Below are positions 1-64,000 of a stretch of 64,000 nucleotides of DNA, piece by piece; within the stretch, counting starts at the first letter, position 1, and each line of letters starts with the position of its first letter. The notes beneath the pieces are model-generated. The model was not told the origin of the DNA and did not search any database. It was given only the letters and a program-made list of their open reading frames with translations. The DNA comes from Methanoplanus endosymbiosus (GTDB lineage Archaea > Halobacteriota > Methanomicrobia > Methanomicrobiales > Methanomicrobiaceae). The position numbers were made by a program, and so were the translations under genes. The stretch is taken from assembly GCF_024662215.1 (NCBI RefSeq), contig NZ_CP096115.1:1860001-1924000 (forward strand), read 5' to 3'.

Positions 1-1
1 T

Positions 2-1738
2 GGTAAGCTGGACTCTGTATTTGGCAGGGTGATCACCTTCGGGACTGGCGGGACACTTGTTGAGCTTATAAAGGACATCTCAGTCCGTCTTCTTCCGGTT
101 GACAGAACCGGGATATCTGAGATGATCGATAAGACTAAGATCTCTGCCATTATCGGGGGATACAGGGGCGGTGAGGAGTATGACCGCTCTGCACTTGAGG
201 AGATAATTGCTGATGCCGCCCGCATGTTTCTTGAAAATGAGGATATTATCTCCTTTGACATAAACCCGCTTATTCTCCATTCCAACGGGGCTGTTGCTGT
301 GGATGCAAGGATAATTATCAGTGATGAAAAGATTCCGGCTGACACTCCGGCTTCCACGCCACCCCTGTTGTCAGCTCCTGAAAAATTTACCTCACCACAG
401 AGCATTGCTGTAATTGGAGCGTCCTCATCTCCGGGCAAGCTCGGATATTACCTCATGCACAATCTTCTCCCGTTCTCAGGTGATATTTACCCTGTAAACC
501 CCAGAGGCGGCTCAATACTTGGCAAAGAGGTATTTAAAAACATCTCTGATATTCCCGTTATCCCTGACTGGGCAGTGATAGTGGTTCCTGCAAAGTCTGT
601 CCCTCAGGTTATGAGGGATGCAGGGGAGAAGGGAATAAAATCAGCAGTGATAATCTCTGCCGGTTTTAAAGAGGCCGGATATGAGGGCGCAAAGCTTGAA
701 GAGGAAGTTGTCAGTATTGCAAAAGAATATGGCATCAGGTTTGCCGGACCAAACTGCCTCGGCATAATGCTTCCGTATGAAGGAATAAATGCAACCTTTG
801 GCCAGAAGATGCCAAAACCAGGGCCTGTTGCATTCATATCCCAGAGCGGCGCGATAATTACGGCGGCAGCAGACAGGGGAATTGTCGGTAATACGGGGCT
901 TTCAACCGTAATTTCGGTTGGAAACCAGGCAGATCTTAATTTTTCCGATTATCTTGGGATGCTTCTTAAAGACTGCAGAACAAAGGCGGCCGTATTCTAT
1001 ATTGAAGGGCTTAAGCCGGGGCGTGAATTTACAGAGATGGCAGGGAAGCATGCAAAAGAGCTGCCTGTAATTGTACTTAAGGCCGGAAAGACAGAGATGG
1101 CAAAGAAGGCGGCAATGTCACATACCGGCTCGCTGGCAGGCAGTTATGAGATCTATAAGGAAGCGTTCAGGGAGGCCGGTATAATAAATGCCTTCTCACT
1201 CAGCAGCGCTTTCTCTGTGGCAGGACTTCTGGCATCTGAAGGATGGCCCAAAGGCAGGAGGGCGGTTGTTGTTACGAGCGGTGGCGGTTTTGCAGTACTC
1301 TCAGCCGATTTTGCGGGTGAAAACGGTATAACACTGATCCCCCTTCCGGAGAGGATGAAAGAAGAGCTTGACAAATTTATGCCTGAAGGCTGGAGCGGAC
1401 AAAATCCGGTGGACATCATAGGGGATGCCGGAGCTGAGAGATATGCAAGGGCACTTGATATTCTCATCAGGTACCAGGACTTCTGGGACATAGCCTTTGT
1501 TGCTGCGTCTCCTGTAACCTCCATTGACCCTATAAAGCTTGCAAAGGAGATTGTCCGGTTCTCAAAACAGACCGGCAAGATGGTTGTCGGATGTATGATC
1601 AGCGGTGAGAGTATGCAGCCCGGAATCAGTATCCTGAATGAGAATCATATTCCAAACTTCGCTGAGCTGTATGATGCTTTTAAAGCGGTAGGGCTTGCAC
1701 TTGAGGCAGGGGAAGGTGCGGGTATCTTTGATGAATAA
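2..1738 (+). CDS. Acetate/acyl-CoA ligase (ADP-forming), fused beta-alpha subunits, 5' end missing
   Basis: The reading frame is open from base 2, so the N-terminus lies outside the window. The visible part begins in the C-terminal end of an ATP-grasp (beta) domain (FGTGGTLVE, then DINPLI). A Rossmann CoA-binding domain follows (SIAVIGASSSPGKLG, YPVNPRGG), then the two succinyl-CoA-ligase-like domains (AGPNCLG, FISQSGA). The SHTGSLAG motif (His codon at 1121-1123) fits the phospho-histidine loop of this superfamily. The family makes ATP from acyl-CoA, ADP and phosphate in the archaeal cytoplasm. It sits directly upstream of iorAB, which produces acyl-CoA from aryl-pyruvates, so an arylacetyl-CoA or acetyl-CoA substrate is likely, although specificity cannot be read here. 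The beta-then-alpha order in one polypeptide is seen directly. A protein acetyltransferase-type homologue is unlikely because no GNAT domain is visible. Confidence 0.88.
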   Translation, partial: GKLDSVFGRVITFGTGGTLVELIKDISVRLLPVDRTGISEMIDKTKISAIIGGYRGGEEYDRSALEEIIADAARMFLENEDIISFDINPLILHSNGAVAVDARIIISDEKIPADTPASTPPLLSAPEKFTSPQSIAVIGASSSPGKLGYYLMHNLLPFSGDIYPVNPRGGSILGKEVFKNISDIPVIPDWAVIVVPAKSVPQVMRDAGEKGIKSAVIISAGFKEAGYEGAKLEEEVVSIAKEYGIRFAGPNCLGIMLPYEGINATFGQKMPKPGPVAFISQSGAIITAAADRGIVGNTGLSTVISVGNQADLNFSDYLGMLLKDCRTKAAVFYIEGLKPGREFTEMAGKHAKELPVIVLKAGKTEMAKKAAMSHTGSLAGSYEIYKEAFREAGIINAFSLSSAFSVAGLLASEGWPKGRRAVVVTSGGGFAVLSADFAGENGITLIPLPERMKEELDKFMPEGWSGQNPVDIIGDAGAERYARALDILIRYQDFWDIAFVAASPVTSIDPIKLAKEIVRFSKQTGKMVVGCMISGESMQPGISILNENHIPNFAELYDAFKAVGLALEAGEGAGIFDE

Positions 1739-1874
1739 ATAATTCCGGGATTTTCTCTATTTCCTGGTCATGTTAACCAAAATTCCGGCCTGGATCTCCC
1801 TCTCTGAAATATCCGGATATTTTCCGTCATATTAAATGCCACCCGGATACAGACATTATCAACAGGTTTGAAAT

Positions 1875-3647
1875 ATGTCTGAAAGATATTTGCTTGGAAA
1901 TGAGGCTATAGGTCGTGCATGCCTTGAGGCAAACCTCGATTTCGCAAGCGGTTATCCGGGAACCCCGTCTTCTGAGATAGTGGATTTTTTACGATACCAA
2001 AAGGAGAGGGAATTTTACGTGGAATGGTCGGTCAACGAGAAGGTTGCGTTTGAAAACGCCCTTGGTGCAGCATGGACTGGTGTCAGATCACTTGTCACAA
2101 TGAAGCATGTCGGCCTCAATGTCGCTGCTGATCCTCTCATGACGAGTGGATATACGGGGATTAAGGGTGGTATGGTCATAGTATCCTCAGATGATCCATA
2201 TGCACACAGTTCTCAGAACGAGCAGGATTCAAGGAATTATGCAGCGTTTGCAAAAGTTCCATGTCTTGATCCGGGAGATATTCAGGAGGCATACTCAATG
2301 ATGGTCTCAGCTTATGACCTCTCAGAGGAGTCCGGTCTGCCTGTAATCTTCAGGCCGACAACACGCATCTGCCATTCCAAGAGCAATGTTTCTGTGGGTG
2401 AGTCAGGGCAGGAGCACAGAACTGCTGCCTTTGAGAAAGATCCAAAGCAGTTTGTTGTAATTCCGGTGCACACCAGGGTTCTTCATAAAAAACTGAATGA
2501 GAAGCAGAAAGGTCTTGCAGAGAGACTCGTTGAGATGGGCTTTAACAGGGCAGAGGTGAGGGGAAAGACTGCCGTTGTCGCAGCCGGAATTTCGGCATCA
2601 TATGTTGAGGAGATTATTCCTGATGATGTATCGTTTGCAAAGATCGGTGCATATCCGATAGATGAGGAATGGCTTGGAGAGTTTGCCGGGAAGCATGAGA
2701 AGATCCTTGTTGTTGAGGAGTTATCGCCTGTTGTGGAAAATGTCCTGCGGCAGGTATCCTGCGGCGCTGAAGTCTTTGGCAAAAAGAACGGTTGTGTCCC
2801 GTATGAGGGCGAACTTGATCCTGCATCGGTTGCGCTCGCCTTTGAGAAGGCAGGGTTTGAGCATAAATATGAATATACAGTTCCTGAGCCTGTAAGAGAT
2901 CTGCCGCCAAGGCCGCCTATTCTCTGCGCCGGATGTGGACATCGGGCAGCATTTTATGCAATGAAGAAGGTATTTGGCAGCAAAGCCATCTACCCCAGTG
3001 ACATCGGCTGTTATACACTTGGCATTCAGCTTGGAACGGTTGATACAACGATCTGTATGGGTGCATCCATAACAGTCGGAAGCGGTATTGCATCAGCAGG
3101 TGAGGAGAATGATGTCGTCTGCTCAATTGGTGATTCAACCTTTCTTCATACCGGAATTAACGGCCTGATAAATGCTGCATACAACGGTGCCAATATTACG
3201 GTTGTGATCCTTGACAACAGGATTACTGCGATGACAGGTCATCAGCCCAATCCGAATACCGGAATGACTGCAAAAGGTGTTTTAAGCCCTTCTATCTCCC
3301 TTGAGACCCTCTGCCGGTCATGTGGTGTATCCTTTGTGGAGACGATTGATCCATATGACCTCACAGGTACTCTGAAGATGTTTGAGAAGGCAAAAGCGAA
3401 GAAGGGTGTAAAGGTCATCATAGCAAGGCAGCCATGCGTCATTGATGCAAAGAGGTCAGGTATTAAGAGAAAGCCTGTCACTGTTGATGCGGAGATCTGC
3501 ACCGGATGCGGACTTTGTGTTAAATTCGGCTGTCCGGCAATTGAATTTACGGATAAGAAGGCATCAGTCAATTCACTCTGTATGGGGTGCGGTGTCTGTG
3601 CTGATATCTGTCCTGCCGGGGCAATAAGACCGGAGGGTAAGAGATGA
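1875..3647 (+). CDS. iorA: Indolepyruvate ferredoxin oxidoreductase, alpha subunit
   Basis: 590 aa, the usual length for IorA. The N-terminus carries the pyrimidine-binding TPP fold (SGYPGTPSSEI). The middle and C-terminal half has the pyrophosphate-binding part (ILCAGCGHRAAF, SIGDSTFLHTG, LDNRITAMTGHQ). The last 60 residues contain two [4Fe-4S] ferredoxin motifs (CTGCGLCVKFGC and CMGCGVCADIC). The enzyme oxidatively decarboxylates aryl-pyruvates from Trp, Phe and Tyr transamination to aryl-CoA and reduces ferredoxin. The ATG at 1875 begins MSERYLLGNEAIG, typical of the family. Its stop overlaps the start of the beta-subunit gene by 4 bp, showing an operon. The upstream ADP-forming synthetase could turn the CoA product into acid plus ATP. 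Confidence 0.95.
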   Translation: MSERYLLGNEAIGRACLEANLDFASGYPGTPSSEIVDFLRYQKEREFYVEWSVNEKVAFENALGAAWTGVRSLVTMKHVGLNVAADPLMTSGYTGIKGGMVIVSSDDPYAHSSQNEQDSRNYAAFAKVPCLDPGDIQEAYSMMVSAYDLSEESGLPVIFRPTTRICHSKSNVSVGESGQEHRTAAFEKDPKQFVVIPVHTRVLHKKLNEKQKGLAERLVEMGFNRAEVRGKTAVVAAGISASYVEEIIPDDVSFAKIGAYPIDEEWLGEFAGKHEKILVVEELSPVVENVLRQVSCGAEVFGKKNGCVPYEGELDPASVALAFEKAGFEHKYEYTVPEPVRDLPPRPPILCAGCGHRAAFYAMKKVFGSKAIYPSDIGCYTLGIQLGTVDTTICMGASITVGSGIASAGEENDVVCSIGDSTFLHTGINGLINAAYNGANITVVILDNRITAMTGHQPNPNTGMTAKGVLSPSISLETLCRSCGVSFVETIDPYDLTGTLKMFEKAKAKKGVKVIIARQPCVIDAKRSGIKRKPVTVDAEICTGCGLCVKFGCPAIEFTDKKASVNSLCMGCGVCADICPAGAIRPEGKR

Positions 3648-4234
3648 GCGAAAGTTTTGATCTGTTGATTGTCGGAGTCGGAGGTCAGGGTACTGTTCTG
3701 GCCTCAAATATAATCGGTGAGTCGTGCCTTATTGAAAAGCGATCTGTCAGGTCTGCCGAGACTCACGGAATGGCACAGAGGGGCGGTTCGGTTGAGACCC
3801 ATATACGAATTGACGGGAAATACGGTTCGCTTATCTCTCCCGGCACTGCTGACCTGATAATCTCATTTGATCTCCTTGAGGCACTCAGGTACAGTCATTT
3901 CCTAAAGAAAGGCGGAAAGATAATCTCATCTTCCGGAATAATAGTTCCTGTATCTGCCTTCCAGCAGAATCTTGAGATTCCGACACCTGAAGAGTTAATT
4001 GAGAGAATGTCCGGATTTGACCTCACTGTCATTGACGCGGAGAAGATTGCAGGGGAGGCCGGAAGCCTGCTCTCTCAGAATGTGGTGATGCTTGGTGCCT
4101 CTGCATCTGCGCTTCCGCTAAAGGTTGAGTCTATGACTGAAGCTGTACAAAGCCTCGTTCCTCCAAAAACAGTGGAGATCAACACCAGGGCCTTTGAGTA
4201 TGGCTTTAAAGCAGCCCAAAATAATATTTCATAA
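3644..4234 (+). CDS. iorB: Indolepyruvate ferredoxin oxidoreductase, beta subunit
   Basis: 196 aa, the gamma-type domain of 2-oxoacid:ferredoxin oxidoreductases. Family marks include LLIVGVGGQGTVLASNIIG near the N-terminus and SAETHGMAQRGGSVETHIR around residue 40. It partners IorA in the cytoplasm to form the TPP/Fe-S enzyme that oxidises indolepyruvate and related aryl-pyruvates. Its ATG overlaps the 3' end of iorA (ATGA arrangement), so translational coupling and a fixed stoichiometry are likely. A T-rich stretch just after the stop (about 4253-4262) may be its transcription terminator. No unusual residues were noticed. Confidence 0.94.
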   Translation: MSESFDLLIVGVGGQGTVLASNIIGESCLIEKRSVRSAETHGMAQRGGSVETHIRIDGKYGSLISPGTADLIISFDLLEALRYSHFLKKGGKIISSSGIIVPVSAFQQNLEIPTPEELIERMSGFDLTVIDAEKIAGEAGSLLSQNVVMLGASASALPLKVESMTEAVQSLVPPKTVEINTRAFEYGFKAAQNNIS

Positions 4235-4348
4235 AATCTCATTTTTAGAAATATTTTTTTTAAATCTGATGGATTTACAGGAAAATTCTTGTTTCTCTTT
4301 TCTATCCGAATAATATAAGGTAATCAATGTCCAAATTTTAAAAGTTAT

Positions 4349-4552
4349 ATGAGTGAAATTCAGGTTTATGCTGGGGGAATACTTGCGTCCACGGGAATAA
4401 TCCTTTTGGGAATAATCCTTATTATGGAGATAATCGGCTACGAAACAGGAATGTTATATGCTTCAATGCCGGTTTTTGCTCTTCTTGTTGTCCTGGGTGT
4501 TTTGCTGATGATTCTTGGTTCAAAAGAGTCTGAATGTTCCAGTGAAAACTGA
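4349..4552 (+). CDS. Small two-helix membrane protein, unknown
   Basis: 67 aa. Two hydrophobic segments are visible, roughly residues 8-28 (GILASTGIILLGIILIMEII) and 35-57 (LYASMPVFALLVVLGVLLMIL), followed by a short polar tail with one Cys. The start is ATG. The stop is separated by only 3 bp from the nitrilase ATG, so the two are probably co-transcribed. I do not recognise a family. The regular hydrophobic pattern and tight spacing to the next gene support it being real, but no function can be assigned. Confidence 0.6.
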   Translation: MSEIQVYAGGILASTGIILLGIILIMEIIGYETGMLYASMPVFALLVVLGVLLMILGSKESECSSEN

Positions 4553-4555
4553 TAT

Positions 4556-5347
4556 ATGAAACTGAATCTCTGCTTTTCTCAGTTTAGATCTGTAATGGAA
4601 GAGCCGGAGAAGAATCTTCTCCGCGCTGAGGGAATGATTGAAGAGGCCTCATGCCGGAATTCTGATATCATTATCTTCCCTGAGCAGGCTTTTACCGGGT
4701 GGGACCCCCTGTCCCGCAGAAATGTGGAAGATGAAGACGGCCTTACCGTATCATCACTCCGGGAATATGCGGAGGAGTATTCTGTCGGAATATTGGGATC
4801 ATACAGAAGAAAAACGGATACAATTCCGGAGAACACCGCTCTTCTGATTGGGGATGACGGGGATATTGTAGCTTCCTATTCAAAGATTCATCTCTTCACT
4901 CCCGGAAGAGAGGGTGAGGCGTTCAGGGCTGGCAGCAATCCTGCTGTTGCTGATTATAAGGGTGTTAAGACAGGCATTGCAATATGTTATGATCTCAGGT
5001 TTCCGGAATTATTTGCATATTACAGAAAATGTGGTGCTGAGATTGTTTTCGTTCCTGCTGCATGGCCATGCAGGAGAATGAATTACTGGAGGTTATTTTT
5101 ACATGCCCGTGCGGCAGATAACCGGTTTTTTGTTGCCGGAATTAACACAACCGGAGAAAATCATGTTGACACCTACTGTGGGGGTTCTGTGCTGATTGAT
5201 CCCTGTGGAGAAACAGTTGCCAATGCGGGCGGGGGAGAGGGTCTCACATTTACATCGGCAGATACTTCTGCTGTTAGTGGAGCAGAAAATATTTTGCCGG
5301 TATTTCCTGATCGCAAAGAAGAGTTATACATAAAATGGCTCAGATAG
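4556..5347 (+). CDS. Nitrilase-superfamily carbon-nitrogen hydrolase (omega-amidase-like)
   Basis: 263 aa, normal for branch members such as omega-amidase/Nit2. The catalytic triad of the superfamily is visible: Glu in FPEQAFTGW (about residue 42), Lys in YSKIHLF and Cys in ICYDLRFPELF. These enzymes hydrolyse small amides or 2-oxo-acid amides in the cytoplasm to acid and ammonia. The starting ATG lies 3 bp after the small membrane protein, and the gene is followed 15 bp later by the DUF457-like membrane protein, so a short plus-strand operon is likely. Specificity within the superfamily cannot be decided by motifs alone. Proximity to iorAB would fit amino-acid catabolism, which is inference. 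Confidence 0.87.
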   Translation: MKLNLCFSQFRSVMEEPEKNLLRAEGMIEEASCRNSDIIIFPEQAFTGWDPLSRRNVEDEDGLTVSSLREYAEEYSVGILGSYRRKTDTIPENTALLIGDDGDIVASYSKIHLFTPGREGEAFRAGSNPAVADYKGVKTGIAICYDLRFPELFAYYRKCGAEIVFVPAAWPCRRMNYWRLFLHARAADNRFFVAGINTTGENHVDTYCGGSVLIDPCGETVANAGGGEGLTFTSADTSAVSGAENILPVFPDRKEELYIKWLR

Positions 5348-5362
5348 TATTCTGCTGATCTT

Positions 5363-6094
5363 ATGAACGGAGAAGAGCATGTAATTTTAAGCCTGTTGTC
5401 GGCAGGTGTTATCCTCACACCGCTGCTTGGCAGTATAGGGCCGATAATCCCGCTGGTCTGTCTGATCGGGGTATTTATAGGTTCACTTGCCCCTGATGCA
5501 GATACTCCTGCTTCTTCGATTATGCACGGGTTTTCGGGCAGACAGGGCCGTTTAAGGTCTGTGAAGCGGCATACTATTATATTTCTTCCGTTATTTGGCT
5601 ATATTCTGAGGTATCTTGTATTTTATCCGGCCTCGGCAGTTGTCTGGCTTTTCACTCTTGGCAGGGAAAAACCGCGCCACCGTGGTGTTATGCATTCACT
5701 GCTGGGTGCTGTTATTGCTGCACTGGTTATAGGGCTGATACTCTATGGTACAGTTGTTATTCTTGCAGGGTTTGATGCTAAGATCTGGATCTATGCCTTC
5801 CTCTCCGGATTTTTATTCGGATACCTGATGCATCTCATTGAGGACTCATGTACCAGGCACGGGGTCCGCTGGCTTTATCCGCTCAGTAAGGCAAAGCTCT
5901 CCGGAAATCTGGCTGCTGAAAGTTCCGGAATCAGGCTGTCGTTTGTGGTTGTTGCAGGGGCATTTCTCTTTGTGCTCATCTCATCCCCTGTACTGCATAT
6001 CCCTGTTCCTGAGGGCGGCGGGCTGGCATATGGATTCATAATCTTATCCATTGCATGGGTGGCTGTAATGGCAGTTGCAGGTGTGCATTCCTGA
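5363..6094 (+). CDS. DUF457/YdjM-type membrane-bound metal-dependent hydrolase
   Basis: 243 aa with several membrane segments (about residues 10-40, 85-105, 115-160, 190-235). Family features are the acidic motif GSLAPDADTPASS after the first helices, the basic/His motif RHRGVMHS and MHLIEDSCTRHGVRWLYP. This family is annotated as putative metal-dependent hydrolases of the cytoplasmic membrane, with real substrates unknown. The gene follows the nitrilase closely, suggesting co-transcription. A second, more diverged member of the same broad family is encoded at 32830-33726. The activity is inferred from the conserved Asp/His pattern only. Confidence 0.78.
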   Translation: MNGEEHVILSLLSAGVILTPLLGSIGPIIPLVCLIGVFIGSLAPDADTPASSIMHGFSGRQGRLRSVKRHTIIFLPLFGYILRYLVFYPASAVVWLFTLGREKPRHRGVMHSLLGAVIAALVIGLILYGTVVILAGFDAKIWIYAFLSGFLFGYLMHLIEDSCTRHGVRWLYPLSKAKLSGNLAAESSGIRLSFVVVAGAFLFVLISSPVLHIPVPEGGGLAYGFIILSIAWVAVMAVAGVHS

Positions 6095-6151
6095 AACTGA
6101 GATGGTGCATATCCATCACCTATAATTCCGGCAAGAGCAAAAAGATAAGGT

Positions 6152-7354
6152 ATGTTTCGTCTCGTCTGTATTAACTGCGGAGCTGAATATGATCAGAGTG
6201 AGATAATCTACCGCTGTTCAAAATGCAACCATCTTCTTACGGTTAAATATGATCTTGAGTCCCCCGGTTTTACAAGGGCAGACTGGAATTCACGCCCGTT
6301 AAGCCTGTGGAGATACAAAGAGATCCTTCCTGTAACAGGAGAACCTGTAACCCTTCAGGAGGGTGGCACACCTCTTTACCATATGAAGAGGATTGGTGAG
6401 GAACTCGGCCTTAAAAACCTATATGCAAAGCATGAGGGCCTGAACCCGTCAGGATCCTTTAAGGACAGGGGTATGACTGTCGGAGTTTCGATGGCCCTTC
6501 AGCTTGGAATGAAGACGGTTGCCTGTGCGAGCACCGGAAATACGTCTGCAAGCCTTGCCCAGTACGCGGCAAAGGCAGGCATACCTGCGGTGGTTCTGCT
6601 TCCGGCAGGAAAGGTTGCTCTTGGGAAGGTTGCCCAGGCTCTTATGCATGGAGCAAAGGTCATTGCAGTCAGGGGCAATTTTGACCGTGCCCTTGAGATG
6701 GTACAGGAACTCTGCCTGACCGAAGGGCTGTATCTTCTCAATTCGGTAAATCCGTACAGGCTTGAGGGCCAGAAGACAATTGGTCTTGAGACTGTCGATC
6801 AGCTTGGTGAAGTGCCTGACAGAATGGTTCTTCCGGTTGGAAACGCAGGCAATATATCTGCGGTTTACAAGGGAATGCTTGAACTTGAGGAGCTTGGTTT
6901 TACTGATAAGATCCCGGTTATGACCGGAGTTCAGGCAGCAGGCTCAATGCCGGTTGTGAAAGCCATCGCAGAAGGTCTTGAGGTGCTTGAGCCTCAGAAA
7001 GATCCTGAGACGATCGCAACTGCCATAAGGATTGGTGCGCCGGTCAATGCTGAAAAGGCGCTTCTGGCTATACGTCAGACCGGCGGAACCGCTCTCTCGG
7101 TTACTGATGATGAGATTCTTGAGATGCAGCGTGACCTTGCCAGAAAGGAAGGTATCGGTGTTGAACCTGCATCTGCGGCATCTGTTGCAGGTATTAAGAA
7201 GATGGCAGAGGCAGGACTGCTTGATAAGGATGAAAAGATTGTATGTGTTGTAACAGGACATCTCTTAAAGGACCCGGAGACGGTGATAAGACAATGCGAT
7301 CCACCTGTGGAGATAGACGCGGACCTAAAGTCGCTGCGTGCTGTTCTGCGCTGA
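6152..7354 (+). CDS. thrC: Threonine synthase
   Basis: 400 aa, standard length. An N-terminal zinc-ribbon (C7xxC10 and C22xxC25) precedes the PLP fold. The PLP lysine is K104 in PSGSFKDRGM, and a later glycine-rich phosphate loop is seen in VGNAGNISAVYKG. The enzyme converts O-phosphohomoserine to threonine and phosphate in the cytoplasm. The ATG at 6152 is preceded by a purine-rich site (AAGATAAGGT). Its 3' end overlaps the start of the next plus-strand gene by about 60 bp in another frame, so the two are probably linked. A cysteate synthase relative is the main alternative, as in some methanogens, and motif reading alone does not fully exclude it. Confidence 0.9.
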   Translation: MFRLVCINCGAEYDQSEIIYRCSKCNHLLTVKYDLESPGFTRADWNSRPLSLWRYKEILPVTGEPVTLQEGGTPLYHMKRIGEELGLKNLYAKHEGLNPSGSFKDRGMTVGVSMALQLGMKTVACASTGNTSASLAQYAAKAGIPAVVLLPAGKVALGKVAQALMHGAKVIAVRGNFDRALEMVQELCLTEGLYLLNSVNPYRLEGQKTIGLETVDQLGEVPDRMVLPVGNAGNISAVYKGMLELEELGFTDKIPVMTGVQAAGSMPVVKAIAEGLEVLEPQKDPETIATAIRIGAPVNAEKALLAIRQTGGTALSVTDDEILEMQRDLARKEGIGVEPASAASVAGIKKMAEAGLLDKDEKIVCVVTGHLLKDPETVIRQCDPPVEIDADLKSLRAVLR

Positions 7355-7980
7355 TTCTGCTGCTTGTTTTTGTGGTGTTTCCGGCATCTGCCCTTGATGC
7401 CACTTTTTTTGTGGCTGAGAACGGTTCTTCATATCATGTGGATATGGAGATTAATGATGTCTCTGAGTTCAGTTTTGAAAAACCCGGTGTGCTTGGCGAG
7501 AAGGTTCCGGCAGAAGCGGGCAATATTTCACTGATTTATCAGAACGGAAGTGCGGCACCTTTTGAGGATAAAGGCAGAAGTATTGAATTTGAGAAGGGCA
7601 ATTATACCGTAGGTTATGACTCCGGGATTGACAATCATGATTTTCAGGCTCTCTTTGACAACCGGTATAATATTTCGGTATATCTGCCCTCTGTCTTTGA
7701 TGTCAGAAACCCGCTTTTGGGGATGGTCTCAACAGGCGGTGAGGTTATTGCCGGGGATGAGGTTTCAGAAGATGAGAGTTTATCAGGCAATAATACAGTT
7801 AATGATACAGATTCCGGTTACGAAGGACTCCGGATTGACTGGGTGAAGAGAAATTATGCAGAAATAAGGTTTTATGACTCTTTCCAGGAGAAGATGCTGA
7901 TGATATTCGGATCACTGTGGCTTGTTGTTGCTGTGGTCTTTTTAGTGCCCTATCTGATGACGAGGAGAAGAAAGGAGTAG
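7294..7980 (+). CDS. Exported, C-terminally membrane-anchored protein, unknown
   Basis: 228 aa from the ATG at 7294, which has a GGTGAT Shine-Dalgarno site at 7283-7288 inside the end of thrC. An in-frame start upstream at 7243 has no such site. A signal peptide is clear at about residues 12-34 (SALILLLVFVVFPASALD). The extracytoplasmic domain is followed by one membrane helix near the C-terminus (FGSLWLVVAVVFLVPYLM) and a basic stop-transfer tail (TRRRKE). It contains several N-glycosylation-type sequons (NIS, NGS, NYT, NDT). The architecture is that of an archaeal envelope protein anchored from the outside. I do not recognise the domain, and the coupling to thrC seems incidental. Confidence 0.75.
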   Translation: MRSTCGDRRGPKVAACCSALILLLVFVVFPASALDATFFVAENGSSYHVDMEINDVSEFSFEKPGVLGEKVPAEAGNISLIYQNGSAAPFEDKGRSIEFEKGNYTVGYDSGIDNHDFQALFDNRYNISVYLPSVFDVRNPLLGMVSTGGEVIAGDEVSEDESLSGNNTVNDTDSGYEGLRIDWVKRNYAEIRFYDSFQEKMLMIFGSLWLVVAVVFLVPYLMTRRRKE

Positions 7981-8220
7981 GATAATCCCGGACAGTTCTT
8001 CATAGTTCTCTTTTGTATTTTTGATGATCTGCTCTTTTTTGTCCGATTCAGTGTTTTCCAGAGCGGATGTGCGATATTTGTAAAGGACAGATCAGGGTTG
8101 AGTGATCTGAAGGTGAAGATATTGCTGTGGCATCATAACCTTCAGCCTTTTCCTGATAGGTTTGCAAAAAGGAGGGTGGGGGTCTTTTTTAGCCTGTATA
8201 TTGTAGAAAAAGGCTTTTAA
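7981..8220 (+). pseudogene. Decayed C-terminal fragment of an MntA-like nucleotidyltransferase
   Basis: No start codon is present: the frame is open from the stop of the previous gene to the TAA at 8218-8220. From about 8020 the translation (IFDDLLFFVRFSVFQSG, then LKVKILL, QPF and RFAKRR) matches, residue for residue over long stretches, the C-terminal half of the intact MntA antitoxin at 11395-11811 (IFDDLPVFVRFSVFQSG, LKVKTLL, QPF, RFAKRR). The nucleotide-binding N-terminal half and any HEPN partner are absent. It is most simply a fossil of a second MntA/HepT pair or of a duplication of the one 3.4 kb downstream. It is unlikely to be functional. Confidence 0.8.
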
Positions 8221-8759
8221 ATCAGTATTCCGGTTATTGCATTTGTTGCCGGGTGGGGTGCCTTTAAAGATATTCCAGGATTTTTTCAGGTCTTAAATAA
8301 CTTAATGTTCTAATATTCACTTTACTAACTCTTCGAACATATGTTTAACTTTATGGCCTATCACATGTGTGGGGCGTTTGCTTTGGGTCTTTATTTCCGA
8401 TTAAATATTTATGATTTTTAGTTTGGTAAAAAGAAAATTAATGTTTTTAATGCCGATTGTGGGACACATTATTTTTTCATGTTTATATAGGGCACCTGAA
8501 ATCACAGTTATTCTATTCCTGAAGCCCAGACCGGAATATCTAAATATTATTGTTCGAGTACCTGGGATGGGTCTTAAATATATGAGCTGATTTGGATGAA
8601 ATATTAACTCCTTCTGAAATGATCAGAATCCGGGGATTAAATACAGTTGTATGTTTTGAGTACACGGGTTTTTTTGCATTGGATCTTTGCAGAATTACTA
8701 TGGAATCCTGAAATCTGAATGCAATATATGTTGGTGAGTTATATTTGGTGTTGGTTAAA
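8221..8759 (+). other. Non-coding region upstream of the substrate-binding lipoprotein
   Basis: About 540 bp, A+T-rich, with no convincing reading frame. It holds a 10-bp palindrome AACATATGTT at 8336-8345 and two TATA-like elements (8482-8489 and about 8574-8582). The distance from the first TATA-like element to the next gene would leave a leader of roughly 245 nt. Either the leader is long, the second element is the real promoter, or a small RNA is encoded here. None of these can be settled from sequence alone. Confidence 0.5.
8482..8489 (+). promoter_or_regulatory. Candidate archaeal TATA box
   Basis: The octamer TTTATATA is close to the archaeal TATA consensus and lies in a gene-free stretch. 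Transcription would start about 25 bp downstream and read toward the lipoprotein gene at 8760. A weaker alternative is the AAATATAT region near 8575. Confidence 0.35.
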
Positions 8760-9854
8760 ATGAGAGTTATAAATTATTTTGTTTTGTTCGTGATTGTTAC
8801 AGCCATGATATTTATGGCAGGCTGTACATCGGAGGCTGCGAGTACGCAGGACAAGGTTCCTGCAATAAAAATCGGAGTTATGTGCCCATATACCGGAGAC
8901 TTATCTCCATATGGTCAGGCAGTTAGAAATGGGGTAAACCTTGCGTTTGAAAAGGCAAATCCGGAAAATGTGGAACTGGTATATGAAGACAGTGCCGGCA
9001 GTGTAAAAGCTGCAATGGATGGTATCAGGAATCTTGTTCAGGAAGAGGATGTTCAGGCAGTTATCGGAGACATTACTTCAGGCTCGACATTAACTGCTGC
9101 TCCGTTTGCGAATAAGTATCATGTTACACTGATAAGTGCATCTTCCACAAGTCCGGATATTACTGATTCCGGGGATTATATATTCAGGACAATTCCAAGC
9201 GATGATCAGCAGGGCAGATTTGCGTCAGAACTGATTTATACAGAGGGTCATCACAACCTTGCGTTAATTTTCACTAATAACGGGTATGGAGTTGGCCTGA
9301 CAAAGGTTGTCAGAGAGAGTTATGCAGATCTTGGTGGCAGAATTGTTGCTGATGAATCTGTTGATGCTGGTTCTTCTGATGTTTCTGCATTAGTTTCCAA
9401 GTTAAAGGCTGTAAATCCGGATGCTGTTTATCTTATCAGCAATTCACCTGAGATCACTGCACTGGTACTAAATGAGATTGCAGTTCAGGGAATTGATACC
9501 CGCTTATATGGCTCAGAGGGGCTGATGGGTCAGACAACACTTGATATCGGAAAACCTGCTGAAGGGCTTACCATTACTGCTGTCAGTTCAGGCACACCTG
9601 AATTTGCTCAGGAATACGAGGCTGCCTACGGTGAAGGCCCTGGTCCTTTCTCTGCTCAGGGCTATGATGCTGCACTTGCACTTTTTAAGGTAATTCAGGA
9701 AGGTGCATTAACAAAGGAAGAAATTAAAACTGCATTATACAGCGTTGAACTTGATGGAGTTACCGGTAAAGTCAGTTTTGATGAGAATGGAAACATAGAT
9801 GGGGGTTATATTGCTTCAACTGTTAAAAACGGACAGTTTATTGAGGCTATATAA
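8760..9854 (+). CDS. Branched-chain amino-acid-type periplasmic-binding lipoprotein (LivJ-like)
   Basis: 364 aa from the ATG at 8760. In-frame TTG/GTG codons at 8745-8753 are alternatives, but GGTG at 8747-8750 is well placed for 8760. A lipoprotein signal is present (hydrophobic core, then FMAGC around residue 20-24). The mature part is a type I periplasmic-binding fold of the LivJ/Leu-Ile-Val family (IKIGVMCPYTGDLSPYGQAVRNG, then YSVELDGVTGKVSFDENGN near the end). No permease or ATPase genes follow. The next gene, 15 bp on, is a Cache-HAMP receptor, so this protein may present ligand to a receptor rather than to a transporter. The ligand is unknown. Confidence 0.85.
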   Translation: MRVINYFVLFVIVTAMIFMAGCTSEAASTQDKVPAIKIGVMCPYTGDLSPYGQAVRNGVNLAFEKANPENVELVYEDSAGSVKAAMDGIRNLVQEEDVQAVIGDITSGSTLTAAPFANKYHVTLISASSTSPDITDSGDYIFRTIPSDDQQGRFASELIYTEGHHNLALIFTNNGYGVGLTKVVRESYADLGGRIVADESVDAGSSDVSALVSKLKAVNPDAVYLISNSPEITALVLNEIAVQGIDTRLYGSEGLMGQTTLDIGKPAEGLTITAVSSGTPEFAQEYEAAYGEGPGPFSAQGYDAALALFKVIQEGALTKEEIKTALYSVELDGVTGKVSFDENGNIDGGYIASTVKNGQFIEAI

Positions 9855-9868
9855 TATCGAGGGATCTC

Positions 9869-10822
9869 ATGAAAATTTCAATCTTACAAAAAATACTGGT
9901 AGTAATGCTTATAGTGGCAGTTCTTCCTCTGATTTCCCTTGGTTTTCTTGCTGTAAATGATGAAAAAGCGGTAGGAATGTCAGCAGCAGAAGATGCAAGA
10001 ATTCTTGGAGATTCTACTCTGAAAAGTGCCAGATATGCTCTTGAAAATCTTGGCGAGGATATGATCGAGCAGAAAGCCAAGGATGTTAGTAAACAGTGTG
10101 AAATTTATCTTCAGGCACACCCTGAGATGACTATATCTGAGTTGCAGGCAGACACGGAGTTTCAGAAGATAACAGTTCAGAAGGTTGGTGAGACAGGCTA
10201 TACATACCTGTATGAAAAAGATCCTGCCACTATCAGATTTCATCCGGATTCTGAGCTTGTAGATGTTCCAATGTCAGACTTTAAAGATCAGTTCCCGGCA
10301 TGGTGGGGTATTATAAGGCCAACACTTAGTGGTCTTACGATCTGCGGTTATTATGACTGGGAAAGTTCCTCCGGGGAAGTCAGTGAAAAATTTGCATATA
10401 TGACTCCCGTTGAAGGGACTCCCTATGTTATAGCGGCAACGACCTATATCAGTGAGTTTAGTGAGCCGGTAAACAAAATTGAAACAAAAGTTCAGTCAGA
10501 AATCGATAATACGATTAATGAAATAAAGGTCTCTACCGAAAGTGTGAGTACTCAGAATACAATTCTCCTGATGACCCTGATAACGATCTTTATTGTTATA
10601 ATTGTTTCATACTTCTTTGCATCCACTCTTACCAGTCCGATTAAGAGACTTACCTCAGTTGCTGACAGGGTAAGCATGGGTGATATGGAAGATACTGATA
10701 TAGATATTGAAAGTGAGGATGAAATCGGTGAACTTGCCGACTCCTTCAAACGCATGATTGTGAGTGTGAAGTATTACATGTCGAAGGTGAAGGATCAGGA
10801 CGATGATGAGAGTGATGAGTGA
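9869..10822 (+). CDS. Cache-HAMP membrane receptor lacking an output domain
   Basis: 317 aa. An N-terminal membrane helix (about residues 8-28) is followed by an extracytoplasmic single-Cache-like domain (about 60-200; GETGYTYLYEKD, FAYMTPVEGTPYVIAATTYI). A second membrane helix (about 228-250) leads to a HAMP domain (SPIKRLTSVADRVSMGDMEDTDI). The protein then ends in an acidic tail (DQDDDESDE) where chemoreceptors or kinases would continue. Receptors of this kind normally pass a signal to a methyl-accepting or kinase module; none is fused here. The next small gene overlaps its stop codon (TGATG), so that product is the obvious candidate partner. It probably acts with the upstream binding lipoprotein. 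Confidence 0.82.
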   Translation: MKISILQKILVVMLIVAVLPLISLGFLAVNDEKAVGMSAAEDARILGDSTLKSARYALENLGEDMIEQKAKDVSKQCEIYLQAHPEMTISELQADTEFQKITVQKVGETGYTYLYEKDPATIRFHPDSELVDVPMSDFKDQFPAWWGIIRPTLSGLTICGYYDWESSSGEVSEKFAYMTPVEGTPYVIAATTYISEFSEPVNKIETKVQSEIDNTINEIKVSTESVSTQNTILLMTLITIFIVIIVSYFFASTLTSPIKRLTSVADRVSMGDMEDTDIDIESEDEIGELADSFKRMIVSVKYYMSKVKDQDDDESDE

Positions 10823-11052
10823 TGACCGGAACAAAGTACCAGAAAATGGTTGTAAATTATCTGGCGAAGAAGATGGGTCCTGCTGCGAATGATCTTGTAA
10901 AGGATGTCTGTAAAAAAGCGGGTTTTTCTTATAGTGCTCTGTCACCGGAGAATATGGGTGCATTTGCTGACTGTTTTGAGGTGGAAGCTTCAAAATATCT
11001 GTCAGAGAAGGATATTAAGTTCACATCCGGAGTTATCAGGAAGTTAAAGTAG
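10822..11052 (+). CDS. Small helical protein coupled to the Cache-HAMP receptor
   Basis: 76 aa from the ATG at 10822, which overlaps the receptor stop codon as TGATG. A GTG three bases earlier is also in frame. The sequence looks all-helical and basic at the C-terminus. Its YLAKKMGPAANDLV segment recalls small helical domains found at the ends of some bacterial kinases and cyclases, a weak resemblance I would not name further. It contains two Cys (VCKKAG and FADCF). Translational coupling implies it works with the Cache-HAMP protein, perhaps as a separate output or adaptor module. A strong hairpin follows the stop and closes the transcription unit. Confidence 0.68.
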   Translation: MTGTKYQKMVVNYLAKKMGPAANDLVKDVCKKAGFSYSALSPENMGAFADCFEVEASKYLSEKDIKFTSGVIRKLK

Positions 11053-11067
11053 TTTTCATTATGTGCT

Positions 11068-11087
11068 GCTTTTCTGGTTAGAAAAGC
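11068..11087 (+). terminator. Hairpin terminator after the receptor operon
   Basis: A perfect 8-bp stem, GCTTTTCT paired with AGAAAAGC, closes a GGTT loop 15 bp after the stop codon at 11052. No long U-run follows directly, but the position is right for ending the 8760-11052 unit. Confidence 0.55.
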
Positions 11088-11394
11088 CTGCATTTTGAAT
11101 TTAATCCCATATTTACATTTTTTAAACACGTTATGTATTTTCACCTCCGATAAGAGCAGCGGCTCAGGAAAAAACATCTGTTCTGTGGGTAAATGTGCTG
11201 ATGCCGTAAATTGTTTAAATAATATTTTATGAGATATATGCGGGTTTCTCTCTCCAATTTATTAAATTTCGTCAAACTCTGCGTGCCTGAGGGAGAGAAG
11301 ACAATAGGGCTTTTGTGAATGCCGGTATTTCTATGTACAGGTGCCTGCCTGGCTTCCCAAAGGATTATTGCATAGATTAGTTAAAATATCTGTA

Positions 11395-11811
11395 ATGATC
11401 AGCATCCCTGACTGTGCAATTCTTTCTGTTGATGAGAAGAGGCAGTTAACCGCAATAGCTGAAGAATTATCTGAAATTCCGGAAGTAAATGCGATTATTC
11501 TTTTTGGTTTCAGGGCAGGCGGAAGGCCAAAACCTTATTCTGACATTGATATATGTGTCATAACAATGGACTGCCCGAAACGATCCGATAAGGAGGAGAT
11601 TGGTTCATTTTCTGCCCGGAATGTTGATCTCTCGATTTTTGATGATCTTCCTGTTTTTGTCAGATTCAGCGTTTTTCAGAGTGGATCTGTTATATTTTTA
11701 AGGGATAAATCAAGGCTTAATGAACTTAAAGTAAAGACATTATTGCAGTATCATGATTTTCAGCCGTTTCTTGAGAGGTTTGCGAAGAGGAGAGCAGGGG
11801 TTTTGGAATAA
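11395..11811 (+). CDS. mntA: MntA-like nucleotidyltransferase antitoxin
   Basis: 138 aa from the ATG at 11395; an upstream in-frame start at 11341 lacks family similarity. The minimal nucleotidyltransferase motif GSx10DxD is present with exact spacing, but the Ser is replaced by Phe: G38-F39-R40 with D50 and D52 (PYSDIDI). In MNT/HEPN pairs the antitoxin AMPylates the HEPN RNase toxin on a tyrosine and silences it. The HepT gene begins at the base after this stop codon. The Ser-to-Phe change could weaken nucleotide binding or mark a divergent antitoxin. The C-terminal half is duplicated as a fossil at about 8020-8220. Named from motif and neighbour, not from a database search. Confidence 0.83.
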   Translation: MISIPDCAILSVDEKRQLTAIAEELSEIPEVNAIILFGFRAGGRPKPYSDIDICVITMDCPKRSDKEEIGSFSARNVDLSIFDDLPVFVRFSVFQSGSVIFLRDKSRLNELKVKTLLQYHDFQPFLERFAKRRAGVLE

Positions 11812-12225
11812 ATGAGTAATATTAACAGGGTATCTGTAATTCTTGGGGATGTCAGGTATTATCTTGATGAGTTTAGGGATATATCATCGGAGGATGATTA
11901 TGATCTGGAGGAAAGGAAGACATATTATGCTGTTTCAATGATTCTTTTCACAATTTTAAACTCTGTTATTGAGCTTGGTGAAGAGTTAATCACTGAAAAA
12001 AACCTTGTTGTACCTGGTTCTTACAGGGAAATCTTCAGACTTCTTGGAAAAGCAGATATTGTTCCAAAAGATCTGGCAAAAGATCTCTCTTCGCTTGTCT
12101 ATTACAGAAACAGGCTTTCTCATCAGTATTCCGGTTTCAATGAAGATGATCTTGAATCTGTAATTTCAAAACTGGCGGTAATTGAGGAATTTATGTCATG
12201 TGCAGAAAAAGAACTTATTTCATGA
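11812..12225 (+). CDS. hepT: HepT-like HEPN toxin (DUF86 family RNase)
   Basis: 137 aa, all-helical, typical HEPN length. The catalytic RX4HxY signature is intact at R99-N-R-L-S-H104-Q-Y106, where the tyrosine is the residue modified by the cognate MNT antitoxin in characterised systems. The toxin is an endoribonuclease active as a dimer. Its ATG follows immediately after the mntA stop, so the pair is co-transcribed antitoxin-first. The likely role is plasmid/element maintenance or phage-triggered growth arrest. Nothing suggests inactivation of the toxin, unlike the altered antitoxin motif. Confidence 0.85.
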   Translation: MSNINRVSVILGDVRYYLDEFRDISSEDDYDLEERKTYYAVSMILFTILNSVIELGEELITEKNLVVPGSYREIFRLLGKADIVPKDLAKDLSSLVYYRNRLSHQYSGFNEDDLESVISKLAVIEEFMSCAEKELIS

Positions 12226-12394
12226 ATATCTTAACGCAGTCTTTTATGTGATCTAAATCATATAAAATTGCACATGGTGGATTTTTGAATTCTTCCTGCT
12301 GTTAATGGTTACAGTTTTTTTGATTATGTACCAGACAAATAGTGTCTGCTAAAAAATTGTTCATGAAGACGGAAAGCCGGCAAAAAATATTGTT

Positions 12395-12808
12395 TTAGTG
12401 GTGGTGATGATGCTCTCTTTTTGTTTCTTCAAAGAGTGGCAGTCCCTGCTTTTTTCTGTAGTCGTTGATTGCCTTGTGTATTGCGTCCTCGGCAAGAACG
12501 GAGCAGTGAACCTTTGCAGGTGGGAGTCCTTCAAGGGCCTCGACAACTGCCTTATTGGATAAGTCCCATGCCTCCTCAAGCGTCTTTCCCTTCACAAGTT
12601 CGGTTGCCATACTGCTTGATGCAATGGCCGCTCCGCATCCGAAGGTCTGGAATTTTATGTCCTCGATTACATTTTCCTTAACTTTGATGAAAACCTTCAT
12701 TATGTCGCCGCACTGCGGGTTGCCTTCCTCTCCAATACCGTCTGCATCCTTTATTACACCTGTATTTCTTGGATTTTCAAAGTGATCCATTACCTTTTCA
12801 TTGTACAT
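12395..12808 (-). CDS. iscU: Fe-S cluster scaffold IscU/NifU-like, with natural C-terminal His tail
   Basis: 137 aa. The three cluster-ligand cysteines of the scaffold family are present: C33 in GNPQCGD (with the regulatory D35), C58 in TFGCGAA and C102 in VHCSVLAEDA. The protein assembles [2Fe-2S]/[4Fe-4S] clusters using sulfur from the desulfurase encoded just upstream on the same strand (gap 78 bp). The C-terminus ends in EHHHHH, five consecutive histidines encoded at the very end of the frame, which is unusual but clearly genomic. Metal binding by this tail, for example iron or nickel delivery, is a possible role. In methanogens this pair would serve the very large Fe-S proteome. Confidence 0.93.
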   Translation of the reverse strand: MYNEKVMDHFENPRNTGVIKDADGIGEEGNPQCGDIMKVFIKVKENVIEDIKFQTFGCGAAIASSSMATELVKGKTLEEAWDLSNKAVVEALEGLPPAKVHCSVLAEDAIHKAINDYRKKQGLPLFEETKREHHHHH

Positions 12809-12886
12809 TTTTTTTCATCTCCATGCTGTATTGTAGCTCTGATACTTATTAGTTAGTTCTTTCCTGAAATCCGGTTTTAGTGAAGA

Positions 12887-14074
12887 TTATTGTGCCGTTC
12901 TGAGTTCTTCCGGTGTCAGGGGTGACATATTTCTGAGTTTCTGAACAATGCCGGGCACAGCATTAAGCACATAGTCAACATCCTCATCACTGTTCATCTC
13001 ACCAAGGGTCAGGCGAAGGGAACCATGTGCTATTTCAATGGGGACATTGCAGGCTTTCAGAACATGAGAGGCATCAAGTGAATCCGAAGTGCAGGCACTT
13101 CCTGTGGATGCGCAGATGCCCTTTCTGTTCAGCATGAGAAGTATGGACTCGCCCTCGATGTATTCAAAGACCACGTTTACATTATTCGGAAGCCTCTTCT
13201 CCGGATGGCCGTTTAAATGTGTCTTTGGAATCTTTAATAGCCCTTCTGTAAGTCTGTCCCTTAGTGCAGATATTCTTGCAGATTCTTCCGGCATGTTATT
13301 GACCGCTATTTCGATTGCCAGACCCAGTCCGGCAATTCCCGGTACGTTCTCTGTTCCCGCACGTCTTCTTCTCTCCTGTGCACCACCATGCATCAGGGGA
13401 TCGACTTTCACACCTTTCCGGATATAGAGTGCACCTGTTCCCTTTGGGCCGCTGAATTTATGCCCGGATAGTGAGAGCATGTCGATGTTCATCGCCTCCA
13501 CATCTATGGGCACATGCCCTATTGCCTGCACTGCATCGGTATGAAAGATTACTCCCTTCTCCCTTGCTATTTTCCCAAGTTCTGCAACCGGCTCAATTGT
13601 TCCGATCTCATTGTTGGCAAACATAACAGATGCCAGAATTGTTTTGTCTGTTATGGCCTCCTCAAAGTCCTTTGGATCAACAAGTCCGTATTCATCCACA
13701 GGCAGGTATGTTATCTCAAAACCATGTTTTTCAAGCCATTCAACCGTATGCAGAACTGCGTGGTGCTCAATGGGTGTTGTTATTATGTGGTTGCCGGATT
13801 TTTGGTTCGCAAAAGCAGCACCTTTTATTGCCCAGTTGTCAGACTCGGTTCCGCCGGATGTGAAATATATCTCCTTTGGATCTGCGTTTATTGCCGATGC
13901 AACCTGTTTACGTGCCTTTCCGACCGCTTCTCTGGAATCTCCGGCAATACTGTACAGTGAAGAGGGATTGCCGAACTTCTCTGTCATATATTCTGACATA
14001 ATGCTGACAACCTCCGTCCTTGTGGGTGTTGTTGCTGCATTGTCCATATAAATTAAAGGTTTATTGTCATCCAT
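12887..14074 (-). CDS. iscS: Cysteine desulfurase (IscS/NifS)
   Basis: 395 aa. The PLP lysine is K206 in SLSGHKFSGPKG, and the catalytic cysteine loop is CASTGSACTS with C328 in the standard position. H104 in PIEHHAV stacks on PLP. It removes sulfur from cysteine, giving alanine and a persulfide that is passed to IscU, the next gene on the minus strand. The ATG at 14074 starts MDDNKPLIYMDNAATTP, typical of the family. It could also serve other sulfur-requiring pathways, including the PAPS-reductase-like protein encoded at 56667, although that gene lies far away and the link is speculation. Confidence 0.95.
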   Translation of the reverse strand: MDDNKPLIYMDNAATTPTRTEVVSIMSEYMTEKFGNPSSLYSIAGDSREAVGKARKQVASAINADPKEIYFTSGGTESDNWAIKGAAFANQKSGNHIITTPIEHHAVLHTVEWLEKHGFEITYLPVDEYGLVDPKDFEEAITDKTILASVMFANNEIGTIEPVAELGKIAREKGVIFHTDAVQAIGHVPIDVEAMNIDMLSLSGHKFSGPKGTGALYIRKGVKVDPLMHGGAQERRRRAGTENVPGIAGLGLAIEIAVNNMPEESARISALRDRLTEGLLKIPKTHLNGHPEKRLPNNVNVVFEYIEGESILLMLNRKGICASTGSACTSDSLDASHVLKACNVPIEIAHGSLRLTLGEMNSDEDVDYVLNAVPGIVQKLRNMSPLTPEELRTAQ

Positions 14075-14373
14075 TGGAATCTTTTGCTCCGTCTGATCTT
14101 TAATTCTGATTAATAATATCCTTATCTTGGAAAAACATTATGTGTGTAGTTTTCAGGTTATTACTGAATAGATCTATTTTGTGTTGATCCTTTATGCTCT
14201 CTCCCATTTCCGGCATTATCTTCCGGCATGTTTAATAAATTATTTACAATTCTGCGTCACTGTTATTTTAATTGTGACTGTCCCCGGTGCAGTCTGACCG
14301 GACAGTATATTTTCGGTTGCCATCAGGAAAAGGGCGATCCGTCATTGTCCTGCTATCGGGAGAGGTATCTGCC

Positions 14374-17300
14374 ATGGGAGTTAAGGCTGTTTTATTGATG
14401 GTGATGTTTATCTGCGGCCTTTTCTTATCCGTTTCTGCATTCCCATCGGATAATGATACTGTTTTTATTCAGGAAAACGGGTCTGAGATGTCCGGAGCCA
14501 ATGCAACAGCCACTTTTAATGTTCCGGCTGCTTTACCTGTTCCGGCAGTTAATACAGGCCTTTTAGATTCTGCTGATGATGTGATTGATGATAGCTGTCC
14601 TGAGAGCAGCAGGTTTACTCCTGTTATCCACCCTTCCCTCTGGAATGTCTCATACATTGAAGGGAACTATAGCAGCATCCTGGATATTCCTGAAATCGGA
14701 GACGGTGATACCATCCGCATCTGGGGTGTTAAAAACTACTCTTATGAAGGTGGCATTATCATATCTGCACCGGATGTTACCATAGAACAATGGAGGGGGT
14801 CACCATTTCGCCCTGTAATCACAAACAGCTCAGATATTTTGGGCAGTGAAGCTTCAGCAGTTACTGTCACAGCCGATAATCTCACCCTGAACAGTCTGAA
14901 TTTTTCTAATACCGGGCTTTTGTCCGGAGGTGATGGTGCCGGCGTGAATGCGTCCGGAAACAGGGAGAAACCTCTTGAAAAACTTACAGTCACCAACTGT
15001 ATTTTTACTTCAAATAGTGTAAACAGGAGCAGAGAGAACCGGCGCTGCGGTGGAGCGATAAGTGCAGTTTATGTCAGTGGATTTCTGGCTGAAGGGACAG
15101 AATTCAGATCAAATTCCGGATATTACGGGACAGTATATCTTAGGGGTGGAAGTTTTGTCTTTTCAGGGAATACCGTTTTTGGTAATCTTGTTAAGTACGG
15201 CGGCGGGATATATGCGGAAAGCTGCAGGCTGGCAGTTGATGACACCATTATGCTCTCCAATGATGCCGGTGAATCAGGCGGTGGGGTATATGCTGAACTG
15301 TCCGTGCTTACGATGAAAAACACTACTGTTGGCTTGGGTATTATTGGCGAATCCGGTGGTGGGGTGTATGCTAACGGCAGCACGCTTTTCATTGTAAATT
15401 CCACACTTGAGGCCAACTGTGTTGGCGAATCCGGAAGTGGACTGTGTGCAGAGAACAGTATTGTCAGAATTGAAAATTCCATTGTAAATTACAATCTCTG
15501 TGATGAATCAGGATGTGGTGTCTGTTCTTACGGCGGTGAAATTACAATTACAGACTGCGCTGTAAACAACAATTCCGGCAGTAAACGTGGTGGCGGGGTA
15601 TATGCCGAAACCGGCACCCTGAGAATTGAGAATTCCAGCGTAGAAAACAACACAGCAGCAATATCCGGCGGCGGCGTATTTGCTGAAAGAAGCCCGTTAA
15701 CACTTGTAAATAACTTATTTTGCAATGATGAAAACTTCTGTGCCAGCGCTGCCGACTCTGATTATATCTGGAATGCTCTCTTTAACCGGACTTTTCTTCC
15801 GGCAGGTAATATTGCCGGGGGGCCGTATCTTGGTGGAAATGTCTGGGCTAATCCGGCAGGCACCGGCTTTTCAGATACCTGTCCGGACATGAATTATGAC
15901 GGTATCTGTGATGAAAATCTTTTTTTTAAGGACGATATGAATGTAACTGTTGGCACTGATGAACTTGCGCTGGTGTATAACTGTTCCAGGGGGACTCTGA
16001 GAGTTTCGTCCGTACCTGCCGGTGCTCTTCTGTATGTGGACGGAGTCAGCATCAGCCGCAGTACAGACTCTCCGGTTTTGTTATACCTCCCGGCTGGAGA
16101 ATGCACCATCGGAGCAGTTAAGGATGGTATGGTAAATCTCACTGCGGTAAGTGTCACTTCAGGGGAGAAGAGTTCTCTTGTACTTACTCTTGAAAGTCCT
16201 GTTCTGGTCCCTTTGATCAAAGCCGATCCTGTACGCGGAACGGCTCCTCTGAGTGTTGCTTTCAGCGGCAGTGCAGCGGGGAATGTGGTGGCGGATACAT
16301 GGAACTGGACATTTGGTGATGGTGAGAGTGCCTACTCACGGAATGCCACTCACATCTTCAGTAGAGCCGGAACCTGGCCGGTTCTGCTGAATGCTTCCAC
16401 CTCTGCAACCGGTTTTTCAAATGAGACATCCAGAAAGATTGAAGTTCTCCTGCCTTCACCGGTCATTGGTTCACCTTTAAGTCCGGCAGCAGACCAGAGT
16501 GTACGTTTTGCCGGCAGGGTGTACGGACTGCCTCAGCTGCTGGTTCTTGATTTCGGTGACGGAACTTCTTCTTATATATTGAATACTCCGGGAATTATGG
16601 GTTATAATACATCTCACAGTTACGCCTGCAAAGGGACATATGCTGTGAATCTTACGGTTAAAGCGGCCGGTGTCAGTGCTAACAGCAGCAGAGTAAATGT
16701 TACAGTTGTTGATCAGATTCCGGATGTCAGGGCCGTAAATATGACATATTTCAGAATTCCGGGGGCATACGTTGTACAAACCGGAGATGGGAAACAGAAA
16801 ATTTCGGTGAACATATCCGGCGTAGTGTCATCAGGCGGGGCAGTAATGGCTGTAAACAACACTATAATTGTCACGAAATCTGATGGTTCTGTAATTGAAA
16901 TTTCAACCGAATCGGCAGAAGAGAGCGGGGGTGACATCTCAGGCAATGTGACGAAGGTGTTAGTTCTTCCAAAACCTGTATCCGGATTTATCTGTGACCG
17001 GGCAGGCACGGCTGAGGTTGGTCTGGCTGTTATGGTTTCAGGTTATGAAGAGGAGGCTGCACTTGAGACAGATATTGCAGCAGGTGTTGCAGATGATGCA
17101 AAAGCTGCATTTACTGCTGCCTGCCCAGAAATTGGGGAGTTTGCTTATACTGTTTATTTTTTCAAATCCGGATTTTCGCGTAAATCTGTTATTGAGGGAG
17201 TTACCATGAACTTCTCGGTGAAAACATCCTGGGTGGCGGAGGTTGGCGGCAGTAACTCTGTCCGCATTCTTCGATGGAGGGATGGCGGCGCTTCTGCTGT

Positions 17301-18102
17301 GATAACTCCGGTTTTCATCGGTTATTCCGGTGAAAATTCTGTTTTTCAGGTGACAACGGATGGTTTTTCAGTATATGCTGTTGCCTCAGTACCCGCCTAT
17401 TCTCAGGGAGGTGGTGGTGGCAGATCTTCAGGGTCCGGAGGATCTTCTTCTGTTGGTGTTGATGCGGTATCCTGCCTGAAAGCCGGTGAGGAAACCATTC
17501 TGAAACTTAAAAATGGGGCAGTGAGAGAGGTAGGCGTTCTTCCGGCAGTGGATATATCTGATCTGATGATTACTGCTGAACAGAAATCCGGCCCTGAAAA
17601 TGGCATTTCCTATCCGGATGCAGAGATTTACCGGTATTATCTGGTAACTCTGTATAAAGCAGAGATCAGTGACATTGCTGAGATAACCTATACATTTGGA
17701 GTCCCGGAGGGCTGGCTTGAGGAACACAATGCTGTGCCGGCACTCTGGTGGTATGATTCAGCCGGAAAGATGTGGACGGAGTGTTCCGCGAAGATTTCCG
17801 GCAATGATGGAGGAATAGTAATTGCTGAGGCGAAATGTCCGGGTGTCGGGTGGATTGCCCCTGGAGGTATAACTGCTGATACTCCGGATGCCACGGGAGA
17901 TTACAGAAAAGATGGTCCTGAATGCGGCAATGATTGTAGTAATACAGTGGCTGTTATCCACCCTGACGATTCTGAGGCAGTATCCTCTTCTGAAGGGACA
18001 CTGCCGGTGCATGACAGAGAGGCCTCACCATCCGGTATGGCAGGTTTACTCATTGTCCCTGTTGCAGCAGCACTTCTCCGGCGGATTATTCTACGGAAAT
18101 AA
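14374..18102 (+). CDS. Giant surface protein: beta-helix repeats, PEGA and PKD domains
   Basis: 1242 aa from the ATG at 14374, which has a GGGAGAGGT Shine-Dalgarno site at 14358-14366. An in-frame start at 14287 would bury the signal peptide. Order: signal peptide (about 1-26); right-handed beta-helix (about 160-450) with at least seven GGGVYAE-like turns spaced about 30 residues; PEGA domain (about 537-610, SSVPAGALLYVDG); PKD domain (about 620-695, WNWTFGDGES) and a second weaker one (LDFGDGTSS). Then come a PGF-pre-PGF-like region (about 790-1010), a Gly/Ser linker (about 1011-1027), another Ig-like part and a C-terminal hydrophobic anchor (about 1219-1242). Many N-glycosylation sequons. 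It is a cell-surface adhesin or S-layer-associated protein. The tail lacks a clean PGF sorting motif (SPSGMAGLL instead). Confidence 0.88.
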   Translation: MGVKAVLLMVMFICGLFLSVSAFPSDNDTVFIQENGSEMSGANATATFNVPAALPVPAVNTGLLDSADDVIDDSCPESSRFTPVIHPSLWNVSYIEGNYSSILDIPEIGDGDTIRIWGVKNYSYEGGIIISAPDVTIEQWRGSPFRPVITNSSDILGSEASAVTVTADNLTLNSLNFSNTGLLSGGDGAGVNASGNREKPLEKLTVTNCIFTSNSVNRSRENRRCGGAISAVYVSGFLAEGTEFRSNSGYYGTVYLRGGSFVFSGNTVFGNLVKYGGGIYAESCRLAVDDTIMLSNDAGESGGGVYAELSVLTMKNTTVGLGIIGESGGGVYANGSTLFIVNSTLEANCVGESGSGLCAENSIVRIENSIVNYNLCDESGCGVCSYGGEITITDCAVNNNSGSKRGGGVYAETGTLRIENSSVENNTAAISGGGVFAERSPLTLVNNLFCNDENFCASAADSDYIWNALFNRTFLPAGNIAGGPYLGGNVWANPAGTGFSDTCPDMNYDGICDENLFFKDDMNVTVGTDELALVYNCSRGTLRVSSVPAGALLYVDGVSISRSTDSPVLLYLPAGECTIGAVKDGMVNLTAVSVTSGEKSSLVLTLESPVLVPLIKADPVRGTAPLSVAFSGSAAGNVVADTWNWTFGDGESAYSRNATHIFSRAGTWPVLLNASTSATGFSNETSRKIEVLLPSPVIGSPLSPAADQSVRFAGRVYGLPQLLVLDFGDGTSSYILNTPGIMGYNTSHSYACKGTYAVNLTVKAAGVSANSSRVNVTVVDQIPDVRAVNMTYFRIPGAYVVQTGDGKQKISVNISGVVSSGGAVMAVNNTIIVTKSDGSVIEISTESAEESGGDISGNVTKVLVLPKPVSGFICDRAGTAEVGLAVMVSGYEEEAALETDIAAGVADDAKAAFTAACPEIGEFAYTVYFFKSGFSRKSVIEGVTMNFSVKTSWVAEVGGSNSVRILRWRDGGASAVITPVFIGYSGENSVFQVTTDGFSVYAVASVPAYSQGGGGGRSSGSGGSSSVGVDAVSCLKAGEETILKLKNGAVREVGVLPAVDISDLMITAEQKSGPENGISYPDAEIYRYYLVTLYKAEISDIAEITYTFGVPEGWLEEHNAVPALWWYDSAGKMWTECSAKISGNDGGIVIAEAKCPGVGWIAPGGITADTPDATGDYRKDGPECGNDCSNTVAVIHPDDSEAVSSSEGTLPVHDREASPSGMAGLLIVPVAAALLRRIILRK

Positions 18103-18133
18103 TATTGCCTTAAAAGTCAGGAATGAACAAAAA

Positions 18134-20173
18134 TTATGAGATCAGGTATCTGTTTAACCACCCAAGTTCTTCCTGAACTTTTCTGTACTGGTGGACGTAA
18201 TTCCTGAGACTATGGGATTCTCCGGGGAACATTATAAACTTCACAGGTGCGGAACTCTCCTCATAAAATGTCCGGTAGGTAACCACTGCACTTGAAGTCT
18301 CCACATCTGAATCTTTGGTTCCGCTCATCATCAGGAGGGGTGTTGTGACATTTTCTGCCCGGTATATTGGTAATATATTTTCATACAGCCTGGGATTTTT
18401 GAAGGGAGACTCTCCGAAGTACCTCTTTGCCATTATAGTTCCGTCTGTACTGGCCAGTTCAGCATAATATTCGGCAGTTCCGGCTCCGCAGACGGCGGCT
18501 TTCAGAGAGGTATCCCATGTTATCAGGTCAAGAGTCAGTATTCCACCGTTTGACCATCCGGTCGAACCCGTCCTGTTTACGTCTGTTATGCCAGTCTCTG
18601 CAAGATACTCCTTTCCTGATATCAGGTCCTGAGCAGGCAGGTCATAATAATGTCCGTCTTCAATTGACTCTGCAAAATCAAACCCGTAATTTAAACTGCC
18701 GTGATAATTCACCGAAAGTGCCACAGCACCCATATCTGTAATCAGATGGTAGGGAAATTCCCATGTATCCCTCCAGCTATCAAAATCGGTGTAAGCCGGG
18801 CCACCGTGAATCACAAACACAAGAGGGTACTGTCTGCCTTTTATGTAATCCGCAGGATACCTGACTACCCCCTCAATCTCATCTCCAAGGGCACCGGTAA
18901 AGTGGACAATTCCGGAATTTCCTTTTATTTTTGGCAGGATGTCAGAGTTTAAATCTGTTATCTGCACCTCATATTTTATACTGCTCCCGGTAACGTCTGC
19001 GGCAAAAAACTGCCCCGGTGTATCAGCCGAGTTAAAGTCATAGACAACTTTATTCCCGTCGGAACTGCTGGCAAGTGCAAAAATATTTCCCTGATGCGTA
19101 CCTGAAAGGATCTGGCTCTCCCAGCCGGAATCTGTATGCCGGAAAACAGCAGTCTGCGGGTTTGTCCCGTTCGCCAGCATGCCGAAAAAGCCGCCATTAA
19201 ACGGCGTTATCTCAACATGATAGTTAAACCTGTCAATGTGAAGCCCTTTATCCCATTTCAGTGGAACTTCCTCGATTTTTCCCTCTTTTGGGTAATAAGC
19301 AAGCAGATCTGCGGTGTACAACATAGGATATGTCATTCCGCCGTACCGGAAGCGTTCGATATATATGACTGAACTGTCGGGTGCCCAGCAGATCGCATTT
19401 TCATTGTTTCCCCCTTCAGTCCGGCTGAAGATTAATTTTTCTGCTCCTGTGGCTGTATCTAAAAGTACATACCGGTAAACCGGGCCTGAAGTCCATCTGT
19501 CGGGATTGGCCGTTGACTTATACAGAATATAGTTCCCGTCCGGAGATGGAACATACATGGTAATTACATCGTCATTTGATGAGAGAGGCTCTGTGATTCC
19601 TGTTATAAGGGAGTATTTTTTTAGAATTTCAGGTCCGGGTTTTTCATCCACCACAAATGTATCATCATAATATCCTCCTGTCATCTTTTTTTCTGCCCCG
19701 TTAGAAACTGATCCAGTGTATATCAGTTCATCTTCATTGAGCCATGAAAATCCGTCGGGAAGTTCCGGAGAGATATTCTGAGGTATATATGCAGTCCGGC
19801 TGGCAAGTGACACGATTTTTAAAACAGTGTCTTTACTCTCTTTCTGTACAGCAGTATAGGCAGCCTGTCTTCCTTTTGGGGAAAGAACACATGAACGTGC
19901 AGTTTCGTCTTCCCCGGAAAGTCTGTATTCACGCCCTGTTCTGAGATCATAATATATCACTGTTCCGTTGATATATTCAGGCAGAAGTGCTGTTCCTTCT
20001 GTTTTGAGATATACGAGGCCGGAACCGTCCGGTGACAGAGTGAACATACCTGCATATTCCATATGTAACAGATCCTCTATGGTTAGATTGTCACTTTTCT
20101 CTCCTGATGCCGGAGTAACTGACATTATTGCGGCAAACGCCAGAATTAAGGCTAATCTGAAATATTTCCGGAT
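18134..20173 (-). CDS. Exported S9-family (prolyl oligopeptidase/acylaminoacyl) peptidase
   Basis: About 679 aa if started at the ATC at 20171-20173; from the first ATG (20125) it is 663 aa. The N-terminal part is a beta-propeller (MFTLSPDGSGLVYL and repeats), and the C-terminal 250 aa an alpha/beta-hydrolase. The catalytic triad is Ser in TGWSNGG, Asp in MSGTKDSDVE and His in PGESHSLRNY. Translation upstream of the ATG gives RKYFRLALILAFAA, an obvious signal peptide, behind a perfect AGGAGGT site, so the usual ATG would cut the signal in half. The peptidase therefore probably works outside the membrane on short peptides. A close paralogue is encoded at 35245-37275, also with a signal peptide. 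Confidence 0.88.
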   Translation of the reverse strand: MRKYFRLALILAFAAIMSVTPASGEKSDNLTIEDLLHMEYAGMFTLSPDGSGLVYLKTEGTALLPEYINGTVIYYDLRTGREYRLSGEDETARSCVLSPKGRQAAYTAVQKESKDTVLKIVSLASRTAYIPQNISPELPDGFSWLNEDELIYTGSVSNGAEKKMTGGYYDDTFVVDEKPGPEILKKYSLITGITEPLSSNDDVITMYVPSPDGNYILYKSTANPDRWTSGPVYRYVLLDTATGAEKLIFSRTEGGNNENAICWAPDSSVIYIERFRYGGMTYPMLYTADLLAYYPKEGKIEEVPLKWDKGLHIDRFNYHVEITPFNGGFFGMLANGTNPQTAVFRHTDSGWESQILSGTHQGNIFALASSSDGNKVVYDFNSADTPGQFFAADVTGSSIKYEVQITDLNSDILPKIKGNSGIVHFTGALGDEIEGVVRYPADYIKGRQYPLVFVIHGGPAYTDFDSWRDTWEFPYHLITDMGAVALSVNYHGSLNYGFDFAESIEDGHYYDLPAQDLISGKEYLAETGITDVNRTGSTGWSNGGILTLDLITWDTSLKAAVCGAGTAEYYAELASTDGTIMAKRYFGESPFKNPRLYENILPIYRAENVTTPLLMMSGTKDSDVETSSAVVTYRTFYEESSAPVKFIMFPGESHSLRNYVHQYRKVQEELGWLNRYLIS

Positions 20174-20180
20174 ATTAAAT

Positions 20181-20187
20181 ACCTCCT
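20181..20187 (-). promoter_or_regulatory. Strong Shine-Dalgarno site pointing to a non-ATG start
   Basis: On the minus strand AGGAGGT lies 7 nt before an in-frame ATC codon (20173-20171) that opens the signal peptide of the S9 peptidase. No ATG, GTG or TTG is in frame between this site and the ATG at 20125. Confidence 0.55.
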
Positions 20188-20325
20188 GATCTTCAGAGTT
20201 GACGGGAGTTATTGTTATGTCTGTTGATATTTTCCTGAACTTTCATTTTCATATAATATTCCGGATAATATGATCTCTTCTGGTTTCTTTTTTAATTTTA
20301 AACGGCAATATTTTCTGTAAACCTT

Positions 20326-20718
20326 ATGATAGAGAGACTTTTTGTTTATGGTACACTTATGGAACCTGCTATTCAGAGGGAAGTCTTTGGAAGGGAGATT
20401 TCCGGAGCTACTGATTCACTGTATGGCTACAGGTTGGGAACGGTCACTTTTGGGAATGAGACGTTTCCTGCGATAAGGAGTGTATCCCTTAAGTCCGGTG
20501 AAGATGGGCATAACTCCGGAAAGGCGTTTTTTGCAGGAAGAGTCCGGAGTCCGGAGATCAAATCAGGTACGGGAGAGGATGAAGTTTCCGGCATTGTTCT
20601 CACACTATCTGATGAGGAACTGTCAGAGGCTGATTTCTATGAGGGAGAGTATTATGCAAGAAAGGAAGTCAGCCTTAAAAGTGGTCTGAAAGCATGGGTG
20701 TATGTAATCGAGGATTAA
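20326..20718 (+). CDS. Gamma-glutamylcyclotransferase-like (AIG2/GGCT) protein
   Basis: 130 aa. The family signature YGTLM follows the first strand (RLFVYGTLMEPAIQREVFG). A glutamate in the SEADFYEGEYYARKEV segment is in the place of the catalytic acid, and the protein ends in a short strand (AWVYVIED). Family members cyclise gamma-glutamyl groups or trim gamma-glutamylamines in the cytoplasm; the substrate here is unknown. It stands alone on the plus strand, diverging from the S9 peptidase and converging on purC with 30 bp between stops. An A/T-rich A8-G-T7 stretch lies in that gap and may end transcription from both sides. Confidence 0.82.
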   Translation: MIERLFVYGTLMEPAIQREVFGREISGATDSLYGYRLGTVTFGNETFPAIRSVSLKSGEDGHNSGKAFFAGRVRSPEIKSGTGEDEVSGIVLTLSDEELSEADFYEGEYYARKEVSLKSGLKAWVYVIED

Positions 20719-20748
20719 TCACAAATTTTCAGGCAAAAAAAAGTTTTT

Positions 20749-21459
20749 TTATTCGTCAAGGACTATTCTTTCAAGGTCAAGCGGCATGATATACTCTCCG
20801 TTGCGGAAAGCACGCATATTTCCTCCTGAAATTTCATCGATTAACACGATCTCATCTCCAACCCTGCCGAATTCAAACTTGATGTCGTAGAGTTCGATAT
20901 TCTTCTTTGCAAGTTCGTCCTTCATGATGGCTGTGATCTGCTGGGTTAATGATTTGACCTTTTCGTACTCGTCCGGGGTAAGAATTCCGAGATATTCGAG
21001 TGCGTCCTTTGTAATCGGAGGGTCCTCACGGTCATCGTCTTTTAATGTCGTCTCAACAAATGCGGGCAGTGATGCGGCTTCTTCTATGTAATCCCCATAG
21101 CGCCTGTAAAAACTTCCGACCGCACGAAGACGGCAGATAACTTCCAGGCCCTTTCCGAAAGTCTTTGCAGGCCTGACTGTCATGGTGACATTGTCGACAT
21201 CAGCATCGATATAATGAGTGGGGATTCCCTTCTGATTTAATATTTCAAAGAAATATTTTGTCAGCCGGATACAGGCACGGCCTGCACCTTCCATAGTAAG
21301 CCCGACGGTATTCATGCCGGGGTCGAATACACCGTCAGCTCCGGTGCAGTCATCTTTGAATTTAAGCAGATAATTTCCGTTATCAAGTGCATAGACGTTT
21401 TTTGTCTTGCCTGTATAGACCAGTTTCATAGATTCCATTGAACTCATAGCGTTCCTCAT
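20749..21459 (-). CDS. purC: Phosphoribosylaminoimidazole-succinocarboxamide synthase
   Basis: 236 aa, standard for SAICAR synthetase. Family marks: [17 protein letters not shown] (nucleotide-binding start), [36 protein letters not shown] and [11 protein letters not shown] near the end. It joins CAIR and aspartate using ATP in purine biosynthesis. There are four candidate ATGs near the start. The second (at 21447) has a GAGG site six bases upstream and is the better-supported start, while the first (21459) has none. No other pur gene is nearby in this window. Confidence 0.95.
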
Positions 21460-21788
21460 TTTTAATAGATACAGATATTGTTTGGTGTAGAGGATTTAAA
21501 ATGTGTTTTGTCAGGGCAGGAAGGACGAGAAAAATGGGCTAATATTTCCGGCGCAGCACCTTTCTTACCTGACAATGCGGCTGACATGCTAATTCTTCCT
21601 GGAACACAGACTCTGTTAATCATATGTTATATCATTGTCTCGGCAACGGGTGAGAAGATCGGCTGCATCGGTCTGATTGTTCCTGATTCCGGCCCTTTCT
21701 CAGAGGTATCGGTCTGAAGGATCAGGCCCCTAATATTTTATCGCTTCTTTTCGAATGCATTATCATCTGGAGAACTAATGTCTGGATT
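21460..21788 (+). other. Gene-poor interval between purC and the C45-type hydrolase
   Basis: About 330 bp. A 79-codon open frame (21478-21717) exists but shows no family features and no ribosome site, so I do not call it. Near the end a GGAG site (21769-21772) precedes a five-codon mini-frame ATG-TCT-GGA-TTA-TGA (21778-21792) whose stop overlaps the next gene's ATG. Confidence 0.4.
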
Positions 21789-22976
21789 ATGAAACTACTG
21801 TATGTACTCATTGCGGCCTGCATCCTTGTATTAACCGCAACCGCGTACACCTTCCCGGCAGCGGCCGGTTCGGACGAACTGAAATTGGTTTCTTCATTTG
21901 AAGGGGGGGAGCGCTGCAGCGCCGGACCATATGACGTGTTAGTTCTCTCCGGCTCCTACCGTGAGATGGGAAGACAGTACGGCAGCCTGATGAAGGACGA
22001 ACTTCTGGCGGTATATGATGTCGTGACCGAAAATGCTATTAAAAACGGGTATGCCGTTGAAGAACTCCATAATGAGGTTGCTGTATCATGTGAATTTCAG
22101 CCGAAGCGGATGAAGGAGATCTATGCAGGGATGGCCGAGACATCTGGTCTGACAGAGGAGGATATTCGGGTTATTTATTATGGCCCTGTCATCTATCTCT
22201 GTGGCGGAGTCTCATGTTCATTCCTTGCCGCATGGGGCGATTATACCCCGGACGGAATGGTGGTTCTCTCCCGCAACTGGGATCTTTCTGATTCTGCCTC
22301 TGTATTCGATCCGTATTATGTGCTGGTTGTTTATAATCCGTCGGACGGGAGCAATGGGGTTGCGACCTTTGGTCCTGCCGGAACACGTCCGGAGACCTTA
22401 ATGAACAGCGAAGGCCTCTTCATTGCCAATGATAACGATGGGGGTTCGGGAGGCTATCTGACAATGAATGACCGTCCTGATCTCATCTCTGAATTCTTCA
22501 GGTTCATGCTCGATTACTCCACACTGAAACAGCTTGACGCGGGCATCATGGCCACCCGTACGGATACCGGATGGATCGTGAATGCGGCCGGACCGGAAGA
22601 GGCGTACTCATACGAAGAGACGGTCTGGGAGATAAAAAGGCGGGACGGCAACGGCATAATCGCCGCAACGAACCATTTCGCTGATCCGGCATGGAACTTT
22701 GCCGGGATGCCGGCTGAGAATTCTCTTGTACGATATAATAACCTGTTCTCACTTGCAGATAAATCAAAAGGAAGTATAGATGCATCGGAGATGATGAATA
22801 TTCGTGATATTCTCATTGATGATGGCGGTGCGAGATTCCTGCATTATAACCTGGGAGGATACGGTTATTCCACAGATCACCAGGTGGTCTTTGTTCCTGA
22901 AACCCGGGAACTCCGGATCAGGGTTCTTGATTCTGACTGGCAGAAGGTGGAGCTTGCCACTCTGTTTAAATCCTGA
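21789..22976 (+). CDS. Exported C45-like (acyl-coenzyme A:6-APA acyltransferase/linear amide) hydrolase
   Basis: 395 aa. A signal peptide is clear (LLYVLIAACILVLTATAYTF). The family nucleophile region is GGVSCSFLAAWGDYTPDG followed by VVLSRNWD, as in Ntn-type amide hydrolases of the penicillin acylase/C45 group. The catalytic Cys becomes N-terminal by self-processing in studied members, but here no processed form can be seen. The substrate is not known; bile-salt-type or N-acyl amino-acid amides are family precedents. Its ATG overlaps the stop of a tiny upstream frame. A hairpin with a T-run begins at the stop codon, suggesting the gene is transcribed alone. Confidence 0.8.
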   Translation: MKLLYVLIAACILVLTATAYTFPAAAGSDELKLVSSFEGGERCSAGPYDVLVLSGSYREMGRQYGSLMKDELLAVYDVVTENAIKNGYAVEELHNEVAVSCEFQPKRMKEIYAGMAETSGLTEEDIRVIYYGPVIYLCGGVSCSFLAAWGDYTPDGMVVLSRNWDLSDSASVFDPYYVLVVYNPSDGSNGVATFGPAGTRPETLMNSEGLFIANDNDGGSGGYLTMNDRPDLISEFFRFMLDYSTLKQLDAGIMATRTDTGWIVNAAGPEEAYSYEETVWEIKRRDGNGIIAATNHFADPAWNFAGMPAENSLVRYNNLFSLADKSKGSIDASEMMNIRDILIDDGGARFLHYNLGGYGYSTDHQVVFVPETRELRIRVLDSDWQKVELATLFKS

Positions 22977-23004
22977 TTTGATCAGGAAAATGCAATATTT
23001 TTTT
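22972..23004 (+). terminator. Rho-independent-like terminator
   Basis: CCTGAT-TTG-ATCAGG forms a 6-bp stem overlapping the stop codon of the C45-type gene. It is followed within about 12 bp by a run of seven T (22998-23004). Confidence 0.6.
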
Positions 23005-23020
23005 ATATCTGCCCAGGACT

Positions 23021-23244
23021 GACAGGTACCTGCGGTTTATGCTCCCGGTTCAGGATTAAGTAAGTATGTCACTCTCATCGTTATGGCTTTCTTCCTTTTT
23101 CTGTTTCCAGGCGGAATCCGGCTGCCGGAAGCAAATGATCGGGTAATGGGCATAATCGCTTTTATTGCCTTCTTTTTGGTTTTATGGTTATGCAGGCCGG
23201 AGATGCCATGGGTTGTAGCTGCTGAAGGGGCAGCCCTTATGTGA
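23021..23244 (+). pseudogene. N-terminal remnant of a membrane transporter, possibly DASS-type
   Basis: An open frame from just after a TGA to the TGA at 23242-23244. Its translation (SKYVTLIVMAFFLFLFPGG, then VMGIIAFIAFFLVLWL and PWVVAAEGAALM) has the two-helix pattern seen at the start of SLC13/DASS-type anion permeases. The rest of a transporter is missing, and no Shine-Dalgarno site or good start is present. It ends 45 bp before the ECF-like gene. It is probably a truncated fossil; the family guess is weak. Confidence 0.45.
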
Positions 23245-23288
23245 TAGTTTTGGAAAAGGTCTTTTCCGGATAAACGAAAAAGAGTGTT

Positions 23289-23858
23289 ATGCATGAACTC
23301 ATAGAAGTCTGGAAGAACAAAAGAGGGCTGGTGCTGATTGCAGCGACTGCGGTCATGTATACACTTATCCTGACTGTCTTTAATGAGGTCCAGTGGGATA
23401 TTGCAGGCATCGCGGTACGCCCTGCGGCAGCGCTTCCTGTTCTCTTCGGTATCCTGCTGGGGCCTGCCGCAGCCTGGGGATTTGGGATCGGCAACATTGC
23501 CGGAGATCTGACCGGTTCGTGGTCGCTGATGAGTGTCTCTGGTTTTCTTATCAACTTTCTCTACCCGTATCTCTCTTATCTCCTTTGGCACAGGCTTATG
23601 AAAGGGCGTGAATTAAAGATGGACAGGTATGGTACGGGTAATTATCTGCTTACTGCATTTATTGCCACTTTCGTGTGTATGGCACTTCTTGCGGCTCTTG
23701 GGGCGGTCTTCTTCGGCCGGCCCTTTGAGAGCAAGTTCATCGCTTACTTCAGCAACAATATCATATGGGCAATGATTGCAGGTTCTCTTCTCTCATGGCT
23801 GACATTTAATGTTGCAGTCCGGAAAGGGCTGGTATATGGGAAGAAATGGAAGGTTTAA
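23289..23858 (+). CDS. Membrane protein resembling an ECF transporter substrate-binding (S) component
   Basis: 189 aa with about five or six membrane helices (residues 15-33, 45-62, 72-92, 115-137, 150-170). The stretch IAVRPAAALPVLFGILLGPAAAWGFGIGNIAGDL fits the early region of QueT/ThiT-like S components, where ligand specificity is set. No EcfT or EcfA gene lies beside it, so it would share a module encoded elsewhere, as group II ECF transporters do. The ATG at 23289 has no strong ribosome site but begins a credible soluble N-terminus (MHELIEVWKNKRG). The substrate cannot be told. Confidence 0.68.
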   Translation: MHELIEVWKNKRGLVLIAATAVMYTLILTVFNEVQWDIAGIAVRPAAALPVLFGILLGPAAAWGFGIGNIAGDLTGSWSLMSVSGFLINFLYPYLSYLLWHRLMKGRELKMDRYGTGNYLLTAFIATFVCMALLAALGAVFFGRPFESKFIAYFSNNIIWAMIAGSLLSWLTFNVAVRKGLVYGKKWKV

Positions 23859-23883
23859 TTCGTGCATTTCAAATTTATGGCTT

Positions 23884-24162
23884 TTATGATCTGATTCGGG
23901 ACGCTGCCAGCAGGCTGTAAAACTCCTCCGGAATATTGGTCATCAGGACACGGGGTGCCTGGATTTCATAATATTCCCGGTTGTCTCCGGAGGCTTTTAT
24001 CTTCTTTCCGGCAATTTATGTAACCAGTGAAAATTCACTCTTTGTGCACCGGATACAGGTCTTCGGCAGCAGCCGGATGTTTGACGGGTCAAATTCTATC
24101 TTTTCTAAGTACGGCTGAGCATACCTGATTCCGGCTGCAATATACTTTTCCTGCTTCAGGGA
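23884..24162 (-). pseudogene. Remnant reading frame broken by an internal stop
   Basis: Minus-strand frame ending at the TAA 23884-23886 and interrupted by a TAA at 24016-24018. The translation on both sides is protein-like (EKYIAAGIRYAQPYLEKIEF, then RLLPKTCIRCTKSEF; after the stop ASGDNREYYEIQAPRVLM and NIPEEFYSLLAAS). No start codon is present, and it overlaps the last few codons of the membrane protein upstream in another frame. It looks like the C-terminal end of a lost gene. I cannot name the family. Confidence 0.45.
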
Positions 24163-24611
24163 TATTTTTTGCCGGAATATTCCTTCCCGATGCAGGAGAT
24201 CAGATAGAGAATCGGTATGAGTGAAAATATTACAAATAATTCCGGGATGGATGTACTGCCAGGATGAAGGGTCTGCCTTGTTACTCCTGAATCAAGGAGG
24301 ATGAAGCTGAAAAATATTAATGACAGTGTACCTGAAATAACTCTTTTTTTGGGAAACCGGATGACTGAAACGGCCAGTAATAATGCAGTCAGACCTTCTG
24401 TGAATAGGTAAATGCCTGCGTATAATCCAGCAATCCTGATCCCGAAGAACCAGCCCTCCCAGTTTAGTATGAAGACAAACATGAGCATGCAACTCCAGAA
24501 TAGCAGAATTGCAATGAGACAATATCTGAGACTTTTTTCTGCAATGCTTACTATTTTTGTAAATCCTGAAGATACTGTTACAGATTTACTGCCTTCACAT
24601 TTCTCTTCCAT
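24156..24611 (-). CDS. Four-helix membrane protein, unknown
   Basis: 151 aa. Four hydrophobic segments (about residues 30-50, 58-82, 88-105, 122-140) follow a polar N-terminus (MEEKCEGSKSVTVSSG). I recognise no family. Codon use resembles its neighbours, and hydrophobicity is periodic, which supports a real gene. It has no operon partner on the minus strand except the broken remnant that begins at its 3' end. It may therefore be the surviving member of a decayed unit. Confidence 0.5.
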   Translation of the reverse strand: MEEKCEGSKSVTVSSGFTKIVSIAEKSLRYCLIAILLFWSCMLMFVFILNWEGWFFGIRIAGLYAGIYLFTEGLTALLLAVSVIRFPKKRVISGTLSLIFFSFILLDSGVTRQTLHPGSTSIPELFVIFSLIPILYLISCIGKEYSGKKYP

Positions 24612-24678
24612 GGTACACTCCCATAATATGTTTTTATTCTGGTGGCATTTATAATATGTGTTGATTATGTGGGTGTTG

Positions 24679-24798
24679 TCAGGTATTTTTCATTGATTTA
24701 TCAGTAAAATCCTTTTGGTGTCTGGAAAGGCACTGTATGCAGGGTAGATCATTTAAAATACAGAGCATATCCGGGTGCCGGAGGGTTCGAATTTTCAT
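24679..24798 (-). CDS. Candidate small protein (39 aa) with CxxC
   Basis: A short minus-strand frame with an excellent AGGTGAG Shine-Dalgarno site (24809-24803) four bases before its ATG. The product begins MKIRTLRHPDMLC and contains CIQC (C20, C23) plus C13, a basic, cysteine-containing small protein. It is too short to assign a family. The ribosome site is the main support; without it this would be noise. Confidence 0.4.
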   Translation of the reverse strand: MKIRTLRHPDMLCILNDLPCIQCLSRHQKDFTDKSMKNT

Positions 24799-24983
24799 GT
24801 TTCTCACCTCATGCATATAATGTTCCGGAGTAGATTGTCCGGATTTTAAAGTTTCACTGCGGGGAATGGCTGGATATTAAATTTTTTCCGATACTTCCGG
24901 GAGTAAATCCTGCATTTATTCCTTCCCTTTTAATCGGATTAATGCCGGAAGAATGACATACATATTGTAAGGATCGTAAAGAC

Positions 24984-25256
24984 ATGAAAAAGAGCATTAT
25001 TACTGTCGTCGGAAAAGATACGGTTGGGATTATCGCGAAGGTCTGCACGTACCTGGCGGAGAATCAGGTAAATGTAGAGGACATCTCACAGACCATTGTG
25101 CAGGATTATTTTAATATGATGATGATCGTTGATACTGGCGGTTCGTCAAAACCGTTTGGTGAGATGGTAACTGAACTCGAATGTCTCGGTGATGAGATCG
25201 GTGTAAAGATCAGATGCCAGCGTGAAGATATTTTTACAAAGATGCACCGCATCTGA
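24984..25256 (+). CDS. ACT-domain protein, UPF0237 family
   Basis: 90 aa, a single ACT domain (SIITVVGKDTVGIIAKVCTYLAENQVNVEDISQTIV, then a second half ending in RCQREDIFTKMHRI). ACT domains bind amino acids or other small ligands and usually dimerise. Proteins of this family are almost always encoded next to UPF0210 proteins, as here (12 bp gap). The role is probably regulatory, sensing a small metabolite for the partner; the ligand is unknown. The ATG at 24984 is preceded by AAGGATCG, a fair ribosome site. Confidence 0.9.
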   Translation: MKKSIITVVGKDTVGIIAKVCTYLAENQVNVEDISQTIVQDYFNMMMIVDTGGSSKPFGEMVTELECLGDEIGVKIRCQREDIFTKMHRI

Positions 25257-25268
25257 GGGGAATTTCTG

Positions 25269-26633
25269 ATGATCAACAGACTAGAGGTAAATGAAACAAA
25301 CAAGATGATCGAGCAGGAGATGCTGGATGTCCGTACAATAACAATGGGCATCAGTCTTCTGGACTGCTGTGATTCTGATCTTGATACTCTGAACCGGAAT
25401 ATATACAATAAGATAACCTCTTCGGCGAAGGATCTCGTCTCCACCGGCAGGGAGATTGAACTTGAATACGGAATTCCGATTGTAAATAAACGTATCTCTG
25501 TCACTCCTGTTGCACTTGTCGGAGGGCGGGCCTGCAAATCCCCTGAGGATTTTGTGACAATTGCAAAAACCCTTGATAAGGCTGCCAAAGATATGGAGGT
25601 AAACTTCCTCGGTGGGTACTCCGCTCTTGTCTGCAAAGGCATGACTCCTGTCGATAAAAATCTCATCCGGTCAATCCCGCAGGCACTCTCTTCCACAGAG
25701 AGGGTATGCAGTTCGGTAAATATCGGCTCCACAAAGACCGGAATCAATATGGATGCCGTTAAGCTTATGGGAGAGATTGTTAAGGAGACTGCGATTGCCA
25801 CAAAGGATGACAGTTCCCTTGGCTGTGCAAAACTGGTAGTATTCTGCAATGCTCCGGATGACAACCCGTTCATGGCCGGAGCTTTTCATGGTGTGACTGA
25901 AGGCGATGTTGTAATTAATGTGGGTGTGAGCGGCCCCGGTGTTGTAAAACGTGCACTTGAAAAGGTACGTGGTGAGAACTTTGAGGTTCTCTGCGAGACC
26001 ATCAAAAAAACGGCGTTCAAGGTGACCCGTGCCGGACAGCTTGTAGCTCAGGAGGCTTCGGGGAGGCTGGGCGTTCCTTTCGGGATTGTTGATCTCTCCC
26101 TGGCACCGACCCCTTCTGTCGGTGACAGTGTTGCGGAGATTTTAGAGGAGATGGGCCTTGAGTCTGTCGGTGCCCCGGGAACCACCGCTGCCCTTGCCCT
26201 CCTTAATGATCAGGTGAAGAAGGGTGGAGTGATGGCAAGTTCGTTTGTCGGCGGACTGTCTGGTGCGTTTATCCCTGTAAGCGAGGATAAGGGTATGATA
26301 GATGCTGTAAACCGCGGAGCAATCAATATAGAGAAGCTTGAGGCTATGACCTGTGTATGCTCGGTTGGTCTTGATATGATTGCAATTCCGGGCAACACAC
26401 CTGCCACAACGATTTCGGGCATCATAGCAGATGAGGCTGCAATCGGTATGATCAATCAGAAGACAACCGCAGTACGCCTGATTCCTGTAATCGGCAAGGA
26501 TGTCGGTGAAACCGTTGAATTCGGAGGACTGTTAGGCTATGCACCTATTCAGCCGGTGAACAGATTCAGCTGCGAAGAATTTGTAAACCGCGGAGGCAGG
26601 ATTCCGGCACCGATTCACAGTTTTAAGAACTAA
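25269..26633 (+). CDS. UPF0210 (DUF711) family protein
   Basis: 454 aa, normal for the family. Segments such as [42 protein letters not shown] and the glycine-rich end ([13 protein letters not shown]) are typical. The fold is related to pyruvate-formate-lyase-like barrels, but no biochemical function is firmly known to me. It follows the ACT-domain protein by 12 bp, the classical pairing, so the two form a unit. Nothing appears truncated. Confidence 0.9.
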
Positions 26634-26705
26634 ACCCATATAATTAATTTTTTATTTTCTTTTCTCTCCTATTTTATGCTTCATTGCTGTGTTGGATCTC
26701 TAATG

Positions 26706-26810
26706 GTGGTGCGTTTGCAGTTGCAATGGTTTAATGCTGTGCACCGCAAACATATGGTCAACAATGGTTTGGTGCACATTTGCTTGGTATTTTCTGTCCG
26801 TGTGCACCAC
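26706..26810 (+). promoter_or_regulatory. Repetitive leader with three GTGCAC boxes before the acetate-type transporter
   Basis: GTGCAC cores occur at 26739-26744, 26772-26777 and 26802-26807, about three helical turns apart. Two are preceded by CAATGGTTT (26724-26732 and 26762-26770). GGTGCAC (26771-26777) can pair with GTGCACC on either side (26739-26745 or 26802-26808). GTGGTGC (26706-26712) can pair with GCACCAC (26804-26810). The last box lies just before the GGAG ribosome site of the gene at 26824. The arrangement suits either an operator array or an RNA switch. Confidence 0.5.
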
Positions 26811-26823
26811 TCCTGGAGATCTT

Positions 26824-27414
26824 ATGGAACCACTGGAAGAAAAAAGCAGGAACAATCTTTTCCTGATGGATAATACCGCAAATCCGGCACCTCTGGGTCT
26901 GTGTGCATTTGGGATGACTACAATTCTGCTCAGTATACACAATGCCGGGATAACCGGACTTACAAGCCCCATTATTGCAATGGCTCTCTTATACGGCGGA
27001 CTTGCACAGCTCATAGTCGGCATTATGGAATGGAAGAAGAACAACACCTTTGGAATGGTCACTTTCGGGAGTTTTGGCCTCTTCTGGATCTCATTTGCGG
27101 CAATCCTGATACTGCCTGAACTGGGACTTGCAGCATCACCAACAGCCGTTGACATGGCCTCCTTCCTTATTGTATGGGGTCTGTTAATCCTGGGGCTTTT
27201 CATCTGCACCTTAAAGATGCACCGTATTCTTACGGTAACATTTGCAGCGGTTCTGCTCCTTGTGATATTCCTTGTTGCCGCAAATTTAACCGGCATTCAC
27301 CTGGTTCATACGCTTGCCGGAGTTACCGGAGTTATTGTCGGTTTACTTGCACTTTATATGGGTGTCGGGGCTGTAATCAACGAGATTTATGGCAGCCGGG
27401 TTCTTCCGGTCTAA
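26824..27414 (+). CDS. Acetate/succinate transporter, GPR1/FUN34/YaaH family
   Basis: 196 aa from the ATG at 26824, with GGAG at 26815-26818; the longer frame to 26734 lacks family similarity. The signature NPAPLGLCAFGMTTILLS near the N-terminus corresponds to the NPAPLGL motif of the AceTr family. Six membrane helices follow, and YGGLAQLIVGIMEWKKNNTFG is typical. The protein carries acetate or succinate (with protons) across the membrane as a hexamer. For a methanogen using acetate as carbon source this would be an uptake or exchange route. The unusual repeat-bearing leader upstream suggests control of its expression. Confidence 0.92.
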   Translation: MEPLEEKSRNNLFLMDNTANPAPLGLCAFGMTTILLSIHNAGITGLTSPIIAMALLYGGLAQLIVGIMEWKKNNTFGMVTFGSFGLFWISFAAILILPELGLAASPTAVDMASFLIVWGLLILGLFICTLKMHRILTVTFAAVLLLVIFLVAANLTGIHLVHTLAGVTGVIVGLLALYMGVGAVINEIYGSRVLPV

Positions 27415-27637
27415 CCATTGATTTTTTCAGCATTAATACAGGGAAGCTCTCTTTTTTTCTGACTTTGCTTCCGGCTGAAGGAGAATTAGACAAAAAATGA
27501 ACGAATCTGAGCAATTATTTTATTATCCGCTCTTATTTGTGCAGTCTTTTACAGAATGAGATCAGTCTGCCTCTATTTTTCTAAATAATCCATCCACGTG
27601 CCTGTTCACGGGTGAGATATTTAATCTATTTTCCTGT

Positions 27638-28270
27638 TTACCCGTTATAATGATGGAAGTCAAAGGTCTTTTTTAAGTATTCCTGCTTCCTGTGAGTGCT
27701 TCCCTTTACAGGTGGCTTTAAGTATCCAACCTCAGGTGTCTGAAGTGCCGGACAGAAGGGGCATAGTGCCGAATCAACATCGTTCGATTTTTTTCTTACC
27801 GGACAGTAATAGATTCCGTCAATAAGCTGTACTGAATCTCCGCCCGGAAACGGCATACCTACAGGATGTGGCGGGATTTTTTTAACGAAGATACAGAATC
27901 CTGCAAGAAGAAACTTCAGGAACCGGAGACGGGTGCTTTCTTTATTTCCTGAGCATTTAAGAGCAACCATTTGCCAGAAATTTTTGTTGTTTTCAGGCAG
28001 AAGCTCTTTCATCTGCGAAAAAGATCCCTGCTGGTTCATAAGCCTGATATTCTCCCATGTTTCATGCAGGTGCCCTGTAATCATCTTCTCAAGCTTCTTT
28101 TTGTATGACGGCTCAATTCCTTTTACACTGCCTGAAAAGTTCCACTGCATCCGGCGGAGATCGCGTGTAGAGTATCCGGAGATTATTGCCGCGATTTCCC
28201 TGCCCAGTTCACCACGGGTCTGGAGCTCTCCAAGCTTTTCACATTTATTCTCTAATCTTTCCTCTGCCAT
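27638..28270 (-). CDS. DUF2115 (UPF0305) family archaeal protein
   Basis: 210 aa from the ATG at 28270 (MAEERLENKCEKLGEL); a GTG 12 codons upstream at 28306 is the alternative. The diagnostic C-terminal motif is YYCPVRKKSNDVDSALCPFCPALQTPEVGYL, with conserved cysteines likely to bind metal, preceded by PPHPVGMPFPGG. The family is nearly restricted to methanogens, and its biochemical role is unknown to me. It stands alone on the minus strand, followed by a long non-coding gap toward the acetate transporter. Confidence 0.85.
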   Translation of the reverse strand: MAEERLENKCEKLGELQTRGELGREIAAIISGYSTRDLRRMQWNFSGSVKGIEPSYKKKLEKMITGHLHETWENIRLMNQQGSFSQMKELLPENNKNFWQMVALKCSGNKESTRLRFLKFLLAGFCIFVKKIPPHPVGMPFPGGDSVQLIDGIYYCPVRKKSNDVDSALCPFCPALQTPEVGYLKPPVKGSTHRKQEYLKKTFDFHHYNG

Positions 28271-28388
28271 TATTACTACATATCTCTCTGTTTGGGATAA
28301 TATCACTTCATCTTAGTGCAGTTCCTGCTATACCGGTTCTTCTCCTTAATAGCTTTCGTTTACTGCGGTGACTTTTATCCGTTATACC

Positions 28389-29207
28389 TTAGATCCATGT
28401 AACTTTTACCGGATCTCTCCGGGGAATGCCGTGAACAGTGTGCTTTGGGTAGCCGAACATCATCGCGTAAGAGCATTTTCGCCCGGCCGGAATTCCGATC
28501 TCCTTTTGGAGCGGTTCATATTCGGCGGCAGCCATTGCGACGAACCCGGCCCAGCAGGTGCCGATCCCTGCTGCCGGGGCCGCGACATCGAAGTATGTCA
28601 TGGCGATAATCCCGTCTACAGGTGCGACCGGTTTGTCCTCCGGAATATGGTTAAATAGCATATGAGGCGCTCCACGGCAGATTACATCGTAGCCGCCCTC
28701 GTATATCCCTGCCAGCGCCGCAAAGAATCCGCTTGCGGGATGATCGCTCCCTATGAACGTCTTCATCCATTCGACTGTAAGGTCTCCTATTTTCCTGACC
28801 TTCTCCGGATCGTGGACAACGATCCACTCCACCGGCTGGCCGTTCTCTGCCGAGGGTGCATAACTGGCAACTTCGAGGAGTTCTTCGATCTTCCCCCGTG
28901 GTACGGATTTTGCCTTATACATCCTCGCCGAGCGGCGTTTTTTTAGATAGAATCCAATCTCCTTCTCCGGAATCTCTCCTGCACCTTCGGGCAGGATCTC
29001 CTTCTCCTCCGGGCGGAAGTTCAGGATAAGGGCTCCCTTTGGGCAGAACGCCTCGCAGTGGCCGCAGCGGATGCATTTTCCCGAATTTTCCTCCCTGACG
29101 TTTGGGAACGTCTCTTCTCCGGCAGGATTGATAATGCCGAGGGGACAGGCCTCGGAGCAGGTCCCGCATTTTGTGCACAGGTTTTCGTCAACGATTATTG
29201 TATCCAT
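28389..29207 (-). CDS. Ferredoxin-nitroreductase fusion
   Basis: 272 aa. The N-terminus has two [4Fe-4S] motifs (CTKCGTCSEACPLG at about 11-24 and CIRCGHCEAFCPKG at about 45-58), followed by a nitroreductase/FMN domain (RRSARMYKAK, then YAPSAENGQPVEW and GTCWAGF). Such enzymes pass electrons from ferredoxin to FMN and reduce nitro- or other electron-accepting groups in the cytoplasm. They are common in methanogens and anaerobic bacteria; the natural substrate is unknown. The ATG at 29207 is unambiguous. No neighbours suggest a pathway. Confidence 0.92.
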   Translation of the reverse strand: MDTIIVDENLCTKCGTCSEACPLGIINPAGEETFPNVREENSGKCIRCGHCEAFCPKGALILNFRPEEKEILPEGAGEIPEKEIGFYLKKRRSARMYKAKSVPRGKIEELLEVASYAPSAENGQPVEWIVVHDPEKVRKIGDLTVEWMKTFIGSDHPASGFFAALAGIYEGGYDVICRGAPHMLFNHIPEDKPVAPVDGIIAMTYFDVAAPAAGIGTCWAGFVAMAAAEYEPLQKEIGIPAGRKCSYAMMFGYPKHTVHGIPRRDPVKVTWI

Positions 29208-29452
29208 ATCTTACATTCTCCCTAACTATCAGAATTTGGTTTAGCCGGTCTCCTTTAACTTTCTTTCCGTCATCAGCTGCCTTATGCGACATCTCCATAA
29301 ATAACTGCAAATATTCTGCTGATAAATATGAATGCCCCGGTAAGTGTGATTTTGTCTGCTGAGAAGACCATAATTCCACCCTCATTTTTGTCCGCAGTCA
29401 GATTCACAACATTATTATTCTCATCTCTCCTAAATCCGGTTTAGAACAATAA

Positions 29453-31027
29453 ATGTCGAAAATTCCCCTTTTATTCATCATGTGCATTCTTGCAGTTTTT
29501 ATTGCATTTTCCGGGTGCACTCAGTCTGAAGCTGATGTACAGATTCCTGTGACAGTTTCAGGAGATGCTTCAGACAGGTTGATCCTGAAGGATGCCTGCA
29601 CTCCGTTTGAATGCGGCAATGAGTCGGAGTATAACGATCTCCTGGCAGGGGCACTGGAAGGTGTGGCTGCGAATAAGACCGGAATTGCGGATTACTCAAA
29701 CCAGTCGTGGAGTTCTGCATTTCTCTCCCTTAATACTCTGCTGGATGAGAGGTATGCGTTTAAGGAGTGGAGATCGGTTGACTTTGACCGTCTTTATAGT
29801 ATCTATGCCCCGGCATTTGCCGATGCAGAAGAAAAACAGGATAAGCCGGCATACTACTGGGCTTTAAGGGAGTATCTCTATGCCATCCCTGACGGACACG
29901 TTGATGTTATCCCAATTTCCGGGGAGTTCGGTGCAAGGTCTGCGGATATTGCAGGTTCTTATGGAATAGGCATTATTCAGACTGATTCAGGGAAAGTAAT
30001 AGTGAGTTATGTTGCAGAGGGTAGTGAAGCAGAGGCTGCAGGAATTGCTTTTGGAGATGAAATTCTGACCTGGAACGGAGAGGAGATCCATGATGCAGTT
30101 AATGAGACCTCATATATCTGGGCCGGAAAAAAGCCCTCGACCGCTGAAGGAGTTAATCTTCATCAGCAGAGGCTTTTAACACGTGCACCTGTGGGGGAGA
30201 CAGCCACCATAACTCTTGCAGATCCGTCCGGTCCAGATTCCCAGATGGTAAGTCTCACTGCATTTGATGACAGCTATGAAGGCCTGAGAAAGACGTCACT
30301 TTTCCTTGGGACAGAAGTGAATGATTATGGCGTAAACCAGTCCTGGTCTGAGATACTTCCACAGATCAGCAACAGTAATGCTGCTTACCGGATTCTGCCC
30401 GGAGGTTATGCGTATATAGCAGTCTATCAGGAGTCTTTTGATGTTTACGGGCAGTTTAAGGATGCAATGATATCTGCGGCCGGGAATAACACTCCGGGAA
30501 TTGTTCTTGATTTCAGGTTCAACAACGGCGGCGACGACAACCTTGCGGCCTGTTTTGCCGGTTGGTTCGTTGAAGAACCTGTATTCTATGAATATACCAC
30601 AACCTATGATCCCGGAACAGGAGAATTTCCGGTTGTGTCAGAAGCATGGTCATCCCCTCAGCCTGATGGTTACGGCGGTCCCGTGGCAGTACTGGTAAGT
30701 CCGGATACAATCAGTTCGGGGGAGGGTCTCCCGATGGTCTTTAAAAATACAGGCAGGGGTAAGATCATATCATGGTACGGAACAAACGGGGCATTCGGCA
30801 TGAACAATTTACAGGCGATAATGCCGCTTGATATGTATATCATGTTCCCGGACGGAGCTTCGCTTGATGAAGAAGGAATCATTCAGGTTGACAGCAATGC
30901 TGAACTCATTGGTGGAGTTTCCCCCGACATCCGTGTGCCGCTGAATGAGGATACGGTAAAGCGTGCAGTGAATGGAGAGGACGTTCAGCTAACTTATGCC
31001 CTGCAGTGGCTGGAAGAACAGCAATAA
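29453..31027 (+). CDS. S41-family (C-terminal processing) peptidase, lipoprotein
   Basis: 524 aa. A lipoprotein signal is present (LLFIMCILAVFIAFSGC, lipobox at about residue 22). The central part holds a PDZ-like region (GIGIIQTDSGKVIVSYVAEGSEAEAAGIAFGDEILTWN split over two strands). The catalytic part follows (IVLDFRFNNGGDDNL, then VSPDTISSGEGLPM with the likely nucleophilic serine). S41 peptidases cut non-polar C-termini. This one should be anchored on the outer face of the cytoplasmic membrane. It is transcribed alone; a perfect palindrome just after the stop may be its terminator. Confidence 0.88.
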   Translation: MSKIPLLFIMCILAVFIAFSGCTQSEADVQIPVTVSGDASDRLILKDACTPFECGNESEYNDLLAGALEGVAANKTGIADYSNQSWSSAFLSLNTLLDERYAFKEWRSVDFDRLYSIYAPAFADAEEKQDKPAYYWALREYLYAIPDGHVDVIPISGEFGARSADIAGSYGIGIIQTDSGKVIVSYVAEGSEAEAAGIAFGDEILTWNGEEIHDAVNETSYIWAGKKPSTAEGVNLHQQRLLTRAPVGETATITLADPSGPDSQMVSLTAFDDSYEGLRKTSLFLGTEVNDYGVNQSWSEILPQISNSNAAYRILPGGYAYIAVYQESFDVYGQFKDAMISAAGNNTPGIVLDFRFNNGGDDNLAACFAGWFVEEPVFYEYTTTYDPGTGEFPVVSEAWSSPQPDGYGGPVAVLVSPDTISSGEGLPMVFKNTGRGKIISWYGTNGAFGMNNLQAIMPLDMYIMFPDGASLDEEGIIQVDSNAELIGGVSPDIRVPLNEDTVKRAVNGEDVQLTYALQWLEEQQ

Positions 31028-31037
31028 GATATCTCTT

Positions 31038-31059
31038 ATGAAACAGTGCACTGTTTCAT
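31038..31059 (+). terminator. 22-bp perfect palindrome after the S41 peptidase
   Basis: Centred on GTGCAC, with core GAAACAGTGCACTGTTTC and one ATG/CAT triplet on each side. It starts 11 bp after the stop codon and is followed by a T-rich stretch. It could act as a terminator hairpin or as a protein-binding site for the next gene. Confidence 0.5.
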
Positions 31060-31196
31060 TTATTTTCTGTGAACCAGCTGAGATGGTTCATGGATGACTT
31101 TTTTGGACATTTTGGAGGGATAAAATTGATTTTTGAACCAAATGTCAGACCCGGGATGCCAGCAGAAATATTAATTTTAATCTGCTTATCATTAGT

Positions 31197-32084
31197 ATGC
31201 CACTTTTGCCTGAAAAACTGAAAGAAGACAGATTCTCCGGAGAAGATAAAGCACGAAAGAAGGTCTGCCTTTTTCTTATTCTTACATTACTTTTAAGCTG
31301 CATCGGGTGGTTTCTGGTTACATCGGCGACCAATGCCGGGGATTACCAGAATCTGCTTGTATTTACGATTTTTACAATGTGGTGTCCCGGAATTTCGGCA
31401 GTTATAACCCGCTTTTATTATCAGAGGAGTTTTGCCGGATTTGGTTTTTGTATGGGTAAACCGCTCTGGCTTTTGCTTTCTGTAATTATTCCGATATTTG
31501 CAGGATTATTAATGTTCGGGTCAGCGTGGATTTTTGGAATTGCTGATTTTAATAATGCCAAAGCATCAGTTATTTTCAGTACAGGCTTTATTATTCCCTT
31601 TGTTTCTGCAATAGGTTTCAATCTTTTTGCCGCAGCAGGCGAGGAGATCGGCTGGAGGGGACTTTTGGTCCCTGAGATGGCAAAATTCATGGGATTTACA
31701 AAACTTGCCCTGATTTCAGGGGCCATCTGGACATTATGGCACTTTCCTCTTATCTTCTTCTCCACATACAGCGGTGCAGGTCCGCTTTGGTATTCAGTCC
31801 TTGTTTTTGTCCCGTCTGTCATGGGTGCAGGGCTTATTCTGGCATGGCTCAGGCTCAAGTCAGGAAGTGTTTATACTGCGATTCTCTTTCACGGGTTCTG
31901 GAATTATTTTATCCAGCAGTTTTATCCGTCCCTGACCGTTCCTACGGAGGCCTCCGATATGATGCTTGGTGAATTCGGGTGGGCCTGTGCGATTCTTTAT
32001 CTGGTCCTTGCAGCAGTATTCTGGTATTTCAGGGGTGCACTTCCGGATATAAACAAAGGGGTCTCAAAGACTGGTTCTTCATAA
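31197..32084 (+). CDS. CPBP-family intramembrane metalloprotease
   Basis: 295 aa with about eight membrane helices. The CPBP/Rce1 motifs are present: EEIGWRG (Glu-Glu and Arg, about residue 148), then WHFPL (His) and ILFHGFWNY (second His). Family members are glutamate-type intramembrane proteases that process prenylated or signal-type substrates, and in archaea their targets are unknown. The ATG at 31197 begins a short cytoplasmic basic region. The gene converges with the RelE/RHH pair, with a symmetric hairpin terminator between them. Confidence 0.88.
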   Translation: MPLLPEKLKEDRFSGEDKARKKVCLFLILTLLLSCIGWFLVTSATNAGDYQNLLVFTIFTMWCPGISAVITRFYYQRSFAGFGFCMGKPLWLLLSVIIPIFAGLLMFGSAWIFGIADFNNAKASVIFSTGFIIPFVSAIGFNLFAAAGEEIGWRGLLVPEMAKFMGFTKLALISGAIWTLWHFPLIFFSTYSGAGPLWYSVLVFVPSVMGAGLILAWLRLKSGSVYTAILFHGFWNYFIQQFYPSLTVPTEASDMMLGEFGWACAILYLVLAAVFWYFRGALPDINKGVSKTGSS

Positions 32085-32144
32085 AAAATATTATTTTGTC
32101 TCTTTTAGTCTCTGCAGCTGATAAGCCACACGATATATTCCATC

Positions 32145-32174
32145 TTTTGCAGTTTGTTGGATCAAACTGCAAAA
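32145..32174. terminator. Bidirectional terminator between convergent genes
   Basis: A perfect 12-bp stem (TTTTGCAGTTTG with CAAACTGCAAAA) around a 6-nt loop. It has T-runs at the 3' side in both reading directions, and lies between the CPBP gene (plus) and the RelE-like toxin gene (minus). Confidence 0.7.
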
Positions 32175-32204
32175 CTTAGATATTAATAATAACTGAGGAC
32201 ATTT

Positions 32205-32477
32205 TCAGAATTTTCTGTACACACTGCTCCGGTGACCAATTTCAATTACATGGATTACCATTACATCGTTTATGACAGAGATCACCGCCCTGTACTGCCC
32301 TATCCGAAGCGAATAAAGCAGAGGGTCATCAAACCCATGAAGAGTTTTCAGGGAATGAGCCGGGTCTTCTTCTTCGGCCAGTTTTTCCAGTCTGGTGACG
32401 AACCTGAGAGAGATCTCACGGGGGATCTTTTTTAGTGCATGCCGGGCGGACGATGAGTACCTGAGCTGAAATCTCAT
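32205..32477 (-). CDS. RelE/ParE-family toxin
   Basis: 90 aa. The small alpha/beta fold of the family is recognisable (LRYSSSARHALKKIPREISLRFVTRLEKL, then LKTLHGFDDPLLYSLRIGQYRAVISVI and VIEIGHRSSVYRKF). RelE-type members cleave mRNA on the ribosome and ParE-type members poison gyrase; the C-terminal H-R-Y pattern favours RelE. Its start overlaps the stop of the antitoxin gene by one base, antitoxin first. The pair is controlled by the palindrome at 32757-32778. Confidence 0.85.
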   Translation of the reverse strand: MRFQLRYSSSARHALKKIPREISLRFVTRLEKLAEEEDPAHSLKTLHGFDDPLLYSLRIGQYRAVISVINDVMVIHVIEIGHRSSVYRKF

Positions 32478-32758
32478 CAGTCTTCCTTCTCTTTCTTTTC
32501 GCCGGGATATTTCTTATCTGTCTCTTCAGCCACGCTGAGGTCAGCCAGGACATCTTCATGTGTATAATATATCCCTTCACGGTATTCTTTGAGAGATTTC
32601 TCGATGTTTTGAATTGTCTCTTCACTCAGGGGCTCATCATCGACCGTTGAATTGATGAGACGGCTGATGACATCATCGAAGGACTCACGTGGATGCTTTT
32701 TGAGCCTTGAAAGACTGTCTCTAGTATCCGATCTGATCCTGATTGAAGTGGACTGCAT
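32477..32758 (-). CDS. Ribbon-helix-helix antitoxin
   Basis: 93 aa from the ATG at 32758 (MQSTSIRIRSDTRDSLSRLK). A longer frame to 32827 begins with non-family residues. The N-terminal 40 residues form a typical ribbon-helix-helix DNA-binding unit (beta strand TSIRIR, then two helices ending in DDVISRLIN), as in DUF7557-like antitoxins. The acidic, charged C-terminal half would wrap the toxin. The pair represses itself in known systems, and the start codon here lies inside a 22-bp palindrome that fits an RHH operator. Confidence 0.78.
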   Translation of the reverse strand: MQSTSIRIRSDTRDSLSRLKKHPRESFDDVISRLINSTVDDEPLSEETIQNIEKSLKEYREGIYYTHEDVLADLSVAEETDKKYPGEKKEKED

Positions 32759-32778
32759 GCATGGGTATACACATGCAT
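32757..32778 (-). promoter_or_regulatory. Operator palindrome of the RelE/RHH pair
   Basis: Twenty of 22 positions are symmetric, of the form ATGCATG-n-GTATAC-n-CATGCAT. It overlaps the antitoxin start codon, and a TATA-like run lies just upstream (about 32777-32786 on the minus strand). Together with the RHH protein it suggests autorepression of a leaderless or short-leader transcript. Confidence 0.65.
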
Positions 32779-32829
32779 ATATTATAGATGTTTGGACTGT
32801 TGCATCCTGTTGATGTCCGCAAAGCAATT

Positions 32830-33726
32830 TTATGATTTAGGTTTTTTGGCTAAATATTCCCGGAATTTCGGCGGGTAAAATATCAGTCCCGAAACCCTCA
32901 GGGGATCATATGCCCTGATGCCTTCCGGTCTCTGTTCAAATACGACAAGGTACGAATAATACCTCAGCCTCTTCATATCCGGATCGTCTGCAAGGTCTTT
33001 GATATCCTCCTCTCCGACACCGTCCGTTTTTTTATACACCGCTTCCCCGTACACGCCTTTGGTCAGCGAGTACCTCCTGACTGTGTACTCCTTCTCATCC
33101 CCGGATACGATTATCCAGTGCAGGGGGTTTAATGTAGGTATTGCCTCATGGCCCCTGAACCTTCCGGCGACAAAGCCCTTTTTTATGAAAGCAAAAGCGA
33201 TGACTGCGAAGAAGACGATCCCCCAGACATAAATCCCGCTGGTATCTGCAAATTCTGTAATAAGTCCCGTAATGAGCATGAGAAGAAATACAATGCTTAC
33301 AATTGAGAGAAAGATACTCGGGCCGGGGAATATGCCGAGGGTGTATTTTTCATCCGAAAACGGGTAAAAAAGCGGTATTCCGGGATACGCAAGATAATCG
33401 AATGCCACATGCAGGAGTGCTCCGCCGATCATCATTCCAAGGCCGAATATCTGGAATACGGGATCTGCCGGAGGCGATAAAATCCCGGAGAGCTTCATGA
33501 GGCAGACTGTAAAAAATCCGGTGACTGACAGGAGAAGAGACCCTGCAATGCTGTGGGTGATCCCGCCGTGGGAGAAGATGTACAGGCGTGGGTCGGTATC
33601 GGAGAGACGCTGCATAAGGATGTCCATATCAGGGAGAACCGTCCCGATAACGCCAAAACACACCAGATAAATATCCATATGCCCTCCGAGGAGGATCATG
33701 GAGAAGGCATGAGTCAGGAAATCCAT
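32830..33726 (-). CDS. DUF457-type membrane-bound metal-dependent hydrolase
   Basis: 298 aa from the ATG at 33726 (MDFLTHAFSMILLGG, the classical DUF457 start). An upstream start at 33891 adds residues without family character. Family marks are VLPDMDILMQRL and FSHGGITHSI, with acidic/His residues that may bind a metal, followed by several membrane helices and a soluble C-terminal part (about 210-298). The activity of the family is unproven. A second member lies at 5363-6094. It starts just upstream of the RHH antitoxin on the same strand, but the antitoxin's operator argues for separate control. Confidence 0.8.
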   Translation of the reverse strand: MDFLTHAFSMILLGGHMDIYLVCFGVIGTVLPDMDILMQRLSDTDPRLYIFSHGGITHSIAGSLLLSVTGFFTVCLMKLSGILSPPADPVFQIFGLGMMIGGALLHVAFDYLAYPGIPLFYPFSDEKYTLGIFPGPSIFLSIVSIVFLLMLITGLITEFADTSGIYVWGIVFFAVIAFAFIKKGFVAGRFRGHEAIPTLNPLHWIIVSGDEKEYTVRRYSLTKGVYGEAVYKKTDGVGEEDIKDLADDPDMKRLRYYSYLVVFEQRPEGIRAYDPLRVSGLIFYPPKFREYLAKKPKS

Positions 33727-34183
33727 GCTTCTCTTTTGGAAGGTGGGGGTGATTAAAGGTGTAGGCTTCGGAAATTTCAGGGCTCTAAACCGGACAAAAA
33801 TGACCTCATTCAATACCTTCCTAAATAACGGCGATTTGGGCTTATTTTTGTGATCTGGCGATCGGATCTGTAGGTCATATATTCCTGCCATATATCCTGC
33901 TTTTTACAGGAATCAGGGCATAAAATACAGAGATATAAAGGCCCGCTATTGGCACTTTTTTTCAGTCGGTGTTTGTATCCAATCGACCTGATATCATGGA
34001 ATGACGGGCTTCTGTTATGGTTAAATATTTCTGGTTATTTCGGTTATTTTTTGATTTTAATCAAAATTTGGCCTTGATTTCGTCAAAATTTGGGGGTTTT
34101 TGGGATTATATTGGCTTATGCTGGCTAATTTTAGTTCATTTGGTCTTTTTTGGGGTTATTTGGGCTTATTTGAGGTCTTCTTT
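33727..34183 (+). other. Non-coding stretch with a T/G-rich repetitive tract
   Basis: About 34010-34185 is strongly biased to T and G, with many TTATTTGG-like units and an exact TCAAAATTTGG direct repeat (34061-34071 and 34083-34093, 22 bp apart). An open frame at 34017-34238 exists, but it reflects the low complexity and is not called. No promoter or RNA is convincing. Confidence 0.4.
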
Positions 34184-35149
34184 TTATTTGTGCTCAAGGA
34201 GGAATGAGACAACCTTCTCCCTGAGTTCATCTACATGAGGTGAGATCCATCCGCAGATCAGGTGTGATGCCTCTTTTACCCAGTAAGACTCAGCACCCGG
34301 TATGTTTTCATACGCATAAACACCGTTATAGAAGAGCACGTCACTGTCATGAGTGCCATGGACGATTAAAGAGGGGCAGGTTATTTTATCCACCGGCAGG
34401 TCACCGATCCGGGCCATCTTATCCAGGTCGTTTTCAAGGCCGGGTTTTCTGTGCTTATAGTCCGTCATCGAGCGTACCATCCGGAAGAACATTTTTACCT
34501 GATTGGGGTCCTTTATGGCAGTCTTTACCTGCTCTTTAATCTGCTCCGGACGGCAGAGTGATGAGTGCTTAATCACATCCTGAAGGCTCTTTTCCGGGAA
34601 ATGCAGGCTCATCTGCTCCATCAGCTCAACTCCGGTTCTCGACATAATAAGTTTTTCCATGACTTTCCCGATATTGACGGAGAGGAGATACTGCGAAGAG
34701 ACCGCATCCATAGCAACAAGGCATTTGACCCTGTCAGGATGCCGGATCGAAAATTCGTAACCGGAGGCTCCTCCGGCAGAGCCGAACATCAGGTGGACTT
34801 TCTCTATTTTTAAGGCGTCCAGCAGGGCAGCGAGTGCATCAGCCTGCTCAGCCGGAGTTTTTCCGGTGTCAAGGGGAGTTCCCAGGTATCCCGGCCGGCT
34901 GACAGAAAGCAGTGAGAATCCTTCTGTTGTTATCCAGTCGAAGAGGAGCAGGGACTGGTCATATCCGCCCGGTGTACCGTGAATTGCAAGGATGACCGGC
35001 CCTTTCCCTATGAGAGAGTACTCCATCGTCCCGAAAGAGGTTTCAGTTGTCTGTTTTGTACTGAGGAGTTCGTTCTGCCGTGCTATCTCCTCCTTCAGCC
35101 ACCTGTGATAGTCCGATGAGAAGAGTGAGTCCGATGAATTTTCTGCCAT
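34184..35149 (-). CDS. Alpha/beta-hydrolase-fold protein
   Basis: 321 aa. The oxyanion region (AIHGTPGGYDQS) precedes a nucleophile elbow FGSAGGASG with S124; the residue two before the serine is Phe rather than the usual Gly. A late histidine is seen in VKEASHLICGW, and an acid (VHGTHDSDV) lies in the usual place before it. The start is ATG with no signal peptide, so it is cytoplasmic. The fold covers esterases, peptidases and dehalogenases; the substrate is unknown. It is followed on the minus strand side by no partner gene and preceded, 95 bp away, by an S9 peptidase gene. Confidence 0.82.
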   Translation of the reverse strand: MAENSSDSLFSSDYHRWLKEEIARQNELLSTKQTTETSFGTMEYSLIGKGPVILAIHGTPGGYDQSLLLFDWITTEGFSLLSVSRPGYLGTPLDTGKTPAEQADALAALLDALKIEKVHLMFGSAGGASGYEFSIRHPDRVKCLVAMDAVSSQYLLSVNIGKVMEKLIMSRTGVELMEQMSLHFPEKSLQDVIKHSSLCRPEQIKEQVKTAIKDPNQVKMFFRMVRSMTDYKHRKPGLENDLDKMARIGDLPVDKITCPSLIVHGTHDSDVLFYNGVYAYENIPGAESYWVKEASHLICGWISPHVDELREKVVSFLLEHK

Positions 35150-35244
35150 GGATAGTTGTTAAGAAAAGAGGTTAAAATAATTTATGATGCGTCCGGTCTG
35201 TGTAATATCTCTTCGTTACAGGCCGGATTGTTATATCTTCCCTG

Positions 35245-37275
35245 TTATAATGAAGAGAAGAGGTACTGGTCAAGCCAGTCCAGCTCTTCCTGTATCTTAC
35301 GTGCCTGCGTCTCCGGCGTTGTCATGTGGTGCGGCTGATCTTTGAAGAGAACGAACCTCACTGGTGCCTGGCTTCCTTCCTTATACGCCCGGTATGTGAC
35401 CCAGGCACTGGACGGGTCCACCTGTGGATCTTTCGTTCCGATCATCATCAGAAGCGGGGTTCTGACATTTTCTGCCTGGTAGACGGGCAGAATATTCTGG
35501 AATGCCGCAGGGTCCTGATAAGGACTCTTCTCATAATACATCCTGTCCATCACGATGCCGTTTGTATTCGCTATCTGCGAGTTCTCGTCGGCTGTCCCTG
35601 CACCTGAAACCGCAGCTTTCAGCGTTGGATCTTTGGTTATAAGGGCAAGAGTAAGTATTCCGCCGTTTGACCACCCGGTCACACCGACCTGTGAACGGTT
35701 GATGATCCCCATTTCCGCAAGGTGATCGACTCCGGTCATAAGGTCCTCCGTTGGCAGGCTATAATAATTTCCTCCCTCAATTGAACGTGCAAAGTTGAGT
35801 CCGAAATTTGTGCTGCCGTGGTAATTGACCGAGAGTGTGACTGCTCCTTTGTCCGTTATCAGGTGGTACGGAAACTCCCAGGTGTCACGCCAGCTGTCAA
35901 AATCAGCATAGTTCGGCCCGCCATGGATGACAAGCACCAGTGGGTACAGCTTTCCCTTCTCATATCCCGGCGGGTACCGGATGACACCATATACCGTATC
36001 GCCCTCTGCACCTTCCCATTTCGTGACTTCGGAAGTCCCGAGGTCCTTCTGTATCAGGTCCTGGTTCAGGCCGGTCAGCCTGACGGGGTCTGTGATCCCG
36101 CTTCCCGAAACCGCTGCCCTGAATAACTGGGGCGGTGAGCTGGCTGAATTGTAATTGTATACTATGGTGGAGCCCGTACTGTCGGATTCGGCAGCAAAGA
36201 TGTTTCCTGCATCCCTGCCGTTAAGCGTTGTCATCTTCCACCCGCCATTGCTCCGCGTTGCCCGGACAAGTTTCGGGTTTGTGCCGTCAGCGAGGAAGAG
36301 ATAGGCTCCGCCGTTGAACGGGTTGACCTCAATATCACTGTTGAATATATCAATATGCAGCCCGCGTTCCCAGTTGAGGGGCACTTCCTCAAGTTTTTGG
36401 GTAGCCGGTGAATAGACAAGAAGTTCTGCTGCATTTTCGACCGGGTACCTAAGACCTCCGTTGATGATCTTCTCGATATAGACGTCACTGCTGTCCGGTG
36501 ACCAGGCAAACTGATTTTCGTCCTGGTATCCCTCAACAAGAGTGAAGAGTTCCTTCTCCTCTCCGGTAAGCGTGTTTAGGAGAACATACCGGAAGGTTGC
36601 CCCGGTCTCCCAGGACTTCGGGTTGGGGGATGCCTTGTATAATACATATTTTCCGTCCGGCGAGGGCTCCCAGATCGTAATGACATCATTGTTGGCAGAG
36701 ATGGGAGCAATAACCCCGTCTTTCAGCGAATAGGTCCTGAGGATGACTGGTCCCGGCAGTTCATCCGCGACAATAGCAACTTCGCTGTCCGTTGCAGCAC
36801 CGGCCGGTGCTCCCGTGAAGATCAGGCGGTCGTTTCCAAGGAAGAGAAAACTCCCGGCAAGTTCATCTGTTACACCTGACAGGGCGGTTCTCTTCCGGTC
36901 CGTCAGATTCGTCAGATACATGGATACAGGCCCGCCTTCACGGGGCATTGCCGCATATGCCACCTTTTTACCATCGGGAGAGAGTGCACAGGCGGTGACC
37001 GACTGATCTGGACCTGTAAGTGCAAGTTCAGTGGCGGAGTTCACATCAACGTACATCAGTGTGCCGTTGTTCGCAGGGGGTTTAAGGTCGGTTCCGGCTG
37101 TCCTGATGTACACAAGGTTTCCCCCGTCTGCCGAGAGGGTGAAATGGCCGGGTGTCTCCATATAGAGAATATCATCCGGTGTCAGGGCGGAGGCAGATGC
37201 CGCCGGTATAAATGCCATTGCCAGAGCAGAAAGCAGAATAAATGTTAAAATCACAGGAATGCGCCACAATATCAT
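35245..37275 (-). CDS. Exported S9-family peptidase, paralogue of 18134-20173
   Basis: 676 aa. The signal peptide is evident (IPVILTFILLSALAMAFIPAASASA), followed by the propeller part (GHFTLSADGGNLVYIRTAG and later blades) and the C-terminal hydrolase. Ser is in TGWSNGG, Asp in MIGTKDPQVD and His in KDQPHHMTTP. The sequence is clearly related over its whole length to the peptidase at 18134, for example GGPNYADFDSWRDTWEFPYH against GGPAYTDFDSWRDTWEFPYH. A normal ATG starts this copy, unlike the paralogue. The role is probably extracellular digestion of oligopeptides. Confidence 0.92.
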   Translation of the reverse strand: MILWRIPVILTFILLSALAMAFIPAASASALTPDDILYMETPGHFTLSADGGNLVYIRTAGTDLKPPANNGTLMYVDVNSATELALTGPDQSVTACALSPDGKKVAYAAMPREGGPVSMYLTNLTDRKRTALSGVTDELAGSFLFLGNDRLIFTGAPAGAATDSEVAIVADELPGPVILRTYSLKDGVIAPISANNDVITIWEPSPDGKYVLYKASPNPKSWETGATFRYVLLNTLTGEEKELFTLVEGYQDENQFAWSPDSSDVYIEKIINGGLRYPVENAAELLVYSPATQKLEEVPLNWERGLHIDIFNSDIEVNPFNGGAYLFLADGTNPKLVRATRSNGGWKMTTLNGRDAGNIFAAESDSTGSTIVYNYNSASSPPQLFRAAVSGSGITDPVRLTGLNQDLIQKDLGTSEVTKWEGAEGDTVYGVIRYPPGYEKGKLYPLVLVIHGGPNYADFDSWRDTWEFPYHLITDKGAVTLSVNYHGSTNFGLNFARSIEGGNYYSLPTEDLMTGVDHLAEMGIINRSQVGVTGWSNGGILTLALITKDPTLKAAVSGAGTADENSQIANTNGIVMDRMYYEKSPYQDPAAFQNILPVYQAENVRTPLLMMIGTKDPQVDPSSAWVTYRAYKEGSQAPVRFVLFKDQPHHMTTPETQARKIQEELDWLDQYLFSSL

Positions 37276-37412
37276 ATTTTTACAGAGGTTGTTCTGATAT
37301 ATAACATTTGGCAGTTTATTTCCGGTTCATCTTCTCTCCTGTAATTCAGGAATTACAAATTAACGTTTAAATATGAAACCTCTTACTGTTGAGACTTTAG
37401 GACCAAACAGAA

Positions 37413-37973
37413 CTATTGTGCCTTCTTATCGACAACATATACCATCATTTTATCCACCGGGATTACTCTGGTGATACCCGTTTCTTTCAGATTCTCTTCC
37501 AGTTTTTTAAGGTTAACAGGTTCAAAATCCTCCCTGCTGTGCACCTCTGAAAATCCTTCTTCTGTGTATTCTACAATAATAAAGCGTTTTGAAGAAACAC
37601 GCCGGAATTCAGATAACGCCTGATCTCTGATTTTGATGGGGAAGTGGTGCAGGGCACAAAAGCTGATGCAGACATCGAATGCATCGTCGCAGTAGTAGAG
37701 ATCTGCCGCATCCTCCTCTTCAAAACTGATTCTGTCTGAAACACCCTCTTTCTCTGCATATTCCTTCCATAACCGGAGTTCTTTCCGGTCAATATCAACG
37801 GAAGTAACAGAGCAGCTGTAATACTTCGCGGCTATGGCAGAGAGTGGTCCGGCACCTATATCCAGTATTTCAAGGTTGTTTACCCCGGCGAGATCAAGAA
37901 CCTTCTTCCTGACCTTTACAAAATCTTCTTCATCCCTGATCTTCTCTTCTTCTGCGGAATCCCTCATTGTCAT
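37413..37973 (-). CDS. Class I SAM-dependent methyltransferase
   Basis: 186 aa. Motif I is EILDIGAGPLSAIAAKYY, motif II is SVTSVDID and motif IV lies in FDVCISFCALHHFP, all typical of small-molecule class I methyltransferases. Two ATGs lie close together (MTM); the first has AAGGGCG upstream. The acceptor substrate is unknown and no neighbour suggests one. Cytoplasmic; transcribed alone on the minus strand. Confidence 0.85.
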   Translation of the reverse strand: MTMRDSAEEEKIRDEEDFVKVRKKVLDLAGVNNLEILDIGAGPLSAIAAKYYSCSVTSVDIDRKELRLWKEYAEKEGVSDRISFEEEDAADLYYCDDAFDVCISFCALHHFPIKIRDQALSEFRRVSSKRFIIVEYTEEGFSEVHSREDFEPVNLKKLEENLKETGITRVIPVDKMMVYVVDKKAQ

Positions 37974-38092
37974 CGCCCTTAATTAATTTCAGCCTGTTTT
38001 ATGGATATTTTTCTGCAATATGTGGGGCCGGATTCAGGGTTTTTTCGGGTGTCCCTGACTGAATCCCGGCCTTAAGAAAAATCGCCGGACTG

Positions 38093-40186
38093 TTATGTCT
38101 GTTGTTCCTCTATTCCAAGATGTTTATACAGTGCCTCAGGTCCCGGTTCCCTTCCGAGGAAATTTTCAAGAAGTGTCATTCCGTCCTGCATATTGCCCTT
38201 TGAGAGAATTTCTTCACGGAATTTCATTCCGGTTGTCTGGTTGGTCATGCCGCTCTCTTTGAATTCATCAACGATTTCCATTGCATAGACCTTTGACCAG
38301 AGATACCCGTAATATCCGGCATCATATCCACCCATCATATGGCCGAATGAGGCCGGCTGATGTGTCCCGGCAGGTGGTCTTGTGCCCGTAATATCCTCAT
38401 ATGTCTGATACCAGACCTCAGTTGCATTTACAGGTCCGGCAGCAGTGTGAAACCGCATATCCTCCAGGGAGTTGATGATCAGGCGGCTGTATTTATTGCC
38501 TGATCCAACATTCCGGGCATCAGTTACCCGTTCACACAGTTCCACCGGAATCTTTTCAGAGGAATCATTGTAATGGCCGGATATTGATCTTAACACTTCG
38601 GGGTCCCACGCCCACTCTTCAAGCGTCTGGGAGGGTGTCTCAACAAAGTCCCACTCTACACTGAATCCGGAGAGACTGCCATATGGAGCATCTGTCAGAA
38701 GGAAGTGCATTGCATGCCCGGCCTCGTGAAAGAGTGTCTCTGTCTCTGTAACTGTCAGAAGTGACGGTCTCTCTTCTTCCGGTTTGTGGAAATTGCCTAT
38801 GATTGTCACAACCGGAACTGAGTATCCGTCGTCCTTCAGCCTTCCGGTTATGAGCGGATAGGCACAGAAATGTCCGTATTTCCCCTCACGGGGGTAAAGG
38901 TCAAGATACATATATCCTATAGTCTCATTTCCGGTTGCGTTCTTCACCTCATAAAGCCGGACGTCAGGAGACCATACGGACGCATTCTCAACCTCAGAGA
39001 ATCTGATGTCAAAAAGGGTTCCATAGATCCTGAAAAGTCCCTGAAGGACAGTGTCGGCCGGGAAGTATTCTCTGACCTTCTCTTCATCATATGCATACTG
39101 CTCTTTTTTCTGTATGTTCAGGAGGTATGTAATGTCCCAGGGACTTACTGATGTTGCCTCGGGGTCAATACTCCTTTTAACTGTAAGGAGTTCTCTCATC
39201 TCACCGGTGTATTTCTCCTTTATGGGTTCTTTCATTGATGTCAGAAATTCCATGACATTGCTGGTATTCTCTGCCATTCTGCCGTCAGTTTTGTAATCTG
39301 CCCATGTGGAGTATCCGAGTGCCTCTGCAATTTTCTGCCGGAGAAGTATCGCTTCTTCAAGTAGAGCCGTGTTTGTATCTGCCTGCCTGTTATTGTATGC
39401 CCAGTACATCCTCATTCTCGTTTTCTCATCTCCGGCATATGTCATAACCGCAAGATAGTCGGGAGATTTCGTGGTGACAAGGTATGTTCCCTGTGGGGTC
39501 TGTTCAAATGTTTCGACTGATGAAAGCGGCACCCCGGCAAGTTCTTCAGCGGTAAACTCAAGTGTGGTGTTGTCGCTGTTCAGGTTGGCAGAATACCGGG
39601 TTTCAAGCTGTCCGAGTCTGTTTTTCATCTCACGGACCTCTGAAAGCTTTTCTTCCGGAAGTTCAAGCCCGTTCTTTTCAAACTCCCTGATTGTTACGCT
39701 GTAGAGGCGTGCTTCCTCCGGATTACGGGGCACCTGCTCCTTAAGTGCATCATAGAGTTCCCGGCGGGTATAAACCCCGGTTTCGAAAGTATTCGCAGAC
39801 TCCTCACAGGATGTGCCTTCCGCAGCTATTTCTGCATCAGGATACACATATCCCATCAGTGTCAGAGGACCGATGGCATCTGAATAGTCCATCATTGTCC
39901 GTTCAAATGCAAGGGCTGTGTTGTCAAAAGTTCGCTTTTCCGGTGTTATTTCAGCAATGGCATTCAGTGAGGCATCTGCGGCCTCTTTTGTTTCCTCAGC
40001 AAGCTGTGTTATCTCTCCGGGGGAGTAATGTGTCTGTATGGGACTGTTTTTTTCCGGAAGTCCAGTTCCTGCTGGTTCTTCATCTCTTGTATTCTGGAGG
40101 CATCCTGCTGTCATGAGAAGTATAACGGTCAGGATAATGATAGATGAAAAACTGTATCTAAGAAATTTATTGCTGTCTTTATGCAT
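38093..40186 (-). CDS. M3-family oligopeptidase (thimet/OpdA/PepF type), lipoprotein
   Basis: 697 aa. A lipoprotein signal starts the protein (SFSSIIILTVILLMTAGC, lipobox near residue 28). The zinc site is LFHEAGHAMHFLL (HExxH), followed by the downstream Glu in EWDFVETPSQTLEEW. The long helical N-terminal domain is typical of M3 peptidases, which cut short peptides inside an enclosed chamber. Most relatives are cytoplasmic, so an anchored, exported copy is noteworthy and matches the other exported peptidases in this window. Confidence 0.9.
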   Translation of the reverse strand: MHKDSNKFLRYSFSSIIILTVILLMTAGCLQNTRDEEPAGTGLPEKNSPIQTHYSPGEITQLAEETKEAADASLNAIAEITPEKRTFDNTALAFERTMMDYSDAIGPLTLMGYVYPDAEIAAEGTSCEESANTFETGVYTRRELYDALKEQVPRNPEEARLYSVTIREFEKNGLELPEEKLSEVREMKNRLGQLETRYSANLNSDNTTLEFTAEELAGVPLSSVETFEQTPQGTYLVTTKSPDYLAVMTYAGDEKTRMRMYWAYNNRQADTNTALLEEAILLRQKIAEALGYSTWADYKTDGRMAENTSNVMEFLTSMKEPIKEKYTGEMRELLTVKRSIDPEATSVSPWDITYLLNIQKKEQYAYDEEKVREYFPADTVLQGLFRIYGTLFDIRFSEVENASVWSPDVRLYEVKNATGNETIGYMYLDLYPREGKYGHFCAYPLITGRLKDDGYSVPVVTIIGNFHKPEEERPSLLTVTETETLFHEAGHAMHFLLTDAPYGSLSGFSVEWDFVETPSQTLEEWAWDPEVLRSISGHYNDSSEKIPVELCERVTDARNVGSGNKYSRLIINSLEDMRFHTAAGPVNATEVWYQTYEDITGTRPPAGTHQPASFGHMMGGYDAGYYGYLWSKVYAMEIVDEFKESGMTNQTTGMKFREEILSKGNMQDGMTLLENFLGREPGPEALYKHLGIEEQQT

Positions 40187-40388
40187 AGGAAATCAGTATT
40201 CTGATATTTTTCTGAAGGGGGATAAAGAGTATTATCTGTACTGGACAAAAAGAGGGGAGGGCGGCAGGGTTGTGTGTTAATCTCCCTTCAGCGGTTCCTC
40301 TGATTTTAAAAAATGTAATTCTTTGTCTGTTATCTGTTTACCTGAATTCCCTGCGTAATTTCAGTTTTTATCTGCATTGTGGCTGTGT

Positions 40389-41420
40389 TTACTCACCAGC
40401 TTTTAAGTGAACATCCATCTGCGGGAACGGTATCTCTATTCCTTCCTCGGCAAATCTGCGTTCAATCTCAAAATTAACGTGATCCTTGATGTCCCACGAC
40501 ATATTGAACTTCTTTGCCCAGATGAGCATCATGAAATCAAGGCTTGATGCACCGAACTCCAGGAAGTAAACGGATGGTGCGGGGTCGCTTAAGACATAAT
40601 CTGTGTTTTTTATGGCATCACCGGCAATTTCATAGAGTATCTCCTTTACCCTTCTGACGTCGCTTCCGTATCCTACAGATACCGGAATCCTGACTTTAAG
40701 TTTTACATCCGGCATCGCGTAATTTGTGATGATGGTATTGGAGATCTTTGAATTTGGTATGGTGAGCATCTGGTGGTCAAGTGTCTTAAGGCGTGTCGAA
40801 CGTGGTCCGACTGAGATAACGTCCCCAAGTTTGCCCTCGATCTTTATCCTGTCACCTATTTTGAAGGGTTTGTCAACTACTATTAAGGCTCCGCCAAAGA
40901 AGTTTGAGATTAGGTCCTGTGCTGCGAGTGCTATTGCTATTCCGAATATTCCTCCGGCTGCAAGGAGTGGAGTTATATTAATCTCAAGATAGCTCAGTAT
41001 CAGGAGGAATCCTATGAACCAGATGATGTATTTTGCTGAAACCTCGAGAACATCGATTATTTTATCATCCAGGTCGCTTTCGGTCTGATCAGATACCCAT
41101 CTCCCGTACAGGCAGATGAAACTCTCAGCAAATGTGGCCACAATCCACGTTGCAAAGATAATGATTAGTGTATTGAAGTATCTGCTGCTCAGTATCCATG
41201 CGTAGCCCTCATGAATGGGGATATACTGGAGAGTGATAAAGACGGTTGAGACTAATATCCCGATAACTACCGGTTTTTTAAGTGATATTATCAGAATGTC
41301 GTCAAGTTTTGATTTTGTTTTCTCGGCTTTCCTTTCAAGTACCTTAAAAATCCTGTACGTGACATATGCCAGAATTGTGCCTGTAAAGAAGATCACCGCT
41401 GCGATGTTAAGATCTGACAT
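40389..41420 (-). CDS. MscS-type mechanosensitive ion channel
   Basis: 343 aa. Membrane helices at about 5-25, 45-70, 75-100 and 125-155, then the pore-lining helix (ITPLLAAGGIFGIAIALAAQDLISNFFGG) and the beta-domain (VVDKPFKIGDRIKIEGKLGDVISVGPRSTRLKTLDHQMLTIPNSK) with its family signature. It opens under membrane tension and releases solutes during osmotic downshock. Start MSDLNIAAVIFF. Transcribed alone. Confidence 0.92.
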   Translation of the reverse strand: MSDLNIAAVIFFTGTILAYVTYRIFKVLERKAEKTKSKLDDILIISLKKPVVIGILVSTVFITLQYIPIHEGYAWILSSRYFNTLIIIFATWIVATFAESFICLYGRWVSDQTESDLDDKIIDVLEVSAKYIIWFIGFLLILSYLEINITPLLAAGGIFGIAIALAAQDLISNFFGGALIVVDKPFKIGDRIKIEGKLGDVISVGPRSTRLKTLDHQMLTIPNSKISNTIITNYAMPDVKLKVRIPVSVGYGSDVRRVKEILYEIAGDAIKNTDYVLSDPAPSVYFLEFGASSLDFMMLIWAKKFNMSWDIKDHVNFEIERRFAEEGIEIPFPQMDVHLKAGE

Positions 41421-41528
41421 TTGGGTTTACAGTTTTATTTTATAAAATATTTTAAGCTATATTTTGGTCCAAAGATTTTTGGAATTCATTTCTGCCGGGA
41501 AATATGGTAATTATGTGGAAAATCAGAT

Positions 41529-42002
41529 TTATGGTGATTTAACAGCATTGATAAGTGCATTGACTTTGTCTTCATCCTTCACGTCTTTTCTGTCGAAGAT
41601 AAACCCGCCTGCAACTTTCACTCCTCTCTTCTCAAGGGCCTCTGCAAGAAGAGGGATGGTCTCTCCGGGCTTTCCCCCGCAGGTTGCAAAGATGACTGCT
41701 TTTTTTCCTTCGCAGCCGGAAAGTGCATTTACTGCCGCATTTATGGGCGGTGCTGCCCTGAACGCCCAGACAGGAGTGCCGATTACAATTACATCCGATG
41801 CGGAGACATCAATTGATGCAGGTTCGATCTCATCGCATTCACCTTTTGCTGCCCGAAGGCATCCGAGTGAGTAAGCGGTTATCTTTGAATATGGCTTTTT
41901 TGTCTTAACTTCAATTAGATCACCTCCGCATGCCTGCTGAATTTTTCCTGCCACTCCGCGGGTGATTCCGGTGTATGAATAGAATATAGTTGTTGTTTTC
42001 AT
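41529..42002 (-). CDS. Flavodoxin-like protein
   Basis: 157 aa. The phosphate loop of the FMN site is YSYTGITRGVAGKIQQA at the N-terminus, and further FMN-contact loops are IGTPVWAFRAAPPINA and FATCGGKPGE. Small single-domain flavodoxins carry one or two electrons between ferredoxin-type partners in anaerobes. The start is ATG at 42002. The gene is near the QueG-like Fe-S protein (gap 126 bp, same strand), which might be an electron partner, though this is only suggested by position. Confidence 0.88.
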   Translation of the reverse strand: MKTTTIFYSYTGITRGVAGKIQQACGGDLIEVKTKKPYSKITAYSLGCLRAAKGECDEIEPASIDVSASDVIVIGTPVWAFRAAPPINAAVNALSGCEGKKAVIFATCGGKPGETIPLLAEALEKRGVKVAGGFIFDRKDVKDEDKVNALINAVKSP

Positions 42003-42128
42003 GGTTTTTCCCTCATTCTTTTTTATCTTCTGTATTTTTTATGTCATTTTACAGATGAAGGCTGAATTTTTCCGGTTAATCTGAGATGCTTTACGGGGAA
42101 GATTTAATCCTTTGCCTGAAGTCATTGA

Positions 42129-42965
42129 TCATTCACATTTTATTCCGGATTTTGGGCATTTTGTTACGCACCCGCTGCAGGGCATTGTTACAAGCCTGGC
42201 AATGTATGGCGCGAGGGGGGCGGCGGTTCTGAGGAGAATACGCCGTTTTAAGATCCATTTTACAGACGGAACAAATAACGGTGGAACAAATGTGCGGATT
42301 GTCATGCATCTGAATGCATCCACCCCGTCCGGCCCGAATGCTTCTCCGGGGCAGTTTCCGATGCAGAGTCCGCATCCGGTGCAGAGCGGGAGAATGTCTG
42401 CTTTTCTTCTGCATGATTCTTCTCTGTCTTCTTCTCCCGGTGTCATACCGGGGGCTGAATCTGCCATGTTTCCGGTTGTAACCGAAATTTTGGCTGCCTG
42501 TAATTTGGGAATCCGGTTGCCGGTTACAATTCCGCTCAGAAAAACCCGCGGGCCGTATTGTGGTGTCAGGAGTAGTGAACTCTTTCCTATTGTTCCAAGA
42601 CCTCCTGCGGCTGCTATCTGCTTTAACCTGACAAGCCCCCTGACCTTTCCTTCTGTTATTGTAACCGGCAGATAGAGGGGTACAGGTTTTGCAGAAATAC
42701 CTCCGGCACTTATCAGAGCAGAGAGCTTTTTTGCTGTCATGTCAAGTGACTCGGCTATTATAAGCATCTCCCTGGTCTTCTCTTTTGGGGGCAGATTATA
42801 GACGGACAGAGGTATCTCCTTTGCAAAGATGATCACGGAGCCTGCACCGGGGAGGAATTCGTTTACATAATTCCGGTCAGGCGGAGGAATTTCTGTAATA
42901 CTCACTTCGGCAAATTCCTTGATACCTTCACTGCTGAAAAATGTATGTATGTCCGGGACGGTCAT
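42129..42965 (-). CDS. QueG-like iron-sulfur protein (epoxyqueuosine reductase-related)
   Basis: 278 aa. An N-terminal flavin/cobalamin-type region (GAGSVIIFAKEIPLSV, GGLGTIGKSSLLLTPQYGPRVFLSGIVT) is followed by a double [4Fe-4S] motif (LCTGCGLCIGNCPGEAF, then a C-terminal set including MPCSGCVTKCPKSG). This arrangement is shared by QueG and by many corrinoid/Fe-S reductases of methanogens, and the sequence does not decide which. The start is ATG at 42965. The next minus-strand gene downstream is the flavodoxin. Confidence 0.85.
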   Translation of the reverse strand: MTVPDIHTFFSSEGIKEFAEVSITEIPPPDRNYVNEFLPGAGSVIIFAKEIPLSVYNLPPKEKTREMLIIAESLDMTAKKLSALISAGGISAKPVPLYLPVTITEGKVRGLVRLKQIAAAGGLGTIGKSSLLLTPQYGPRVFLSGIVTGNRIPKLQAAKISVTTGNMADSAPGMTPGEEDREESCRRKADILPLCTGCGLCIGNCPGEAFGPDGVDAFRCMTIRTFVPPLFVPSVKWILKRRILLRTAAPLAPYIARLVTMPCSGCVTKCPKSGIKCE

Positions 42966-43073
42966 TTATGATCTGTTATGGACATTTCCGGCTATAAAGG
43001 ATTCGGAGAAAGGGCAAATCTGTGAAGGGGATGGTGCAAATTATTATGTATTATGCACTGTCTCTATAGTCTT

Positions 43074-43112
43074 GTGAACTACCTCTGGGTCTTTAGCCCA
43101 GAGGTAGTTCAC
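43074..43112. repeat. Perfect 16-bp inverted repeat with 7-nt loop
   Basis: GTGAACTACCTCTGGG and its exact complement enclose TCTTTAG. Hairpins of this shape, with GAACTACC arms, are often found at the ends of IS200/IS605-type elements or as small palindromic repeats, but no transposase lies beside it. No second copy was found in this window by eye. Confidence 0.7.
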
Positions 43113-43129
43113 TCCATATTTTCAGATAT

Positions 43130-43261
43130 ATGTCTGTGCGAATGCAGCGTGGTCCTGATTTAATAGATATTCGTGATATGGCTGATCTCCGTGAGATTGC
43201 ACCGGCACAGCAGAAAAAACCAATTATATTCCTGACCGGCACTGATGGACTATTATATTAA
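43130..43261 (+). CDS. Small open frame of 43 aa, doubtful
   Basis: ATG at 43130, stop TAA at 43259-43261; the product (MSVRMQRGPDLIDIRDMADL to TGTDGLLY) is charged and soluble. There is no clear ribosome site and no recognised family. It lies just downstream of the 43074 hairpin and upstream of the Cache protein's 3' end. It may be a decayed gene end. Low confidence. Confidence 0.25.
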   Translation: MSVRMQRGPDLIDIRDMADLREIAPAQQKKPIIFLTGTDGLLY

Positions 43262-43306
43262 ATCCGAGAATTGATTCTCAGAAAAAATTGAGTTTTGATC
43301 CTGCAT

Positions 43307-45013
43307 TCATATGCTTTCGGTATAGATACCTGACCCGACAAGCCATTCATTATTGACCGGTGTGACATAGCAGAGTTTTAATCCGGAATCTCCTGTTTCC
43401 GGGTTGAAGTATTCGGCATATACAAATCCTCCTCCACGCTTTGCAGCGGATATCTCCCATCTGATAATTTCTACTCCATAGGTGTCGGAGAAATCGAGCC
43501 GGTCTGTGCCGATAAGTTCCGGCTGGAACGGAAGTGCCAGCGTGGTTCCGTCATATTCGTAGGCAAAGATGTAATTTACACCGTCTGCGAAAGTCCCGTT
43601 AAGGTCATTGAAATCGGCAATTGCTCCTTCTTTATCGTTAGCCTGTGCATAGTCACGTGCATTCTTCACCCTTTTTACAAGTTCATCTATCTCTGTCTCA
43701 TTGAATACAGCGGGAATTTCCGGAAGGTAAATCCCCGCCCCGACAAACCATTCGTCATCAACCGGCATTACATATGAGAGTTTGAACTCTTCTTTATAGT
43801 TATCTTCAGGATTCGGGTATATGTAGTAGAGTGATCCGCCGCCATTTTCTGCTGTATCAATTGCCTCTTCGATGAATTCAACGCCGTTTGTATCTGTAAT
43901 TCCTGCACGGTCGGTTCCCAACATCTCCTTCTGGTAAGGGAGCGCAATTACCGTTCCGTCTGTCTCATACGCGAATATGTAAAGTTCTCCGCTGATGAAA
44001 GATCCGTTTACGTTATTGAATTCATTTAATGCAGCTTCTTTTCCGTGTTCCTTTGCGTATGCAGCGGCATCATTGACAAAAGCTTTAAGATTTTCATATC
44101 GTGAGTCAGTCGTTTCCGGAATTTTCACCGGTTCAGCTGCTGCTTCGCCTTCGTTTTCACTGCCTGAATGGGTGACTACAACCCTCCATTCAGCACCGTT
44201 AATTCCGGCTGTCTTCCAGGAGGCTGCCTTTGTGACATTTTCGTTCCAGTTTTTGTCTGAGAATGTATATTCTGCTGTTCCGGACGGCTCCTTAAGAATC
44301 TCTTTTAATACTGCCTGAAGTTCCGGGTCGCTGTACATCGAATCGGTCATGAGATTGTTGCCGATCTCCTCTTCTTTGGTATCATAGATCAGAGTTCCGT
44401 CTGTCTGTGCAACCCAGACATCATATGGTGTATTTTTAATGACCGGATTTATCTGTCTGGCAAGGAAAGTATCCGGCTTGTAGGTTATGTCGGTGTAGCC
44501 GAGATATTCGCCTGATTTGGAAAATACAGGAGAACTCTGTGAGATCCCGGTGAACCCTTCGGCCATTGTAAATACATCACTTACAATCGCTATCTGCTCT
44601 CTGTTTGCGGTCTGAACCTGCGACTGCCAGCTTAAATCCTCACCTGCAACGCCTGCGTAGTTTTTTGGCATCGCTGTCAGGACTACACCCTCTTTTGATA
44701 TAATCAGCGATGAAACCGCCCACGGATAACTGAGAAGGTTGTCTGAGAGGATTTTTTCAGCTGCGTCTCCTGTGAGTCCTGCTTCTGAGAGGGCGGCACT
44801 GTTTCCGGAAAGGCCGCTGTTTATCTCTTCCAGTCCTGCATCTATGGACTTCGTGAGTTCATCTGCAACGGTTTGCATAGCGTTTTCTGTTTTTGTATCG
44901 GTTGCAGTGTTAACCCCGTCTGTCTGTGTATCGCTCTCCTGTCCGGTGCATCCTGTAAATGCAATTATAAGAGCCATTATCAGAATAACTGAAAATATAA
45001 GACTTTTTTTCAT
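43307..45013 (-). CDS. Triple-Cache lipoprotein, no output domain
   Basis: 568 aa. Lipoprotein signal (SLIFSVILIMALIIAFTGC). The N-terminal part is a double-Cache-like domain (about 60-290, LIISKEGVVLTAMPKNYAG). It is followed by two tandem Cache copies of about 125 residues each, which repeat one another (FVNDAAAYAKEHGKEAALNEF with LYIFAYETDGTVIALPYQ, then NARDYAQANDKEGAIADF with YIFAYEYDGTTLALPFQ). No membrane helix other than the lipid anchor and no signalling module is present, so it is a pure extracellular ligand-binder. The likely ligands are small organic acids or amino acids; the partner receptor is unknown. Confidence 0.88.
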   Translation of the reverse strand: MKKSLIFSVILIMALIIAFTGCTGQESDTQTDGVNTATDTKTENAMQTVADELTKSIDAGLEEINSGLSGNSAALSEAGLTGDAAEKILSDNLLSYPWAVSSLIISKEGVVLTAMPKNYAGVAGEDLSWQSQVQTANREQIAIVSDVFTMAEGFTGISQSSPVFSKSGEYLGYTDITYKPDTFLARQINPVIKNTPYDVWVAQTDGTLIYDTKEEEIGNNLMTDSMYSDPELQAVLKEILKEPSGTAEYTFSDKNWNENVTKAASWKTAGINGAEWRVVVTHSGSENEGEAAAEPVKIPETTDSRYENLKAFVNDAAAYAKEHGKEAALNEFNNVNGSFISGELYIFAYETDGTVIALPYQKEMLGTDRAGITDTNGVEFIEEAIDTAENGGGSLYYIYPNPEDNYKEEFKLSYVMPVDDEWFVGAGIYLPEIPAVFNETEIDELVKRVKNARDYAQANDKEGAIADFNDLNGTFADGVNYIFAYEYDGTTLALPFQPELIGTDRLDFSDTYGVEIIRWEISAAKRGGGFVYAEYFNPETGDSGLKLCYVTPVNNEWLVGSGIYTESI

Positions 45014-45155
45014 AAATCCATTTCACCTGTAAATATTTTTACCGGAATATTCTGACAGGTATTCCCGTCCCTGTCTTACTGTTAATATGTATGTTTTACG
45101 GATATGAAGTTAGCTGAATATCAGAAGAGTTTTTTTGTATATTATCATTGGTGAT

Positions 45156-45204
45156 CTTTGTGTTGGGCGGGAGAGTATATCTCCCGTTTCTCCGGTACAC
45201 AAAG
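45156..45204. repeat. Nested hairpin between the antiporter and Cache lipoprotein genes
   Basis: Outer stem CTTTGTGT (45156-45163) with ACACAAAG (45197-45204); inner stem CGGGAGA (45168-45174) with TCTCCCG (45180-45186), loop GTATA. It may terminate the antiporter transcript or form a leader structure for the lipoprotein gene, both on the minus strand. Confidence 0.5.
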
Positions 45205-45260
45205 ACCCGTTTCCGGTTCAGATTAATTTTTCCGGAATCAATAACTCTATTTTATGCAGA

Positions 45261-47051
45261 TTATCTTTTTTGTGCGACGATAATAAGGAATTCCCCGTCT
45301 GCAAGACGGGAATCACTTCCGGGTACGGCAAGAGTTCCGTCACTGTTCACTCTCATGAAGGGTTTTGTCCCTTCAGGTGTTCCGCCATATTCTGGCTGTT
45401 CTCTGCTGTCAATGGCCCTGAAACTATATCCGTTCTCAAGCATCTCCAGCAGTTCATCCTCCATGCGACCAAAAAGGCCGTACGGAGTTTTCGCCAGTAT
45501 GTCAATTTTTCCTCCAAAAACCCTTCTGTCCTGCATATCCCGTGCCGTTCCGAATATGATCATATTTTCCGGTCCGACAGAGTCGATAAACGCGTCCTCC
45601 GCTGATCCGATGCTGTCTTTATTTGAAGAAGCTATCAGGAGCCACGCAATTTTCATTTTAAAAAAATGTGCATCGTCCAGAATTTCTTCATCCCCCAGAT
45701 CAACCAGAGAACCTGTATAGGATTCAAACGGTATCTTTCCGGAATCCGCAACACTCTGAAGTCTCTTACTGCCCGGTGCCAGTACCATAACCGTTGCTCC
45801 TGCTGTATGCAGGGCTGATGCCAGGTCGAGAGCCCAGCGCTGTTCCCCATAGATGGCAATTCCAACGGGTTCGGGGTCTGCAATCTTCAGCACACGGGAG
45901 AGGACAGGTGTTCCCAGTCCGTAGATAACTACTGTGGACAGTATCACAATGAAAACAACGGGGACCATTTCGGGGAAATTAACCCCCACTTCGTTTAAAT
46001 TAAGTGCGAATAATGAAGCAGTAGCCGCAGCTACAATACCCCGCGGGTGCAGAGCCCCGATAAATATCCGCTGTGCACGGCTGTAACCCAGACCATGAGT
46101 GGCCAGGAAGGCTACCAGCGGCCGGGCAATGAATACATATACCACTACCAGAGCCAGAGCGGGTAACAGATACTCTCCCATGGCAGAGAGATCAACCATT
46201 GCAGCCAGCATGATGAACAGAATGCCGATGATAAGCGGTTCAAGTGTTTCAGTCAGAACCCGTATGCTGCCAAACGGTGTCAGGGGCTGGTTTGCTATGA
46301 CAAAACCCATGGTTAACGCGGCGAAGAGACCTGCCTCTGAAAATATCAGTTCCCCTACGGTGATAACCACTATCCCCAGCATCAAAGCAATGAGGCCGCT
46401 GAGTCCTTTGGGTATATTGCGTGTACGATCCGCGTAAGTGTAGAAAAGAGCTGCCACAATACCAAGAATCACGCCCACTGCCATGGTCAGAAATATATCC
46501 AGGAACGGGTTCGGGTTCTCAGCAGTAATAAAGCTGATCGCGGCCACCGCAAGAGCAGCACCAATCGGGTCAATAATAATGCCTTCCCATTGCAGAACCG
46601 TGCCTACCGGTTCCTTTGGGCGGGCAAAGCTGAGGATTGGCCCAACCACGGTGGGACCGGATACTACCAGCAGGGCAGAGAGGAGAAATGCCAGCGGGAA
46701 AGGGACATTAAGAAGTAAGAGTGCGGCCGCAGTACCGATGGCCAGTGTCAAAACCGCCCCGGAAGTTACCAGCCGCCAGACAGAACGGCTCACACCGGAC
46801 TGCAGGTTATTCAGACGAAGTTCCAGTCCGCCCTTTAACAGTAAAATTCCAACACCAATTGTCACCAGTGGAAATAAGGCATCTCCAAAGATTTCCTGTG
46901 GATGTACCAGCCCCAGTACCGGGCCGGCAATCATACCGGCCGGCAGAAGAAGGAGGATTCCCGGAATTCTGAAGATCTTTGCCAGCCACTGCATTGAGAT
47001 GCCAAGACCGATGATCAGGCCCAGGCCAATATAAATAAATTCACTGCTCAT
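45261..47051 (-). CDS. CPA1-type Na+(K+)/H+ antiporter with C-terminal TrkA-N-like domain
   Basis: 596 aa. Twelve or so membrane helices fill residues 1-390 (SGPTVVGPILSFARP carries the TP-type motif of CPA1; EAGLFAALTMGFVIANQ). The C-terminal part (about 395-596) is a Rossmann-type regulatory domain (VGIAIYGEQRWALDLASALHTAGATVMVLAPG). Such proteins exchange sodium or potassium for protons across the membrane and help set internal pH and sodium gradients, important for methanogenesis. The start is ATG at 47051. A nested hairpin follows the stop. Confidence 0.9.
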   Translation of the reverse strand: MSSEFIYIGLGLIIGLGISMQWLAKIFRIPGILLLLPAGMIAGPVLGLVHPQEIFGDALFPLVTIGVGILLLKGGLELRLNNLQSGVSRSVWRLVTSGAVLTLAIGTAAALLLLNVPFPLAFLLSALLVVSGPTVVGPILSFARPKEPVGTVLQWEGIIIDPIGAALAVAAISFITAENPNPFLDIFLTMAVGVILGIVAALFYTYADRTRNIPKGLSGLIALMLGIVVITVGELIFSEAGLFAALTMGFVIANQPLTPFGSIRVLTETLEPLIIGILFIMLAAMVDLSAMGEYLLPALALVVVYVFIARPLVAFLATHGLGYSRAQRIFIGALHPRGIVAAATASLFALNLNEVGVNFPEMVPVVFIVILSTVVIYGLGTPVLSRVLKIADPEPVGIAIYGEQRWALDLASALHTAGATVMVLAPGSKRLQSVADSGKIPFESYTGSLVDLGDEEILDDAHFFKMKIAWLLIASSNKDSIGSAEDAFIDSVGPENMIIFGTARDMQDRRVFGGKIDILAKTPYGLFGRMEDELLEMLENGYSFRAIDSREQPEYGGTPEGTKPFMRVNSDGTLAVPGSDSRLADGEFLIIVAQKR

Positions 47052-47321
47052 TCAAATCATCACTGTCCGTCATGCACCTGCCTGCTTTTATCTCTCATAC
47101 AAATATTATCTTCTCTCCGGTTCCTGTTTTCTTTAACAATTTATATCTTTCATTTGATATTTGATCCGTTATTGTGTTATCTTAATTTAGGTATTATGTG
47201 ACATTCTATGAGGAAGCAATTCTGCCTTATTTTGATTAGATTTTATAATATGGGTAGAAAATGCTGAGTCCAGAGCTTAACTAAGATTTCATGTTGGTTA
47301 ATATTTCGTTATATCACTTTC

Positions 47322-47380
47322 TTCCCTGCTGTCCCGGCATTGCGCAGGGCCGCGACCGAAAGGCTCACAGTGGGTCTTTG
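47322..47380 (+). ncRNA. G+C-rich, stem-forming segment, possible structured RNA or leader
   Basis: A G+C-rich patch in an otherwise A+T-rich gap. CCCTGC (47324-47329) pairs with GCAGGG (47344-47349). GACC (47354-47357) could pair with GGTC (47373-47376), or CC-GAAA-GG (47356-47363) could form a small tetraloop. It ends about 64 bp before the MFS transporter ATG (47444) and might be a leader element. Only by-eye pairing supports it. Confidence 0.3.
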
Positions 47381-47443
47381 TCAGAATTAATACCAAACGA
47401 TTTCATAAGGTTTAACATTACATAGAAATTACTCTTTATATTG

Positions 47444-48916
47444 ATGGGAATTTTGCCTGGTAATAACAATAAGAATCCTTCAGGGGATTTCAGACAGAAA
47501 ATAATGCTCGCTACGGTCTGCTTCTCGATGCTTATGATATCGCTTAACAGCACAATCGTGTGCGTTGCCCTCCCTACGATTGCCGAATCGTATCATGTTT
47601 TTGCAGACGATGCCTCATGGGTGGTTCTCGCATATCTGCTGAGCCTTACAGGGACTCTTATCATATTCGGGCGGCTGGCGGACGTAAGCTCTCCAAAGCG
47701 GATATTTATAACCGGACTTGGAATCTTCGGGTTCTTTTCATTTATGTCCGCTTTTATGCCGAATCTGGAGCTGTTAGTCGCAGTCAGGTTCTGTCAGGGA
47801 ATCGGTGCAGCAATGCTTGTTTCTGTCGGCGGAATTATTGTCAACAGATTTTTACCTCAGGAATCAGCCGGGAAGAATCTTGGACTGATGACATGCGCAA
47901 TAGCTGTCGGTTATGTGGTCGGTCCGCCACTTGGGGGATTTATCAGCAATTTTCTCTCATGGAACTGGGTTTTTTTAATCAGCGTTCCTTTGGCAGTAAT
48001 TATACTGCTCATTGCCTCATTCATAATTCCGGAAATAAAAAAACAAAAAGAAGAAGGACTGCCAATCGATCTTCCTGCTTCGGCCCTTTTTTTTGCCGGC
48101 ATGATATTATCGGTTGTCCTTCTGTCATATGCTGATCATCTAATCAGAACCCCGCTCCTCATGGTGCTGATACTTGCCATTGCAGCAGCATGCTGGGTAA
48201 TATTTATCCGGAGGGAGAAAAGATCAAACTGTCCTCTTCTTCCCCTGCACCTTCTTGGCTCATCCGGGTTTGCACTTGCAATCCTGGTGTGCCTCGGAAA
48301 CGCCCAGATGGATGCAGGTTCGGTATATCTCTATCCGTTTTACCTTGAAATAGGAAAGGATCTTTCTGCATGGACCTCGGGACTTTTAATTTTGATCTTT
48401 GCAGCCGGCATGGGCATATTCGGATTTTTATACGGGAAAATTTCCGGTAAAAAAAGTTCGGAGCAGATCAGTATCATAGCTTCTGTGATCCTTTTGTTCT
48501 CATTTGCAGGTGCATTGATAAGTATGTTTTCTCCCGGCCTTTTTATGATTGCAGTCGCTCTGTTTCTCGGCGGTTCGGCAATCGGAATGCTTACAACCGC
48601 TAACAACCACATCATCACCGCAAAAACTCCGCCTGAATCACAGGGAGTTGTATGGAGTATGATAATGACGATAAGCGGTCTTGGCTCTGTCACGGGGATT
48701 GCGGTATTCGGCCTTCTGTTCAGCATATTTGTGGGTGATACACAAAAAACATCAGAGCTCACACAGGAGATTAATCCTGGTGGATTTGGTGTACTTTTTG
48801 TATACGGAATGATCGTCTCGATCCTGCTGATAATAGCAAACTACATTCTGGCAGGAGAGAAAAAAGATAAAAATGAAGGTAAAAATGAATTTGTGAAAGA
48901 AGAGATCAATACCTGA
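47444..48916 (+). CDS. MFS transporter, DHA2 (14-helix) drug/metabolite exporter type
   Basis: 490 aa from the ATG at 47444; a TTG three bases upstream is in frame. About 14 membrane helices. The helix-1 motif LNSTIVCVALPTIAESY and the loop motif (FGRLADVSSPKRIFITG) place it in the DHA2 drug/proton antiporter group; CQGIGAAMLVSVGGIIVNRF follows. It should export a hydrophobic or peptide-like compound using the proton or sodium gradient. It converges, 39 bp apart, on an ATP-grasp/methyltransferase gene, a pairing typical of small peptide natural products with their exporter. Confidence 0.9.
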   Translation: MGILPGNNNKNPSGDFRQKIMLATVCFSMLMISLNSTIVCVALPTIAESYHVFADDASWVVLAYLLSLTGTLIIFGRLADVSSPKRIFITGLGIFGFFSFMSAFMPNLELLVAVRFCQGIGAAMLVSVGGIIVNRFLPQESAGKNLGLMTCAIAVGYVVGPPLGGFISNFLSWNWVFLISVPLAVIILLIASFIIPEIKKQKEEGLPIDLPASALFFAGMILSVVLLSYADHLIRTPLLMVLILAIAAACWVIFIRREKRSNCPLLPLHLLGSSGFALAILVCLGNAQMDAGSVYLYPFYLEIGKDLSAWTSGLLILIFAAGMGIFGFLYGKISGKKSSEQISIIASVILLFSFAGALISMFSPGLFMIAVALFLGGSAIGMLTTANNHIITAKTPPESQGVVWSMIMTISGLGSVTGIAVFGLLFSIFVGDTQKTSELTQEINPGGFGVLFVYGMIVSILLIIANYILAGEKKDKNEGKNEFVKEEINT

Positions 48917-48955
48917 ATTCTGGAGATCTCATTATAATAAATCCTTTTCTGGCCG

Positions 48956-50866
48956 TTACGGTTTAATGCCTGATATGAACATTCTCTCAGAGTCTTCAGA
49001 AATATCCCCACCTTTTTCATCGATTATAGATATGTCCCCAAGTCCGCCTGCAATCATCATAATCCTGTACACTGAAGAGTAGGCACCGGCGGACTGCTCA
49101 CCGGGAAGACTGCTGCCCTCTCCCTGAGATACCGGAGCTTCAACAACCAGTTTTCCTCCCGATCTCAGGAAGGTTATGTACCTGCGAAGTGTGAGCGGAT
49201 CGCGTTTTTCATTGAACGGACCCGGTCCTGTCAATATAATGTCGAAGCGGCTTTCGAAGTCCATTTCATTCAGATCCAGGTTCAGGAACTCTCCGGGAAT
49301 ATTGTCGGCCTTAAACTTCTCCCTGGCTGTTCTGACGCTTTCAGCATTATTGTCTATTCCGGTAATCTTCAGCCCCTTTCCCGCGAGAACCCTGATCATT
49401 TCCCAGTCATTGCAGGGGCAATAGAGAAATTCCTCGCCGTCTTTGAGATTTAAATGAGTGAATATCAATTCTGCATCAGATCTGCACTCTTCCTGCTCTC
49501 TCACGATGCCGGATTTAAGGCTCTCTCTGAATACACTGTCTATGCCGGAATTTTCATCCGCCTTTTCATCGAGTTCATAAAGCCGGTCCTGTGCAAGATC
49601 TTCAAGATCAGATATTGTCCTGTAATCCGTAAGCAAAACATCTTCTACCGGGTGCTTGAGGAATATAAGCCCCGGAGCCGTCTGAAGATCAATGGTATCT
49701 TCAAGATTCCCCGACTCTATCAGATGGATCAGATTTCCGCTGTGCACACTGGGAAGTTCGCACAGCAGATCAAGAAGTGGGATCTCCTTCAGCTGCCCGC
49801 TCCTGCCTGATCTTAATACTTTCATCATCAGGTGATTTTTAATTGTATATTTATTTTCAATCTCCCCCATGAATTTTTCAGGATTCACGTAAGAATCAAT
49901 TGCAAGGTCCACCTGGTTCTGTCCGATGCACTCATCCATCAAATCGGGCGGCAGTGAACCCCCCATTACCCTTAAATTTGTTTCTATCAGTCTGGGGCCT
50001 GATTCGGTCATCATTATCTCCGTGTGTGTGGGTCCGCGTGTTACTTCAAGGGCTTCGAGAGTGCTGAGAGTATATGATATTATCTCATAAAGGGGATCTC
50101 CGGGTTCAGGGTACGGCAGGAGCCTTGCATAGTCATATATCTGCGAGATTCCGGGGAGGTAGATCTTTTTATATACCCAGAAATCGGTCAGGAGATGTCT
50201 TCCGTTGTAGCTTACGGTATTGACAATATATTCCGTGCCTTTAAGATACTCCTCCGCAAGCACAGTGTTGTTTTTATTCCCAAACAGATCGCTGGTTCCC
50301 GCCAGGTTATTCCATGCCGTTTGCAATTCCTCTTCATTCCTGCATATATGAACTCCTACAGTTGCTGCACCTTTGTTCGGTTTTATGACGATAGGCCATT
50401 TGCCAAGTTTTTCTGCCCATTTCAGGAGGTCGTCTTCAGATTCGGCTTCATGATATGCCATAGTGGGCACACCTGCCTCGGTCAGGGCCTTTTGCATCAG
50501 AAATTTATCCTTTCTTGCAGCACGTTTATTCCTGCCGTTTCCGGGCAGATTCAGCAATTCGGCAAGTGCTTCGGCAAATTCAACTCCGGAATCCGCTGCG
50601 GGGATAACTGCAGTAATATTACGGCCTTTCAGCTTCTCTGCAATCTCTTCCGGGTTGTTATCGCTGACCAGCCACTCTGAAAAGATATCTCCCAGTTTGT
50701 TCTTTGTCTCTTCCATCTCCAAGCGGAATACAGGTGACATATCAGGGGTGCTTACCACATGGATGATGTCGTAACCGCGATTGAAAAGTTTCACCGGAAA
50801 GAATTTTCCCGTGGAAAAAGCATCAATGATTACGACTGCAGGTTTTTGTTTGTCTGTCATGGTCAT
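48956..50866 (-). CDS. ATP-grasp ligase fused to a SAM methyltransferase-like domain
   Basis: 636 aa. The N-terminal about 420 residues are an ATP-grasp enzyme of the carbamoyl-phosphate-synthase/L-amino-acid-ligase type: PIVIKPNKGAATVGVHICRN (nucleotide loop) and the metal-binding ETNLRVMGG, preceded by a Rossmann pre-ATP-grasp part (AVIPAADSGVEFAEALAE). The C-terminal about 200 residues look like a class I methyltransferase (ITGIDNNAESVRTAREKF), although its motif I (FLYCPCNDWEMIRVLAGKG) lacks the usual DxGxG and may be degenerate. A dipeptide or amide ligase with attached methylation is the simplest reading. The neighbouring exporter supports a secreted product. The start is the ATG at 50866 (MTMTDKQKPAVVIIDAFS). 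Confidence 0.85.
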   Translation of the reverse strand: MTMTDKQKPAVVIIDAFSTGKFFPVKLFNRGYDIIHVVSTPDMSPVFRLEMEETKNKLGDIFSEWLVSDNNPEEIAEKLKGRNITAVIPAADSGVEFAEALAELLNLPGNGRNKRAARKDKFLMQKALTEAGVPTMAYHEAESEDDLLKWAEKLGKWPIVIKPNKGAATVGVHICRNEEELQTAWNNLAGTSDLFGNKNNTVLAEEYLKGTEYIVNTVSYNGRHLLTDFWVYKKIYLPGISQIYDYARLLPYPEPGDPLYEIISYTLSTLEALEVTRGPTHTEIMMTESGPRLIETNLRVMGGSLPPDLMDECIGQNQVDLAIDSYVNPEKFMGEIENKYTIKNHLMMKVLRSGRSGQLKEIPLLDLLCELPSVHSGNLIHLIESGNLEDTIDLQTAPGLIFLKHPVEDVLLTDYRTISDLEDLAQDRLYELDEKADENSGIDSVFRESLKSGIVREQEECRSDAELIFTHLNLKDGEEFLYCPCNDWEMIRVLAGKGLKITGIDNNAESVRTAREKFKADNIPGEFLNLDLNEMDFESRFDIILTGPGPFNEKRDPLTLRRYITFLRSGGKLVVEAPVSQGEGSSLPGEQSAGAYSSVYRIMMIAGGLGDISIIDEKGGDISEDSERMFISGIKP

Positions 50867-51048
50867 ATTCTCTAATTTTTAGTTTGTTCTGTTTTTAATT
50901 ATAATATTGTGGTCTGGCGATTAAAAACGGATTTTCAATTTGAAATTACAAAGATAACCGGATTTAGTCAGATTGAAGAGATCTGTCGCCTGTCAGTTGA
51001 AAATAGTCTATGAAAAAGTCCGGTTCCACGTTCAGATGGTAAAAAAAT

Positions 51049-51396
51049 TTATTTTATAAAATCTGAAAGTGCTTCATTATCCGAGTCGTAAAAATCAAAA
51101 ATATTGTTAAATCCGGATACAACGAATACATCCATGACAAAAGGTTTTAATCCGGATAATTTTATGTCTCCTCCTGATAGCTTTACTTTTTTCGATGCCA
51201 AAAGCATTACTCTAAGCCCCGAGCTGCTGATATAATCCACTTCATTCATATTGATTATAATCTTCTCAGAACCTGATTCTATGGCCTCTTTCAGATATTC
51301 ATCGAGAATACCGGAGTTTTGTGCATCTATCCTGCCTTTGACCATAATAATTTCAGCTGGTTCCGATTTTTTCCGGTTAATTTCCATGATATTCAT
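51049..51396 (-). CDS. STAS-domain anti-sigma-factor-antagonist-like protein
   Basis: 115 aa, a single STAS domain. The phosphorylation-site region is YISSSGLRVMLLASKKV, matching SpoIIAA-like proteins, and the glycine-rich end (VSGFNNIFDFYDSD) is complete. In bacteria these bind anti-sigma kinases. Archaea have no sigma factors, so the partner is likely another signalling or transport protein. Start ATG at 51396 or three codons later. No kinase or phosphatase gene is adjacent in this window. Confidence 0.85.
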   Translation of the reverse strand: MNIMEINRKKSEPAEIIMVKGRIDAQNSGILDEYLKEAIESGSEKIIINMNEVDYISSSGLRVMLLASKKVKLSGGDIKLSGLKPFVMDVFVVSGFNNIFDFYDSDNEALSDFIK

Positions 51397-51488
51397 TTTC
51401 TAATCGGAACAGATAATATCTTCCTGTTTTTTCAGTTATGCGAAAGGAATCATCATCTATTTATCATGTTTATGCAATTGTAATAATA

Positions 51489-53018
51489 ATGGCAGAACGG
51501 CAAATCTGGAGTTCACGAACGACATTTATTCTGGCATCAGTAGGCAGTGCTATCGGATTGGGAAATCTGTGGAGATTTCCTTATGTCGTTTACGCGAATG
51601 GTGGGGGGGCTTTTCTCATTCCTTACCTGATCGCACTTCTCACTATAGGGATTCCTCTTCTTATTCTAGAGATGGGAATCGGCTACAGGACTCGATCCGG
51701 TGCTCCCCGTGCCTTCAGCAGGCTACTTGGCAGGAAGTATAACCTGTTCGGATGGATGATGGTTCTGGTCGCATTTTTAGTTGTTACATATTACGGAGTG
51801 ATCGTCGCCTGGTGCCTTGATTATACTGTTTTCTCTCTCAATCTTTCATGGGGTTCCGATCCACCGGCTTTCTTTTATGATTCCTTTCTAAACGTTTCGG
51901 ATGCTGTTGATGGGATCGGCAGTATCAACATTGTTGTTTTAGGTGGAGCGATCGTTGCATGGCTCTGGATTTACACATCCGTATTCAGGGGTGTCAAATC
52001 ATTAGAGAAGATGCTCTGGATCACTGTGGTTCTGCCCTGGATTCTTATCATTGTTTTCGTGGTCCGCGGCATCACGCTTCCGGGTGCGATGGACGGGCTT
52101 GCCTTTTACCTTACGCCCGATTTCCAGGCACTTCTGAATCCGGATGTCTGGGTTGCGGCATACGGCCAGATCTTTTATTCACTCTCACTTGCATTTGGGA
52201 TAATCATCGCATATTCACGTCTTATCGGTGAAAAGCAGGATCTCGTGAAGAACGGAGTCATCATCGCCCTGGCTAATTGTTTCACCTCGATCTTTGCCGG
52301 GCTTGCGGTATTTTCCACTCTTGGATATCTTGCACATACCAGTGGTGTTGGAGTAACTGAAGTCGTGAGAGGAGGAATTGAACTGGCCTTCATCACTTAC
52401 CCGTCCGTTATAAATGCCCTTCCTATTATGCCCGAACTATTTGGCGTTCTTTTCTTCCTGATGCTTGTAAATCTTGGTATAAGCTCGTCTTTTTCCATAG
52501 TTGAGAGTCTGAATGCCGGAATTCTGGATTACATAAAAAAGCCGGAATGGCTGGTAACAGGTGTGATCTGTATAGCTGCGTTTATAGTAGGCCTCATTTA
52601 TATGACGAATGGGGGTCTGTATATGATTGACCTTGTAGACCACTATCTGATGGCTTACATCCTGCCGTTTATCGGGCTTTTAGAGGTGGTATTCATAGGA
52701 TATCTCTATGGTGCCCCAAAAATGAGGACCTTTATCAACAGGTACTCAGATCTTCATCTGGGCAGGTGGTGGGATTACTGCATTTGTTTTGTCGTGCCCG
52801 GTTTTCTGATCTTCGCTCTTTGTCTTAACTTCTATGAAGGTATATTCCAGCCTTATGGAGGTTATGAAATGCTTGACAATATAATCGTATACCTGCTTAT
52901 CGGCGTGATTTTTATTCTTGCAATATTCATGTCCAGGCTTATCCGTAATAGTGATGATGATGATTATGATGATGATGCGGACTCCTACCTGCCGGGAGAT
53001 ATGGATTCAGATATTTGA
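51489..53018 (+). CDS. Neurotransmitter:sodium-symporter (NSS/SNF) family transporter
   Basis: 509 aa from the ATG at 51489 (MAERQIWSSRTTFILASVGS). Upstream in-frame residues to 51438 are not family-like. The first membrane segment carries the LeuT/NSS signature ASVGSAIGLGNLWRFPYVVYANGGGAFLIPYL, which builds the sodium and substrate sites. About 11-12 helices. The C-terminus is a very acidic tail (DDDDYDDDADSYLPGDMDSD). It probably carries an amino acid with sodium into the cell; the substrate is unknown. Methanogens often use such carriers for compatible solutes or amino acids. Confidence 0.93.
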   Translation: MAERQIWSSRTTFILASVGSAIGLGNLWRFPYVVYANGGGAFLIPYLIALLTIGIPLLILEMGIGYRTRSGAPRAFSRLLGRKYNLFGWMMVLVAFLVVTYYGVIVAWCLDYTVFSLNLSWGSDPPAFFYDSFLNVSDAVDGIGSINIVVLGGAIVAWLWIYTSVFRGVKSLEKMLWITVVLPWILIIVFVVRGITLPGAMDGLAFYLTPDFQALLNPDVWVAAYGQIFYSLSLAFGIIIAYSRLIGEKQDLVKNGVIIALANCFTSIFAGLAVFSTLGYLAHTSGVGVTEVVRGGIELAFITYPSVINALPIMPELFGVLFFLMLVNLGISSSFSIVESLNAGILDYIKKPEWLVTGVICIAAFIVGLIYMTNGGLYMIDLVDHYLMAYILPFIGLLEVVFIGYLYGAPKMRTFINRYSDLHLGRWWDYCICFVVPGFLIFALCLNFYEGIFQPYGGYEMLDNIIVYLLIGVIFILAIFMSRLIRNSDDDDYDDDADSYLPGDMDSDI

Positions 53019-53146
53019 GGGATGGTTTTCTCATGGGAAAGAGTGAAATGCCGGAGTTCATAAGCAATTGCCTGCGGAGAATTAGGTTGTGTCCTAAGAT
53101 AGCATACCTTATTGTGTGATGAATGACATATATTTATGTGATACAT

Positions 53147-54112
53147 ATGGCTCGCCCACGTGGAAAAATAGATGTTGTCTGCCAAAATCCTGAGTGTCAA
53201 TATTATCTCAAAGAGGAAGGAAAGGATATAATCAAACGAGGAAAAGATGCCAGAACTTCTCATCAACGATATTACTGCAAACACTGTACAAAATTTTTCA
53301 TGGAAACTAAAGGTACTCCCCTATTCTACAAACACCTATCTGAAAAAGAAATTATAACCATTTGCAAGCATTTTGTGGAGAAAAATGGAATAAGAAGCAT
53401 CGAAAGATTAACGGGTCACCACCGCGATACAATTGGACGGTTGCTTACTGATGTAGCTGAGCATGCAGCAAAGATGAATGATATACTCATTGAAGAACTT
53501 GATCTAAGCCCTATAGAATGCGATGAGTTCTGGAGTTTCATTAAAAAAAAACAAAAAAATGTTGTCAAAGAAAGCTCAGAACCAGATTTCGTTGGCGATG
53601 CATGGACATACACAGCAATAAAACGAAAATCCTATTTTATAATTTCTTTTGCAGTTGGAAAACATAAACAAGCAACCTGTAATGTCATGATGAATGACCT
53701 TTATGAAAGAATTAAGCTCCCTGATCCACAATCAAAACTTGAAATTTATACTGATGGGAATGACCAATATCTGACAAGTTTAAATGCTCTTTACGCTAAT
53801 CCCTGCGTTAACTATGGTCAGTTAATAAAAGTCCGGAAAAAGGGGAGAGTTGAAGAAAAATACAAAATTGCAGTTATTGGTGAGCCGCCGTTATCCAAAA
53901 TTGAAACTACTGATGTTGAAAATTCTAATGGAATCCTTCGTGAAAGAGTTGGCCGTTTGGTGAGAAAAGCGAAGACATTCTCAAAGTTAAAACCAAAATT
54001 AGAATCAGCATTAGATATTTTTCAATTTTATTGGAATTTTATGAATGAATTCAAGAAAAAATCTACACCAGGAATGATTGAAGGTATAATAGGACTTACG
54101 CGAAACGATTAA
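53147..54112 (+). CDS. IS1-like DDE transposase
   Basis: 321 aa from the ATG at 53147 (MARPRGKIDVVCQNPEC); an upstream ATG at 53123 is possible. An N-terminal zinc ribbon (CQNPEC, then YYCKHC) and a helix-turn-helix region (GIRSIERLTGHHRDTIGRLL) precede the catalytic core. The core acids are D in ECDEFWSF, D in YTDGNDQY and E in VENSNGILRERV, as in IS1-type enzymes of archaea. The C-terminus (TPGMIEGIIGLTRND) enters an inverted repeat at 54089. It marks the left edge of an A+T-rich region that continues with the BREX-like operon. The left end of the element could not be defined, so functionality is uncertain. Confidence 0.82.
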   Translation: MARPRGKIDVVCQNPECQYYLKEEGKDIIKRGKDARTSHQRYYCKHCTKFFMETKGTPLFYKHLSEKEIITICKHFVEKNGIRSIERLTGHHRDTIGRLLTDVAEHAAKMNDILIEELDLSPIECDEFWSFIKKKQKNVVKESSEPDFVGDAWTYTAIKRKSYFIISFAVGKHKQATCNVMMNDLYERIKLPDPQSKLEIYTDGNDQYLTSLNALYANPCVNYGQLIKVRKKGRVEEKYKIAVIGEPPLSKIETTDVENSNGILRERVGRLVRKAKTFSKLKPKLESALDIFQFYWNFMNEFKKKSTPGMIEGIIGLTRND

Positions 54113-54203
54113 TTTGTAAACTCAATGAGCCTAACAATAAACCAAAATAATCATTTGCAGTTTCCAAACATTTAAGTCAAGTTTTGTACTGCGTAAGTCC
54201 TAT
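54089..54203 (+). mobile_element. 115-bp inverted-repeat element, possible MITE
   Basis: Perfect 13-bp ends: ATAGGACTTACGC at 54089-54101 and its complement at 54191-54203. ATA is found directly outside both ends, a possible short target duplication. The interior has no gene. It overlaps the last codons and stop of the IS1-like transposase, so it either inserted there or belongs to that element's right end. Confidence 0.5.
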
Positions 54204-54357
54204 ATAATTGATAGAAAGATTACATGGCCAGTATTTTTACATTCAATAATTAAGTATGTTAATTGGTGCCACTGCCGAAAATTTAAGCACATAGATCTAA
54301 AGTGGGCTTGAAATTGAATAATGATGGCATATTTCCCACTATTTATAATCTGATGAG

Positions 54358-54515
54358 ATGCCTTATTTAATTTTCATGTCTCATAAGGCATTTTATCATA
54401 AAAAATGGTCCGTAAATTAGCCATTTATTAAGGTTCTGTGCCTAAATATGACAGGTAGTTAGTTTGTAATTACCCAGAAACTAATATATTATTCTCTGCA
54501 ACTAATATATATTAG
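54358..54515 (+). promoter_or_regulatory. Promoter/operator region of the BREX-like operon
   Basis: Contains ATGCCTTAT/ATAAGGCAT (54358-54366 and 54383-54391), able to form a hairpin, and a repeated ACTAATATAT (54480-54489, 54501-54510). A perfect 14-bp palindrome CTAATATATATTAG (54502-54515) includes a TATA-like core about 50 bp before the first gene. A control protein could bind here. The 54112-54563 gap holds no gene. Confidence 0.45.
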
Positions 54516-54563
54516 ATTAATTGAAGTGGGTGGTTAAAAATTACAATTTTTGATTATTCTGAG

Positions 54564-56666
54564 GTGTTTGGCAAGTTAAAGAGAATTTATTTCTGGAATC
54601 GTTTGTCGGAGACTCAGGTAAATATACATGTTGATAAATCTGTAATACGCTACAATGGTTTGGTGCTGCCAGTTAGGATGCGTCCTTTTTTTGATGCAGA
54701 ATTTTTAAATCCAGGTGGTATATTGGAAATTAGTCTGATTCATGAGAATAGTGGGATTAAATACAGTTCTTGCATCCGGAGGGCAAATAATTTAGATGAA
54801 AATCAAATATCACCTACACGTATATATTGGGATGAAGCACTTAGTGATCTAATTGAATATTTAATTTTGGATGGGAATGATGTCTTAATATTAAAATTTA
54901 TAAAATTTACATTGGTTAAAAATAAGTATTATATTAATATTGGACGCAGTGATTTGCAATCTGGAAATGATCAGTTTAAGCGTCTAATTTCAAATCATGA
55001 AGATCCTGTGCTGCCTAAAATTATTAATAATTCTCAGGAAAACATTGTTGAACATCCACTCGCAAAACCAGATACGGTGGCAGGGTCTCATTTCAAGCAG
55101 ACGATTTATGAGGCGTGTGAACCTGAAATTAATGGAAATCGAATTAAGATGGAGTATGAAAAAATCCTTTGTCAAAATAAATTATCTCATAAATATAAAT
55201 TATATGCAAAAGTTCTCACAAAACAATTTCCACGAGGAATAAATCTCAATAATCAGCTTCAGGTTGTCAGGTGCATGGTTGCATTTAAAAAAGCTTTTTT
55301 TGAAAATTATAACGAAGAATGGACCGGGGATTACGATCAATTTATCAAGGATATTATAGAGATAACTGTTGCATGTGATGATACGACAATGTTGTCAATA
55401 ACATCATTAAATATTTCTGATTCCTTACTAAATGAGATAATTGTTCATGTTAATAATCTTTTTGAGTCAGGGGAAGCGATTGTTTCTTCTGATGAACTTT
55501 ATATCAAGTTTAAGCAAAGGTTACTCCAGACAAATATTTACAATTCCACCACGCTAGAGAATGTTGTTAGATACTATATAGGGGGTAAATACAATTTCAC
55601 TGATGGTTATATTTGTTCCCAAGAATTGTCCAGTATAGATGGTTATATTTTTGATAAAGTGTTAGCGGCACTTCTGAAATTTTCCGGTCCAATGTCTTAT
55701 GAGGAACTTATACGTACACTCCCCCATTTTCCTGATGAGAAAATTAGGGACTGCCTTAAAAGTTCCTCTAAAGTTATCAGAGGGAAGAAAGGATATTATA
55801 CTCATATCGATTGTTTTGATATTACGTTGCAAGATAAGGAGTTGCTCCTTACAACTATTAATGATAATATGCAAGATAATGTAATTACCACTGCGGGTCT
55901 TTTTGATGCATATCTGGCAATTAACCCTGATTTCTTTGATCGAAATTTCATAACTGATATCGTGTCGCTTAGTGACATTTTCAAATATTGTTATCCATCA
56001 AAATATACTCATAAACGTGGGCAGATAATTTTTGGAGACGGATTAATTCTCAGTTCAACCGAGAAGGTGGTACGTCATCTTATGTCAATGAAATCTTTCA
56101 CGTATCATGATATGGATGAATACAAAAATTCAAACCATTATAACGTTGATTGTCGAGGGGTTCTTAAACCAATCTTAAAAAAATATTTTCGCCTTGATGA
56201 AAATCGGTTTATTTCAATCGATCAAATAATTATTTCAGAGAACGTATTAAATGGTATTGAAAATTTGCTCATGGATGAATTAAAAATGGGGTATGTCTGT
56301 TCTGCAAATATCAAAAATTATCTATCATATCCATATATTGGATCTAATCCATGTACCCCATATCTTCTTGAGAGTATTATTAGGATTTACGGCAGCAAAT
56401 TCAGATGTCCATTGAAACTCATTGAGTATTATACTGGCTGCAAAAAACCCCGAGGAATTATTGTTATATTGGACTCAGATTTTACCACTTATGAGGATGT
56501 CCTGATAGATGTTCTAAAAAAGCAAAACAGCCGGGAACCATTTGAAAATCAAATGAAAGCAATAGAATATCTTAAAGAGAGAAATTATATGCAAACTGCT
56601 TTACGAGATGGATTCTCAAGCATCTACTCAAAAGCGATTGCTAAATACGATTTTTTTGGTATATAA
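54564..56666 (+). CDS. Unknown 700-aa protein, first gene of the BREX-like operon
   Basis: 700 aa, GTG start at 54564. The frame continues upstream without a stop to 54525, and a GGTGG site at 54529-54533 precedes an in-frame ATT, so the true start is uncertain. The N-terminal 130 residues are strand-rich (PVRMRPFFDAEFLNPGGILE, then SPTRIYWDEALSDLIEYLIL). The rest seems to be helical, with repeated winged-helix-like units (LLKFSGPMSYEELIRTLPHF and similar). I recognise no family and no catalytic motif. The stop abuts the next ATG without a gap, so it is part of the operon. It could be a target-recognition, regulatory or effector component. Strongly A+T-rich codons, as in the rest of the operon. 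Confidence 0.8.
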   Translation: MFGKLKRIYFWNRLSETQVNIHVDKSVIRYNGLVLPVRMRPFFDAEFLNPGGILEISLIHENSGIKYSSCIRRANNLDENQISPTRIYWDEALSDLIEYLILDGNDVLILKFIKFTLVKNKYYINIGRSDLQSGNDQFKRLISNHEDPVLPKIINNSQENIVEHPLAKPDTVAGSHFKQTIYEACEPEINGNRIKMEYEKILCQNKLSHKYKLYAKVLTKQFPRGINLNNQLQVVRCMVAFKKAFFENYNEEWTGDYDQFIKDIIEITVACDDTTMLSITSLNISDSLLNEIIVHVNNLFESGEAIVSSDELYIKFKQRLLQTNIYNSTTLENVVRYYIGGKYNFTDGYICSQELSSIDGYIFDKVLAALLKFSGPMSYEELIRTLPHFPDEKIRDCLKSSSKVIRGKKGYYTHIDCFDITLQDKELLLTTINDNMQDNVITTAGLFDAYLAINPDFFDRNFITDIVSLSDIFKYCYPSKYTHKRGQIIFGDGLILSSTEKVVRHLMSMKSFTYHDMDEYKNSNHYNVDCRGVLKPILKKYFRLDENRFISIDQIIISENVLNGIENLLMDELKMGYVCSANIKNYLSYPYIGSNPCTPYLLESIIRIYGSKFRCPLKLIEYYTGCKKPRGIIVILDSDFTTYEDVLIDVLKKQNSREPFENQMKAIEYLKERNYMQTALRDGFSSIYSKAIAKYDFFGI

Positions 56667-59039
56667 ATGTACAAATATGAATGGGATCCAGAAACAGGTG
56701 GATATCTACTTACAACAACTTCTGAAAGTATTGTTGGAAAAGAACTCCGGCCGGTATATTCTTCTGAATTAGATTTACTAGGATTTAACAAATATTGGAC
56801 TTATCCAAGAGATGATACAAAACCTTTGCTCTGGGCAGAAAATAACTTATATTATTATTTAGGAAGAATTGTTGGTAAAACGAGTGGTGGAAGTCTCTAT
56901 AACCGACCTACACTCATAATTATTGAGGATGGATTGGAATTAACCTTTGTAGATGTAGCACTAATGGTGAATAAAAATCGTGTCATAATGGATGCTCTTG
57001 TTCATGATACACTTCTCACGATCTATGCTACATACCAACAGTTCAAAAATAACATTGATATTTTTTACGTTGCATTCAGTGGAGGAAAAGATTCAATAGT
57101 TGCACTTGATTTAGTACATCGTACTCTTCCAAAAAATGAATTTCTGGTTTTGTTTGGAGATACAGACATGGAACTTCCAGATACATACTTGTTTATGAAT
57201 GTTATATCAAAATTTTACAACGATATTTCCTTCCATGTGGCCCGTGCTGAAATAACCTCTGTCGAATCTTGGAATATATTTGGTCCCCCAGCACGTGGTA
57301 TTCGCTGGTGTTGCAGTGTGCATAAGACAGCTCCACAAATTAGGTATTTGCGTAATTTATTTAAAAAATCAAACGTAAGAGGGATGGCTTTTACGGGAAT
57401 CCGGGCAGAAGAAAGTAATGCCCGTTTCTTATATGACATGGTGAGTGTCAGTAAAAAGCACCCTGGACAGGCAAGTTGCCATCCAATTCTTCAATGGAAT
57501 TCTGCGGAGCTTTTCCTATATATCTATGGTAATAATCTCCCCCTCAACGAAGCATATAAAAAAGGGAATTCGCGCGTAGGTTGTCTATTATGTCCGATGT
57601 CTGGAGGGAAACATGAGTTCATCAAGATGTCTTGTTATCCAGATGTGATGACAAAATACATAGACATAATTCGGAATACCAGTTCAAAAACCTTTGATCG
57701 ATTATCAGATATGGATCACTTCATAGAAGATGGTGGATGGAAAATACGTTGTTCTGGACGTGAAATAAAAACTGGTAAAAACCTTATAGATGTGATAAGT
57801 AACAAAAAAGAGCTAAGAATCATCTCCAAATGTCCGGCGGATGACTGGAGTGAATGGATAAAAGCACTAGGGGAGTTCTGCCAAATAGATAACAATTGCT
57901 ATCTTGTAACATACAATAATGCGACATATCATTTTACTGTTACCAAAAATGAAAACCAGTCTTTGGAAGTGATTTTGCCACTAATTGGGGGAGGTAAAAG
58001 TGAAATTTATTTTGTTTCACTATTCAAAAATGTTTTTCGCAAAGCTGCCTATTGCAGAAGATGCGGAGTATGTGCAGCAGAATGTAAGTTTGGATGTATC
58101 ACTATGAACCCAGACTCTATGAAAATTGATGGCAATGAATGCAAACATTGTGCTCAATGTCTAAAAATTAAATACGGATGCTTAATATGTTCGTCAATAA
58201 AATTACCATTAAGCAAAGGGACTGAAAAAATGGTTGGAATGGATAGATATATGACATTTGGATTCCGGAAAGAATGGCTTGATTCATATTTCAAAGATCC
58301 TGATAAATTCTGGGATCATAATGATTTAGGAAGTAAGATGATTCCGGTATTCAAAAAATTTTTACGGGATGCAGGGATTATCTCTGGAAAAAGAGATCTT
58401 ACACTTACCAGAACAGGACAACTGCTCAGGTCTATAGGTTCAGATTCTGAGGTTACATGGGCAATTATTCTGGTTAATCTCTCATACACTCCTCAAATTG
58501 GATGGTATGTAAGAAATATTGTTCCTGGTACCAGTTATACAATGCAAGATCTCAAGGCGCTCCTTCCCGAAGATATCAAAGACACAGTGAAACGCAATAT
58601 TGTGAGTGCTTACCGTAATATTATGGTACAAACTCCGATTGGAAGCCAGATTGGACTTGGTCACCCTCAAAAATCCGGTTCAAATGTAAAATATTTGGAG
58701 AGAATAAAATGGGAAAATCCGATTCCTGAAGTAATATTATATGCCTTCTACAGATATGCAGAAGAAAATATTCAGGAAGATGATAGTATTCGTGACAATG
58801 TTAACTACCGGTTTACATTAACCGAGATCTTATCCGAAGATCCAGACATTTCCGGATTGAGTCCCTCACAGATATTTGATATTGATAGAGATACATTCAG
58901 GCACATTCTTGAAGGGTTGTCTATTGAGTATTCAGAGTATATTTCAACTTCTTTTACCCATGATTTAGACAATATTGTTCTTTCTCAAAATAAAACATCA
59001 GAAGAGATTCTTGAAAATGTCATGGTGGCGATAAAATGA
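56667..59039 (+). CDS. brxP: BrxP-like PAPS-reductase/ferredoxin/DUF4007-like fusion
   Basis: 790 aa. After an N-terminal part (1-130), a PP-loop adenylyl-binding domain has AFSGGKDSIVAL (138-143 core), with cysteines at 215-216 (GIRWCCSVHK), 271 and 306/309 (VGCLLCP) that could hold an Fe-S cluster, as in DndC-type and archaeal PAPS reductases. A ferredoxin-like module follows (463-508: CRRCGVCAAECKFGC, CKHCAQCLKIKYGCLIC). The C-terminal about 250 residues resemble DUF4007 (FGFRKEWLDSYFKD, LTRTGQLLRSIG, WYVRN). Type 4 BREX carries a PAPS-reductase protein at this place. The fold suggests sulfur activation or DNA phosphorothioation, which is inferred. The gene starts directly after the 700-aa gene and overlaps brxC by 4 bp. 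Confidence 0.85.
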   Translation: MYKYEWDPETGGYLLTTTSESIVGKELRPVYSSELDLLGFNKYWTYPRDDTKPLLWAENNLYYYLGRIVGKTSGGSLYNRPTLIIIEDGLELTFVDVALMVNKNRVIMDALVHDTLLTIYATYQQFKNNIDIFYVAFSGGKDSIVALDLVHRTLPKNEFLVLFGDTDMELPDTYLFMNVISKFYNDISFHVARAEITSVESWNIFGPPARGIRWCCSVHKTAPQIRYLRNLFKKSNVRGMAFTGIRAEESNARFLYDMVSVSKKHPGQASCHPILQWNSAELFLYIYGNNLPLNEAYKKGNSRVGCLLCPMSGGKHEFIKMSCYPDVMTKYIDIIRNTSSKTFDRLSDMDHFIEDGGWKIRCSGREIKTGKNLIDVISNKKELRIISKCPADDWSEWIKALGEFCQIDNNCYLVTYNNATYHFTVTKNENQSLEVILPLIGGGKSEIYFVSLFKNVFRKAAYCRRCGVCAAECKFGCITMNPDSMKIDGNECKHCAQCLKIKYGCLICSSIKLPLSKGTEKMVGMDRYMTFGFRKEWLDSYFKDPDKFWDHNDLGSKMIPVFKKFLRDAGIISGKRDLTLTRTGQLLRSIGSDSEVTWAIILVNLSYTPQIGWYVRNIVPGTSYTMQDLKALLPEDIKDTVKRNIVSAYRNIMVQTPIGSQIGLGHPQKSGSNVKYLERIKWENPIPEVILYAFYRYAEENIQEDDSIRDNVNYRFTLTEILSEDPDISGLSPSQIFDIDRDTFRHILEGLSIEYSEYISTSFTHDLDNIVLSQNKTSEEILENVMVAIK

Positions 59040-62000
59040 TGAGTAATAATATGACTGATATTGTATATGATAATTTTTTTGAAATTGATCCAAATTATTT
59101 CCCTATGATGACAGAAGAACTCATCAAATCTGAAGATGGTAAATGGAAGGGATTCTACCCACATGAAAAATTTGTAGAGTTAATTAAACATACTGTAAAT
59201 ACGCTCAATCGTCACGAAAAACAATCTCTCTGGGTCACAGGGGCATATGGTACAGGTAAGTCTCATGCAGTTCTGACGATAAAATGTATGCTTGAAGCGA
59301 AAAGAGAGGATGTAACCGAGTATTTTGAAAAGAATGATCTCGATATGGATCTCTGCAGTCGCCTTAACAACCTAAAAGGACAAGGGCATATTCTCACCGT
59401 TTACCGGAATGGATCTGCAAGTATTGACTCAACAGCAGCTCTCACTCTTGCAATTCAGAGCAGTATTAAAAAGGCACTGGAAGAGCAGGGTATTGAAAAT
59501 AAATCAAATATTACATTAAAAGAGACAATTGTCAATAGATTAACTACAAAAAAAATTTATTCAGATTATATTGACAAATTAATGCAGGAAAAATACAACT
59601 ATCTCTTTTCACCCTATTCTAATGTTACAAGTTTTCTTGAGGCAATTCAAAACTCTGATGATGAAATATCAAATCAGCTTATCAATAAATATCTCAATAT
59701 GCTCAATATGGAGGGGATAAGTGGACATCCTATCGAACCAAATGATTTAGTTCGGTGGATAGATGAAGTTCTCAAGGCAAATAACTTAACTTCTATTTTC
59801 TTTATCTGGGATGAGTTCACTGAATTTTTCAAGATCAATCAAAATAAACTCACAGGTCTTCAGGAAATTGCGGAATCTACACAACATATGCCATTTGTTC
59901 TGATGCTGGTTACCCATATTTCCGGAAAACAATTGCCATTAGGTGATTCCAAAAAAATTTCCGATCGCTTTGCTCCTCCAATTGAGATATGTCTGCCAGA
60001 TAATACCGCGTTTAAACTCATGGGAAAAGCACTTGCAGTAAAGGATAATCAGGAGGTTTGTTCACAGTGGCAAACCCTTAGAAGTGAACTTTGGAGTAAT
60101 GTATGCAATTCGGGCAAGCTTGTTATCAGATCAACAAATAATAAAGTGACAGAAAATGATTTTAAGGAAATATTACCGATCCACCCATATGCAGCTCTGA
60201 TTCTTAAACATCTATCCGCCCGTTTCAATTCCAATCAAAGAAGTATGTTTGAGTTCATAAAAGGAGGGGATGTTAAATCAGAATCCATAAGTTTCAAATC
60301 ATTTATTCACCAAACCGGACCTTTCTCCCCTATTCCATATCTTACTTGTGACAAATTATGGGATTACTTCTACAGTAGTGACAAAGCCCGATTAGATACA
60401 GAACTTAAGGATTTATTGAACACATACAATATTCATAAAGACAACAAGGCATTTGATTCAGATACATTATTGATCTTAAAAACAACCCTACTTCTTCAGG
60501 GTCTTTCAAATCAAGCATGGAATGTCCCGATACTGAAGCCAACACTGAATAATTTGACATATGCCTTTGAAGGAACCGATCTCGCAAAAGTTCGAATAGA
60601 ACAGATCCTTGAGATTCTTATAGGAAATGGTGTTTTATCTTCGCATCCCGGCAAAAATAGTGAAATAGAATATGTCGCTCTTCGTGCTAACAGTGACACT
60701 GCGGTAATCAGTCAGTTAGTGCAGGAAATGTCAAAAAAATATACAACACTGGAACTTATTCAAAAGAACAATGATCTCGATAAGTTATTTGAATTACCCG
60801 AGGAGCTCTCTCTTCGGTATGAATCATCATATTTAACGATCACTAACATTGACGCTGCATTAAAACGTAAAGTAAATAATCCTCCAAACAAAATTCGATT
60901 GTTTTTCACATTTGCTAAAGATGATCAGGAAGCAAGCATCATTAATGAAAAAATCCAGAATTTCCTATCGGCATGTTTGGATTCTGGAATAATTATTGTA
61001 GACACGTCATTATCTTCGCTTAAATCCAAAAATTATGATGATATTATTGAATGTCTGGCAAATGTGCGTTACTGGAAAGATAAGAATATTTCAAAACAAG
61101 TTACCGCATATGATAGTCGAGTAACTGATATCATTAATCAATGGAATAAGGAACTCATAAATGGAGTATTCGTTCTCTATGATTCTTCTCATAATGGACA
61201 GAAATTCTATAGTTTTGATTTACTTACAAGGCAACTAAGGCAGATCAATGAAGAACGTTTCCCGAAAGGTATTGAACGTCTTTCCAATTCGAAGACACTG
61301 CGTACTATCCAACAATCAAAGAGAGGAGCAATTATGGCGGCATCTGGTGGTGAGAAACCATCCGGAATGTTTAATTCTCTTGTCCAGCCTCTTTCTGAGA
61401 TCTGGACTGATAATTATTATTGGGGGCATGCACCAGATCATCTCTTATCACAGATTAAAAATGAACTTAAAATTTTCATGGATAAGAGGTTTACTAAAGA
61501 TGGAAAGGTAGACATATACGATATATGGGACTTTCTGACACGTCCGCCCTATGGATTTCTCCCATGTAGTTTAAGTGCTTTTGTTCTTGGTTTCCTTCTT
61601 CGGGAATATGCAAATGACCAGTACACCTGGTCTAACGGCTCAATAGCAGAGCCAATGTCAGCTGAAAAGCTTGGAGAACTCATAGATGGTGCCATAAAAT
61701 CAATTCCTGGAAATCGTCCGTCTTCTCGATATATTGTACAAATGACTGAGGAAGAAAAAGAATTCATGAATTCTTCTGCGTTCGTATTTAATGTCCCTTC
61801 CGTCCAGTGTACTTCAATTGAAAATACCCGTAACAAGATCATTAATGCAATAAATGGACTTCGGTATCCACTTTGGGCATTAAAAAACTACATCGACTCA
61901 CAAAATACTACACAAAAAGATCTTCTCAAAAATATCATTGATGATTACTGCTCTATTTCAAGTAGTTCCCCAGATGCCAAAAAGGTAGTTAAAGCAAAAG

Positions 62001-63229
62001 TCAATTCAATTGGGAAGACGTTTCAGCAACATGCTGGATTGAGCAATGCGGTTCGGGATCTAATCACACCCCAAAACACAAGGGAAGGTATGGATCTCTA
62101 TGTTCGGGCCACATATCCGGATTTAATTACAATTGCACAATCACTTAATGATAATAATTATCTTGAAGCCATTAAAAACAGATTCAGTGCGGATAGTGCT
62201 TGGTTGTGGTGTAGCGATGATATCGATAATGCAATCATGGAAGTTGTCAGTGATTATCGGATTTTTGATTCCAGTAATCATTTCATTGGAACAAAAACAT
62301 CAATCCAAGATGTAATTAGAGAGTGGAATAATAAATTGAATGAGATCCGTATTCCTTTTGATATTATCCTGTCCTCTGAGGAACAGTTAACAAAACCACT
62401 CACCATGCTCTTTAACATGTGTAAGACAAGATCACTCTCATCTTCTGATAAGAGGGAACTAAGTGATGTGTTACAGTCATATAAAATAGAGTTGGATGAA
62501 TTTTTTTGTTCTGACACTCAAATTCGAATATTCAATGAGAATTTTTCTGATAAATTCGCCAATCTAAGTATAGACAAAATTAAGGATTTGTATTTATCTC
62601 TTCCAAGAGGGCAGATTTATCAGTCAAAATCAGAATATGATCAGCGTGTTGTGGCTAAGATTGAAGATCTTCGCTGTGTTCAGCTCTATCAGCATCTAGA
62701 AAGTGAATGGTATAGAATATCCGGAGAAGTGGATCCAAAAGTATGGTCTAACAAGTATGAACTGCCGATACTGTACCTTTTCGATGATGAACCTGGAAAA
62801 GCAAGAGACCTTTGTTCCATTCTTTTAAATAAAGGATCCAGCGATGAATCTAAAATAGAGGGAGCAACAGCGTTCCTCAAAAACTGTTCTGACTTTGCAA
62901 AAATTAAAGATATGGAATATATCCAGATGGTGTTCCAGAAAAAAATACTTGGGGATTATGAGTATGTAATTGAACCAGAGGATATTTCCGCCCTTATTTT
63001 GGAACTCAAGTCCAAAGTTGATGAAGACATCTATTCATGGGTTGACAAGAGAACTCTTGTAGATAAAGTCGTGGAGGACTATGCAAAAAAATCATATCTT
63101 AAATCAGGATTTACGAAAGCATTCTCAAAGATTGATAATATGTCTCCGGATGAGGCAAAAAAATATCTCAAAGATCTTATCAAAAACGATCTGCGGGTAG
63201 GTATTGCAATCATCAGGCGTTTGGAATGA
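59036..63229 (+). CDS. brxC: BrxC/PglY-type P-loop ATPase
   Basis: 1397 aa, in the family's size range. Walker A is GAYGTGKS at 69-76, and Walker B is FFIWDE at about 255-260, followed by a sensor-like strand (FVLMLVTHISG). A long helical remainder covers residues 300-1397. BrxC/PglY proteins are ATPases essential for BREX defence and thought to drive assembly on DNA. The ATG overlaps the brxP stop (ATGA), and the next gene follows 24 bp later. No frameshift is seen over the full length, which supports a functional locus. A DUF499-type ATPase is a close alternative label within the same family. Confidence 0.87.
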   Translation: MMSNNMTDIVYDNFFEIDPNYFPMMTEELIKSEDGKWKGFYPHEKFVELIKHTVNTLNRHEKQSLWVTGAYGTGKSHAVLTIKCMLEAKREDVTEYFEKNDLDMDLCSRLNNLKGQGHILTVYRNGSASIDSTAALTLAIQSSIKKALEEQGIENKSNITLKETIVNRLTTKKIYSDYIDKLMQEKYNYLFSPYSNVTSFLEAIQNSDDEISNQLINKYLNMLNMEGISGHPIEPNDLVRWIDEVLKANNLTSIFFIWDEFTEFFKINQNKLTGLQEIAESTQHMPFVLMLVTHISGKQLPLGDSKKISDRFAPPIEICLPDNTAFKLMGKALAVKDNQEVCSQWQTLRSELWSNVCNSGKLVIRSTNNKVTENDFKEILPIHPYAALILKHLSARFNSNQRSMFEFIKGGDVKSESISFKSFIHQTGPFSPIPYLTCDKLWDYFYSSDKARLDTELKDLLNTYNIHKDNKAFDSDTLLILKTTLLLQGLSNQAWNVPILKPTLNNLTYAFEGTDLAKVRIEQILEILIGNGVLSSHPGKNSEIEYVALRANSDTAVISQLVQEMSKKYTTLELIQKNNDLDKLFELPEELSLRYESSYLTITNIDAALKRKVNNPPNKIRLFFTFAKDDQEASIINEKIQNFLSACLDSGIIIVDTSLSSLKSKNYDDIIECLANVRYWKDKNISKQVTAYDSRVTDIINQWNKELINGVFVLYDSSHNGQKFYSFDLLTRQLRQINEERFPKGIERLSNSKTLRTIQQSKRGAIMAASGGEKPSGMFNSLVQPLSEIWTDNYYWGHAPDHLLSQIKNELKIFMDKRFTKDGKVDIYDIWDFLTRPPYGFLPCSLSAFVLGFLLREYANDQYTWSNGSIAEPMSAEKLGELIDGAIKSIPGNRPSSRYIVQMTEEEKEFMNSSAFVFNVPSVQCTSIENTRNKIINAINGLRYPLWALKNYIDSQNTTQKDLLKNIIDDYCSISSSSPDAKKVVKAKVNSIGKTFQQHAGLSNAVRDLITPQNTREGMDLYVRATYPDLITIAQSLNDNNYLEAIKNRFSADSAWLWCSDDIDNAIMEVVSDYRIFDSSNHFIGTKTSIQDVIREWNNKLNEIRIPFDIILSSEEQLTKPLTMLFNMCKTRSLSSSDKRELSDVLQSYKIELDEFFCSDTQIRIFNENFSDKFANLSIDKIKDLYLSLPRGQIYQSKSEYDQRVVAKIEDLRCVQLYQHLESEWYRISGEVDPKVWSNKYELPILYLFDDEPGKARDLCSILLNKGSSDESKIEGATAFLKNCSDFAKIKDMEYIQMVFQKKILGDYEYVIEPEDISALILELKSKVDEDIYSWVDKRTLVDKVVEDYAKKSYLKSGFTKAFSKIDNMSPDEAKKYLKDLIKNDLRVGIAIIRRLE

Positions 63230-63253
63230 TCCTGTAAATATTGGGTTAAGATC

Positions 63254-64000
63254 ATGAATTATCAGACATACGAAGAACTCTTTGAAAGAATTACCCAATC
63301 GCCAGCAACAAGATCAGAAACGATCATTGTGAATGTTAATTCCCATGAGAATTACACGAATCTTGTTAATAATTTTTTAGAGAAAAAACAGGTTCAATTA
63401 AGTAATTATGTCAAAGGGGATCAATACCCTGATCTTTTACAGTGCTATGCAGAAATAGAGAAAAGCGAAAATACTACTCTTGTATATGGCTTTTCACAAC
63501 ATATGATGATGATCTCCGAGAAAGAACGTCGTGAGATCTGGTCAAATATATTAAACAACATCAAGTTATCTACGACTCCACAACATAGAGTAATTTTTTT
63601 GTTTTACCAGATGGAAGATGTTCTGGCGAAGAAAATATACGATGATTTACGGTTAAATGAACGAATATTTCTTTTAAAAGATGTTCGGTCTGATCCAACT
63701 GGAAACGTATTTTTAATTTCAAATTCTGTAGAGGTTGAATCATCAAATTCTGAAAGGATCTTCTCTGGCTATAACCAGTATTTGCAGGAAGTAGAAATAA
63801 ATCCAGCAACTAATATTACCGTTGTCACAAAATTCACACATGATCCATACTCTGAGCGGCTAATACAGGTTACGCTGATTCCATCAGCGTACAAATATCT
63901 TGTTGTCAAAAAACAGTTCCCCAAGAGTATCCCTGAGTCAGTTGGAACCGCAGATAATTGGCTAACTTTGGTAAAAGATATCAAGGGAATTGCATCTGTA
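63254..64000 (+). CDS. pglZ: Probable PglZ N-terminal part, cut by the window end
   Basis: 249 codons from the ATG at 63254 run without a stop to the last base. The sequence (MNYQTYEELFERITQSPATR, then VRSDPTGNVFLISNS and PSAYKYLVVKKQFPKSIPES) is not diagnostic by itself. Its position after brxC is where type 4 BREX encodes PglZ, a protein with an alkaline-phosphatase-like domain; that domain would lie beyond the window. The name is inferred from gene order and may prove wrong. Confidence 0.5.
   Translation, partial: MNYQTYEELFERITQSPATRSETIIVNVNSHENYTNLVNNFLEKKQVQLSNYVKGDQYPDLLQCYAEIEKSENTTLVYGFSQHMMMISEKERREIWSNILNNIKLSTTPQHRVIFLFYQMEDVLAKKIYDDLRLNERIFLLKDVRSDPTGNVFLISNSVEVESSNSERIFSGYNQYLQEVEINPATNITVVTKFTHDPYSERLIQVTLIPSAYKYLVVKKQFPKSIPESVGTADNWLTLVKDIKGIASV

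What the first reader, a model, noticed from the sequence alone, without database searches (positions are those of the whole stretch)
47444..50866. ATP-grasp/methyltransferase fusion facing an exporter: possible minimal natural-product pair
Seen: a 636-aa ATP-grasp plus methyltransferase-like protein and a DHA2-type MFS exporter with convergent ends 39 bp apart. Known: L-amino-acid ligases of the ATP-grasp fold make dipeptides and are often linked to exporters. Inferred: a secreted methylated peptide or amide, rare in methanogens.
Basis: partly seen in the sequence, partly recalled or inferred. Interest (0 to 1): 0.6.

Follow-up and report, generated by a model that had tools for sequence, protein, structure and literature searches.

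The report
Methanogen peptide ligase and exporter pair
A methane-producing archaeon carries two facing genes, an enzyme of the kind that joins two amino acids and a pump of the kind that exports small molecules; the pairing recurs in relatives, but the methylating half of the enzyme looks worn out here, so the product is probably a small peptide without the predicted methyl group.

Summary
Confirmed: a 490-aa MFS transporter (47444-48916 +) and a 636-aa ATP-grasp/methyltransferase-fold protein (48956-50866 -) converge 39 bp apart. The ATP-grasp half belongs to NCBIfam PRK07206; the five best structural matches are L-amino-acid ligases, and catalytic residues are intact. The pairing is real: of 232 genomes of the order three have the fusion, and only these have this transporter at 55% identity or more. 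Methanoregula-type genomes have the ligase without methyltransferase, followed by a different MFS, in 6 of 6. The cassette was recently exchanged between two sister species: dS 0.03-0.06 against 0.20-0.65 in 12 other genes. 'Methylated' is weak here: the C-terminal domain keeps the class I methyltransferase fold but has lost the motif I Asp and first Gly, kept by all nine relatives outside the genus; the Methanospirillum copy looks intact. Best reading: a secreted, NRPS-free dipeptide or amide module whose methyltransferase-derived domain has decayed in Methanoplanus. Product, reaction and transport direction are untested. New variant of a known kind.

The parts
47444..48916 (+). MFS transporter, 490 aa, EmrB/DHA2-like; candidate exporter of the product
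   Evidence: relatives at 55% identity or more only in the genomes with the fusion
48917..48955 (.). 39-bp gap between the two convergent stop codons
48956..50866 (-). Fusion protein, 636 aa: N-terminal ATP-grasp L-amino-acid-ligase-type enzyme, C-terminal methyltransferase-fold domain
49577..50866 (-). ATP-grasp ligase part, residues 1-430; K121, K162, H281, E283, E295 and R299 invariant in 18 aligned sequences
48959..49459 (-). Class I methyltransferase-fold domain, residues 470-636
   Evidence: altered motifs
49397..49432 (-). Altered SAM-binding motif I, residues 479-490 (LYCPCNDW region): Asp to Tyr and first Gly to Asn
51049..51396 (-). STAS-domain (anti-sigma-factor-antagonist type) protein, 115 aa, 182 bp upstream of the fusion on the same strand; possible regulator; shares the low-divergence tract
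   Evidence: not the orthologue of the Methanoregula operon STAS
51438..53018 (+). Sodium:neurotransmitter-symporter-family transporter, neighbour; link to the module uncertain

Best explanation
The unit is a minimal, NRPS-independent amide-forming module. The ATP-grasp half activates the carboxylate of one amino acid (or amino-acid-like acid) as an acyl phosphate and joins it to the amine of a second, giving a dipeptide or amide. The facing MFS protein exports it. The C-terminal domain comes from a class I SAM methyltransferase that, in an ancestor like the Methanospirillum protein, modified substrate or product; in Methanoplanus it keeps fold and reading frame but has lost key cofactor-binding residues and probably no longer methylates, perhaps serving as a structural or substrate-docking domain. 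Shown: domain make-up, intact ligase residues, altered motif I, co-occurrence, recent exchange. Inferred: reaction, export direction, loss of methylation, role of the domain.
For: Ligase: NF005543 PRK07206 332.3 bits, cut-off 302; phmmer best hit a solved L-amino acid ligase, 30vh, 197 bits; VIA Z 30.0-32.9 for L-amino-acid ligases 3vot, 3wnz, 3vmm, 3wo1, 4wd3 against 28.1 or less for purine enzymes; K121, K162, H281, E283, E295, R299 invariant in 18 sequences. Pair: fusion in 3 of 232 genomes; transporter at 98% and 55% identity in the other two of these, next best 32%; STAS-GNAT-ligase-MFS on one strand in 6 of 6 Methanoregula-type genomes. Kin in biosynthetic settings: ligase-C-A-T-TE NRPS protein with an MFS next to it, A-PCP plus asparagine synthase, MatE plus MR_MLE. 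Domain: fold Z 20.8 to the methyltransferase NmbA, motif I altered.
Against: No product, activity or transport direction is known. The genes are convergent, not an operon. In the third genome (Methanospirillum MAG) the two genes lie on separate short contigs, so adjacency there is unknown. Two of the three genomes are sister species, so there are only two independent lineages. The EmrB cut-off is not met.
Confidence: 0.6

Rival explanations
1. The methyltransferase domain is still active despite the altered motif I, and the module makes a methylated peptide or amide.
For: Fold fully kept (Z 20.8 to NmbA, rmsd 2.7, 181 aligned); frame open in both species with dN/dS 0.23 over residues 426-636 (6 synonymous, 5 non-synonymous changes); the Methanospirillum domain keeps the motifs; some viral methyltransferases carry a similar PCGDW loop.
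Against: Asp and first Gly of motif I are lost in both Methanoplanus sequences and kept by the nine other rows and the nine other rows; the NSFGYF segment and an insert of about 35 residues are missing; the best PDB sequence match is 26 bits against 80.6 for the Methanospirillum domain.
Confidence: 0.15
2. Self-protection or detoxification: the ligase conjugates a toxic amino acid or xenobiotic and the MFS pumps it out.
For: Closest transporter models are drug-efflux families; the Methanoregula operon adds a GNAT acetyltransferase with weak similarity to ArsN1.
Against: Bacterial kin sit with biosynthetic enzymes; no further resistance-type gene seen among the neighbours scanned.
Confidence: 0.15
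3. Osmoadaptation: the ligase makes a dipeptide-type compatible solute, and neighbouring channels and symporters handle ions and solutes.
For: MscS (40389), Na+/H+ antiporter (45261) and SNF symporter (51438) nearby.
Against: In two same-family genomes the NhaP relative does not sit beside SNF or the pair; NhaP and SNF relatives are far from each other elsewhere in the family; a drug-efflux-like pump is not expected for a retained solute.
Confidence: 0.1
4. Chance neighbours: a ligase of unrelated function beside one of about ten MFS genes.
For: Convergent orientation; this genome has 10 MFS_1 matches.
Against: Shared distribution of both genes in 3 of 232 genomes; independent ligase-MFS operon in Methanoregula-type genomes; shared low-divergence tract.
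Confidence: 0.07

Closest known systems
[quoted passage not shown] solved ligase 30vh)
   Same: Same domain over residues 9-423; NF005543 cut-off met; same fold class and invariant residues
   Different: DdaF equivalog cut-off not met (208.6 of 840 bits); carries a C-terminal methyltransferase-fold domain; archaeal clade of its own (94/88; fusion clade 100/98)
BacD/YwfE, RizA and BL00235 L-amino-acid ligases
   Same: Best structural matches, Z 30-33
   Different: Only 16-18% identity; bacterial gene settings differ (recalled)
EmrB/DHA2 multidrug exporters
   Same: MFS_1 and best match to EmrB-type models
   Different: EmrB subfamily cut-off not met; own subfamily, nearest outside the three genomes 32% identical
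Methyltransferase-Ddl fusions of Methanomicrobiales and other Halobacteriota
   Same: Class I methyltransferase joined to an ATP-grasp ligase; the nearest methyltransferase relatives found
   Different: Reverse domain order, D-Ala-D-Ala-ligase-type ATP-grasp, intact motif I

Membership tests
L-amino-acid ligase (PRK07206 group) | Sequence over the curated family cut-off | tested here: met
   NF005543 332.3 bits, cut-off 302
L-amino-acid ligase (PRK07206 group) | ATP-grasp fold closest to L-amino-acid ligases | tested here: met
   Top five VIA rows, Z 30.0-32.9, rmsd 3.0-3.7, 370-405 aligned
L-amino-acid ligase (PRK07206 group) | Conserved ATP/Mg and catalytic residues | tested here: met
   K121, K162, H281, E283, E295, R299 invariant in 18 of 18; their roles are recalled, not tested
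L-amino-acid ligase (PRK07206 group) | ATP-dependent amide bond formation between amino acids | not testable with these tools
   needs enzyme assay
Dapdiamide A synthase DdaF | NF041595 equivalog cut-off | tested here: not met
   208.6 bits, cut-off 840
Class I SAM-dependent methyltransferase | Class I methyltransferase fold | tested here: met
   Z 20.8 to 9ri2 (rmsd 2.7, 181 aligned), 19.9 to 1wzn (rmsd 3.2, 180 aligned); model pLDDT 73.6
Class I SAM-dependent methyltransferase | Motif I with Asp/Glu and glycine loop | tested here: not met
   Asp to Tyr and first Gly to Asn; only the two Methanoplanus rows of 11 depart, one of 10
EmrB/DHA2 exporter | TIGR00711 subfamily cut-off | tested here: not met
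   137.6 bits, cut-off 230.2
EmrB/DHA2 exporter | 14 transmembrane helices | tested here: inconclusive
   crude hydropathy did not resolve the count
EmrB/DHA2 exporter | Export rather than uptake | not testable with these tools
   needs transport assay

The most novel reading that the evidence does not exclude
Methanogens of the order Methanomicrobiales make and secrete a family of NRPS-free dipeptide or amide natural products by an ATP-grasp ligase coupled twice, independently, to different MFS exporters; in one branch the ligase absorbed a methyltransferase, which in Methanoplanus turned into a non-catalytic domain that now shapes ligase specificity, and the cassette passes between species as a unit.
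Probability: 0.3. Interest if true: 0.65.

Novelty: new variant of a known kind. Interest (0 to 1): 0.42.

Why it matters
Small-molecule natural products of methanogens are little known (my own knowledge). The series Methanoregula (no methyltransferase), Methanospirillum (intact-looking fusion) and Methanoplanus (altered fusion) lets the gain and loss of a tailoring domain be tested directly.

Tried and rejected
Osmolyte idea from the neighbours MscS, NhaP and SNF: not supported by same-family genomes. Empty-site test: NhaP relatives (87-90%) in G105 and G106 and SNF relatives elsewhere do not form an uninterrupted version of the locus, so no insertion event could be shown. STAS as a shared orthologous partner: rejected; the window STAS is nearest to a paralogue elsewhere in the genome (64%) and 26-35% identical to the Methanoregula operon STAS. 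The 248-270-aa methyltransferase near the Methanoregula operon as a split form of the fused domain: no match to it at E 1e-3 with that protein as query, and only E 0.009 the other way; a different subfamily. My home-made MFS profile missed bacterial MFS genes that Pfam then found, so its count is not used. Viral contigs hold no match to the fusion's patterns. An RNA fold across the gap between the genes is no better than shuffles (z 0.93). Sigma-70 promoter and terminator scans gave chance numbers and do not apply to archaea. The hydropathy helix count was unusable. Gene calls L025:7414-8940 and L119:809-2785 by my simple caller were wrong frames; the MFS in L025 was recovered by tblastn, L119 was dropped from the methyltransferase-Ddl count. 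In the whole-model fold searches the methyltransferase domain gave no rows of its own; it was folded and searched alone.

Papers: passages seen of PMC11237513, PMC12568646, PMC11867202 and PMC4149034; all others in search listings only. Searches for this architecture or for methanogen ligase-exporter modules listed nothing that by title or start of abstract describes it; most subscription papers are not held.

Full report
OBSERVATION. The window holds an MFS gene at 47444-48916 (+, 490 aa) and a 636-aa gene at 48956-50866 (-), converging with 39 bp between the stop codons. Pfam finds MFS_1 in the first (183 bits) and several ATP-grasp models plus a weak Methyltransf_25 match (28.5 bits, profile positions 12-97 of 97) in the second. 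The genome is one contig of 3,163,021 bases. Its sister genome G120 (fusion 97%, MFS 98% identical) has 3,200,946 bases, the published size of Methanoplanus limicola DSM 2279 (PMC4149034, passages seen); that the window is another Methanoplanus species is my inference.

THE LIGASE. NCBIfam places residues 9-423 in PRK07206 (332.3 bits, cut-off 302), not in the DdaF equivalog (208.6, cut-off 840). The best PDB sequence match is an L-amino acid ligase, 30vh, 197 bits. The predicted structure (mean pLDDT 80.3) matches L-amino-acid ligases best: 3vot, 3wnz, 3vmm, 3wo1 and 4wd3 at Z 32.9-30.0, then purine enzymes at 28.1 and below. In an alignment of 18 relatives K121, K162, H281, E283, E295 and R299 are invariant; their catalytic roles are recalled. 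By sequence and by fold the enzyme is therefore nearer to L-amino-acid ligases than to primary-metabolism ATP-grasp enzymes.

THE METHYLTRANSFERASE-FOLD DOMAIN. Folded alone (pLDDT 73.6) it is a class I methyltransferase fold (9ri2 NmbA Z 20.8, rmsd 2.7, 181 aligned). The Methanospirillum fusion (L020, the same contig as L030) scores 65.1 bits with Methyltransf_25 over positions 1-97, against 28.5 over 12-97 for the window. In 11 aligned domains only the window and G120 lack the motif I Asp and first Gly; in a wider set of 10 only the window lacks them. The NSFGYF segment and about 35 residues further on are also missing. Against the PDB the Methanospirillum domain reaches 80.6 bits and the window domain 26. 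The domain is in frame in both species; dN/dS over residues 426-636 is 0.23, from only 6 synonymous and 5 non-synonymous changes, so purifying selection is suggested, not shown. Some viral relatives carry a similar PCGDW loop with Asp and Gly kept, so the Trp alone is no sign of decay.

CO-OCCURRENCE. In 232 genomes of the order, 13 have a ligase match at E 1e-10, the window's own included. Only three match over both domains: the window, G120, and G205, a MAG that is 64% complete (43% identity), whose contig is a Methanospirillum record (L030). The transporter search over the same 232 genomes gives 98% (G120), 55% (G205) and then 32-33% and less. So both genes share one distribution, in two independent lineages at most. 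In G205 they lie on separate short contigs; its MFS is followed on the same strand by an amino-acid permease. In six genomes of genus g34 (Methanoregula by the titles of L031, L032 and L042) the ligase lacks the methyltransferase and is flanked on one strand by STAS and GNAT genes upstream and a 409-414-aa MFS downstream, in 6 of 6, counting L025 where the MFS was recovered by tblastn (domains scanned for the L023 copies). That MFS is only 20-24% identical to the window's in the five loci that gave a blastp match, so the ligase-MFS pairing probably arose twice. Two further genomes of that genus (G193, G194) carry ligase copies matching only to residue 333.

BACTERIAL KIN. A scan of genome contigs returned 33 loci; the only one matched over both domains was the Methanospirillum one. 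With Pfam I scanned some neighbours, or the ligase protein itself, at 13 of the 33 loci, one to four proteins each. Transporters were seen at 7 of the 13: MFS at L036, L051, L053, L055 and L056, MatE at L035, EamA at L044. None was seen at the other 6, most of which had only one protein scanned. In Elusimicrobia the ligase is fused to a C-A-T-TE NRPS (1843 aa, L036) with the MFS next. A gammaproteobacterium (L040) has a separate small methyltransferase directly downstream. Literature passages show that ATP-grasp ligases of this general kind take part in making dapdiamides (PMC12568646) and phosphonoalamides (PMC11867202).

EVOLUTION. A tree of 26 ligase domains gives an archaeal clade (94/88) split into the fusion clade, which also takes in the divergent second G205 copy (100/98), and the Methanoregula-type clade (100/100). 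Between the two Methanoplanus genomes dS is 0.061 (MFS), 0.049 (fusion) and 0.029 (STAS, only 2 synonymous changes), 0.109 for the NhaP and SNF neighbours, and 0.197-0.653 for the 12 other window genes that could be paired; a STAS paralogue elsewhere gives 0.33. This valley points to recent recombination centred on the cassette.

STAS. A STAS gene lies 182 bp upstream of the fusion on the same strand, and a STAS gene begins the Methanoregula operon in 6 of 6 genomes, but the two are not orthologues and this genome has five STAS matches. Regulation by a partner-switching protein is possible, not shown.

MECHANISM. Most likely the ligase makes a dipeptide or amide through an acyl phosphate (established for the family, not shown here), the MFS exports it, and the C-terminal domain no longer methylates in Methanoplanus. 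Product, direction of transport and the role of the domain are open. I rate the whole 0.6, with active methylation at 0.15, detoxification 0.15, osmolyte 0.1 and chance 0.07; the first of these overlaps with the best reading in all but the domain.

NOVELTY. The ligase-exporter logic is known in bacteria. What is new is the archaeal setting, the methyltransferase fusion with its apparent decay, and the two different MFS partners. My paper searches listed no description of it. I call it a new variant of a known kind.

Noticed in passing
L116, L117, L118, L120, L121, L122, L123: A family of 630-800-aa proteins in Methanomicrobiales and other Halobacteriota genomes with an intact N-terminal class I methyltransferase and a C-terminal D-Ala-D-Ala-ligase-like ATP-grasp; 7 of 7 scanned show both domains. 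Function unknown to me.
   Followed up: partly
L021:1285-2613 (G205:C241): A second ligase-family protein in the Methanospirillum MAG that has lost the IKP lysine and the conserved arginine near E295 and gives no Pfam match at 1e-5: a likely pseudo-ligase.
   Followed up: partly
window 45261-53018: Synonymous divergence from the sister species drops to 0.03-0.11 in this stretch against 0.20-0.65 for 12 other genes of the window, a likely recent recombination tract ending where similarity to G120 stops at about 53 kb.
   Followed up: partly
L036:7980-14709; also L037, L038, L039: In Elusimicrobia one 1842-1849-aa protein joins the ligase to a full NRPS module C-A-T-TE; in L036 it overlaps an MFS gene (domains and MFS scanned for L036 only, size for all four).
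   Followed up: no
L022-L027: Methanoregula-type operon STAS-GNAT-ligase-MFS with a divergent 538-547-aa protein that has no Pfam match (L023 copy) and looks by eye like a winged-helix plus TPR regulator.
   Followed up: partly
window 53123-63229: To the right of the tract: a 329-aa ORF that by eye resembles a transposase (no Pfam match), then three large ORFs (700, 790 with PAPS_reduct, 1397 aa), two without Pfam matches; perhaps a mobile or defence-type island, not matched in G120 at this place.
   Followed up: no
L114:555-3438 (G205:C105): The 55%-identical MFS is followed on the same strand by an amino-acid permease; Methanoplanus has an SNF symporter near its pair, so amino-acid-type uptake genes lie close by in both.
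   Followed up: no

Follow-up and report, generated by a model that had tools for sequence, protein, structure and literature searches.

The brxPCZL genes of BREX type 4 are listed among the families that make phosphorothioates (PMC11931770), and both the architecture of the BREX-4 protein BrxP and its link to DNA phosphorothioation were published in 2026 (PMC12839542). As described there, BrxP (PADLOC PDLC02510) carries in one chain a PAPS-reductase domain, an alpha+beta domain called Mog1p/PsbP-like, a cysteine-rich ferredoxin-type domain and a DUF4007 domain made of a helix-turn-helix (HTH) and two winged HTHs. A cysteine desulfurase gene is found in the locus in 56% of taxa, and is not required, as stated in the same paper. 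In Ssp systems the corresponding functions are split into two separate genes, one encoding the SspD-like PP-loop reductase, the other the DUF4007 protein SspB, for which DNA nicking activity has been reported (PMC8092258). The ferredoxin-bearing form of the reductase is noted for a subset of SspD proteins in PMC12839542. DndC is a PP-loop sulfurtransferase with a [4Fe-4S] cluster held by three cysteines (PMC10853773). Three cysteines also hold the sulfur-carrying cluster, with a free iron site, of the NcsA and TtuA thiolases (PMC10067955), PP-loop proteins which act on tRNA and lack ferredoxin-type and DUF4007 modules.

The window analysed, a stretch of 64,000 nucleotides at positions 1860001-1924000 of the 3.16-Mb genome of Methanoplanus endosymbiosus (NZ_CP096115.1), hosts a tight operon on the forward strand, in the order geneA-brxP-brxC-pglZ-brxL. 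geneA (54564-56666, 700 aa) has a stop codon directly followed by the ATG of brxP (56667-59039), the second gene, which is one uninterrupted ORF of 790 aa matching the PADLOC BrxP model over the full chain (residues 1-787, E 2.3e-242). This upholds the identification made in an earlier sequence-only reading of the gene. brxC (59036-63229, 1397 aa; PADLOC BrxC E 3.3e-169) overlaps brxP by 4 bases. pglZ starts at 63254, runs to the window end at 64000 and continues in the adjoining stretch L006 (255-2591; 778 aa in full), where brxL follows (2605-4053). These two genes, extending past the window edge, have been assigned by position and by homology to the corresponding genes of loci L045-L047; in a Methanosphaera plasmid, genes in the same order are annotated as BREX-4 system phosphatase PglZ and BrxL. 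The gene set of BREX type 4, full-length brxP with brxC, pglZ and brxL and no methyltransferase, is thus all present, and on its gene content the operon is a complete BREX type 4 system in a methanogen. It differs from the BREX type 4 loci described in PMC12839542 by the lack of a desulfurase gene and the presence of geneA.

When genome contigs were searched with BrxP, the sole match was a 90% identical operon of Methanogenium sp. MK-MG, in which all five genes are present and encode proteins 78-96% identical. The dN/dS ratios in this comparison (0.17 for brxP, 0.06-0.26 for the other operon genes) point to purifying selection. The same ratios, and the integrity of the five genes in this genome, make it improbable that the operon is a decayed or silent defence island, now modifying nothing in this strain. 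A decayed state is evoked by the IS1-like transposase gene just upstream of the operon (53123-54112; 84 bits, below the 100-bit cut-off), and by insertions disrupting brxP in two related loci. In these (L047:8634-12352 and L064:6653-12007) inserted genes, a 375-aa ORF and two tandem 438-aa ORFs with the same start, split brxP, and the remaining BREX-4 operon is kept.

BrxP had been read as a three-module protein. The count is too low, as five regions can be told apart, and the combination, real as it is, had been taken as notable while being standard for BREX-4: the multi-domain architecture is already described in PMC12839542. The N-terminal domain (residues 1-103, 56667-56975) is conserved in BrxPs and in the BrxP-core proteins of phage, and mostly made of strands in the AlphaFold model (pLDDT 83). 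The PP-loop/PAPS-reductase-like domain follows (residues 104-345, 56976-57701), with the SGGKDS loop at residues 138-143 (57078-57095), invariant in BrxPs and relatives wherever the region is present. PAPS_reduct PF01507 matches residues 134-310 with E 1.5e-31, and Foldseek relates the domain to CysH-type structures (1sur, 2goy) and to the [4Fe-4S] protein TtuA (5b4f, E 3.7e-5). An alpha+beta linker domain (residues 374-440, 57786-57986; strand-helix-strands in the model) precedes a two-cluster ferredoxin-type domain (residues 458-512, 58038-58202), whose PDB profile matches are MvhB and clostridial ferredoxins. The chain ends with a DUF4007/SspB-like domain (residues 525-790, 58239-59036), modelled as a HTH followed by two winged HTHs, as in the published description.

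Profile searches of each module, proposed as a check in the sequence-only reading, gave a direct hit for the PP-loop domain. The DUF4007 and Fer4 families of Pfam both remained below cut-off with the window protein, and were reached through a relative and by profile-profile comparison. In the BrxP of genome G107 (locus L044) Fer4 is above cut-off and DUF4007 scores 27.1 bits, the Pfam cut-off being 27. In an hhalign comparison between the BrxP family and the stand-alone DUF4007/SspB proteins from two Ssp-like loci, residues 525-787 align colinearly over 240 columns (93.6%, E 2.1e-7). A stand-alone SspB/DUF4007 protein matches positions 529-771 of the BrxP model (E 2.4e-7), and the C-terminus is also matched by a 265-aa PADLOC BrxP model (E 5e-17). 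The DUF4007-like nature of the C-terminus, suspected earlier, is therefore borne out.

The two Ssp-like loci (L145:9836-17220 and L053:13947-21360) encode a ferredoxin-bearing SspD-like protein, followed by a DUF4007/SspB gene, an SspC-sized gene and an aminotransferase-V/desulfurase-like gene; no PglZ or BrxL was recognised among the genes read. Judged by sequence, they are the unfused counterpart of BrxP, which looks like an Ssp-type pair fused into one chain, though the change may have gone in either direction. When the BrxP model was run against 393 archaeal genomes, it retrieved many PRK13795-type proteins, aligned over BrxP positions ~98-510. These methanogen proteins are not part of BREX and share with BrxP the PP-loop and ferredoxin unit, differing in that the N-terminus is unlike that of BrxP and matches end before the DUF4007 part. 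The association of reductase and ferredoxin as an invention of BREX was considered and rejected, since PRK13795-type and some Ssp proteins have both.

Five cysteines of the PP-loop module (215, 216, 271, 306 and 309) are candidate ligands. Four had been deemed plausible cluster cysteines, yet only three, C215, C306 and C309, are invariant in 14 BrxPs. At residue 216, in the C215-C216 pair (57309-57314), two of the 14 proteins carry Thr or His and one further fragment carries Gly, in contrast to the C306xxC309 pair of putative cluster ligands (57582-57593). As to the ferredoxin-type cysteines seen between residues 463 and 508, the eight at 463, 466, 469, 473, 492, 495, 498 and 505 are conserved in 14/14 BrxPs, and C508 is not. 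Invariant cysteines thus amount to 11; those at 271, 323, 362, 389, 405, 411, 477 and 508 show no conservation in the same set. PRK13795-type proteins have all 11, plus C216.

True APS reductases combine a CC...CxxC pattern with the catalytic cysteine of an ECGxH motif. The four-cysteine pattern of the APS reductase-type [4Fe-4S] cluster is present in the window BrxP, its second cysteine being lost in the three variant BrxPs; the ECGxH motif of PAPS/APS reductases is absent from every BrxP compared. BrxP might be viewed as an assimilatory-type (P)APS reductase, in which the ferredoxin replaces thioredoxin and sulfite is made for metabolism, the place within BREX being secondary. The PF01507 match, the CysH-type structure, the resemblance of the cysteine pattern to APS reductases and the wide occurrence of PRK13795 proteins in methanogens fit such a role. 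The lack of the reductase motif, the fusion to a DNA-binding DUF4007 domain, the co-occurrence of brxC, pglZ and brxL in every complete locus read and the literature on brxPCZL (PMC11931770) make it very unlikely. The cysH family model scored 60 bits with BrxP, below its cut-off of 165.

We favour an open-site, sulfur-carrying [4Fe-4S] cluster held in the PP-loop domain by C215, C306 and C309, as in TtuA, NcsA and DndC, because C216 is variable, ECGxH is absent, the clusters of DndC, NcsA and TtuA have three cysteines, and TtuA is matched by Foldseek. The cluster may instead be of the four-cysteine, APS reductase-like type, since most BrxPs, and every PRK13795 and Ssp relative compared, have Cys at residue 216. 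Similarity between DndC and BrxP is weak (E 1e-4), the DndC equivalog TIGR03183 gives 17.4 bits versus a cut-off of 290.4, and BrxP lacks the DndC cysteine dyad, according to PMC12839542. DndC and the haloarchaeal systems, earlier invoked as precedent, are an indirect one, and BREX type 4 itself is closer.

No cysteine desulfurase gene resides in the BREX operon, unlike several other BREX-4 loci, which speaks against a role of BrxP in sulfur transfer. A NifS cysteine desulfurase gene (12887-14074, reverse strand; TIGR03402 608 bits, cut-off 531) is found in the same window ~40 kb upstream of the operon, and its product is a possible, and likely, housekeeping sulfur donor for BrxP. Cases in which housekeeping desulfurases stand in for dedicated ones are on record (PMC8092258, PMC12839542).

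Taken together, BrxP is probably the DNA phosphorothioation sulfurtransferase of this complete BREX type 4 system. The reading leans on the full-length PADLOC matches of BrxP and BrxC and the intact brxC-pglZ-brxL set; on the 11 invariant cysteines, the variable C216, the missing ECGxH motif and the likeness to CysH and TtuA; and on the DUF4007 homology, the presence of NifS, the dN/dS values and the listing of brxPCZL in PMC11931770. From the literature it takes the formation of phosphorothioates by BREX-4 and the roles of SspB and SspD. The role in DNA phosphorothioation, already proposed from the letters of the gene, has good support from the function published for brxPCZL (PMC11931770, PMC12839542) and from the completeness of the operon. 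In the working proposed, the SspB-like DUF4007 domain would bind target DNA in partnership with the AAA+ protein BrxC, and the PP-loop would adenylate a backbone phosphate. The cluster on C215, C306 and C309, its fourth iron open, would carry sulfide coming from a cysteine desulfurase, probably the housekeeping NifS, and the cluster-bound sulfide would attack the adenylated phosphate. The ferredoxin domain would most likely provide the electrons reducing the desulfurase persulfide to cluster-bound sulfide, and the internal electron supply imagined earlier is plausible, but tempered by the occurrence of the same ferredoxin fusion in methanogen proteins outside BREX and by the non-redox thiolation of related PP-loop [4Fe-4S] enzymes (PMC10067955).

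Alternatively, BrxP may make phosphorothioates with a ferredoxin domain that has a structural function, or serves as a platform onto which the desulfurase docks, the chemistry being non-redox as in NcsA and TtuA. The related PP-loop [4Fe-4S] thiolases have been described as non-redox (PMC10067955), and the PADLOC models of SspD and DndC align to the PP-loop part only. Weighing the other way, the eight ligands are invariant among BrxP, Ssp and PRK13795 proteins that have diverged widely, and the domain has MvhB and clostridial ferredoxins as its profile matches. We regard this alternative as possible, though rather doubtful. As an intact archaeal BREX-4 locus, the operon is a place to ask how DNA phosphorothioation obtains sulfur and electrons, and the cysteine pattern yields a precise claim open to testing, namely that a fused ferredoxin feeds an open-site [4Fe-4S] cluster. 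The interest of the locus rests mainly on this pattern and on geneA.

geneA matches no Pfam, PADLOC or NCBIfam model at its cut-off, and is missing from the BREX-4 section of PMC12839542. No convincing sequence match was found in the PDB and none in plasmids, and the viral contigs scanned added nothing new. The C-terminal core of ~460 aa (residues ~207-680) is what the gene immediately preceding brxP shares from locus to locus. Counting the window, such homologues adjoin brxP in 9 loci, the other eight being from MK-MG, genomes G073, G291 and G074, three viral contigs and one human-gut record (L007, L045, L046, L047, L063, L064, L066 and L143). A geneA profile run against 386 archaeal genomes found the gene in five, in all five directly upstream of brxP and nowhere else; brxP occurs in about nine of the archaeal genomes searched, and the association is marked (Fisher P 1.8e-9, relatedness ignored). 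Carriers fall in one BrxP clade (support 100/99), and geneA is absent from the loci outside it (L044, L048, L052 and L144). N-terminal parts vary: in L066 RNA polymerase alpha-CTD and sigma region 4 are combined, and in L063 an integrase SAM-like domain is matched weakly. AlphaFold modelled geneA poorly (pLDDT 52), with helix-helix-helix-hairpin units recurring in the secondary structure, and Foldseek retrieved unrelated proteins, several of which contain winged-helix repeats. The tandem winged-HTH character is all that was taken from the model, and geneA is predicted to encode a protein of this kind. Chances are about even that geneA belongs to BREX type 4 as an uncatalogued component confined to one clade, whose product binds DNA through tandem winged helices, carries a variable N-terminal part for sensing or targeting, and either guides the placement of sulfur by BrxP or controls the system. 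geneA may fill a gap in the choice of targets, or in the control, of BREX-4.

In a midpoint-rooted tree, with several weak forks, BrxPs and two phage proteins form one group (support 97/99), the latter nesting within the BrxP clade. Two tandem BrxP-core genes, encoding the N-terminal, PP-loop and ferredoxin domains and lacking DUF4007, reside in an IMG/VR phage contig (L067:2403-4139 and 4146-5753; also L068). The contig has no brxC or pglZ, and the two genes adjoin lysozyme-like and Dam-type methyltransferase genes; they possibly serve phage self-modification or counter-defence. A lone, very divergent 383-aa protein, made of PP-loop and ferredoxin parts, is encoded by a small plasmid of Methanobacterium congolense (L054:7902-9053).
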